NCBI GenBank assembly: GCA_030037995.1 | Contig: JASHPQ010000270.1 | Span: 1-36,411, forward strand | DNA: 36,411 nt | Direction of reading: 5' to 3' | DNA from: Nitrososphaerales archaeon | Lineage (GTDB): Archaea > Thermoproteota > Nitrososphaeria > Nitrososphaerales > CADDZS01 | Part shown: piece after piece, positions 1 through 36,411 of the stretch | Layout of the letters: the number at the start of each line of letters is the position of its first letter | Numbering within the stretch: position 1 is the first letter of the stretch | The notes under the pieces: generated by a model | Seen by the model: the letters and a program-made list of their open reading frames with translations, nothing else | Databases searched by the model: none | Told to the model about the DNA's origin: nothing | Program-made: the position numbers and the translations under genes

Positions 1-2
1 AG

Positions 3-479
3 GAGAATCTCCACAGATCCTCCGGTTTGAGCGTCAACAGTGAAGATCCAGTCGGTCGCGGTATGCGGCAGACGGCGAGGATCGGACAGTCGCTCGGAGG
101 GGTGTCTGGCTTTTACTTCAAAGGAGGCGGGCAATCTCCCAGAGGCAGATCGGCATACGATTTCTCTATCGTTGCGCTGTTCACCTGTACTGTCATCCTG
201 AGCGTGACCGACCTCGCAACTACGGCAATAGCATTGCACTCCGGCTTAAGAGAGGGGAACGTGATGCTCCTCGGCGTGGCCTCATTTTTCAGGATGAATT
301 TTTTCCAGGCCATTGCAGCCACCAAACTGGGGTTCATTTCGGGAACGGCCCTGCTGGCCTTTCTTGGGGTGAGGTCAGACATTCCAACGACCAGAAGGAT
401 CGTGTTTTCTTCACTTGCAGCCTTTGTCATCCTGCTCTTGCTCGTCTCTGTGAATAATCTGGTTATGATCAGTCTCTGA
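3..479 (+). CDS. Small multi-pass membrane protein, DUF5658-like; 5' end uncertain
   Basis: The frame is open to the left edge, so the true start may lie outside the window. Starts inside it are TTG at 27 (150 residues) and ATG at 63. About four hydrophobic segments follow a Gly/Arg-rich N-terminus. After the first segment comes a D-(x)-TT pattern and then a GLREGN motif, the arrangement I associate with the DUF5658 family of small integral membrane proteins (D..TT near the first helix and EGNP-like residues before the second). The family has no assigned reaction. The gene converges on the P-loop ATPase at 599-2041, with a hairpin-rich gap between them. I am fairly sure it is a real membrane protein and less sure of the family. 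Confidence 0.6.
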   Translation, partial: ENLHRSSGLSVNSEDPVGRGMRQTARIGQSLGGVSGFYFKGGGQSPRGRSAYDFSIVALFTCTVILSVTDLATTAIALHSGLREGNVMLLGVASFFRMNFFQAIAATKLGFISGTALLAFLGVRSDIPTTRRIVFSSLAAFVILLLLVSVNNLVMISL

Positions 480-500
480 CATCAAAGAGAATTCCTATCG

Positions 501-594
501 CCTTTTTTCCGGCAACAAGTTGGGGTCTAACGAAAAGGCTTCTCCATCTCTCCATCCTAGAGATGGCATAAGGCCGAAAAAGGAGAATTTTTTT
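501..594. terminator. Nested inverted repeats between convergent genes, likely bidirectional terminator
   Basis: An inner perfect 8-bp stem (CCATCTCT at 544-551, AGAGATGG at 559-566, 7-nt loop) sits inside a longer imperfect inverted repeat. The outer arms are CCTTTTTTCCGGC near 501-513 and GGCCGAAAAAGG near 572-583. A T-tract follows at 588-594. It lies in the 119-nt gap between the stop codons of two convergent genes, which fits a shared terminator. Confidence 0.55.
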
Positions 595-598
595 CTTC

Positions 599-2041
599 TC
601 AGACGATGGGCTTTAGCTTGACCTGACCGTAGCCTACTGAGTAGTCGTACTCCACGTGGTACAACTCGGATGGCGGCTTCAGTGAGTGCATTACCAGCGT
701 TCGGTCGAGCTCCTCCAATTTTAGGTGAAGGTCGCTGGCGTTGTTGAGATCCCTGATCAGATTAGATCCCAGCTTTACGGTGTAGATCGCCAGGTCGCCG
801 GTCCGCCCGACCATCTCCGTCAGACCTACTCCCAGTGGGTCGAGCAGCTCCTGCCCCACGGAACTTCGCACTGTGTCCATTCCGACGAAGAAGATGCACG
901 GCCGGTTTTCCTCTCCTTTGATCTCCTTGATCGCGTTCTTGACCCTCTCTCCCGTTTCGTCTATTGAAGACGCGTCCAGCTTCACAAAGCACGCGTCTTT
1001 CTCTCCTCCGACGTGATACTGGGCTACGCGGAGGCTCTTCTGAAGAAGCTCTTCGGAAAAATAAGGAAGCAAGTTTTCCTTTATCGCCTGTGGGGGCCTG
1101 TTGCTGGACGGGAGAATGAACATGGAGCAACCATTCGCGAGAAAGTTCATCTCGCAGGATACGACGAGAGGAACGTGCCAGTTTACTCCGATCCGGTTAT
1201 CCATCTCCAAGATGACATTGGAGCCTACCCTGTATCCGCCGCCCAGAAACTCGTCCAGATCTTTGCTTCCCGACGAATACTTGCCTCTGGAGTTATGAAT
1301 TGACTGGAATTTCTTCGAGGAGTACTCTCCGACAAATTTCACTGCTGTTGGATCGAAAATTGTGACCCTGCCGCCGTCTAAGGTGTAAAGCGACGACCGG
1401 TGTGGGATTCTCGTGCCCCGTAGCTTTTTCCAGACGAGCCGTCTGACTCGCATCCCCTCCATCGAATCGTCCTCGAGCTTCACTACCGCATCGACGAAGT
1501 AATCCGAAGCCGACAGTCTCTCGTCTTCGCTGACGAAGATCAGCTTCACGTTGTTGGCTTCGGCGATCACGAGCAGCGACTGCTCGGTCTTCATCCTTTC
1601 AGTTGCATCTAGCTTGTTCACTATGGAGTCCCAGGAGTCCAGCACTATGAGGAGCTCCTCCTTCGTCTCCTTGGGTCTCCCCAGTATCGAAATCAGAACG
1701 TCCTCGATGGAGGCGAGACGATAATCTTCAAACTTGAAACTTTTCGGCTTCTCGCTCGCTTCGCTCATGGACACGGAGCTCACCAGGCCTCGCTTTGCGA
1801 GCTCGCGCAGCTGAGGGTTTTGCTCCATCAACATATCCCGGGAGACACGGGAAGACACGTAAACGCCACTTCCAAAACCCGCCAGGAGTTCCAGCGCGAG
1901 GGTAGTTTTTCCCGTGCCAGGTTCTCCCTTTATTAAAAGAGTCCTTATCTTCGAACTGAGCAGCGACTTTAACAGAATGCTCTGCGAGACGAAGCTCTCT
2001 TCGCTCGCAGTGGTCGATGTTTCCTGGACTCTAGTTTCCAA
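599..2041 (-). CDS. KaiC/RAD55-superfamily P-loop ATPase, GvpD-like, with a degenerate second domain
   Basis: The protein has 480 residues. The N-terminal RecA/KaiC-like domain has a textbook Walker A, GEPGTGKTT at 39-47, and a Walker B strand LIVLD at 131-135. A linker at about 199-230 (RRLVWKKLRG...GGRVTIFDP) resembles the end of KaiC domains and archaeal GvpD-type proteins. A second KaiC-like unit starts near residue 253 (GSKDLDEFLGGGYRVGSNVILE), but where its Walker A should be the sequence reads MDNRIGVN, with no GKT/S, so it probably does not hydrolyse ATP by the usual mechanism. GvpD was named in gas-vesicle regulation, but no other gvp gene is visible here, so a gas-vesicle role is not supported. 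Proteins of this type in archaea are thought to act as regulatory or signalling ATPases. Confidence 0.75.
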   Translation of the reverse strand: METRVQETSTTASEESFVSQSILLKSLLSSKIRTLLIKGEPGTGKTTLALELLAGFGSGVYVSSRVSRDMLMEQNPQLRELAKRGLVSSVSMSEASEKPKSFKFEDYRLASIEDVLISILGRPKETKEELLIVLDSWDSIVNKLDATERMKTEQSLLVIAEANNVKLIFVSEDERLSASDYFVDAVVKLEDDSMEGMRVRRLVWKKLRGTRIPHRSSLYTLDGGRVTIFDPTAVKFVGEYSSKKFQSIHNSRGKYSSGSKDLDEFLGGGYRVGSNVILEMDNRIGVNWHVPLVVSCEMNFLANGCSMFILPSSNRPPQAIKENLLPYFSEELLQKSLRVAQYHVGGEKDACFVKLDASSIDETGERVKNAIKEIKGEENRPCIFFVGMDTVRSSVGQELLDPLGVGLTEMVGRTGDLAIYTVKLGSNLIRDLNNASDLHLKLEELDRTLVMHSLKPPSELYHVEYDYSVGYGQVKLKPIV

Positions 2042-2277
2042 AATGGGTTCCTTTCTTCGTTCCTTCGTGCAAGAGCTAAAGGCAGCGGAAATTTCGATTT
2101 AACGATTAAGGGCTACAGATCCGGGTTTCAAATTTCGAGCGCGGAGTGTCTCTTCCCAAACCCTGCCAATTCAGCGATAAAAATAAAGTGAATTCGATCG
2201 GCCACTCAAATTTGAATCTCTTGCGAGGGAATGCGAGCGTCCCTCCGAGAGGTAAAGAGATCGCAGAAGAAATATTG

Positions 2278-2850
2278 GTGAAAACCCCCGAGAGAAAACG
2301 GTGTCCATGGGCGTTACTGGATCCCCTGCTCATGGAGTACCACGACCGGGAGTGGGGCGTGCCGGTCCATAGAGACGATCTTCTGTTCGAGTTTCTCGTG
2401 CTGGAGGGGGCTCAGGCGGGGTTGAGCTGGCTTACCGTCCTCAGAAAAAGGGAAAACTATCACAGAGCTTTCGATAACTTTGATCCGGAGAAAGTGGCTC
2501 GATACGGCGAAGCCCGAATAAATCTGCTGAAACAAAATCAAGGAATAATTCGAAACGAATTGAAGATCAGATCTTCCGTCGAGAATGCGAAGAGTCTACA
2601 GGCAGTCAAGAAGGAGTTCGGCAGTTTCGACAGCTACGTCTGGACTTTTGTAAAGGGGCGGCCGATGCGGAGTATGTGGAAAACCCAGAACCAAGTCCCT
2701 GCAACGACGGCGGAATCCGACGCCATGAGCAAAGACCTCAGGGATAGACATTTCAATTTTGTTGGATCCACAATCTGCTATTCCTTCATGCAGGCCGTCG
2801 GATTGGTAAACGATCACATCGCGTCATGCTTTCGAGCAAGCGAGTTGTAA
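2278..2850 (+). CDS. tag: DNA-3-methyladenine glycosylase I (Tag)
   Basis: This base-excision repair enzyme removes 3-methyladenine from DNA. It matches bacterial Tag closely along its length: RCPW, YHDREWG, LEGAQAGLSWLTVL, KRENY, FVGSTICYSFMQAVGLVNDH. The four zinc-site residues of the E. coli enzyme are all present (Cys in RCPW, His in YHDREWG, His and Cys in NDHIASC), as are the Glu and Trp of the binding pocket (LEG...LSW). The frame is open back to 2146, but homology starts at RCPW, so I place the start at GTG 2278 or TTG 2275; upstream residues look like non-family sequence. Tag is mainly bacterial, so horizontal acquisition is possible. It stands alone between the divergent ATPase gene and a winged-helix regulator. 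Confidence 0.92.
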   Translation: MKTPERKRCPWALLDPLLMEYHDREWGVPVHRDDLLFEFLVLEGAQAGLSWLTVLRKRENYHRAFDNFDPEKVARYGEARINLLKQNQGIIRNELKIRSSVENAKSLQAVKKEFGSFDSYVWTFVKGRPMRSMWKTQNQVPATTAESDAMSKDLRDRHFNFVGSTICYSFMQAVGLVNDHIASCFRASEL

Positions 2851-2902
2851 TACAGAATGCGGATACGTTGTTACTTCATCGAAATCCTGTAGAACATCAA
2901 AC

Positions 2903-2946
2903 GAAAAAAGTTGGACAAGCATCCAAAAGCGTATGATTAAACCCCA
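2903..2946 (+). promoter_or_regulatory. Conserved upstream element of winged-helix regulator, copy 1
   Basis: This stretch of about 44 nt nearly repeats the sequence at 7420-7465 on the other strand. Shared blocks in order are GAAAAAA, GTTG-ACA, TCCAAAA, CGTATGATTAAAC and CCA, with only small substitutions and a 1-2 nt indel. Each copy lies 30-45 nt before one of two paralogous winged-helix genes. The ATGATTAAA core could serve as a TATA box. The rest is a candidate operator for autoregulation or cross-regulation. Confidence 0.65.
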
Positions 2947-2974
2947 CACCCCTCCGTCCTAGTCTAGAAAGTGT

Positions 2975-3376
2975 TTGCCAAAGCCACCACAAGAGCAACT
3001 CTTGGAGATAAGAACAACCGGCGGCCTGTCTCTGGAGCTTCCAGCACTCTCCTTTCCAGACTGGGAGACGCAACCCCTGCTGCCTCTCCCGTCCCTTTCA
3101 GAAAGAAGGAGAAGTCTGAGACGGGCGGTGCGCTCGCAGATGGAAATTGAGGCCTCAATCCTAGAGTCCTGCCGCTCTCCCAACGTCCAGCACTGGATAA
3201 TGGTGAAGGCCCGTCTTGGATACGATACTTTTTGGAAGCATATGAATTACCTTCTTGTCAGAGGTTTAATGGACGAAAAGAGCGAGGGAAGCAGAACTCT
3301 CTACCAAACAAGCTCGAAGGGACTCGAATTGCTGGAAAAGCTCTCGGCTTTCGACCCTGCGATACGCAGCTTTTAG
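2975..3376 (+). CDS. Archaeal winged-helix transcriptional regulator, paralog A
   Basis: The protein has 133 residues from TTG 2975. The first 50 or so are Pro/Arg-rich and low in structure. From about residue 55 it has a winged-helix fold: a helix EASILESCRSP, then VQHWIMVKARLGYDTFWKHM as probable recognition region, then a wing ending in SRTLYQTSSKGLELLEKL. The C-terminal half is very close to the regulator at 7045-7380 (VQHWIMVKARLGYDTF is identical). Such one-domain winged-helix proteins are abundant in Nitrososphaerota and Sulfolobales and usually act as DNA-binding regulators with few defined targets. An ATG at 3138 is too far downstream to preserve the domain. The shared upstream element supports autoregulation. 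Confidence 0.75.
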   Translation: MPKPPQEQLLEIRTTGGLSLELPALSFPDWETQPLLPLPSLSERRRSLRRAVRSQMEIEASILESCRSPNVQHWIMVKARLGYDTFWKHMNYLLVRGLMDEKSEGSRTLYQTSSKGLELLEKLSAFDPAIRSF

Positions 3377-3886
3377 AGAATCGATCTGTCTACGAATCTC
3401 ATTTCTTTTCAATAAGGGATTCAAGCAGTTGCCGACTTGATTTGAAAAAATCGTGCCTGAGTTTGCAAATTGCAAGTCCATTTTTTGACATTTTTTTCGA
3501 TGCTCCTAAGCTTCTGAGCGATTTTAGATCGCAAATACAAGAATGGAGGAAAACTCGAATTCTGTCCCCCATTCTTATTTCCTCCTGAAAAAGAAGGAAA
3601 CTGATTCAAAAGGGAAGAGACGGCCTTGAAAAAAGGAATCGCTTTCTCAGAATCCCGAATGAAGGGTCAGGCTGTAAATTCTCGAGAGCAGGAATTAGAT
3701 CCGACAATGGCGAATAGCACCCTCTCATCGTGACTGTGGAGCGACTGAGGTTGAGGGCAGTCGTCTCAACGCCTAAAACTGGAATTTGGAATGGTACATC
3801 AATAAACTGGATTTCGGCTTCTGTCGCTTAATGCATAATCGATTTAATTTGCAGAGAATTCTTCGTAGATTCAAGGAAATCTAACA
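3377..3886. other. 510-nt intergenic region upstream of ftsZ
   Basis: I find no convincing gene here. Frames open in this stretch have poor codon character and no start with a ribosome-binding site. Near 3841-3850 the sequence GATTTAATTT could be a TATA box for ftsZ, about 40 nt before its start codon. AAGGAA at 3874-3879 is the likely Shine-Dalgarno of ftsZ. The unusually long leader region could hold an unrecognised RNA, but no box motif or strong hairpin stood out. Confidence 0.4.
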
Positions 3887-4960
3887 TTGTCATCTGACAC
3901 AACTTATGATGCAGATACCGTAGCAAGAATGGACGAAATGGCTGAGACAGAGAAGATCGCGGCGATAATGCGTGCTGCAAGGCCTCAAGTCTCCGTAATA
4001 GGAGTGGGCGGTGCTGGCTGCAACATCGTCTCTTGGGTCAAGGAGAAAAAAGGCGGCATTTCTGGCGCAAAGCTGATCGCTGCCAATACTGATGCAACCC
4101 ACCTTAGCATCATCAAAGCAGATAGAAGGATTTTGCTTGGTGAGAAGACTACCCGCGGAATGGGAGCCGGCGGTTACGCGGAGAGGGGTGCAGAAGCTGC
4201 GAAGGAATCCATCGAGCAGATAAAGAAAGACACCCAGGGTTCTAACATTATTTACGTTGCGACCGGTCTCGGAGGAGGCACAGGTACTGGAGCTTCTTGG
4301 GTCATTGCGAGTGCTCTTCGCCCGTTCGGAGCTCTGATGATTGGTGTAGTGACACTCCCGTTCGCAGTCGAGAGGTTCAGGTTCCAAAGTGCGAAAGATG
4401 GACTTACCAAGCTGAAGGGCTTTTGTGACACGGTAGTCGTGATCGACAACAACCGACTTGCGAAGGTCGCCGGTGACCTGCCGTTGAAAGAAGCGCTCGG
4501 TGTTGCAAACGAGCTCGTCGGAGAGTTTGTGAAGGGAATCACCGAGACGATCACTACTGCAAGTCTGATCAACATCGACTTTGCTGACTTGAGAGCGATC
4601 ATGGAGAAGCGGGGCATCGCCGCGATCGGAGTCGGCGAAGCTTCGGGAGATGCAAGAGTAGAGCGCGCGGTCCAGATGGCACTCGATGCACAACTGCTCG
4701 ACATCAAAGACGCAACCAGGGCCTTCGGTGTGCTGATTCACGTCTCAGGCGGCGATGACATCACACTGGACGAAGTCACGCAGGCTGGAGAAATGGTCAC
4801 CAGATCTCTCCCGGCAAAGGCGCGCGTCGTCTGGGGCGCGAGAGTAGATCCTACGCTTCAAGGAAAGGTAAGGGTCATGGTCGTCCTAACTGGAGTGGAG
4901 AGCACTTTCGCCACGGAAAAGAGCGGCTCCATCACCAGGATGATTCGATCAAGATCTTAG
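3887..4960 (+). CDS. ftsZ: Cell division protein FtsZ
   Basis: This tubulin-superfamily GTPase forms the cytokinetic ring. It has 357 residues from a TTG start with AAGGAA 8-13 nt upstream. GTP-binding motifs are complete: GVGGAGCN at 39-46, NTD at 67-69, the tubulin signature GGGTGTG at 129-135, and the T7 catalytic loop NIDFADLR at 229-236 with Asn229, Asp231 and Asp234. This is FtsZ rather than CetZ. The protein has an extended N-terminus of about 33 residues. It ends soon after the second domain with a short basic tail (MIRSRS), and I see no long linker or bacterial-type FtsA/ZipA-binding peptide. In Nitrososphaerota FtsZ coexists with Cdv proteins and its role in division there is unclear. 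A strong hairpin follows the stop codon, so the gene is probably monocistronic. Confidence 0.95.
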   Translation: MSSDTTYDADTVARMDEMAETEKIAAIMRAARPQVSVIGVGGAGCNIVSWVKEKKGGISGAKLIAANTDATHLSIIKADRRILLGEKTTRGMGAGGYAERGAEAAKESIEQIKKDTQGSNIIYVATGLGGGTGTGASWVIASALRPFGALMIGVVTLPFAVERFRFQSAKDGLTKLKGFCDTVVVIDNNRLAKVAGDLPLKEALGVANELVGEFVKGITETITTASLINIDFADLRAIMEKRGIAAIGVGEASGDARVERAVQMALDAQLLDIKDATRAFGVLIHVSGGDDITLDEVTQAGEMVTRSLPAKARVVWGARVDPTLQGKVRVMVVLTGVESTFATEKSGSITRMIRSRS

Positions 4961-4980
4961 ACTATAGCAAAAAGAAAGGA

Positions 4981-5014
4981 AAATGGAGCGCCCCGCACAG
5001 GGCGTTCTCCATTT
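4981..5014 (+). terminator. Strong hairpin after ftsZ
   Basis: The left arm AAATGGAGCGCCC (4981-4993) pairs with GGGCG (5000-5004) and CTCCATTT (5007-5014), with only a 2-nt TT bulge and a 6-nt loop. It starts 20 nt after the ftsZ stop codon, and pyrimidine-rich sequence follows. A terminator is the likely role. The hairpin also swallows an ATG at 4983, which argues against that codon as the start of the next gene. Confidence 0.65.
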
Positions 5015-5135
5015 CATTTCTTCCAAAAGATACAGAAGCGGCTGTCGTCGCTTTTTTCCAATTGGAGCTCTTCCCCAGTATCCGTTCTGCCCGAATGAGA
5101 TAGAAGAAAGAGACAAAAAGGAGTTTAGATTTCCA

Positions 5136-5663
5136 GTGCTGGAGGAGAAGAGGAAAGAGGGGAAAGCGACGCAGTCTTCAACTCACGCTTCGATCTGGGA
5201 AAAGATCGAGTCCTGGCTTGAAGCAGAAGGTATCTCGTTCGAGCAAGTCACGGACTTTAACTCTCATCGTCACATCGCTGCTAATTTGAAGAACGTTCAA
5301 GTACACTTGAGCGAGTCCAAAGTCCGGCGCGGAGTGCTGGCGGTGCAGGCAATCGTCTCGCTGGACGATCAGCAGCTCTGGAAGGCAAAGCAGATCAAGA
5401 AGGAAGACCTCCATGCGATTTTCCTTGTGCTTTTTGAAAAGCTCGACCGTACGGAGTACCTCTTCATGCTACAGGAGGATTTTTCCTCCAAGAGCTGGCT
5501 TCGTGTGCAGAGGACGCTTTACATTGAGGAGCTTACCAGGACGGAGCTGCTCAGGGAAATGAAACACCTAAACCTGAAGCTCGTCAACGTGAGCTACGAC
5601 CTGAATTCGGCGCTCGACAACGCCCCAAAATCTGGACCCAAAGACGAAACGATCTACACTTGA
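5136..5663 (+). CDS. Hypothetical protein downstream of ftsZ, possibly DUF2299-like
   Basis: The frame is open from ATG 4983, but that codon is inside the hairpin after ftsZ. GTG 5136, preceded by AAAAAGGAG at 5115-5123, is a better start and gives 175 residues. After a charged segment the protein begins a folded region at IWEKIESWLEAEGISFEQV, followed by alternating strands (NVQVHL, VLAVQAIVSL), an amphipathic helix, and a long C-terminal helix LTRTELLREMKHLNLKLVNVSYDL. The order 'helix with WLEAEG, then two or three strands' reminds me of archaeal DUF2299 proteins, which have a type III-secretion-chaperone-like fold, but I cannot confirm it. There are no membrane segments or catalytic motifs. 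It shares its strand with ftsZ, and a functional link is only suggested by position. Confidence 0.6.
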   Translation: MLEEKRKEGKATQSSTHASIWEKIESWLEAEGISFEQVTDFNSHRHIAANLKNVQVHLSESKVRRGVLAVQAIVSLDDQQLWKAKQIKKEDLHAIFLVLFEKLDRTEYLFMLQEDFSSKSWLRVQRTLYIEELTRTELLREMKHLNLKLVNVSYDLNSALDNAPKSGPKDETIYT

Positions 5664-5696
5664 AACAGGCCGATATTGGCGTACGTCAATACCGAA

Positions 5697-5730
5697 CTGT
5701 TAGGCAGTTTAAGGCTCAATGACCTAACAG
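5697..5730. terminator. Inverted repeat between convergent genes
   Basis: Perfect 8-bp arms CTGTTAGG (5697-5704) and CCTAACAG (5723-5730) enclose 18 nt. A second near-palindrome, ATTGGCGTACGTCAAT, lies just before at about 5675-5690. They occupy the 78-nt gap between the plus-strand hypothetical gene and the minus-strand coiled-coil gene, which suits a bidirectional terminator. Confidence 0.45.
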
Positions 5731-5741
5731 AGGCTGGAACT

Positions 5742-6920
5742 CTACTCGTTTTTTAGCTCTAGAATTTCTAAGACCGGATCGGCGTTTTCGCCCAGCAATC
5801 CGATTCGTTCTAGGGCAAACGAAACCGTCAATTTATCGTCCGATGCACTTTGAGAGCCGCTCGACGATTTCATCTCTTGAATTAGGCGCGGCGCAATGAT
5901 CCGCCAGGATTTCGCAAAGAACTCAAAGCAGTCCAGCTTGTCGTCGAGGACGTTTACCTCTTCCGAGACCAACTTGGTGACGCCAGCCTTGTAGTTTTCC
6001 AGATCTATCATGGCGAGCCACAACCTCTCCATCGTCTTTTCCAGGGGTACGGAATCGAGAAACCGGTTCAGGCTGGGAGTCGACGTGATGTCCACCGTTT
6101 TTTGGGAATCGGAGTACACTATTGAGAGAGACGAGTGCGAATCGTGCTTTGAGTAAATTACGCGGAGCCGCGACTCTTTCTCGAGATGCTTGAATACGAC
6201 GATCAGATTTGTCTCGGAGGATTCTGCGGAAATCAGCGCGTACTGATCGATCCTCTCATAGTCGGGGACCTGATCTCGACGCAGCCAGGTCTTGCCGAGA
6301 GAAATGGGCACCCGGAAATCTTTTTCGAAAGTGGAAAGACGGAACTCCCTGCTGAAGACTCTGCTCCTCTTGGTATCGTACGAATATTCATATTGAATGT
6401 CGTCCGTGCATCGGTAGGCGCCCTTGGCCTCATAGGCGCCATCTACCAGCTTCACACTCAAGACCTTGTCGAGGATCATGAAGGGAGTCGTTGCAATGAA
6501 AGCCTCGATGCTCTGACGGGTTTTAGTGGCCTCCGAGTCCAGCTGGGTTCGAAATTCGGCGAGCTCGGCCTGGTTTTTCTGATCGACCTTGGCCTTGGTC
6601 TGCTCAATCGCCAGGTGAGAAAAGCCGCTGATCTGCGATGAGAGCTCGCTCAAAGTTTCCTCGTCGATCTCGTCCCCAAGAGTCTTTACGAGGGCTTCGA
6701 TCTTGCCGTTCAGATCCTCGAGATCCGCGAGTCCCTTGTTTGATCTTGACTCCCTCTCCTGTATCTTGCTTTCGAGCTGCTCCTTGTGGTAAGCAAATCT
6801 CATCGCATCGACAAGCGATGAGAAGCTTTGTTTGAGAACACGACTGTTTTGGGGCGGTGGTTGTTGCTGCTGTTGTTGTGCGGCGGTCGCAGAGGAGACG
6901 GGTTTCCCGTCAGATTGCAT
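5742..6920 (-). CDS. Coiled-coil protein of unknown function with Gln/Pro-rich N-terminus
   Basis: I do not recognise a family for this 392-residue soluble protein. Residues 12-23 are a Gln/Pro tract (six consecutive Gln, then PPPQ). Residues of about 40-145 are highly charged and predicted coiled coil (KEQLESKIQERESR, LEDLNGKIEALVKTL, repeated acidic/basic heptads). The C-terminal 230 residues look globular with mixed strands (VLSVKLVDGAYEAKGAYRCTDD, FRVPISLGKTWLRRDQ) and end in helices. No transmembrane segment, signal peptide or P-loop is visible. It starts at ATG 6920 and has no operon partner. A structural or scaffolding role would fit the coiled coil, but that is inference. Confidence 0.7.
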   Translation of the reverse strand: MQSDGKPVSSATAAQQQQQQPPPQNSRVLKQSFSSLVDAMRFAYHKEQLESKIQERESRSNKGLADLEDLNGKIEALVKTLGDEIDEETLSELSSQISGFSHLAIEQTKAKVDQKNQAELAEFRTQLDSEATKTRQSIEAFIATTPFMILDKVLSVKLVDGAYEAKGAYRCTDDIQYEYSYDTKRSRVFSREFRLSTFEKDFRVPISLGKTWLRRDQVPDYERIDQYALISAESSETNLIVVFKHLEKESRLRVIYSKHDSHSSLSIVYSDSQKTVDITSTPSLNRFLDSVPLEKTMERLWLAMIDLENYKAGVTKLVSEEVNVLDDKLDCFEFFAKSWRIIAPRLIQEMKSSSGSQSASDDKLTVSFALERIGLLGENADPVLEILELKNE

Positions 6921-7044
6921 AAGCTAGCCATAAACAAGGGAAAAACGGTGTAATAAACCATCGGTTTTTACGGAGACAAGTCTTGAACTTGGATCTAGGA
7001 GACTAGGCCATGCTCCATATGGACGGCTTCAGCCTCGGGCACTC

Positions 7045-7380
7045 TTACTCTGTCGACAGTTGCTGAAGCAAAGAAAGGCCCCTCTCGCTCAGCGAGTACA
7101 GGGTCTTGTTTCCTTCGTTGAGAGTATTCATCATGCCCAGCGAAATCAGTTGAGTCATGTGTTTTCGGAAAGTGTCGTACCCCAGTCGTGCCTTTACCAT
7201 GATCCAATGCTGTACCGTGGGAGTCCTGCACGCCTCAAGGATGGCCACGAGAATGACCTCTTGAGAGCGTACCTCGCGTCGCTTTCTGTGGTGTACTAAG
7301 ACATCGAAATTTCCAAGGGCATACGCGAGACTCGCGGCGGCAAGCGGTTGAGCAACCCTTAGGACGGTTTGTGTGGACAT
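7045..7380 (-). CDS. Archaeal winged-helix transcriptional regulator, paralog B
   Basis: The protein has 111 residues from ATG 7380. A short N-terminal segment contains a small hydrophobic patch (LAAASLAYALGNFDV). The winged-helix domain begins near residue 40: VILVAILEACRTP, then VQHWIMVKARLGYDTFRKHM, and a wing NEGNKTLYSLSERGLSLLQQL. It is a close paralog of the regulator at 2975-3376, with a 16-residue identical core. The shared upstream element at 7420-7465 suggests that both are controlled by the same factor, perhaps by one another. No metal- or ligand-binding motif is visible. Confidence 0.78.
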   Translation of the reverse strand: MSTQTVLRVAQPLAAASLAYALGNFDVLVHHRKRREVRSQEVILVAILEACRTPTVQHWIMVKARLGYDTFRKHMTQLISLGMMNTLNEGNKTLYSLSERGLSLLQQLSTE

Positions 7381-7419
7381 GGCTTTTCCGATCTTTACTA
7401 GGGAGAAGGTTTGGGCGGA

Positions 7420-7465
7420 TGGTGTTTAATCATACGGTTTTGGAAGCGCTGTACAACTTTTTTTC
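7420..7465 (-). promoter_or_regulatory. Conserved upstream element of winged-helix regulator, copy 2
   Basis: Read on the minus strand this has the same ordered blocks as 2903-2946: GAAAAAAA, GTTG-ACA, TTCCAAAA, CGTATGATTAAAC, CCA. The ATGATTAAA core lies about 45-50 nt before the ATG at 7380, which would place transcription initiation around 7400-7405. Conservation beyond a TATA box points to a protein-binding operator. Confidence 0.65.
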
Positions 7466-7683
7466 TTGAGCGCAAGTACTTTGCACAGTTGACGAACATT
7501 CGACGATCGGAGAAGGGAAAGCATGAATTCATTTTACAGATTCAACAACCGGAGGAGATTTTCTGATGAGATCAAAACAATACACAGGCCAACGAATATT
7601 TTGCAACCAGATCAAACGATGTTGATCTAGTTGTACGAAGTTTGTTGACCAAGCTAGCGAGGTAAGAAACTAGAGGATGGCAG

Positions 7684-8337
7684 TCAGGAGCTGGTAGGCG
7701 TCTCTATTTTTTCCTGAAGCTCGCCTGGGACCATGCCACTCGCGGGACCCGGTGCTTGCGGAAAATTGTTGAGAGGAACCTCTCCCGGTACCTCATGGTG
7801 GTCGTCGGCCTGGGCCTCCGGTAGGATCGACAACTCTCCCGTGAGAGAGACCAGTCCGGAAATCTGGTCCATCAATTTGGAGTATTTTTCTTTCGGCACG
7901 GACTCTTCCAGCTTCGTCTCAAGCTCCGCGATTCGTGCACGGGCAGCTTCAGACTCTGCGGATTTTTTCGAAAGAGACGCTTCGAGATCCTTGATCTTTG
8001 AGAGGGCTTTGTTGTGAAGATCCTGTGGCACCTGATATTTTTCGGTGAGGTTCTTGATAATCTCATTCTGCACCGAGATCTGGGAGCTCAGAGTCAGCAC
8101 CACGGTGGAAAGGTTGTTCAATCTCCCTCCGAGCGACTCTGTCTTGCCCAGCTCGTCGCGGGTGCGCTGCAGATCTTCCGTCAGCCGATCGATGTTTCCC
8201 TGGAGTTTGGCGACGGCGTCCTGGTAGGCCTTCTTGGGTACCGATTGCTCTAGTTTTGTCTCGAGCGACCGGCACTTCAGGATTAGTCTCCGCATCTCCC
8301 CGGTGATTTCTTCGACTGAGCTCAAAACAGATGGCAC
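7684..8337 (-). CDS. Coiled-coil protein with internal VPK/VPQ repeats
   Basis: This 217-residue protein is almost wholly helical up to residue 165. Two clear internal repeats, LETKLE.SVPK..Y at about 25-45 and 139-159, are joined by a weaker copy at 97-120 (LTEKYQVPQDLHNKALSKIKDLE). Each unit is a coiled-coil stretch broken by a Val-Pro hinge followed by Lys/Gln and Tyr/Leu. The last 50 residues are acidic and Pro-rich (PEAQADDHHEVPGEVP) and probably disordered. No membrane segment or catalytic motif is present. Repeats like these suggest a filamentous or bundle-forming scaffold, but I do not recognise a named family. Confidence 0.7.
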   Translation of the reverse strand: MPSVLSSVEEITGEMRRLILKCRSLETKLEQSVPKKAYQDAVAKLQGNIDRLTEDLQRTRDELGKTESLGGRLNNLSTVVLTLSSQISVQNEIIKNLTEKYQVPQDLHNKALSKIKDLEASLSKKSAESEAARARIAELETKLEESVPKEKYSKLMDQISGLVSLTGELSILPEAQADDHHEVPGEVPLNNFPQAPGPASGMVPGELQEKIETPTSS

Positions 8338-8666
8338 ATTCTCTCTTGGAATAGGTGAGAGAAAATGGGAGGCCTATCTAATGCATGAGATCAAATTCGT
8401 TTGACAAGAAGATCATCAAGATCTCTCTTGTGCCTGGACATTTGCGCTGTTTAAAGTGCAGCCGTAGTCATCAGTGAAATTATCCGAATACTGATTTAGG
8501 GTCCTTAACTCAGCTTCTATATTTGAGTCAAGCATCTAAATAGAGAAGACTAAAATGGCCCGCCAGGCCATGTAATGAGACAACGAGAACAAGCGAGCAC
8601 AATAAACCACGCAGGAAGATCGTAGAAGGTAAGGGCGGATTGAGAAATGGAATATCAGTAAGTTCG
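8338..8666. other. Intergenic region between divergent genes
   Basis: About 330 nt separate the coiled-coil gene (minus) from the small gene at 8667 (plus). TTCTATATTTGAG near 8516-8528 and ATCTAAATAG near 8535-8544 are possible TATA-like sites for the plus gene. A small perfect hairpin (ATGGCC/GGCCAT, 8555-8571) is present. I see no further gene. Confidence 0.35.
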
Positions 8667-8816
8667 ATGATAGAGAAGTGGCAGAACGACCTCTGGGTTA
8701 AGGCAAAGTCACGGGAGCAGGTGGGTCAGCTAATCCGTGACGAGTATAGAAAGGGGAATCTGACCGATCGAGAATTTCGGCAGGCCATCAAGGAAGTCTA
8801 TACTTCGCTAAGGTAG
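8667..8816 (+). CDS. 49-residue small protein, short C-terminal helical motif
   Basis: ATG 8667 opens a 49-codon frame with strong coding character: MIEKWQNDLWVKAKSREQ, a middle VGQLIRDEYRKGNLTDREF, and an end RQAIKEVYTSLR. An in-frame TTG at 8640 would add nine residues. The segment IRDEYRKGNLTDREFRQAI resembles the short helix-turn-helix tail type (SHOCT-like, 'L...G.lTeeEF...') found at the ends of many prokaryotic proteins, here standing alone. I cannot assign a function. The 3' end overlaps a possible minus-strand frame (8788-9000) by 29 nt. Confidence 0.55.
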   Translation: MIEKWQNDLWVKAKSREQVGQLIRDEYRKGNLTDREFRQAIKEVYTSLR

Positions 8817-9000
8817 CTCTCCCAGCGCGCGCTTGGAGCTTCATTCTATCTCCGATCCATTTGTTTGCAGATTCAAACCGATAGCAAAATTGCATAGTGG
8901 ACTCGGCTAAACAGTCACTTACCGGGTTGACGGCCTTCATTTTAGACCAGATCAAGCTGCCCTGATCGCAATGGCCGAACCTCTGCAAGAGAGGAAGCAA
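8788..9000 (-). CDS. Possible 70-residue protein, unsupported by homology
   Basis: The frame runs from TTG 9000 for 70 residues and has plausible composition (GSLIWSKMKAVNPV, CLAESTMQFCYRFESANKW), with several Met codons and no low-complexity bias. There is no clear ribosome-binding site and I do not recognise a family. It overlaps the end of the small plus-strand gene in antisense. It may be a genuine small protein or chance. The rest of the 345 nt between 8817 and 9161 shows nothing else. Confidence 0.25.
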   Translation of the reverse strand: MLPLLQRFGHCDQGSLIWSKMKAVNPVSDCLAESTMQFCYRFESANKWIGDRMKLQARAGRATLAKYRLP

Positions 9001-9161
9001 TAATTACTTTCGAGATCGCCATCCTCAGGTCTTTCTGAATCCTGGAAACAAACGCTGATTGTAAAAATTCAGGTAAAACCATTATCCTCGGGGATAACTT
9101 ACTCTTGATTCACGATGGATTGTCCGGTTTCAATCGCGCGCCTGAATTATGCCAAGAAATT

Positions 9162-10994
9162 TTAATGAGAGTCATTTGAAATTTGGTATATTTTCACGTT
9201 CGGATTCTGGTAAAGTAGAGTTAGGTTTGAATTAGAAGAATTCGGAAAATTGCTCCAAGGAAATAAGGATGCGACTGGAGGAAGCGGGAGGGTTGCAACA
9301 TTAGTGACTATGATATACTCCGCGCTGGAGTTCTCAGCTAATTTTATCGCATCAGAAGGGGTTCTAGCATACTCGAAAACTGAGTTTCTTCCAATTGTAA
9401 GGTTTGTGTAGACAAAATTCCAGTCTGACGTTGACAAATATTGTGAATTGTTGGGGGTATTGGCTTTCATCCATTGCATTGCAGCATAATCTTGGATCTG
9501 GGCTTGTGAAATCTGATTAGTCTCAGTAACTGAATCAGCAATGACATATTGCCCCCAAGACCCAACAATTATGCCACCGACAATGATTATTATCAATGTA
9601 GCTCGAGGAAGGATACTCTCACTTTGTCGAGATTTCATTTTGCTAGTAAAACTGCCCTTTCTCCTTGAGGAAGAGGAATTAGGAAAAAAATACTCTAGCC
9701 CGTAACTTGCCAGAATAAGGATGGGAACAAGAGCTTCATAGGAGTAGCGCCAGGCCGCTACATTTTCAGGAGCTACAATAAGAAGAGCCAGCAACCAAAT
9801 TACTGGTAAAAATATCAGCGATTCTTCGCTCTTTACTGCCCTGTAAATTGACACCGCAACGAGAATCAGCAAACAGACTAAGGCTATGTCATCGTAGACT
9901 TCGACTGCCATGTAGCTTAGCACGGGTACGGAGGAAAGGGCAACTGAAAGAGTCGTGCCGCCGAGAACGACTCCTCGACCCGATGACAGCAAGGGAAGAA
10001 CGATGCTGGCAAGAGTCGGAAAAAGAATCAAAGAAATGATCGGTGGAAGAATCGAGATTATTCCGAAAACGGAATAGGTCTTCACGTTGGGCTTTCTCAT
10101 AAGAAATTGGATGAGCGGAATTAGGAGTAGCGCCGGGAAAAGGCTCAATATCGTGTAGTGGGACATGTACGCGTTGACCAGAGCAAAGAAGAAAATTACC
10201 CATGTAGCGGGAGATCTCGGTCTCTGCACAGCCATGATGAACACAAATATCAGAAACAGTGCTGCCAGAATTCCGATAAAATTCGCGTATAGGCCAGAAT
10301 CAAATACACTGTCAAACCATATCGTTCCAGAGAAGGTGTACAACACAACTCCAATGAGGCCGACCCTTCTGCTAGAAGAAATGACCTTTGTAGCAAGATA
10401 CAACAGAAGCGGGGATAGAGTGACCAATAGACCCATTATCCGCTGGACGGTCACAAGCGGCTCTCCGCCCACGAGCAGTAAGGCCGGGGCAAGTTGGTAG
10501 TAGATACCATCGTAGAGTATTCCACCAGGGATCGAGGTAATCGCTCCTGAGATGAGATCTTGGGAGAACTGAACATGGGCTCCGAAATCATGACTAAGAT
10601 ACTCTGGAAATATCGGATATTTCTCGAAGTGAAGTAAAACCATGAGTCCCAAGGCGAGCACTAGGACAGCGACAACATAGTCTGCCCTAACAGGTTTTGC
10701 CGGCATTAGAAACTTCCTCCTCATTACCAAAGAGAAGCTTAAAGCGACAATTCCAGCTACAATCACTAAAATGATGGTTCCGTAATCCAAACCCACTAAC
10801 TCTGCGAAACCAGCAGTCCGGATTAAAATGACTAAAGTGTCGGCGCTCAATCCAAGCCCTAAAGCAATTGCGATTCTTCCGACTAAAGTGTCGTCAAAGT
10901 TCCAGAGTCCGAATAGTTCCGAGAATCCGATTCCTGGCGAGAAGATGAATAAAAGATAGAGGACATAACCCGGGAGAAAAGCTTGAACCGGCAT
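9162..10994 (-). CDS. Multi-pass membrane protein, GT-C-like glycosyltransferase or related
   Basis: This 610-residue protein has about ten to twelve membrane segments in the first 480 residues. An extracytoplasmic C-terminal domain follows (AAMQWMKANTPNNSQYLSTSD ... YIIVTNVATL ... LTLLYQNPNVKIYQI). The first long loop contains SHDFGAHVQFSQDL, placed where GT-C enzymes carry an acidic catalytic motif. The C-terminal pattern 'AMxWxKxNTPxNS' is common in archaeal GT-C/PMT-like and DUF6541-type proteins that use polyprenyl-phosphate sugars. It lies last in the minus-strand glycan operon. A role in transferring or polymerising lipid-linked sugars outside the membrane is inferred. A similar protein (25153-27012) has the same layout and the same ending, suggesting a family of two. 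Confidence 0.7.
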   Translation of the reverse strand: MPVQAFLPGYVLYLLFIFSPGIGFSELFGLWNFDDTLVGRIAIALGLGLSADTLVILIRTAGFAELVGLDYGTIILVIVAGIVALSFSLVMRRKFLMPAKPVRADYVVAVLVLALGLMVLLHFEKYPIFPEYLSHDFGAHVQFSQDLISGAITSIPGGILYDGIYYQLAPALLLVGGEPLVTVQRIMGLLVTLSPLLLYLATKVISSSRRVGLIGVVLYTFSGTIWFDSVFDSGLYANFIGILAALFLIFVFIMAVQRPRSPATWVIFFFALVNAYMSHYTILSLFPALLLIPLIQFLMRKPNVKTYSVFGIISILPPIISLILFPTLASIVLPLLSSGRGVVLGGTTLSVALSSVPVLSYMAVEVYDDIALVCLLILVAVSIYRAVKSEESLIFLPVIWLLALLIVAPENVAAWRYSYEALVPILILASYGLEYFFPNSSSSRRKGSFTSKMKSRQSESILPRATLIIIIVGGIIVGSWGQYVIADSVTETNQISQAQIQDYAAMQWMKANTPNNSQYLSTSDWNFVYTNLTIGRNSVFEYARTPSDAIKLAENSSAEYIIVTNVATLPLPPVASLFPWSNFPNSSNSNLTLLYQNPNVKIYQISNDSH

Positions 10995-11074
10995 CGAAGG
11001 CTGACAGAGCGTCCTTCCTTTGGAAGATAAACATTCTCGGATTAGCGAAAATCTGTTTTACGATGACTGCACTA

Positions 11075-12133
11075 TTATGATTGAAGATCTAGACTGATCG
11101 CGGTCGTGTTGGATATTCTGGTTCCATTCGTCGTAAAGGCTGCGATGTCGATAGTGTAATTCCCTGCAGCTTGACTCACGAAGAAAAAGCTAGCCAATAC
11201 CGTATCTCCAGATCTTGAGAAAATGGAAGACGAAGTCACTGCAACAGAGCGTCCCGACGAGTCAAAAAGGGTCGCGAAGACTATCATATTCATGGAAATA
11301 GGAAGGTTACTCTGGAATGTCGAGTTAACCGACAAGAGTCCATTCGTGAACTCATATGTCGGTTTACCCACCATCGTGAGTAATTGATCAGAAGGAATTT
11401 GCGAAAAAGTAATGTTTACGATTGTAATGCTTTTGTTGAAAATTACTGTTCCCATCTTCGGAGTTATCGAATATACTGAGCTGATGTCCGTGTAAGAATA
11501 CGACACAGAGTAACTGTAGTTTCCAAACGGGCCGATAAACACTAACTCATTTCCGATCGATTTCATGGTCTTTCCATCAATCGTGAGGCTCCAGGCGTTG
11601 CCGCCGGCTAATCCGTTTTCAACAAATTCTATTACCCCGCTGGTTACCCGAACCGTACTGTTCGCAATAGAAATTGATGAAGTCGTAGAAAGTAAAGTCG
11701 AAGTGGTGGCTGATGAGGTCGATTGCGATATCGAGATTTCAACGCTTGTCTTTTGATTATCCGCATCTGTCACGGTAACTCTCACACTTTGAGGGATAGC
11801 TTGGCCTTGTTGGAAGATGCGGGAGAAAAGTCCCAAGCTATTCTGTTGCGAGAAATTATCTGGCCAACTTGCCACGAACTTGTAGGGAGAGAAGCCATCA
11901 AGAACGGTTACGTCAAAAGTGACTATCGAGCTCTTGTTTGGTTCAGATAGAATGCGAGAGTACGATTCTACCGCCTTTAAAGTATGACCCGTGACATTGG
12001 GCGGTAGAGCCGCTGGATAGTAATAGTAAAGATCGAGCGTCAGTATCACTAGTACAACCAGGACAAAGATCGCAACTCGAAGTGCGCTTTTCCAATTCAA
12101 ATTAATTGACTTTCCGAGATTAGAATAATTCAT
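11075..12133 (-). CDS. Membrane-anchored extracellular protein with thermopsin-associated-type repeat
   Basis: The protein has 352 residues. A single N-terminal membrane segment at about 17-37 (ALRVAIFVLVVLVILTLDLYYYY) acts as an uncleaved anchor, and the rest is Ser/Thr-rich and beta-strand-rich. A first domain (about 50-135) looks PKD/Ig-like. After a Ser/Thr linker, FVENGLAGGNAWSLTIDG...YSYSVSY...PKMGTVIFN matches the archaeal surface module usually written 'FtEsGLPsGtsWsVt' and found in thermopsins and many archaeal secreted proteins. A third beta domain ends the protein. Several NxS/T sequons could be glycosylated. It lies between the deacetylase-like and GT-C-like genes, so it may present or bind the glycan, though that is inference. 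Confidence 0.65.
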   Translation of the reverse strand: MNYSNLGKSINLNWKSALRVAIFVLVVLVILTLDLYYYYPAALPPNVTGHTLKAVESYSRILSEPNKSSIVTFDVTVLDGFSPYKFVASWPDNFSQQNSLGLFSRIFQQGQAIPQSVRVTVTDADNQKTSVEISISQSTSSATTSTLLSTTSSISIANSTVRVTSGVIEFVENGLAGGNAWSLTIDGKTMKSIGNELVFIGPFGNYSYSVSYSYTDISSVYSITPKMGTVIFNKSITIVNITFSQIPSDQLLTMVGKPTYEFTNGLLSVNSTFQSNLPISMNMIVFATLFDSSGRSVAVTSSSIFSRSGDTVLASFFFVSQAAGNYTIDIAAFTTNGTRISNTTAISLDLQS

Positions 12134-12238
12134 CCTCGTCGAACATGTGACTAGGCGTTAAGGGGATCGAAAAAGAGTATTTGACTTTTTATGATTCATA
12201 TCACCTTTTGTGAACGTTTGCGAAATAGTTCGTTGCGA

Positions 12239-13207
12239 TCAGATTGCATACATGGTATGATTTTTGAACTGTTTGCCGAAGCATGTGGAAAACTCTTCCA
12301 TCGTTACCGGAAGAGCTTTCTTTACACCAATGAGATAGTCTAGTAACTTCTGGAGAGTTCTAAACTTGGCTTCTTTTTCATCAACGAGCTCCCAAGGATG
12401 ACAGGTCAGGAGCAAGCACAAGGTTGTGTTTTCAGGATTGGATGATAGTGGAAGATCGGCTGCTGTTCGGTCGAAATCCTCTAACGCTGCTTCAAGAATA
12501 GTGGGGAAAAATGGAGAAATCCCCATCCTCCATTTGGGTCTCAATGGAACTGAAAAAGGAATCTCGATGATGCTGCGACCATTAGCGCAAATTATTTCGA
12601 AAGGTTCCATTAGTCCGTATAAGTGATTGTAAAATGACGAATCTACGTGGAATTCCTGATCTCCCAGAAACCTCATGGTGGACTTTCTTACATGATGGAA
12701 GGGGGCGACGAAGGATTTCGGAGCCCGTCCTGTCAGATTTTTTATTACCTCCGATCCGGCTGCGATTCTATGTTTGACCTCATTTCTGGTCAGTATGGCT
12801 GGTTGTTCTGCGGTGGTAGTCTTCCACGCGCCACCATAGCTTTCGTGAGCGAAACCATGATACCCTATTTCGTGACCCTGACCTTCTAGTTGCAGTACCA
12901 CCTCGGAATCGTTTTTCGCTAGGATTCCTTCGAGCAGAAAGGTTCCCAAGATCGAATTCTTTGATAGAACGGATTCGATATTTTTCAAACCTCTACGGTT
13001 GAGTTGATCCGGGCCATTTTGAACCCATGAACCGGATTTCCAAGGAGGAGTATATTCGGTGTCTGCTGTGAATACTAGAAAAATTTCCGATTTAGGTTCG
13101 AGCTTCTTCATCTCTTCCCGAGAGCGCAAGATCTTTAAAGAACGAATAGGATTGAGGTAACCGGCTGCATAATGCAGTCGAACCAAGTTCTCATGAAGCT
13201 TCGGCAT
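12239..13207 (-). CDS. Polysaccharide deacetylase-like protein (CE4/NodB fold), divergent
   Basis: This 322-residue protein has the NodB-like landmarks. FTADTEY at 47-52 stands where CE4 enzymes have their catalytic TFDD motif, GYHGFAH at about 115-121 supplies the HxxxH-type metal pair, and SFVAPFHHVRKSTM is the Arg/Pro-bearing motif that follows. A later LLLTCHPWEL is the last motif (L.L..H.WE). It probably removes acetyl or other N/O-linked groups from a sugar polymer with a divalent metal. Asp-Asp is replaced by Asp-Thr, so metal ligation may differ. ATG 13207 lies inside the last codons of the upstream GT4 gene (17-nt overlap), supporting co-translation. Confidence 0.78.
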   Translation of the reverse strand: MPKLHENLVRLHYAAGYLNPIRSLKILRSREEMKKLEPKSEIFLVFTADTEYTPPWKSGSWVQNGPDQLNRRGLKNIESVLSKNSILGTFLLEGILAKNDSEVVLQLEGQGHEIGYHGFAHESYGGAWKTTTAEQPAILTRNEVKHRIAAGSEVIKNLTGRAPKSFVAPFHHVRKSTMRFLGDQEFHVDSSFYNHLYGLMEPFEIICANGRSIIEIPFSVPLRPKWRMGISPFFPTILEAALEDFDRTAADLPLSSNPENTTLCLLLTCHPWELVDEKEAKFRTLQKLLDYLIGVKKALPVTMEEFSTCFGKQFKNHTMYAI

Positions 13208-14327
13208 CGATTAGAGCACTATCGATCGCGTCAAGAGTCTCCCTTACATATTTTTCAGTTGTCTGAATGGTTGAAAACTCTCTCCCGGTCTCTCCCATTG
13301 ACTCTCGAAGGGTTGAATCGCTCAGCAGCCGAGCGATTTTTTCGGCAAGGCATCTAGAGTCTTCGGGAGGAATCAAGAATCCGGTTTTCCCATCGATCAC
13401 GAATTCAGGGTTTCCTCCGACCTTAGTAGCAACAACCGGCAGACGCGCCGAACCAGCCTCCCTCAGGGAAAGCGAGGCAAGTTCACTTCTAGAAGGGAGA
13501 CAGAACATGCAGGAGGTATGATACGAAGAAGCGAGATCAGCACCATGGATGGGCCCAGTCAAAATCAACTGGTCTTTCAAATTGCCAATTTGTTTTGACA
13601 TGGCCTTCGCAAATTTCGGATCGACAGGGCCTACGAGTAGACATTTGAGCTGTTTGAATTCGTCTTTTAGGCTATAAATGGCATCGAGCAGGATGTCAAC
13701 CCCTTTAGATTTCTCGATCCTTCCTACAAATAGAACCAACTTGTCCCGCTCATTGATAAGATATCTCGATCTGAAATGATTGATCTCTTCTTCGGCAGGC
13801 TTTGCAATGGGATCGATTCCACTTGGTATTACCCTGATCCTCTCTTTTGGGATTCCCTTGGATTCGATCATCCTTGCTTCAAACCGGGTAGTAGGTACTA
13901 TCAGAAATGCACGTTTCAGAGAAAATATTCCTTGAGTGCTATCCACAAAGTCGTACGCGAGGTCTCTCAGCATTCCGTTCCCACCGTAGATTCCAATGGG
14001 TTTCAATATCAAAGGAATATCATGGCGACGGGAAACTAACGAAGCGAATAAACTCGAAAAATGATAGTAATGCTGTGAAAATACGATGTCAAACTTGGAG
14101 AACTTGTCTAGCGATCTCAATGCGGAAATGGAGTAGTCCAACGGACCTCGCGGAACGAAATTGTAATGGGTCAAACCTTTTCCCCGGACGATCGAGTTAT
14201 TTTTCTCGAATGAGCATACGGTAACAATATCACCTCGCGAAAGCATGCCCTCTATCAGACGATTCAAGACTCTCTCCGCGCCGCCAACACTCTGGTAAAA
14301 ATATTCATTCGAAGCAAGAATCCTCAA
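13191..14327 (-). CDS. Glycosyltransferase family 4
   Basis: This GT-B fold retaining glycosyltransferase transfers a sugar from a nucleotide donor to a growing glycan on the cytoplasmic face. The N-terminal RILASNEYFYQSVGGAERVLNRL is the acceptor-domain Gly loop. LVLFVGRIEKSKGVDILLDAI opens the donor domain, and SRSELASLSLREAGSARLPVVAT carries the E-x7-E region. I choose TTG 14327: GAGGT lies 9 nt upstream, and the codon overlaps the stop of the preceding GT4 gene as TTGA. A start at 14357 would add ten poor residues. With this start the protein is 378 residues long, normal for GT4. Sugar specificity cannot be read from sequence. Confidence 0.88.
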   Translation of the reverse strand: MRILASNEYFYQSVGGAERVLNRLIEGMLSRGDIVTVCSFEKNNSIVRGKGLTHYNFVPRGPLDYSISALRSLDKFSKFDIVFSQHYYHFSSLFASLVSRRHDIPLILKPIGIYGGNGMLRDLAYDFVDSTQGIFSLKRAFLIVPTTRFEARMIESKGIPKERIRVIPSGIDPIAKPAEEEINHFRSRYLINERDKLVLFVGRIEKSKGVDILLDAIYSLKDEFKQLKCLLVGPVDPKFAKAMSKQIGNLKDQLILTGPIHGADLASSYHTSCMFCLPSRSELASLSLREAGSARLPVVATKVGGNPEFVIDGKTGFLIPPEDSRCLAEKIARLLSDSTLRESMGETGREFSTIQTTEKYVRETLDAIDSALIDAEAS

Positions 14328-15502
14328 GCTGATCCGACCTCGCGAAGGAGACCACAATATTCTGCCGCGATAACCTCCCAGTCCAGTTTCGAAGCAAGCT
14401 GAGTGGATTCTAGGCCTAATTTATCCCGCAATTCCTTTGATTCATAGACGCTTGAAAGAGCCGAGACTAGGAAATTAACGTCCTTGGAAGGACAAAGTAT
14501 CGCCCCTTCTGAACTGAAAAGATCAGAAAATAGACCCACGTTAGTCGCGATAATCGGTTTTCCGTATTCGATCGCAGTGCAAAGGGGGCCGCTCATTGAG
14601 TCAGAAAACGCATAGGGAAATACCACACAATTGCACGCCTCAAACAGGATACCCTCCTCAGAATCCGGCACAAACCCCGTTAGAATGACCGAGTTGGCTA
14701 GGTTTGATTTTGCTATTCTGCGTTGAAGATCCGCGACATACTTCCGGTCTTTGTCAGTAGATCCAGCAATTACAAGCACAGCATCGGGCCACTGTATCAC
14801 CAACTCTGTCCAAGCATCCAACAGAAATTCCAACCCCTTCCTAGGTACGACATGTCCGTAAGCTAGGAAGTAACCGTGAAGCTTCGAGAAAAGAGACGAC
14901 ATACTTTTTGATGGTTCCGAACTTTCGCCCTTCGCGATTCCGAATTTTACGAGCTGAATTTTCTTCGGGAAATTTCCATACTGAAGAACCCATAGCCGAA
15001 AAGTTCTCGAAAATACTTGAATTTGGTCAGCAATTTTGAAAATGGAATAGTATATGGTGAATATCCCCAATTTAATTAAGGACTTGGGAACTTTTGTATT
15101 TGGCAACACATTGTCAATGGCTGAAGAAAAATTCTCCAACGGAAAAACGCCTTGCAAATTTATCACAGTTTTTATTCGAGATAGTTTGCAAATCATGAGG
15201 AACAACGGAAGCAGTAGCAAGGAGGTAACGGTCGGGCCCATCGTCCTCTGCTCCAGTGGAACAAATACCAAGTTTCGAGTGTCTTTTCTAATTGCCCGAA
15301 ACAATGTCAGCGGAAAATCCAGTTGACCCCAAACGAATCTTGCCTTCGATTTTTCCATCCCGACGAGTGGATAGCGCTGTCTGTATCTGGGCATATAGCA
15401 GACAATGTCATAATTACATTTCCCTTCTAGCTGTTTGATCAGATGCGGCGTGTACACGCGGTGAGCAAAGATGCCGAAGTCATCGACGACAGCAATTTTA
15501 AT
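14324..15502 (-). CDS. Glycosyltransferase family 4 with a probable non-standard start codon
   Basis: GT-B fold, GT4. The donor domain is clear: YFLAYGHVVPRKGLEFLLDAW, then VILTGFVPD, then VVFPYAFSDSMSGPLCTAIEYGKPIIAT, with the usual acidic residues partly replaced (SDSMSGPLCTAIEYG). The first standard start, GTG 15457, would delete the first beta strand. Coding continues upstream as IKIAVVDDFGIFAHRVYTPHLIKQL, a proper GT-B N-terminus, up to an in-frame stop belonging to the DegT gene. No ATG/GTG/TTG occurs there. Candidates are ATT at 15502 and CTG at 15523, immediately after the DegT stop. I use 15502 (392 residues). The downstream GT4 overlaps its stop as TTGA. Confidence 0.82.
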   Translation of the reverse strand: MKIAVVDDFGIFAHRVYTPHLIKQLEGKCNYDIVCYMPRYRQRYPLVGMEKSKARFVWGQLDFPLTLFRAIRKDTRNLVFVPLEQRTMGPTVTSLLLLPLFLMICKLSRIKTVINLQGVFPLENFSSAIDNVLPNTKVPKSLIKLGIFTIYYSIFKIADQIQVFSRTFRLWVLQYGNFPKKIQLVKFGIAKGESSEPSKSMSSLFSKLHGYFLAYGHVVPRKGLEFLLDAWTELVIQWPDAVLVIAGSTDKDRKYVADLQRRIAKSNLANSVILTGFVPDSEEGILFEACNCVVFPYAFSDSMSGPLCTAIEYGKPIIATNVGLFSDLFSSEGAILCPSKDVNFLVSALSSVYESKELRDKLGLESTQLASKLDWEVIAAEYCGLLREVGSA

Positions 15503-15523
15503 CTGTTGATTGTCGCCTGCCAG

Positions 15524-16714
15524 TTACCCTCGCCTCACAGATCGCTTTACAGCGTTTACTATCTCACGACAATTCTTTTCAGTCAATCTGTTGTGGACTG
15601 GAAGCGCCAGCGATTCAGAGATCAATCTTCGGGAATTAGTGTATTGCTTCGATGATTCGAAAAGTTTCTCCAAGACATTCAGGTAGGGAGACTCTACCTC
15701 TATTCCGTTCTTTAGCAGATCCTTCTGTAAACTTCTCCTCTCGCTAGAATCAATCCTGATTACAAACCTCGTGAAAGTACTTTGGCCATCTTCCGACTGT
15801 TCTGACACGCTAAACGCTATTCCAGCATCTCTTAGAGAGTCTGAGATTATTCTTGCGTTCCTTTTACGCTCGCCGACAATGGAGTCGAGTCTTGTCAATT
15901 GAGAATCAATAGCCCTGCATATGCAGGAGGGGATCGATCTGAGCCCAACATGCATCAAATTATGTTTGGTTATTCGCTCAACTGATTTTTGGTCTTCGCT
16001 TTGGTTCTTTCTCTTGAAAAGCGGGTAGGCCATCGAGTATAGGGGGGAGAGCGATCCAAATTTCAATCCCGACATCCAAAACAATGCTTTGAATCTTTGG
16101 ATGTGATCTGGCGATTCAATCAGAAAATCAATATCCTTCATTTGTTGATGAATAGATCCCTTGTTGATTGAAAGAGCGCCGCCTATACCCCCGGTAATCG
16201 TCTTGCCATACCCAAAACTAAAGATCGAAAAATCTCCCTCTGACCCAATCGGTCTTGAATCGTTGATACCACCTATGCCCTGAGCACAATCTTCGATAAC
16301 GGTGGTGTCTCCGACAATATCCCGGATCCTCCTGACGGATGATGGGTCTCCGAATAAGTGGACTACGATAATGGCATCCAGCCCCTTTTTATGTTCCTCT
16401 CGAACTTTTTCACGATCCATCTCAAGTGTGAGATAATCTACATCAATGGGAACTGGTTCAAACCCAGAGTCAAGGATCACTTCGAATAAAACCGGGCAGG
16501 TGTACGCGGGCAACGCAACCCGCTTTGAATTCTGGGCAAGCAATATGAGACATAATTTTAGACTCGATCTCCCAGAGTCTAAAAAAATTGTTTCACCCAG
16601 CGAGAACTTCTCCCTCATTTTCGTTCTTAAGCGCTCTTCGGATTGAGGGTCGGAGGGTAAGAAGAGAGGTGAAAGATCGCCAAAGCTAATGGGAATTGAA
16701 GTAATCGGTATCAC
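15524..16714 (-). CDS. DegT/DnrJ/EryC1-family PLP-dependent sugar aminotransferase
   Basis: This fold-type I PLP enzyme usually transaminates a nucleotide-linked ketosugar. With the GTG at 16714, which overlaps the FemAB stop as GTGA, the protein has 396 residues. Key features (numbering from this start) are the cofactor-contacting Asp142 in VIEDCAQ and the Schiff-base Lys171 in FSFGYGKTITGGIGGAL. RVALPAYTCPVLFEVILDSG gives the usual N-terminal DegT pattern. A start further upstream (16780) would run 70 nt into the FemAB gene and add non-family residues. Its neighbours are FemAB and GT4 genes, so an amino sugar for the surface glycan is the probable product; acetylation and FemAB chemistry would follow. 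Confidence 0.88.
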   Translation of the reverse strand: MIPITSIPISFGDLSPLFLPSDPQSEERLRTKMREKFSLGETIFLDSGRSSLKLCLILLAQNSKRVALPAYTCPVLFEVILDSGFEPVPIDVDYLTLEMDREKVREEHKKGLDAIIVVHLFGDPSSVRRIRDIVGDTTVIEDCAQGIGGINDSRPIGSEGDFSIFSFGYGKTITGGIGGALSINKGSIHQQMKDIDFLIESPDHIQRFKALFWMSGLKFGSLSPLYSMAYPLFKRKNQSEDQKSVERITKHNLMHVGLRSIPSCICRAIDSQLTRLDSIVGERKRNARIISDSLRDAGIAFSVSEQSEDGQSTFTRFVIRIDSSERRSLQKDLLKNGIEVESPYLNVLEKLFESSKQYTNSRRLISESLALPVHNRLTEKNCREIVNAVKRSVRRG

Positions 16715-17763
16715 ATGGCAACGCCAACGATCACGCGTGGACCTATTCTCTTTGATATTGAAAGCGGAAGAACACTCCAAATTTTGGAAGCGAATCTAAA
16801 AGAAGACGCATCGGGATCGGATAATTTTACCGTAGTATCGGTTAGATTGAAAAGAGTCGTCTCGCTGCCTGACCATTGCCTCTTAAAATCGTATATTGGT
16901 GAACCGCTTCTGGTTCGCCCGAGATTCATTGAGAAATTATCATGATTCTCTGATTTGATTTTGATCAGGTTCCAGAGCAGTAAGGATGTCGCGTTCAGAT
17001 GCCGGTGCTTGGGCTCGTTGATGTTGATCCACCAATCCACCCGATTCTTCAAAGCAGGAGCGATAATGGCCGATACGATCTCGGAGTCCATTCGCGCTAA
17101 AAATATCGGAAATTCTCCGGTCTTCGATTCGAGAAGTGTCTCGAAAAATTCAGATCGATGTACAGGGGATCCTCTTCTCGTTTGCACTCTCAAATACAAT
17201 TTGTAAAAACTGGATAGATCGGCAGGCGATTCAACCTTCTGTACCGTAATTCCTAGACTAGTTGATTTTCTAATTATGTTACGAAGCTTTCTGTCAAAAC
17301 GTTCCCAAAGATCAGAAGAACCTCCTTTGAGTGTAAAGTTTCTGTAAATTGCGGAGGTTTCAAGAGTCAAATCTTGAGGTTCCAAACCGGTTAATGCTTC
17401 CGTTCTGTATTCTAGGAAGTTGGCTCTCGTCTGTTTCTTGATTGACTCTGCGAAGCTGTGCAAAGATCTCCAGATTTCTAGAGGAGACTGAGCTGTCTCT
17501 GGAAGTACAACCGGTCCACCGTATTCGCAGAAAGGAGTAGAAATCAGTCTGTGTCCAAAAATTCTGCTTTTGATTTCCACAAGAGGTAAGTAACCTACGG
17601 GCCCCTTTCCGTTGTATGAAATGATTTTGAAACCATTGAGATGGTAAACACTGCAAATAGAATCTATCCAAGAAGAAGTATGAAAATAAGAGCTTGAAGG
17701 GTTGCTGAGAACGATTTTATCCCAATCATCCGAATTTGTGATTAGCTCACATCGTTGGATAAT
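16711..17763 (-). CDS. FemAB-like aminoacyl/acyl transferase (GNAT fold), probable ATT start
   Basis: Double-GNAT-fold FemAB relatives transfer amino acids or acyl groups onto amino groups of sugars or peptides. The visible C-terminal GNAT half has WERFDRKLRNIIRKSTSLGITV, SFYKLYLRVQTRRGSPVHRSEFFETLL and LLLWNLIKIK...FSMNLGRT.SGSPIYDFKRQW, the usual FemAB ending. The first standard start (GTG 17580) removes the N-terminal lobe: coding continues upstream as CELITNSDDWDKIVLSN, SSSYFHTSSWIDSI and GFKIISYNGKGPVGYLPL, typical FemAB N-terminal sequence. Between there and a stop there is no ATG/GTG/TTG. ATT 17763 has AAAGGAG at 17776-17782, 12 nt upstream, giving 350 residues. The same set (deacetylase, FemAB) occurs in bacterial XrtA-associated polysaccharide loci. 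Confidence 0.78.
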   Translation of the reverse strand: MIQRCELITNSDDWDKIVLSNPSSSYFHTSSWIDSICSVYHLNGFKIISYNGKGPVGYLPLVEIKSRIFGHRLISTPFCEYGGPVVLPETAQSPLEIWRSLHSFAESIKKQTRANFLEYRTEALTGLEPQDLTLETSAIYRNFTLKGGSSDLWERFDRKLRNIIRKSTSLGITVQKVESPADLSSFYKLYLRVQTRRGSPVHRSEFFETLLESKTGEFPIFLARMDSEIVSAIIAPALKNRVDWWININEPKHRHLNATSLLLWNLIKIKSENHDNFSMNLGRTRSGSPIYDFKRQWSGSETTLFNLTDTTVKLSDPDASSFRFASKIWSVLPLSISKRIGPRVIVGVAM

Positions 17764-18611
17764 GTTCTTTGTCCACTCCTTTGTAGGGCATCAACGAATC
17801 TAACGAAACGATATCTTTCTAGTAGAAACCGCAACTTTTCTATTGTATTCTTAATGTTAAAGTAGCAATATAATTCTGCTTTTAGAGGCAAAGAAATGTT
17901 CTCAATTTTTGGGTCAAGCTCCCAATTATGCGAATAGATGATTAGAGTCCCGTTGGTCTTTAAGGCTCTATCCAGTAGAGGAATCAGAATCGGCAGCGGA
18001 ATTGCCCTTAGATAGAATCCACCAGCAACAGGTATTCTGAGTCCGAACACCTGGGTTACAGTTAACGGGAACTCAATTATCCCCGAGTTTCCTATTGATC
18101 CTGGGTCTTTTTCACTGATTTCGTAGGATGTCATCGGTGCAGATGGGAGGCCGTAGAGTGGGCCACGGATTGGAAATACGCTAGAATCATAGACGTACCC
18201 TTCCCTTCGAAGGCACTCCACTGCCCAATAGGTCGACCTATCGAGGGAAAAGGAAGGTGCCCGGAAACCGATGCAGTCACTTCCAGTACTTTCTCTGATT
18301 CGACGCCTGAATGAACCCAGTTCATCACGAAAGGAGCTATAGGTTTTCTCCCTAAGGGGTATATGATCCTGAGTATGGAACGCGATTTCGTGACCCTTTT
18401 TCACAAGCTCGGAGAGAATTCCGTTATCGGTTATAGATTGACCGACGATGAAAAATGTAGCTTTAGATTTGTATTCCTGGAGGATGTTCAGTATCGTGAA
18501 AATATTTTCTTCGCTTCTGAAATTTCTTTTCAGATTAGGAAGAGATCTTGTGAACTCTCCATGGAAAATTTCCTCAATATCAAAGGAAAGGATATTCAAT
18601 AATGCTGACAT
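17742..18611 (-). CDS. Polysaccharide deacetylase (CE4), DUF3473/XrtA-associated type
   Basis: This 289-residue protein begins at ATG 18611 behind a close GGAG. Catalytic motifs are clear: FDIEE at 10-14 (motif 1, with Glu in place of the second Asp pair), HTQDH at 79-83 (metal His pair), GFRAPSFS near 115-122, and LIIYSHNWEL near 243-252. Motif order and the FDIEE...HTxxH...GFRAPSFS pattern match the deacetylases that accompany exosortase XrtA polysaccharide clusters in bacteria. The probable role is metal-dependent removal of acetyl groups from N-acetylated sugars, which would create amines for FemAB to acylate. The gene overlaps the FemAB gene at its 3' end. Confidence 0.88.
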   Translation of the reverse strand: MSALLNILSFDIEEIFHGEFTRSLPNLKRNFRSEENIFTILNILQEYKSKATFFIVGQSITDNGILSELVKKGHEIAFHTQDHIPLREKTYSSFRDELGSFRRRIRESTGSDCIGFRAPSFSLDRSTYWAVECLRREGYVYDSSVFPIRGPLYGLPSAPMTSYEISEKDPGSIGNSGIIEFPLTVTQVFGLRIPVAGGFYLRAIPLPILIPLLDRALKTNGTLIIYSHNWELDPKIENISLPLKAELYCYFNIKNTIEKLRFLLERYRFVRFVDALQRSGQRTLSNDVS

Positions 18612-18710
18612 TTCTCCATGTTAAAATGACTAACCCGTATTACCCCAATATGATCCAGCAATAATAATGGCCAAGTTATTGAAGACTGATTGCTGCATCT
18701 CAGAAAATTC

Positions 18711-19745
18711 TCATTGAGGACCGGGATCTGCTCGGACTTCCATTTCTTTCAACTGAGACTTCAACGACTCCAAGTAAGTATTGAGACCAAGTTCAATCGG
18801 GTACCTGGGGAGGAATCCGAGTTCTCTGACAATGCGAGAAATATCTGCATAGCTTTGTCTGACGTCCCCCTCCCTTGGAGGCAAGTACTCAATCGGCAAC
18901 GAAACCGTTTCTCCCAGAAGGATTTTGCTCTCTAGCCTGGCGAGTTTTTCGATAGTACATTCAATTCCGGTACCAACATTGTAAATTTTCCCGGAAGAGA
19001 TTGAACCTGAGGCAGCCAAAATATTGGCTTGAACAATGTCTTCGACGTAAACAAAATCTCTCGAATTTTTCCCGTCACCGTAAATGACTGGACTTTTCCT
19101 TTGAGAAATTCTCTCGGCAAACCTGTTTATTACTCCGCTGTATTCCTTTGCCGAAGACCTTGGTCCGTATACATTGAAGTTTCTCAGAATGACAATGCCA
19201 AAATCGTATTTCTGATGATAATCTTTACAATGTCCTTCTCCTTCCAATTTGCTCCACCCATAAGGCGATATCGGAGATGGCTTCGAGCTCTCAGATCTTG
19301 GGAGTTCTTTCGAGTCGCCGTAGACTGCCGCACTAGATGCAAAAATGAATTTCTTGACTCCCGAATCGGACGCGCACTTCAACAGATTTTGAGTGCCCTC
19401 AAGATTAACACGTCTGGTGAGCTCCGGTTCGATGATGCTCTTCTGTACACTTACTATTGCTGCTTCGTGAAAAACTACTTCAATATCCCTCAGCTCCTGT
19501 TTTATGAATTGAGAATCACAAATGTCTCCCCTTCGTATATTCAATCTGGAACCAGCAGTCTTTTGCACGCCGCTTAGATTGCTGAGCTTCCCTGAGGAAA
19601 AGTCGTCGACAACGTGTACGTTACAACCATTTTTGACGAGAGCGTCTACAATGTGACTACCAATGAATCCAGCTCCTCCTGTTATTAGGACTCGATGCCA
19701 GGGAAATTTCTCAATTATCCGAGCTCGAATTTCTCGTCTTTCCAA
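18711..19745 (-). CDS. NAD-dependent sugar epimerase/dehydratase (UDP-glucose 4-epimerase-like)
   Basis: Extended SDR family, 344 residues, TTG 19745 start. GGAGFIG at 23-29 binds NAD, ASSAAVYG at 136-143 carries the catalytic Ser/Thr, and Y162-x3-K166 (YGWSK) is the catalytic pair. RNFNVYGPR and YGDGKNSRDFVYVEDIV are typical of GalE-like and WbpP-like enzymes. It probably interconverts a UDP-hexose or UDP-N-acetylhexosamine epimer, supplying a donor for the GT4 enzymes downstream. It is the first gene of the minus-strand operon, and a 99-nt gap separates it from the deacetylase. Substrate cannot be read with confidence. Confidence 0.9.
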   Translation of the reverse strand: MERREIRARIIEKFPWHRVLITGGAGFIGSHIVDALVKNGCNVHVVDDFSSGKLSNLSGVQKTAGSRLNIRRGDICDSQFIKQELRDIEVVFHEAAIVSVQKSIIEPELTRRVNLEGTQNLLKCASDSGVKKFIFASSAAVYGDSKELPRSESSKPSPISPYGWSKLEGEGHCKDYHQKYDFGIVILRNFNVYGPRSSAKEYSGVINRFAERISQRKSPVIYGDGKNSRDFVYVEDIVQANILAASGSISSGKIYNVGTGIECTIEKLARLESKILLGETVSLPIEYLPPREGDVRQSYADISRIVRELGFLPRYPIELGLNTYLESLKSQLKEMEVRADPGPQ

Positions 19746-19987
19746 AAGCCAGTTCCCAATTAAATCGAACTTGAAAAGCTTGGTATTTATCCGTATTATT
19801 AGAGGGAGGATAAATGTACGAGTTTTGATGTCCTAGATCAGTATCCCGTTTACGCGATGAGACATCTGATTGACCGCCGATGTCACACTGGAAATGATTT
19901 TCCGTTCCTTTCTTATGAAGAGAAGCATGTGAAAATATCCGCTCCACTTCTCGAAGATTGGGATCGGACAATTTCATGATGTGAATT
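19746..19987. other. Intergenic region upstream of the epimerase gene
   Basis: This 242-nt gap separates the epimerase from the next GT4, both on the minus strand. A T/A-rich stretch near 19785-19802 (ATTTATCCGTATTATTAG on the plus strand, CTAATAATACGGATAAAT on the minus) could be the promoter of the epimerase operon. A frame of 88 codons spanning 19711-19977 on the minus strand has unconvincing composition and overlaps the epimerase start. Confidence 0.35.
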
Positions 19988-21139
19988 TCAGTTCAAAGAG
20001 GATCTGAGAATATCCAATGTTCTTTCAGACACTCGAGACCAAGAGTACTTTTGTTCGATACTGATCGCAGCTTTTGTACCTAGAGAAGCAGCGAAATCAG
20101 GTGAATCTCGAATCGATATTATCGCTTTCACGAAACCTGCTGTATCCTTAGGTGAGACGAGAATACCATTCTCAAGGTCTGTAATATAATCTCTTACTCC
20201 TGGAATGTTCGAAGCCACTACTGGTTTTCCACATGCCATCGCCTCAGACACAGATAAACCTGGAGCTTCCTCATAGGATGGAAGAATAAATGCGTCGCAC
20301 ATTTTGTAATAGTGATGAATCTCGTCGTGTGATACATATGGGATGAATAAGACATTCTTCGCAATCCCGTAACTTATTGCTCGCTCATGTAATTGGGGTT
20401 CGATAGGACCACGACCTATGAGAAAGAGCTTAGTGTTGGGATCTCGTTTGACAAGCTCACGAATTACTTCCAATAAGTCAAACATACCTTTAGAGTGCAC
20501 TAGACGAGACACACAAAGAATCTTCAAAACGCGCTCGTCGTTGATACCGATTTTGTGGGCTTCTGAAAGGCTATCATAGTTTGTATTGAACAGATCCGTA
20601 TCGACACCAAACGGAATGATCGTAACAGACAAATTCTTGTTTAGACACAGAAGATATCTTTTAGCTTCATCCGTGGGAACGATGGCGGAAACTGCGTAAT
20701 CACAAATGGAACGGGAATAAAATCGTTCGACGAGTTTGAAAGCGACATTATAAGGAAAGAGTGATGGCGCTTGGTAAAGGTCATGACGGAGCACTAATGG
20801 GATCCCATGCCTCTTGGCAAAATTCATCGCGGTGTTGGAGTAGAACTGGTATGCGTCTTCCGTCATGATTATGTCAAATGGACTCTCTCTTTTCAGTGCG
20901 ATATCAAGACCCTGCATGAAGGGGATGTTGGCGATCACACGGCTCGTGCCAACTTTACAGAGATTGAATGGGTGGTCATAAGTGTCGTCCTTCCAAACTG
21001 TTGGCGGTTTCTTCCGGCCGTATTTGTCCGAGGTAAAGAAAGTCAGATCAACTCCGAGACGCCCTAAACCGCGAGCTAGATAGTAAGTGTTCATGCCCAT
21101 TTCGGGAACGTAAAAGTTTGTGATGAAAGCGAGTTTCAC
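19988..21139 (-). CDS. Glycosyltransferase family 4
   Basis: GT-B fold, 383 residues, GTG start at 21139 overlapping the upstream membrane gene's stop as GTGA. Hallmarks: MKLAFITNFYVPEMGMNTYYLARGL (N-terminal loop), TIIPFGVDTDLF, ILCVSRLVHSKGMFDLLEVI, FLIGRGP, and the donor-site E-x7-E in SYEEAPGLSVSEAMACGKPVVAS. The E-x7-E is canonical, unlike the enzyme at 14324. It likely adds one sugar of the glycan. Position next to a flippase-like pair suggests that the lipid-linked product is made here and then moved across the membrane. Confidence 0.9.
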   Translation of the reverse strand: MKLAFITNFYVPEMGMNTYYLARGLGRLGVDLTFFTSDKYGRKKPPTVWKDDTYDHPFNLCKVGTSRVIANIPFMQGLDIALKRESPFDIIMTEDAYQFYSNTAMNFAKRHGIPLVLRHDLYQAPSLFPYNVAFKLVERFYSRSICDYAVSAIVPTDEAKRYLLCLNKNLSVTIIPFGVDTDLFNTNYDSLSEAHKIGINDERVLKILCVSRLVHSKGMFDLLEVIRELVKRDPNTKLFLIGRGPIEPQLHERAISYGIAKNVLFIPYVSHDEIHHYYKMCDAFILPSYEEAPGLSVSEAMACGKPVVASNIPGVRDYITDLENGILVSPKDTAGFVKAIISIRDSPDFAASLGTKAAISIEQKYSWSRVSERTLDILRSSLN

Positions 21140-21498
21140 GAAGACAGCAACACCGAGCCAACGACAATTAAGACTGCACCTATAACCTGATTGCGGGTGA
21201 ACTTTTCGCCTAACCTATAATTAGCAATGATCAGAACAACGTTACCGAAGTAAAGGAAGAACTGACCTTTGCCGACACCCATGATCGCCTGAATGTAGTA
21301 CGTCACAAAAACGTTGGCGAGAGCGACAGCAAGAATGATGATGAAGTATCTCGAGAATGTCAGCTTCCAAAGGAACGGAAGATTGAGCTGAAATTGTCCA
21401 ATGGAAACTTGTACCTTCTTCCAGCAGATGGCATTCAGCACTGTGAACGCACATGCCATAGCATTAGAAATCCAGAGACTAATGAAGATCAGAGTCAT
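21136..21498 (-). CDS. Four-helix EamA/SMR-like membrane protein, second of a pair (ArnF-like)
   Basis: The 120-residue protein has four membrane segments and begins at ATG 21498, which overlaps the previous stop as ATGA. The end GEKFTRNQVIGAVLIVVGSVLLSS is typical of half-size EamA/DMT transporters and closely mirrors the end of its neighbour (NERFDPIQILAIVLIFAGSILVSS). Half-size pairs of this kind include ArnE/ArnF, which flip a lipid-linked aminosugar in bacteria. A role in flipping a polyprenyl-linked sugar is inferred from pairing and context; small-molecule export is the alternative. Confidence 0.7.
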   Translation of the reverse strand: MTLIFISLWISNAMACAFTVLNAICWKKVQVSIGQFQLNLPFLWKLTFSRYFIIILAVALANVFVTYYIQAIMGVGKGQFFLYFGNVVLIIANYRLGEKFTRNQVIGAVLIVVGSVLLSS

Positions 21499-21902
21499 TC
21501 GACTGGCCTACTGGAAACAAGAATTGAACCTGCGAAAATGAGAACAATCGCGAGAATCTGGATTGGGTCGAAACGCTCATTCAGACCAAAGTAAACTACA
21601 ATGATAACTACGATTGCACCTGTGTGATAAAACAGCGCAGACTTTGCCATGCCAATCTTTGCGATGGCATAATAACCAAATAGAACGCTGGCGAATCCTG
21701 ACGACAAAGTGATCCAGAAAAAGACGTTCGAGACCATAGCGAGTATGAACGATCCCGTGAATCGAAACAGCCCAACGTTCCTGATGAGATATCCCCACGC
21801 AAGCGTGTTGATTGCAACGAGAAGACATTGAAAACCGTTGGATAGCCACAACAGAGTCGTTGTCTTATGTTTGTTCGCCACGACAGTCATGACTCCATCC
21901 AC
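21495..21902 (-). CDS. Four-helix EamA/SMR-like membrane protein, first of a pair (ArnE-like)
   Basis: This half-size DMT-superfamily protein has four membrane segments and homology at its C-terminus to the protein encoded immediately downstream. The annotated 135 residues use GTG 21902; an ATG at 21890 is almost as good. The stop overlaps the next ATG, so the pair is probably made in equal amounts and may form a heterodimer. Loop residues KSALFYHTGAIVVIIVVYF suit a lipid or metabolite exporter. The upstream neighbour is a decayed membrane-protein gene. Confidence 0.7.
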   Translation of the reverse strand: MDGVMTVVANKHKTTTLLWLSNGFQCLLVAINTLAWGYLIRNVGLFRFTGSFILAMVSNVFFWITLSSGFASVLFGYYAIAKIGMAKSALFYHTGAIVVIIVVYFGLNERFDPIQILAIVLIFAGSILVSSRPVE

Positions 21903-22368
21903 TTATCCAGCAACATTCTAACAGTGACCTTATGTTCCTTTTAGAAGTGATGTAGAGAACTTCATCGTATGCTAAAAGAATCGCGTATGCAAACCAGAAA
22001 CCGTAGAAGAGATACCAACCATTGAGTCACAGCCCGAGGCGAAGTGGAAGATGGTATAGAAGATTTTCTCACGCCATTTGTTTCGTGTTCTGTGGGGCGT
22101 TTGGATAATGTAGCACACTATCTCGTATCCTACCAATCAGTACGACAGCAATGAAGGAAAAAGAAAACAGATCCGAAAACGCATACACTGGAACCACACA
22201 AGCCAGTAATTCTTCAATCAAAGGAAAGGCACAAGCATAGGTCTAGTACTACCGTTTCATCGAACGTGTGTCTGTTTCTGGGTTTATTCTGAAAACATCA
22301 GACACTATGACAAAGGGTCGCCAAGCCGTAGAGCCTATATATTGTAGGCCAAGAAGAATGAGACTCAT
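21903..22368 (-). pseudogene. Decayed membrane-protein gene (possibly a glycosyltransferase C-terminus)
   Basis: The minus strand holds coding-like sequence in different frames. It starts at ATG 22368, overlapping the tandem methyltransferase stop as ATGA: MSLILLGLQYIGSTAW, then FVIVSDVFRINPETDTRSMKR and a stop. After two stops the same frame resumes as FPLIEELLACVVPVYAF, SDLFSFSFIAVVLIGRIRDS and VLHYPNAPQNTKQ, then stops. The next frame continues as WREKIFYTIFHFASGCDSM, and another as NGWYLFYGFWFAYAILL and AYDEVLYITSKR. Read together these make a membrane protein with two or three hydrophobic stretches, broken by about four frameshifts or stops. The aromatic/hydrophobic C-terminal pattern could be from a processive GT2, but I am not sure. 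Alternatively it is a chance mosaic, which the sustained composition makes less likely. Confidence 0.5.
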
Positions 22369-23729
22369 TTTTTCACCATGAAGAATAGTTCGTTGCCGAT
22401 GGGGCTCAGGAATCCAAGACGGCACTGGTAAGAGTCAGGTATAGATAGGCCGGTCGTGAATGATCGTAGTACGCGTGCATGGCAATCGGTCAGTACATGT
22501 TCGAAATACTTTATCGTGTAACGCTTCCCGAAGTACTCTTGGTGTCGAGCTCCGTTGTCACGCCGTCTGGCGGAACGAAACATAGAGAGAAGAATGAAAG
22601 GCGACAAAAGATTGGGAACAGAGATAAGCGCCGGACCGCTACAGACTCGTAAGTGCTCATGAACGGCGAGTGCAGTTTCAGGAAAGTGTTCAACCGTTCC
22701 AAGAGAAAAGACCGAATCGAATACATCGTCTCTAAAGGGTAAGTAGCGCGCATCTGCCACGATAATTTCTCGATTCCATTTTTTCCGTGCATAGGCGGCA
22801 ATTTGCCTGTCCAAGTCCACTCCAACATATTCAGAGTCGCAATACACCTGCGACCAACGACCAGGACCGCTACCGACTTCAAGATTCACACGACCATGTA
22901 TTGAACGCAAGATGGTCGAGATACGTCTTTCAAAGTCGGTATCGAGAGTGACACTGAAAATGCTCTTGTCATCACAATAAGTCTGAGGACCCGAAGCAGT
23001 GTCCTGTTGCGTCTTGTAAGCATATACAAGATACTCATTCCCAAATATCCAATCAAGAGTGTCCAACTTTGATTCCAGGATGGCGGGCAATGGAATGCCC
23101 ACAGTCTTGAACCATAAGATTTTGAGAGATGCAGCTTGAAGCTGTTTTCTAGTCCAAGATACGTCGTGACGTTCTGCATCTCTCTTACCCAGCAGGATGC
23201 CATATAGAGAACGCGATCGTAGAACCGTGGACAGGAAGGCACCAGACGGTTTCAGGACACGGGACGACTCGGTGATACATCTGTCAGCACCTGGGAAAGA
23301 GCCAACAACTTGTATCGAATAAACAGAATCAAAGATACCATTGCGGAACGGTAGGTAACGAGCATCCGCACAGACAAGATTGTGATACCCTGGGTGAAAT
23401 GTCTTAACTCTCTGACAGTTCTCGAAGATGATATCTACGCCTATCACTTCGGAATGCTTTTCAGAGTAGGGCATCCATCGACCAACCCCGCATCCCAGAT
23501 CTAGAGAAGCTCCTGGAGGAAGAGCCTCGACTGCAGCGATTATCTGTTTATGGTACCGTCTGTTCGCAGTGGGTTTTGGTTGAAGGTCTACGGCAGACCA
23601 GACCTCACGAACCGTTCGCGACTCAGTTGTAGAGAATTGGCCTCGCCTTTGCTGAAAAATACGATGAATTGCGGTGGGTACCTCACCGTTTTTTGCTAAG
23701 CGACAAACAGGTAGGATCCTACGTATCAT
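22365..23729 (-). CDS. Tandem two-domain class I SAM methyltransferase
   Basis: The ORF is open from ATG 23783, but ATG 23729 overlaps the upstream stop as ATGA and is the better start (454 residues). Two complete Rossmann methyltransferase domains lie in one chain. Domain 1: LDLGCGVGR at about 76-84, VIGVDI, ADARYLPFR at 121-129, IQVVGSFP. Domain 2: LEVGSGPGRW at 283-292, VGVDLD, ADARYLPFRDDVFDSVFS at 325-342, GTVEHFPE. Both belong to the methyltransferase 11/UbiE-like group and share ADARYLPFR, so the chain looks like an internal duplication. Domain 1 lacks the acidic/His pair (EH) seen in domain 2 after the GTV/VVG strand. Probable targets are sugar or aglycone hydroxyls; this is inferred from context only. 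Confidence 0.85.
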   Translation of the reverse strand: MIRRILPVCRLAKNGEVPTAIHRIFQQRRGQFSTTESRTVREVWSAVDLQPKPTANRRYHKQIIAAVEALPPGASLDLGCGVGRWMPYSEKHSEVIGVDIIFENCQRVKTFHPGYHNLVCADARYLPFRNGIFDSVYSIQVVGSFPGADRCITESSRVLKPSGAFLSTVLRSRSLYGILLGKRDAERHDVSWTRKQLQAASLKILWFKTVGIPLPAILESKLDTLDWIFGNEYLVYAYKTQQDTASGPQTYCDDKSIFSVTLDTDFERRISTILRSIHGRVNLEVGSGPGRWSQVYCDSEYVGVDLDRQIAAYARKKWNREIIVADARYLPFRDDVFDSVFSLGTVEHFPETALAVHEHLRVCSGPALISVPNLLSPFILLSMFRSARRRDNGARHQEYFGKRYTIKYFEHVLTDCHARVLRSFTTGLSIPDSYQCRLGFLSPIGNELFFMVKK

Positions 23730-24031
23730 TTGCGCCAACTGATCTCCACGGCTATTGATTCGCCCCACGTTCCCCAAGGCCATATCGTCATTTGAATCGT
23801 TTCATGGAATTTGAAAATGCGCCGGTCGTTGAAGACGCTAAAGGGATCAGGAGTCTCAATCAGGCCTTTGGGGTCCATTGAGGCGTACGCGAAGATGTTA
23901 GTTACATAGTAATCGCAGCAATGCTCTTTTGCAATCCTGCGGCTGATAATCTGTGTCGGGTTCTCACTTTGGTTATCGGCGATTGGTGAATTACACCTGA
24001 CGTAATGCGATGGGGGGTCTACTATCAACAA
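23726..24031 (-). CDS. DUF1643-like protein, N-terminally short
   Basis: The 101-residue frame from TTG 24031 contains a clear DUF1643 pattern. SPIADNQSENPTQIISRRIA corresponds to the 'NPS.A....DPT..r' region, YYVTNIFAYASMDPKGL to 'g..vvNLfayratdp..l', and IWPWGTWGES to the final 'v.aWG..G'. The standard DUF1643 protein has about 150-170 residues, and the N-terminal part here is missing. The frame is open only to a TAG at 24055, the stop of the FkbM remnant. ATGA coupling with the methyltransferase suggests that translation still matters. DUF1643 has no assigned reaction and is known mostly from phages and mobile regions; its place in a glycan operon is odd. It may be a truncated relic. Confidence 0.45.
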   Translation of the reverse strand: MLIVDPPSHYVRCNSPIADNQSENPTQIISRRIAKEHCCDYYVTNIFAYASMDPKGLIETPDPFSVFNDRRIFKFHETIQMTIWPWGTWGESIAVEISWRK

Positions 24032-24052
24032 GTCCCAGATTCTCTTAGAACA

Positions 24053-24779
24053 CTAGAGAAAAATACTATCGTTGGAGATGCACACGTCAAAATCTTCGTT
24101 CGGGTCTATGTTAGTCATTAGATATCCTTGTAAAGCAAAATGGCCTTTCCATTTGCTTCTTGGTCGTAATATTTCCATGTTGGGTAGAAGGGTCTCCATC
24201 TCTTTGAGGGTCTGTTCTCTTTTAGCTAAATCGGAAATGTACTGACCCTCATATTCAACAACCAACCATGGGCGATCTATCTCGATTGTGTGGCGAGCGC
24301 CACGGATCACAAGCGGCTCTGCGCCCTCAGTGTCTATTTTGCCGCCGTCTACTCTGGAAATTTGGGAGTCCAAAGATACTGTTGTTACGGTGATTTCTTT
24401 AGTGTTTGGATATGGTAACGTTTGTGAGATGATTCATTTCAACGTTTTTTTCGAGAATGGCACGGGCGACTGGGTCTGGTTCGTAGACAACGACTCTGCC
24501 GTCAGGTCCAACAAGCTCGGACACTAGCAAAGTGTACATCCCTATCCAAGCTCCGACGTCAATAACATTATCTCCTTTCTTGCAGAGCTCGGTGACTTTT
24601 TTGAGTTGCTTGTATTCCCATTGCCCATACTCAAGTTCTCTCCAAACGTGAGAGAACTGGACTTTGAATTGACGATCCATGAGACCAGAATACGTCACGG
24701 TGATTGTTGTTGGGATACCCATGCGTCAAAAGACGAGACGGATACGATCGAAGAAACCCAGCCTTGTGGCAAAGTTCAT
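24053..24779 (-). pseudogene. Broken FkbM-family methyltransferase
   Basis: Two neighbouring frames together make one FkbM protein. The N-terminal part (24399-24722) has KGDNVIDVGAWIGMYTLLVSELV, GRVVVYEPDPVARAILEKN and NVEMNHLTNVTI: the SAM-binding half. The C-terminal part (24053-24373 and a little upstream) has KEITVTTVSLDSQIS, KIDTEGAEPLVIRGARHTI and RPWLVVEYEG: the FkbM signature. They are joined by a frame change near 24400, and residues usual between NVTI and the VSLD strand are missing, indicating a deletion. Upstream of 24722, ATG 24779 opens MNFATRLGFFDRIRLVF and then meets an in-frame TGA at 24726-24728. One stop plus one frameshift plus a deletion is strong evidence for decay rather than sequencing error alone. 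Confidence 0.75.
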
Positions 24780-25152
24780 CAGAATAGAAACTCCCATGGA
24801 CGATCGGACTGGGCATTGAATTTCTTATCGACGCCAAGATCCTGTCTTGGGTAACGGATGGAAGGCCTAATTTCCAAAAGTGCAAGATGAACGACATCGA
24901 ACAAAGAGACTCTTGCTGGTATTTGTCGCAATTTACATAGCCCTTGCTCCTGCCGATATTTCGTATTTGCTCCGATTCAAAACGGCAACAGAGCACCTTT
25001 GTCTACTTCCCGAAACCGAATATAATCGGCAATAACTATGATGTACAATAGAGTGAAAGCCTGAATAGACTTTCAGCAATTGGTTTCATTCATCTCAGAA
25101 AGCCCCATTAATCTGTCAAATTAGGGTTCTGCTGCTTAGGTTAGTTTGCACA
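24780..25152. other. Intergenic region upstream of the plus-strand GT-C-like gene
   Basis: About 370 nt with no convincing gene. A minus-strand frame (24631-24996) crosses into the FkbM remnant with no family similarity. No clear TATA box stands out for the 25153 gene. Confidence 0.35.
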
Positions 25153-27012
25153 TTGATGCAAGTCAAACACAAAAAATCCTTGACGATTTCTATTGTATTA
25201 ACAGCTGTTGCAATTCTTAGAATTCAGACAATATCCAACTTTGCGGCTATAGCTCTGCTAATCGAGACGTCTCTCCTAACAGGACTGCTTCTCCAAAAGT
25301 TGTTCAAATCGAAAGACACTGTACTTTCTACCACCATGGGTTGTTTCGCTGTTTTGATAGTCGTTGGTGGAGTCCTCGGTTCAATCGGAATTCTAACTTT
25401 CAACGCAATTTTGCTCTCCTTAGCTGTCCTATCAATTTCAATCAACTTTATTTCGCTTGAATTTCCTGAAATCGTACGACCAAAAAATTCTGTGTTACCA
25501 ATAGTCCTGATTTCGTCTCTCGGAGTGATCTTGGCTGTTGGACTCAGATACTTTAGCCCATATCCCATTCAAATCGATACTGATGTAACGAAAGAAGCAA
25601 TCAGAATTGGATTTATCGGCAGGAGCGGTGTTGCACCAATATTGCTTCCAGGAGATTTTAGGCCAGTTCTTTACGACACGATGCTCTCGATTGTATCGAT
25701 ACTCATCGGAATTCAAGGATCAGATGTTGTTTGGTATGCAGTTTTTGCGACATTTCCTCTTTATGGGATAGGTATCCTACTTCTCGCCCGCAGATTTTTT
25801 CATGATTGGTTAAGAGCAACTACTTCAGCTTTTTTTGGGTTGTTAATTTGTGGGTTCTGGTACTTAGAAGGGCCCGCTATTGTTCTACCTGAAACATTTG
25901 CGGCCATTGTTACTTTGTATGTGTTAGCATTGTATCTCGATTGGAATCCGACAGGGCTCAAATCCCTTGTAATCTTTATTGCCCTTCTAGTTTTTTTTGA
26001 CATTGGATATTATTATGCAGTAGCTGCAGTTATTCCCTTTGTCGGATTCTTACAAATTTGGCCGGTGAGAAGATTGGGAAACAATGTGGGGGTCGCAGTC
26101 CTTCTTGTCACATTAGCGTCGGCCGTGGGTGCGCTCATTCTGTTTGGAAACACGATTGGTTCGCAAATGACCTCGGTTGACCTCTCGTTTGTCGACCAGT
26201 TTATGCTGGCAGCTTACACCCCCCTGCTTTTGTCTTTCATTCTCGTAGGTATTATCTTCACATTGTTCGTTTCGAGGGACAAGGCGTTACTTCCAGTGAT
26301 AGGTTACGGTCTATTCGTACTAGTGATGCTTGTTGTTCCGATTGCCTACACAACTAGAATTGAGATTTTTGGTAGACCGGAACTGGCGATGATGGGCTCG
26401 ATGGGACTAGTCGGAATTGTCTCTTTAGTTTCAAACCGCCAGTCGAGGAAGGGTTTAGCTCTGGTCTGCTTGCTTGTGCTTGTCAGCACGCCAGTCTTGA
26501 TAATGCCATATGAATCCTGGTTCACTGCAACGGTTCAGGTGCCTCCTTGGCACGGTCTCTCGTTGGAAACATTTAGTCTAGACGAAGGAAACGCTGGGTT
26601 GTGGTTAAGAAAAAACGCATCGCAAGGATTCATCATTTCTGATCTCGAAAGCAGCGCGATAATGCAGAGCATTTCAGGCTTGCCAGGCGTGTACAATCCA
26701 ATACTATTCCTTAATAATCTCACGCTTCTGAATCTGACGTACTCAGCTCTCAATTCAAACTCCTCATCAATTTCGAAAAAATATCTTAACCAGATCTCGA
26801 CTCATGAAATTTTCTATTTCGTGATAACTTCAAGGACTGAGGCCAGTATCAAAGAATGGAAGTCGTTGGTTGCCTCGAACAGTTTTACTTTGGATTCAGC
26901 ACAGGACTTGGTCGTAAATTATCCAACTAGCGATCCGCTGCTCCAAGATCCGCTCTTTGGCAATCTCACCCTTGTATACTCAAATCCCACTGCTGAAATT
27001 TACAAGTCCTAA
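25153..27012 (+). CDS. Multi-pass membrane protein, GT-C-like glycosyltransferase or related
   Basis: TTG 25153, with ATG 25156 next; 618-619 residues. About twelve hydrophobic segments fill the first 460 residues. The first large loop after the initial helices is RYFSPYPIQIDTDVTKEAIRIGFIGRSGVAPI, with acidic residues positioned as in GT-C enzymes. A soluble C-terminal part holds GNAGLWLRKNASQGFIISDLES and finally LTLVYSNPTAEIYKS. Domain plan, length and the last 15 residues match the protein encoded at 9162-10994, although overall identity is low. It is alone on the plus strand inside a minus-strand glycan region. Sugar transfer from a polyprenyl-phosphate donor is likely but inferred. Confidence 0.72.
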   Translation: MMQVKHKKSLTISIVLTAVAILRIQTISNFAAIALLIETSLLTGLLLQKLFKSKDTVLSTTMGCFAVLIVVGGVLGSIGILTFNAILLSLAVLSISINFISLEFPEIVRPKNSVLPIVLISSLGVILAVGLRYFSPYPIQIDTDVTKEAIRIGFIGRSGVAPILLPGDFRPVLYDTMLSIVSILIGIQGSDVVWYAVFATFPLYGIGILLLARRFFHDWLRATTSAFFGLLICGFWYLEGPAIVLPETFAAIVTLYVLALYLDWNPTGLKSLVIFIALLVFFDIGYYYAVAAVIPFVGFLQIWPVRRLGNNVGVAVLLVTLASAVGALILFGNTIGSQMTSVDLSFVDQFMLAAYTPLLLSFILVGIIFTLFVSRDKALLPVIGYGLFVLVMLVVPIAYTTRIEIFGRPELAMMGSMGLVGIVSLVSNRQSRKGLALVCLLVLVSTPVLIMPYESWFTATVQVPPWHGLSLETFSLDEGNAGLWLRKNASQGFIISDLESSAIMQSISGLPGVYNPILFLNNLTLLNLTYSALNSNSSSISKKYLNQISTHEIFYFVITSRTEASIKEWKSLVASNSFTLDSAQDLVVNYPTSDPLLQDPLFGNLTLVYSNPTAEIYKS

Positions 27013-27215
27013 AACTGGGGGGGCTTTTCCTCGGATATGGATTCAATCCTGCCAATCCACTTATCCCACGAAACTTCGGCTATCTTCCTTATTTTGTGAA
27101 GCCTCAGAACACCTTTGCTTTCAGGATGAAAAGACGTGCCATAAAGGCCTCAGAGAAGTTCGTGAGCCGGCTGCCGATGATGAAGAACCTAAGTGCATTC
27201 ATCCGAATCAGGTGC
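27009..27215 (-). pseudogene. Gene scrap, possibly the C-terminal end of a GT4 enzyme
   Basis: The minus strand contains a 46-residue tail that ends at 27009: GLYGTSFHPESKGVLRLHKI followed by RKIAEVSWDKWIGRIESI. It shares three nucleotides with the end of the plus-strand gene. The IAEVSWDKWIGRIESI part resembles the usual 'aekfSWdkwa.ri' end of GT4 enzymes. Upstream, another frame reads MNALRFFIIGSRLTNFSEAF before being broken by a stop. No start codon is available for an intact protein. I regard it as a fragment left by deletion. The remaining part of 27013-27373 shows nothing else that I can support. Confidence 0.35.
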
Positions 27216-27373
27216 GTGAAACGATTAGAGAGAAATTAGACGCGTGTGCAAGGAGTCCCTAATGATTCTACGTGCCCAACCAGAATCTTATTTCATCTTG
27301 GCCACAAATCCTACTACGAGCAGGATGAATAATGTTACTGTGATTTTATCTACGCGACCTTTTAGTCTTCGCT

Positions 27374-27967
27374 TCAAAAATTGTGCCGAACAAGAAACAA
27401 GTTAGGAAATACAAGGTCAAGTGCAGCAATCATTGCCTTGAAGAAATAAGTCTCTTGAAATATTTTGGCAAATATGAAACCCATAGGCATAACTGTATGG
27501 TACCCGATCTTGGCTCTACGACTCGGCGCCACTGACAACTTGCCATTCCTTGACTTGATGATCCAAATATGAGCGGGGTTTCCGAATAGCACGAGCTCTC
27601 CAAACCAACCCGGCGTCTCAATGTAACCGTTTTTTGCGACTCTTTTCATTTCTTCTAGTGCACCCTGCGGATCGGGCAAATGTTCTAGCACATGTGTGCA
27701 ATTTGCGAAGGCAAAAACATTGGGTTTAAACGGCAAGAAATTAATTGCACAAACGACAAACGGCTTTCCATCTGTTTTGATCTGATCAACGCGATGTTTC
27801 GTCGGTTGCACAAACGCATCGCAAAGGACATCAGCCAAAGGAAGTGGCCTGGAGCCTGACCCAATGTCTAAGATGGGATGTGATGCACTCGAAAGCTGCT
27901 TTGTTAGTATCGACTTGCGATATCGTTGCTCTATACCGGATAGTGCACCGGACAGAGATCGAAACAA
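27374..27967 (-). CDS. Class I SAM-dependent methyltransferase
   Basis: The protein has 197 residues from TTG 27967. Motif I is HPILDIGSGSRPL (about 30-42), then VVCAINFLPFKPNVFAFA and CTHVLEHLPDP (motif with the His of methyltransferase 11 proteins), followed by YIETPGWFGELVLFGN. It is shorter than a typical member (220-260), with a minimal Rossmann fold and a hydrophobic C-terminal helix. The gene follows the GT2 gene by 90 nt in the same direction and may belong to the sulfoquinovose operon. O-methylation of a sugar is plausible but not shown. Confidence 0.82.
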   Translation of the reverse strand: MFRSLSGALSGIEQRYRKSILTKQLSSASHPILDIGSGSRPLPLADVLCDAFVQPTKHRVDQIKTDGKPFVVCAINFLPFKPNVFAFANCTHVLEHLPDPQGALEEMKRVAKNGYIETPGWFGELVLFGNPAHIWIIKSRNGKLSVAPSRRAKIGYHTVMPMGFIFAKIFQETYFFKAMIAALDLVFPNLFLVRHNF

Positions 27968-28057
27968 TTTTTTGCTATCCTGCTCTACGATGGATTAACT
28001 ACAGACTTTAAGTTCTCCAATATTTTAGCCAAGACTTGCTTCCGCGTGCAATTTACC

Positions 28058-29041
28058 TCAAGCGAGAGTTTTTCGTTCCAGAATGTTATCTGAGCGAATA
28101 GGCCTTGAACGGACAATCAAGTCAATCGAACTCCTTTCAAGACTCGACATGTTCCTGTCGATTTGATCGACAACTCTTCCAATTGCATGAAGAATCAGGC
28201 CTGTAATGAAAAGTATCAACCCGGATACTAAAAACAAAAATGATAAAATCGCAAATGGCAGACTGAAATATCTTGATGTGACATAATAGTTCACAAGGAT
28301 TGAAAGCATCACGAACCCTATAATCGTAAGCCCTGTGCCGGGCACACTGAGATATCTCAGCGGACTTCTGTAAGCTATGTCTCCCAGTATTGATATCGCA
28401 ACGTCACTAACGTGCCTGAGAGGATGGTGGGTCGATGTGTTGCCATCATATTTCACTGAAACGGGGACCTCCTGCACTCTTAATCCCATTCTGAAGGCTT
28501 CCGCCATCAATTGAGAGTCGATCCCCATCCCCCAGACTAGCGGTTGAAGACTGGCGAGCACCGTAGCCGAATAAGCTCTAAATCCTGATTGAGAATCCTT
28601 TACAAACTCCTTTGACGAGGAAGACTCTGCAGCTTGTTTCGTAAGATTGTTCAAAAAGGCGTTTCCTATTCTTCGATGCCTTGGCATCGAAGTATCGGAG
28701 AGTCTTGATCCGTTAACAACGTCAGCTTTTCCGGACAATATCGGCTGGATCAAAGCTGGGATCTCTGAGGGATCATGCTGACCATCGGCATCGATGGTTA
28801 CGACGATATCCGCATCATTCTCTAGAGCCGCCTTGAATAACGACCTCAGCGCCATCCCCTTCCCCATATTTTTCTCGTGACGAATTACCAGCGCACCAAA
28901 AGAGCTGGATAAATCAAAAGTAAGATCCGTAGAACCATCGTCACAAACAATTATTTTGTCTACTTGGCGCTTGAGCCTGACCAGCAAAGGAGCAATTTTT
29001 TCCTCCTCATTGTACGCTGGAACACAACCGATGATAATCAA
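28058..29041 (-). CDS. Family 2 glycosyltransferase, dolichyl-phosphate sugar synthase type
   Basis: GT-A fold inverting transferase, 327 residues. IIGCVPAYNEEEKIAPLL begins the fold; DDGST at 34-38 and DADGQHD at 84-90 carry the metal- and donor-binding acidic residues; QSGFRAYS is the acceptor region. Two membrane helices near the C-terminus (about 225-290) give the DPMS-like layout, in which a sugar is moved from a nucleotide donor to dolichyl phosphate. The acceptor-phosphate product could feed the GT-C-like enzymes in this window. It lies 23 nt downstream of the sulfoquinovose synthase gene, in the same direction, so the two are probably co-transcribed. Confidence 0.9.
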   Translation of the reverse strand: MIIIGCVPAYNEEEKIAPLLVRLKRQVDKIIVCDDGSTDLTFDLSSSFGALVIRHEKNMGKGMALRSLFKAALENDADIVVTIDADGQHDPSEIPALIQPILSGKADVVNGSRLSDTSMPRHRRIGNAFLNNLTKQAAESSSSKEFVKDSQSGFRAYSATVLASLQPLVWGMGIDSQLMAEAFRMGLRVQEVPVSVKYDGNTSTHHPLRHVSDVAISILGDIAYRSPLRYLSVPGTGLTIIGFVMLSILVNYYVTSRYFSLPFAILSFLFLVSGLILFITGLILHAIGRVVDQIDRNMSSLERSSIDLIVRSRPIRSDNILERKTLA

Positions 29042-29064
29042 AGATAAGACGACCTAATCCTGAG

Positions 29065-30285
29065 TCATGTTGAAGGTTTTTCGCTGAAGGAATTCTGTTG
29101 ACTCACTGGCATCGCCGGACCTTTCCCGTCCCACGTAGTGCGTGGCGCGATGACACTTTGTTTCTGCCTAATTCTATCAGTGAACCCTATCAGATCTTCA
29201 AGCATGATATCCAATTCTTGCTCCAAAGTTCTTGTCGGTCTAAACCCGAGCTTTGGTAATCGATGCGCATCGACTTTGTAGTAGTGTTCTTCGGCTTCTT
29301 TCCTCGGGTTGACAGTGTGGTCTAAGGTGACTGAGATGCCCATTCTTCCTGCAGCTCTCTGAACAGCCCTTGCCAGAGTCGTCACGTCGTATACATTTTC
29401 CAGCTGGTTGAAAACTCGATACTCTCCTTTCTCAGGGGGATTCTCGCACGCTATGGCGAGACATTGCAGAGAATCTATGAGGGAAAGAAATCCCCGCGTT
29501 TGCCCGCCCTTCCCATAAATCGACAGTGGGTAGCCTATAACAGCCTGAGCGCAATAGCGATTGATCACAGTTCCAAATACTTCGTCAAAATCAAATCTCG
29601 TTGCTGTCTCAGGATTTTTCGAAGCGTTTATTTCGTGGGTTCGTGTGCCAAAGAGCACCCCCTGCATGATGTCAGTAGCTCTTAGACCCCAAATCTTGCA
29701 AGTGAGCATTATGTTATGTGTGTCGTGCACCTTACTGGCATGGTAGAAAGATCCGGGCTGACGTGGAAACATCAAATTAGCCTTTTTACCACGGTACTCG
29801 ATATCAAAAAAGCCCTCTGGGATGTCAAGATTGGGCGTCCCATATTCGCCCATGGTACCAAGTTTAACCAAATGAGCCTCGGGGCTATAATCTCTCATAG
29901 CAAATAGCAAATTCAAAGTGCCGAGAACATTGTTTTGTTGAGTGTAGAACGCATGGGTTGCATCAATCATACTATACGGTGCGGACGGCATTTCACCCAG
30001 ATGAACAATTGTGTCGGGCCTATTTCGTTTCAAAACTCCTGTGAGAAAATCAAAATCGAGAATATCTCCTTCAATAAAGGATACTTTGCCAGGGTAAAGT
30101 CGATCGGCGACGCTTAAACGATCCGACATACTCAAGATGGGAATTGCCGACCAACTACCAACTTCTTCGACGTGTCTCCTTCGAGAAAAATTATCAATCC
30201 CACTGACAGTGATTCCTTTTGCCGCTAGGTGAAGGGAGAGGCCCCATCCTATGTAACCGTCCATCCCGAGGATGAGGACGTTCAT
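29065..30285 (-). CDS. agl3: UDP-sulfoquinovose synthase (SQD1/Agl3 family)
   Basis: This enzyme makes UDP-sulfoquinovose from UDP-glucose and sulfite. The 406-residue extended SDR has GMDGYIG at 7-13 for NAD. Catalytic Thr144, in the family signature KLGTMGEYGTPNLDIPEG, and the Y181-x3-K185 pair in SFYHASKVHDTHNI sit one residue from those of the plant enzyme (Thr145, Tyr182, Lys186). LRATDIMQGVLFG and RFDFDEVFGTVINRYCAQA are family-specific. The C-terminus is somewhat longer than usual. In Sulfolobus acidocaldarius Agl3 provides the sulfosugar of the S-layer N-glycan. Here the S-layer gene is its divergent neighbour. The start is ATG 30285, almost leaderless from the TATA box at 30312-30319. 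Confidence 0.95.
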   Translation of the reverse strand: MNVLILGMDGYIGWGLSLHLAAKGITVSGIDNFSRRRHVEEVGSWSAIPILSMSDRLSVADRLYPGKVSFIEGDILDFDFLTGVLKRNRPDTIVHLGEMPSAPYSMIDATHAFYTQQNNVLGTLNLLFAMRDYSPEAHLVKLGTMGEYGTPNLDIPEGFFDIEYRGKKANLMFPRQPGSFYHASKVHDTHNIMLTCKIWGLRATDIMQGVLFGTRTHEINASKNPETATRFDFDEVFGTVINRYCAQAVIGYPLSIYGKGGQTRGFLSLIDSLQCLAIACENPPEKGEYRVFNQLENVYDVTTLARAVQRAAGRMGISVTLDHTVNPRKEAEEHYYKVDAHRLPKLGFRPTRTLEQELDIMLEDLIGFTDRIRQKQSVIAPRTTWDGKGPAMPVSQQNSFSEKPST

Positions 30286-30311
30286 GCTGGGAAGCGGTGC
30301 GCGAAAAATGC

Positions 30312-30319
30312 TATATAAA
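30312..30319 (-). promoter_or_regulatory. TATA box of the sulfoquinovose synthase operon
   Basis: On the minus strand the sequence TTTATATA is centred about 30 nt before the ATG at 30285. Archaeal TATA boxes lie about 26-28 nt before the transcription start, so the mRNA should be leaderless or have a leader of only a few nucleotides. No Shine-Dalgarno precedes the ATG, which agrees. Confidence 0.6.
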
Positions 30320-30552
30320 TTGAGTCTGTTGTGAATAGTTTTCGCTCAATCAGCCCGGGAGTTTTTTAGGCCTAGATACGACAAAACTTTGGCCTTGAGG
30401 CTCGAATTTTTTCGAGAATAGTGAAGTTGTCTAATGAAGTCTGAAATTCCTTACAGTCTCAATCTCAATAAGTACTGAGAATACAGAACGAGAGCCCTAA
30501 CAAAATCTCATTTGTCTGGGCCGTACTTTCAACACGGATCTCCCTTATGGAA

Positions 30553-30571
30553 AAGATATAAATATAAAAAA
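30553..30571 (+). promoter_or_regulatory. TATA box of the S-layer gene
   Basis: AAGATATAAATATAAAAAA contains two overlapping TATA-like blocks. A start of transcription 26-28 nt downstream falls at about 30586-30592, 6-12 nt before ATG 30598. This makes ATG 30598 the likely start and places the GTG at 30580 upstream of the mRNA. The rest of 30320-30552 is A/T-rich with no gene. Confidence 0.55.
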
Positions 30572-30597
30572 CTAGTTTCGTGACTTTTGAAAGCTCT

Positions 30598-33500
30598 ATG
30601 AACTATCTTAAAGACACTACAAGACTATCCGTGCTAGTAGTAGCTTTTCTACTAGTCGGCAGCGCTTTCGCGTTTTTACCCGCTTTCGCTGCAACAGGCG
30701 GAGCGCGGACAAATACAGCCAATCCAGACTGCGCTACTCCATGTGTGAACAACTCTAGCCCCCCAACGGTGGGAGGGTACCCTTATGTCATCCAGGGAGG
30801 CGTCACCGTGGATACGGCTCCTTACACATCTGTCACTGGAGCTACCACATTTGGAGTTAACGTAACGAATCCTGCCTCTAACGCGTTCGCTATAACGTCG
30901 ATTACGATTATAGCACCGGCTGCGAGTGTGGGCTTTTCGTTTGCAGGAACTCCGACTTGCGGTACTACAACCACTACCGGCAATAATGAATTGCTAGATA
31001 ATGTCGGTGCGTATTCCTCCAGTGCGGTTCAATGTACATCTGGGACTGGAGCTGGCCTTCCCCCAGGATTCAGTACCATCATTCACTTGGGTGCGTTGAT
31101 AGGCCCAGCAGTTGCTGATAGTGCTACACCCACTCAGGGAACATTCACAAGTCTGGTCGTTGACTCTAGCGGTACGGGAGAATCGTACGCGGGCGGCTCT
31201 TTCGTCGAATATTCGATTGCCCCAGCTACGATTACTGCAGTGGACCTGTCAATTTCACCGGCGACAACCTATACAGCTGGTGGTGCAGCGATCACAGTCA
31301 CTGCTGACCTAAGTTCTGGTGAAGTAGGAGTCCCGCTAGTTTTCAGCTTCCCCTCTTCATACAGTCCAGTATCAGCGTACGGGAGGACATTCACTAGCAC
31401 ATTATCGCCGTCTTCTACGCTGTCATCTGGAGCCACTACAACGACGACTTGGACACCAAGCGACTATGCACTCGAACCCGCTACTGGAATAACTGCAGCA
31501 ATCGGTAATGCAGTTTATACAGACTCTTCTGATCTGAGTGCACTAATAACAACCGTACCTGCAACGCCAAGTGAGGTCTCATTCTACTTTACAATAAGTG
31601 GGACGACTTATGGGACAGATTACTTGACACTCCACACAGAAGTCAGCACGACATACTACGCAGAAGCCGGGACCGAAATCTCATTTTCTCTAGCTGATGC
31701 ATACTCAAATCCGGTCGCGTTCTCGACTGCGGTCACAGGTGTGTCGCTTGTTTCGAGTGGTGGAGATTTGCTCGCAGGCACTACTTTGGATGCCTCACTT
31801 TCCTGCGGAACAGCAGCTACTACATTCAAGTGTCCTACCAGTGGTACCTCATTGGCATTTCCTCTGACATCTGGCACCGGAGTCGCTGACTATGTCAACT
31901 ATGTCCAGGGTTCGCTGTACGGAACAACCTCAACAGTCTCTGCAACAATAACAACCTCCACGGGATCCTATACGGGTACGAGTGGAAGCATTATCACATC
32001 AACACTTGATCCCACACTTGCTGCACCAGCGGTTTTCAACGAGACCCTCAATGCGCAGACGCCCCTCACAACTCATTGTGGAGATGTATGTGGCGACGGT
32101 GTCGTGCAGGCAGGCAACCAAATATACGTTGTCCAGACTTTGACTCCCATTGCCCAAGAAGGAGTTCCAATCACGTTGAACTTCTGTCCAGCATGTTCTG
32201 GGACATCCGCCGGATACGACGGTGGTATTTCGGGCTTCATAGTCTCTGAGACACTCTATACAAACAGCAGCGGCATCGTGCAAGAGAAAGAACCCGCTAA
32301 CATCACCATCGGGGCAACCGCACAGTTCAATGACACCATGGCCGCGCCAGAAACGACGGACACCACAAACACGATAGCCGGCAGTGGTCTCTCAATAGCC
32401 ATGTTGACAACCGTCGGATCAATTGCCACGCTAAAAATCAATGTGGCAGCAAACACGTCTCCCTTGACAGGACCTAACGTCAAATATTCGGCCCCCAGCG
32501 CAACAAATTACGTCGCGATTGCGTATGCAGATTCCTATGGAAACCTGATTCCAGTAGCAGATGCACCAGCAGTTCAAACCCAGATAGCCCTCAGCGCCAC
32601 ATCAGGCGCTTTGCTCAGCGCGACAAACGTCTACATTGGAGCGAACACCGTAGCGACCAACATTAGCGTTACCGGTCCACCCGCTGGCACCGCCTTCGGC
32701 GAAATCGAATTGACGATGCCCAGTACTGTAGGAACAACGGTCACATTGACTGCGACAGGAGTCGTTAGCGGCGTGAGCGTAGTTGGAACTGCAAGCCTTA
32801 CAACAGTCTCCGATTCGCCGACGATCAGCGTCACTTCACCTCTCCCAATCAAAACAACCATCTACAGCAGCGCTTTAGAAACAATATTCAAAGGAACAGC
32901 CAATGCGTCCATAGGCCTTCCCAGCACCGACATTGTATCCATCGGGTACCAAGTCGGAACCGGAACATGGGAATCGGTCGCAACTGCAGCACTCCACAAC
33001 GTGACCTGGTCCATCCCCATCATCCTCACTGAGGGTCTGAACACGGTCACTTTCAACGCAACAGACAATGAGTCGCCGGCAGTAACCACTGTCAGCAGTC
33101 CATTCACAGTCCTAGTTGACACTACGACGCCAACATTCAGTGCCATGAAGGTAGCGAGCAGCGGAGCAACCGTAGACCTCAACGTCACGTCTGCGGAAGG
33201 CGATCTCAACGCGAGCTCGGTAGTGGCCTGGTATAACGGAACAGCAATTCCATCGAGTGCCATCACAGTGACAGGTACCAACAATCCGGGATCGAGCGTA
33301 GTCTATTCGGTTGCAATCAATCCTCCGGTCATAGGAACTTGGTCACTCGAGGTAAGTGCGACCTCTCTCGCTGGATTGACTGGAACGACCACAGCTACAA
33401 TCACCACAACATCTACCACCGTAGTACCACCCTCCACAACGTTCTCATTCCCAGCGCCTACCTCATGCACGATCGGCACTTACAACGCCGTTTGCGTGTC

Positions 33501-33738
33501 ACTCTCCAACTCACAGACTACCTCCGAAACGGGAGTTGTCTTCGCTGTATTGCACAACGCAGCTGGAGCAACAATCGAAGTTGCCACATCTACTGTCACA
33601 GTGGCAGGTCTTGGGTCTCAGGTTGGATACGTGGTCGTGAACGTTCCGGCAGGAACATACTCGGTCAATGTCTTCGTGTGGTCAACGACTGGAGCAGCAA
33701 TCTCCGCACCGCAAACTGTGTCCATAACCGTCGCTTAG
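30598..33738 (+). CDS. S-layer-like secreted surface protein
   Basis: 1046 residues from ATG 30598 (GTG 30580 would add six). A signal peptide is clear: positively charged start, hydrophobic FLLVGSAFAFLPAF, then an AxA-type cleavage after FAA. The mature chain is Ser/Thr/Ala/Val/Gly-rich, of low Lys content, with many beta strands, several Ig-like repeats and numerous NxS/T sequons, as in archaeal S-layer glycoproteins. Cysteines come in close pairs (for example PDCATPC and FCPAC), suggesting disulfides. GDVCGDGVVQAGN in the middle resembles a dockerin/EF-hand loop with Cys in place of one ligand. There is no membrane anchor, so it probably needs the stalk protein encoded 20 nt downstream. 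It is a likely target of the sulfoquinovose glycan; function is inferred from composition and context. Confidence 0.8.
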   Translation: MNYLKDTTRLSVLVVAFLLVGSAFAFLPAFAATGGARTNTANPDCATPCVNNSSPPTVGGYPYVIQGGVTVDTAPYTSVTGATTFGVNVTNPASNAFAITSITIIAPAASVGFSFAGTPTCGTTTTTGNNELLDNVGAYSSSAVQCTSGTGAGLPPGFSTIIHLGALIGPAVADSATPTQGTFTSLVVDSSGTGESYAGGSFVEYSIAPATITAVDLSISPATTYTAGGAAITVTADLSSGEVGVPLVFSFPSSYSPVSAYGRTFTSTLSPSSTLSSGATTTTTWTPSDYALEPATGITAAIGNAVYTDSSDLSALITTVPATPSEVSFYFTISGTTYGTDYLTLHTEVSTTYYAEAGTEISFSLADAYSNPVAFSTAVTGVSLVSSGGDLLAGTTLDASLSCGTAATTFKCPTSGTSLAFPLTSGTGVADYVNYVQGSLYGTTSTVSATITTSTGSYTGTSGSIITSTLDPTLAAPAVFNETLNAQTPLTTHCGDVCGDGVVQAGNQIYVVQTLTPIAQEGVPITLNFCPACSGTSAGYDGGISGFIVSETLYTNSSGIVQEKEPANITIGATAQFNDTMAAPETTDTTNTIAGSGLSIAMLTTVGSIATLKINVAANTSPLTGPNVKYSAPSATNYVAIAYADSYGNLIPVADAPAVQTQIALSATSGALLSATNVYIGANTVATNISVTGPPAGTAFGEIELTMPSTVGTTVTLTATGVVSGVSVVGTASLTTVSDSPTISVTSPLPIKTTIYSSALETIFKGTANASIGLPSTDIVSIGYQVGTGTWESVATAALHNVTWSIPIILTEGLNTVTFNATDNESPAVTTVSSPFTVLVDTTTPTFSAMKVASSGATVDLNVTSAEGDLNASSVVAWYNGTAIPSSAITVTGTNNPGSSVVYSVAINPPVIGTWSLEVSATSLAGLTGTTTATITTTSTTVVPPSTTFSFPAPTSCTIGTYNAVCVSLSNSQTTSETGVVFAVLHNAAGATIEVATSTVTVAGLGSQVGYVVVNVPAGTYSVNVFVWSTTGAAISAPQTVSITVA

Positions 33739-33758
33739 AATTCGGTGAGTACATCACA

Positions 33759-34451
33759 ATGCAAGCACTGAATTCTACGAGCGAAACTCGCAAGCGCTTG
33801 GTCGTCACAGGAATAGGAGTGCTAATGGCATTCCTATTTCTGGCACCGTTTACGGCCTTCGCTGCTACAACATACACAGTCACCATAACCAGTCCCACGG
33901 CCGGAGCCCTTGTCAAATCCGGTACGCCAATCACCGTTTCAGGCACGGTATCGCCGGCCCCAACGAGCAGTTCAACTTACATCGCGATCTCCATCGTGGA
34001 GCCTAATGGACAGCTCGCAGACGCAAACGAGTTTCCAGTAGCCACAAGTACAGGGGCCTTCAGTGGCACGTTCACACCAGGTCCGTCGTATTCTGTGAAC
34101 GGCACGTACACTGTCAACGTCAACTATGACAATGCTTTAGCATCGGTCTCGTTCACATACGGCAGCAGCGTCACGTCCTCAAGCGTGACGGGCGTGACCA
34201 CAACCGTCTCTGCATTTACGACCACAACCGTCTCTGCATTTACGACCACAACCGTCACTGCGGTAGTTGCTCCGGTAACCACTGTCATCTCGACTGGCAC
34301 CACGGTAATAACTACCGTCAGCAGCATAACGACCGTCATCTCCAGTTCGGTCGCAAGTGACGCGACTGCACTCGCAATAGGAGCGGTCGGCGTAATCATC
34401 GCTATCATTGCAGCTGTGCTAGCAGTACTAGCAATGCGCAAGAAAAAGTAA
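33759..34451 (+). CDS. SlaB-like membrane-anchored stalk protein
   Basis: 230 residues. ATG 33759 has GGTGAG at 33744-33749, nine nt upstream; an open frame further upstream runs inside the S-layer gene and is not used. Signal-like segment at 15-36, a beta domain at 38-135 (an Ig-like or CARDB-type fold), a Thr/Ser/Val-rich stalk at 136-200, one membrane helix at 203-226, and a basic KKK tail. This plan (signal, folded domain, glycosylated stalk, C-terminal anchor) is that of the small S-layer subunit SlaB in Sulfolobales and similar proteins elsewhere. The stalk contains a 24-nt tandem repeat. Its position after the S-layer gene suggests that it holds the lattice to the membrane. Confidence 0.75.
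   Translation: MQALNSTSETRKRLVVTGIGVLMAFLFLAPFTAFAATTYTVTITSPTAGALVKSGTPITVSGTVSPAPTSSSTYIAISIVEPNGQLADANEFPVATSTGAFSGTFTPGPSYSVNGTYTVNVNYDNALASVSFTYGSSVTSSSVTGVTTTVSAFTTTTVSAFTTTTVTAVVAPVTTVISTGTTVITTVSSITTVISSSVASDATALAIGAVGVIIAIIAAVLAVLAMRKKK
34197..34257 (+). repeat. 24-nt tandem repeat in the stalk coding sequence
   Basis: The unit ACCACAACCGTCTCTGCATT followed by TACG occurs at 34197-34220 and 34221-34244, identical, and starts again at 34245 with a few changed bases. It encodes the eight-residue unit TTTVSAFT. Exact identity between copies suggests recent slippage, so the stalk length could vary between strains. Confidence 0.9.
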
Positions 34452-34483
34452 CTACAATAAAAAGCTAAAACGTAATTGAATAA

Positions 34484-34545
34484 GAATGGGAAAAAACACC
34501 ATTTTTATTCTCCCCATTCTCTTTCCTTTTTTTGTTGTCTTCTGG
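34484..34545 (+). terminator. Terminator after the stalk gene
   Basis: GAATGGG (34484-34490) pairs with CCCATTC (34513-34519) across a 22-nt A/T-rich loop, followed by long T-rich runs (CTTTCCTTTTTTTG and beyond, to about 34560). It lies 33 nt after the stop codon, fitting a terminator for the S-layer and stalk operon. Confidence 0.7.
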
Positions 34546-34633
34546 GTTTTTTTGTTATTGGTGTTTGTTTTCCTTGATTTCTACTACCTAAAGCTGAATA
34601 GTTAGAAACTGCCTCAATGGATGTGGTTTTTTC

Positions 34634-35929
34634 TTGAACGGACGCGGTAAGCTAATCTTGATGGCGGTGATCGGGATTTTGGTCGCAGCCGCCATAATCG
34701 GTGTAATATCTTTCCTGCCCATACCGCCTGGCGGGCCGTCTACCGTCACTTCAAGAATTACGTCAACGAGCACGACCGTTTCCACGACCGTCTATACTTC
34801 CACGAAGATTTCGAGCTCCACGGCTCCGCATGGGACTCTGGCCACCCAGATCGCTGACCTCCTCAGCCTGCCGTCGGGAGTCACACGCGTCTATGTGCAA
34901 TATTCCGACATTGAAGTCCACACAAGTATTGCAGGTTCTTCGATATGGGTCACAGCTGCCCCCGAGGAGGACGTGGATCTCGAGGCCCTCTCGAATGACG
35001 GAGTCACGGTGGGCGTCGCGAGCATACCTTCGGGAACTTATGATGCGGCCCGCTTCACCATAAACTCGGCAATCGTGACTTTTGAGGGAAAGAACATCAC
35101 CGCCATCCTCCCGGAAACTTCGATCTCGGTTCCCATAGCGAGTAGCGGCATCGACCTTCTACCGAACGCCACTTCCGGCCTGCTCTTCGACATCGCGCCA
35201 TCCATAATTCCTACCCCGTCAGCGAACGGCACCCAGATCGAGCTGCTGCCGTACGCGGAGGCGTTGGCGATCCCATCCAGCGTTCCACCCACGCAATATG
35301 CCCGGATAGGCTCGGTCATCCCGCTTGCTTCTCAGCCGTGGTTCACGAGCACGCAGGTGAACTTGGCTGATAAGCTGACGGTGCTCGCCGCGCTTGTTAC
35401 CAACAACGCCCTGCTGCTTGTAGTGAAAAATACCGGAAATGCCAGTGTCACGATCAACGGACTGTCCCTCCTGGTGCCTAGTGCGTCGAGCTCCAGCCTG
35501 GAAACGCAAACGATAGTTACGACCGTGACCACCGTGACAACCATAACAACGGTACTTCAGAACTCCTCTGCAAAAGCTCCGGCTCACGATTCGAGCAAGG
35601 ATGTGAAAAGTTACAAAGCCCTGGCGAACGCGCCGCAGTCAACGGCGTCATTATCCGGATATCAGACCGTCGCAAGTTTCCTAGTTCTGAGCGACGGAGA
35701 AGTGGTGCAACCCTCTATCAGTGTGAATGCGCAGGAGCTGGGGCTAGTGCTCTCCCCCGGGCAAAACGCCTCCCTCACGTTCATCGGAAAGATACAGACT
35801 CTGAACTCTCTCTCCGAGCCGTACTCGACCCTCCAGATAGTGCCTGGCGCGCAGTACCTCATCGAAGTGCAGGGGCCCTTCGCGCAGGCCGAGGACCTCA
35901 ACGTCTCGGCGGTTGCCCCGTTTTACTAA
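34634..35929 (+). CDS. DUF4382 surface protein with N-terminal membrane anchor
   Basis: 431 residues from TTG 34634. One N-terminal membrane segment (7-28), a Thr/Ser linker (35-65), then a DUF4382 domain from about 67: ADLLSLPSGVTRVYVQYSDIEVHTS, and later VDLEALSNDGVTVGVASIPSGTYDAARFTI, both diagnostic of the family (conserved 'IEVH' and 'I.aGtY...R..i' patterns). A second beta-rich region follows, a Thr/Val linker at about 295-315 (TTVTTVTTITTV), and a C-terminal beta domain. The DUF4382 family is extracellular and function-unknown. A terminator-like hairpin separates it from the stalk gene, so it is probably transcribed separately. It may bind the cell-surface layer, which is inference. 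Confidence 0.8.
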   Translation: MNGRGKLILMAVIGILVAAAIIGVISFLPIPPGGPSTVTSRITSTSTTVSTTVYTSTKISSSTAPHGTLATQIADLLSLPSGVTRVYVQYSDIEVHTSIAGSSIWVTAAPEEDVDLEALSNDGVTVGVASIPSGTYDAARFTINSAIVTFEGKNITAILPETSISVPIASSGIDLLPNATSGLLFDIAPSIIPTPSANGTQIELLPYAEALAIPSSVPPTQYARIGSVIPLASQPWFTSTQVNLADKLTVLAALVTNNALLLVVKNTGNASVTINGLSLLVPSASSSSLETQTIVTTVTTVTTITTVLQNSSAKAPAHDSSKDVKSYKALANAPQSTASLSGYQTVASFLVLSDGEVVQPSISVNAQELGLVLSPGQNASLTFIGKIQTLNSLSEPYSTLQIVPGAQYLIEVQGPFAQAEDLNVSAVAPFY

Positions 35930-36201
35930 TGACTAGATCTTATCATCCCAGAATAGAAGCTTCGAAGAATCTCTGAGTGCCGACTGCACGTTGGATAAAT
36001 ATCTATCAAGATAAAAGACGTCCAAACAAAAGGATGGTTCTTGCGCAATTACCTGCTCGACTCTGGTTGTTCATACGGCGGGAAGAACTCTGGTCGAGGC
36101 AAAGAGAAACTTCAGGGAGACCAAGGAGCCGTTCAAGACAGAAATATTTTCTCTCACCGAACTGTTTGAGGCCAGAACGGAATAAGAAGAAGCGATCCGT
36201 T
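35930..36201. other. Intergenic region
   Basis: 272 nt without a convincing gene. GATAAATATCTATC near 35994-36007 is TATA-like. A plus-strand frame ending at 36185 has reasonable composition (TLVEAKRNFRETKEPF, TEIFSLTELFEARTE) but no start codon, so it could be a remnant. Confidence 0.35.
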
Positions 36202-36411
36202 TTAGGGCTGGTCGCACTTTATTCCAGTTTTAATCGTGAAAAGCTCCGAGATCACAGATAGGATCTGGAGCTGCTCCGAGTCCGAAAATTCTCGTACTGG
36301 TTTTTCGATCCTAGGCAGCTGCGAGAGCGCGGCTTCCACCTTTACTAGCTCCTCCTCTATGGATTGGCCATCCGAGGCCCTCGAAATTGCAGCTTCCACT
36401 TGTTTTCTGGG
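36202..36411 (-). CDS. C-terminal part of an unrecognised protein
   Basis: Sixty-nine codons are visible to a TAA at 36202. The frame is open to the right edge of the window, so this is probably the end of a longer gene (GTG 36399 is only a possible start). The segment is helical and charged: AISRASDGQSIEEELVKVEA, then SQLPRIEKPVREFSDSEQLQ, then VISELFTI. There are no recognisable domain motifs. Confidence 0.5.
   Translation of the reverse strand, partial: PRKQVEAAISRASDGQSIEEELVKVEAALSQLPRIEKPVREFSDSEQLQILSVISELFTIKTGIKCDQP

Follow-up and report, generated by a model that had tools for sequence, protein, structure and literature searches.

To our knowledge, SlaA, the large canopy protein of two-component S-layers, has been reported only from the Sulfolobales until now. 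In these archaea slaA and slaB are adjacent genes (PMC5744192), and the proteins that they encode build an S-layer of two components, a large, beta-rich secreted canopy protein and its partner SlaB (PMC10903991, PMC5744192). SlaB homologues are also reported in most Nitrososphaerota, and in ammonia oxidisers of this phylum a minor SlaB homologue occurs beside the S-layer protein NmSLP (PMC11153153). In Sulfolobus acidocaldarius the gene agl3, which gives the precedent for a sulfosugar in an S-layer glycan (PMC4388408), is reported to be scattered from the other N-glycosylation genes (PMC8993221), and the UDP-SQ synthase of deep Thaumarchaeota has been treated as related to sulfolipids (PMC10640624).

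The stretch of DNA analysed here, called the window below, comprises 36,411 nucleotides (contig C50) from the draft genome of a Nitrososphaerales archaeon that has not been cultivated (3.3 Mb, 87.7% complete, 5.2% estimated contamination). The closest relatives in the SQD1 scan are the Nitrososphaerales MAGs JOPF010 and JOPF014, matching G003 and G007, which belong to the same family (f1) as the window genome. The part of the window from 9.1 to 36 kb is best read as a cell-surface locus, in which a surface-glycan island, with sugar-nucleotide enzymes, GT4s, a GT2 and a GT-C, has a two-gene SlaA/SlaB-type S-layer operon at its right-hand border. A previous interpretation of this DNA, made from its letters alone and called the sequence-only reading hereafter, had described five genes, all of which are present in the arrangement given: an SQD1-like gene and a GT2 gene on the minus strand, and genes for a large S-layer-like protein, a SlaB-like anchor and a DUF4382 protein on the plus strand. 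It had proposed that they form a dedicated locus for a sulfosugar and its S-layer target. The explanation preferred here, at a probability of about 0.55, is that the island and the S-layer operon adjoin each other, that the evolutionarily supported glycan link of the S-layer is a GT-C glycosyltransferase gene, and that the adjacency of the SQD1-like gene and slaA marks their junction in one genome.

The SlaA-like protein (30598..33738, plus strand, 1046 aa) has a signal sequence, is rich in beta/Ig structure and contains few Lys and Arg residues. It shares 27-40% identity with tandem homologues in other genomes, for example 33% over about 1000 aa with that of G055. The gene for the SlaB-like anchor (33759..34451, plus strand) follows after 20 bp, and its product combines a signal sequence, one Ig-like domain, a Thr/Val-rich stalk and a C-terminal membrane helix. 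Tandem slaA/slaB homologues occur in at least 12 other Nitrososphaerales genomes, and slaB lies directly downstream of slaA in nearly all loci whose contig continues; in most loci of another family, f10, a sugar nucleotidyltransferase gene comes after slaB. The homologues of SlaB share a signal sequence, a stalk that forms a coiled coil and a C-terminal helix with almost no variation, and they carry either one or two Ig-like domains. Their family profile gave S. acidocaldarius SlaB (8qox_B) as the best of 177,635 PDB sequences (E 4.4e-5, with a strong composition bias), while the window protein searched alone gave no such SlaB match. The sequence-only reading of these two genes as S-layer protein and anchor is thus borne out by the tandem synteny and by the top PDB match of the SlaB profile, and the S-layer identity of the operon is well supported at the level of sequence. 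Homology identifies the smaller protein as SlaB. The larger one is SlaA by its architecture and its position, as a large, secreted and beta-rich protein encoded directly upstream of slaB, and a lattice on the cells is predicted.

Searches with the SlaA profile (A3) gave no match in the PDB up to E 10 and detected no homology to Sulfolobales SlaA. No specific Pfam match was found either, and the AlphaFold model, which is all-beta, matched only generic Ig strings in Foldseek (TM about 0.1). SlaA matches were found in 29 of 300 genomes of the order; the full-length ones are almost all in f10, and full-length slaA was not found in the other eight f1 genomes. Moreover, N-X-S/T sequons are not enriched in the protein over shuffled sequences (16 vs 12.7). 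The missing PDB and Pfam matches, the sequon count and the f1 relatives without full-length slaA were all counted against the preferred explanation.

The third plus-strand gene (34634..35929) encodes a secreted or anchored DUF4382 protein (PF14321, 31.3 bits). It had been placed in the S-layer operon, of which the slaA/slaB pair is indeed compact, but a T-rich gap of 182 bp separates slaB from the DUF4382 gene, so the compact operon has two genes and the DUF4382 gene is probably a separate transcript. Its homologue in G001 (L093) adjoins a protein with the C-terminal domain of SlaA.

Compared with the Sulfolobales, the order slaA-slaB and the large canopy protein are shared, and SlaB, which is detectable by profile, has in common the signal sequence, one or more beta domains, a coiled coil and the C-terminal membrane helix. 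The Nitrososphaerales SlaA-like protein, however, is not detectably homologous to its counterpart, the Nitrososphaerales SlaB family differs in having one or two beta domains within a length of about 230-400 aa, and the window SlaB carries a short Thr/Val-rich stalk in place of a clear coiled coil. With the ammonia oxidisers (PMC11153153) the window shares Ig-rich S-layer proteins and SlaB homologues, but differs in that slaB stands directly behind the large protein. No full-length member of the window-type SlaA family turned up in the families of ammonia oxidisers that were sampled.

The start of slaA is more likely ATG 30598 than GTG 30580, because the TATA-like ATATAAATATAAAA (30556..30574, plus strand), an A/T-rich putative TATA box read from the sequence, lies just upstream of it and because the homologues begin with MNTYTNAYY or MYTPTNAYQ. 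On the other side, the SQD1-like gene starts with ATG at 30285, and TTTATATA (30312..30319, minus strand) stands 27 nt before this codon as a putative TATA box of the leaderless type; it has a single exact match in the 36-kb window, where 0.49 is expected by chance. With these two starts the intergenic region is 312 bp long and has a TATA-like box on either side. The divergent layout across one intergenic region, as given in the sequence-only reading, is therefore real, and the two boxes would act as promoters. A sigma-70 promoter scan was uninformative, the host being an archaeon.

The SQD1/Agl3-like NDP-sugar enzyme (29065..30285, minus strand, 406 aa) scores 565.6 bits against the NCBIfam model for UDP-sulfoquinovose synthase (NF041015), whose equivalog cutoff is 575, and its best PDB match is Arabidopsis SQD1 (1qrr, E 1.4e-121), so the call to the SQD1 family holds. 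In Agl3, alanine at His95, Arg101, Met145, Tyr182 or Lys186 abolished activity (PMC4388408). According to the alignment, the window enzyme keeps the equivalents of Agl3 His95, Thr144, Met145, Glu147, Tyr148, Ser180, Tyr182 and Lys186, but the Arg of the Agl3 motif A-E-Q-R-S-A-P, whose placement is evident from the published primers (PMC4388408), is Pro100. It had been stated that every key SQD1/Agl3 residue is present; this is true of the other essential residues and not of this Arg. Pro was found at the position in the window enzyme, in 18/18 close relatives examined (16 archaeal, 2 bacterial) and in two haloarchaeal sequences, and Arg or Lys in 51/51 of the remaining aligned SQD1-family sequences. 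The window enzyme shares with the Agl3/SQD1 UDP-sulfoquinovose synthases similarity over the full length, the Tyr-Lys pair of SDR enzymes and the majority of the catalytic residues, and differs from them in this Pro and in its separate clade.

The Arg-to-Pro change calls the exact SQD1 reaction into question. The Pro-type enzyme might be a related one of the UDP-glucose 4,6-dehydratase type, which adds another nucleophile or releases a 5,6-ene/4-keto sugar and is no sulfoquinovose synthase. The replacement of an Arg whose alanine mutant R101A is inactive and the score just under the equivalog cutoff are in favour of it, as is the lack of a detected PAPS reductase (a sulfite source) in the draft genome at 87.7% completeness. 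However, the eight residues listed above are kept, and the Pro-type genes of G059, G029, G216, G030 and G435 exceed the NF041015 cutoff, so this chemistry is considered rather unlikely. The Arg-to-Pro change and the undetected PAPS reductase were also set against the preferred explanation.

In the SQD1 tree the window enzyme groups with that of G003 (100/100) among Nitrososphaerales sequences, apart from Sulfolobales Agl3 and from a plant, rhizobial and actinobacterial group. In a first tree Arabidopsis SQD1 had a long branch and fell within the Nitrososphaerales group, from which it moved out when rhizobial, actinobacterial and haloarchaeal sequences were added. Placement with sulfolipid synthases, which the sequence-only reading had named as telling against its proposal, was looked for, and the enzyme sits with Nitrososphaerales enzymes. 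The same grouping with a member of f1 disfavours a contaminant contig, although the contamination estimate of the MAG is 5.2%. In addition, six archaeal sequences form a clade (type B) distinct from that of the window, and genes for a GT4 and an MFS transporter come after the type B genes, an operon that looks more lipid-like; G007 carries both types. The present data thus split the SQD1 family. For the window enzyme, we infer that the product is used in a glycan.

The gene for a GT2 glycosyltransferase of the AglJ/DPM class with C-terminal membrane helices (28058..29041, minus strand, PF00535 2e-23) follows the SQD1-like gene after 23 bp, and the two are probably co-transcribed. It had been taken as a dolichyl-phosphate sugar synthase type, which stands at the level of the AglJ/dolichyl-phosphate class; the score against the AglJ/dolichyl-phosphate sugar synthase equivalog model is 135 bits, below the cutoff of 325, and the assignment is one of GT2 class only. 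In a dedicated locus as originally proposed, the SQD1-like enzyme would supply a sulfosugar for the glycan of the adjacent S-layer protein from adjacent divergent promoters. The divergent region with its two boxes, the GT2 gene directly after the SQD1-like gene, the precedent of Agl3 and one gene of the STT3 family (AglB-like) in the draft genome all agree with this. It was also correctly noted that the locus is organised unlike that of S. acidocaldarius with its scattered agl3. The survey of SQD1 neighbourhoods for S-layer genes, which had been suggested as a check, nevertheless speaks against the proposal. Among 48 genomes searched and the fetched slaA loci, SQD1 lies beside slaA in the window only; about 15 further slaA loci, of which several are cut by contig ends, have no SQD1 next to them. 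Furthermore, SQD1 was not found in the slaA-bearing genomes G055, G477, G487, G491 and G495, which are 90-99% complete, and slaA was not found in G003 and G007, which carry close SQD1 homologues. Considering also the Arg-to-Pro change and the sequon count, a dedicated locus is improbable. In the preferred explanation the adjacency of SQD1 and slaA marks the meeting point of island and S-layer operon in one genome, and sulfoquinovose on the S-layer of this archaeon is possible but unproven.

The glycan island (12239..23783, minus strand) contains, by Pfam and NCBIfam matches, genes for polysaccharide deacetylases, one of them of the XrtA/EPS-like type, three GT4s, a DegT aminotransferase, a FemAB-like protein, an NDP-sugar epimerase, an EamA-like pair and methyltransferases. 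Between island and GT2 gene lies a second polytopic membrane protein (25153..27012, plus strand), which is GT-C-like by topology alone and has neither a family match nor BLAST similarity to the GT-C enzyme described below. The island may instead use the SQD1 product to make a glycolipid or an extracellular polysaccharide, with the S-layer operon as a mere neighbour. Such a use would suit the XrtA/EPS-like deacetylase, FemAB-like, GT4 and DegT genes, and other Nitrososphaerales SQD1 genes stand in glycan contexts without slaA. Near SQD1 in relatives, epimerases, GT2s or a CARDB-type secreted protein (Nitrosotalea-like) are found, and in Thermoplasmata and Sulfolobales nucleotidyltransferases. 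On the other hand, neither a polymerase nor an export system was recognised in the window, and the type B clade already resembles a lipid-type operon; the polysaccharide or glycolipid is accordingly a tentative alternative, though the strongest of those weighed here. A secreted protein of 1821 aa encoded close to SQD1 in G030 was weighed as a possible S-layer protein and rejected, since it gave no S-layer match and just a weak one to alpha-2-macroglobulin.

At the far end of the island, 20 kb from slaA, lies the gene for a GT-C membrane glycosyltransferase (9162..10994, minus strand), which the earlier outline of the locus left out while covering the SQD1 and S-layer genes; this distance was likewise counted against the preferred explanation. 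Its model (pLDDT 67) matched STT3, DPY19 and AglB folds in Foldseek, with OST and DPY19 structures on top. The enzyme is thus like STT3/AglB and DPY19 in its GT-C fold, a likeness at fold level only, and differs in having no match to the STT3 Pfam family (PF02516) and in belonging to a family found only in the slaA-bearing genomes of the sample. Homologues were detected in 11/17 slaA-positive vs 0/15 slaA-negative genomes (Fisher p 1e-4, a value that overstates independence, since the sample consists of related genomes, two of them nearly identical). A homologue of roughly 600 aa is divergent from slaA in G529/G511, G505 (both slaA copies), G501, G446 and G517, and one lies near slaA in G481 and G495 as well. 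Moreover, a secreted protein with a domain of the SlaA C-terminal type (11075..12133, minus strand; SlaA profile match at 11090-11431, E 9.7e-9) is encoded 80 bp from the GT-C gene, and its homologue adjoins the GT-C gene in G491 (L196). In the preferred explanation the glycan link of the S-layer that evolution supports is therefore this GT-C gene and not SQD1, as judged from gene distribution. A more specific version, in which a two-component S-layer has its own STT3-like GT-C enzyme for the modification of SlaA, or of proteins that have the C-terminal domain in common with it, and, in the window genome, uses a sugar of altered chemistry from the Pro-type SQD1, is conjectural and unlikely as a whole.

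Going by architecture and homology, the canopy would consist of SlaA-like subunits, and the SlaB-like protein, anchored through its C-terminal helix, would serve as a stalk. The SQD1-like enzyme would turn UDP-glucose into a product modified at position 6, with UDP-sulfoquinovose as the most likely one, and the GT2, judging by its class, would probably charge a polyprenyl phosphate with a sugar. GT-C enzymes or the AglB of the genome could then use the charged sugar outside the membrane, with SlaA as one plausible acceptor.

The slaA-slaB-like gene pair, conserved in another family of the Nitrososphaerales, would take the S-layer of SlaA/SlaB type beyond the earlier reports, and the supply of a sulfosugar is not the defining feature of such loci. 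The division of the SQD1 family by the Arg-to-Pro change cautions against annotating every member in the Nitrososphaerota as a sulfolipid or sulfoquinovose enzyme. Finally, the GT-C enzyme that co-occurs with slaA is a concrete candidate for a dedicated enzyme of S-layer glycosylation.

In eight loci (L160, L162, L163, L164, L166, L169, L170 and L172) a small third gene downstream of slaB, the gene of the SlaB-like anchor, encodes a product of about 80-180 aa with the SlaA C-terminal domain. In addition, a slaB paralogue stands alone on contig C117 of the window's own genome (L174:4205-4921); its stalk is Thr-rich, and it has 41% identity to the slaB of the window. Among the other ORFs of the window, a polytopic protein of 619 aa (25153-27012) is GT-C-like by topology; family searches with this protein gave no match, and BLAST detected no relationship to the STT3/DPY19-like GT-C at 9162. 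Within the glycan island, a single ORF (22365-23783) contains two SAM methyltransferase domains in succession.

The haloarchaeal SQD1-like genes on Haladaptatus and Natrinema plasmids (L191 and L193) likewise have Pro at the position of the essential Arg of Agl3, and are followed by two more NAD-dependent epimerase/oxidoreductase genes. In G007, a same-family relative, the SQD1-like gene (L101:8686-10971) carries about 300-350 extra aa with the reading frame kept, and similar in-frame interruptions of this length occur in four other genomes (G048 C3, G446 C16, G450 C44 and G461 C4). The G007 insert includes a LAGLIDADG domain, which suggests that it is an intein near the active site.

SQD1 is also followed, within 4 bp, by a gene for a 680-aa secreted CARDB/NPCBM-type protein, together with a multi-TM GT2, in L096 and the Nitrosotalea-like L007, L008 and L024; in the genome G029 a homologue of this secreted protein lies 500 bp away from SQD1. 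Second-clade SQD1 genes (L102, L103, L104, L098, L099 and L110) belong to a conserved operon that also encodes a GT4 and an MFS transporter, a candidate sulfolipid-type operon in Nitrososphaerales and their relatives.
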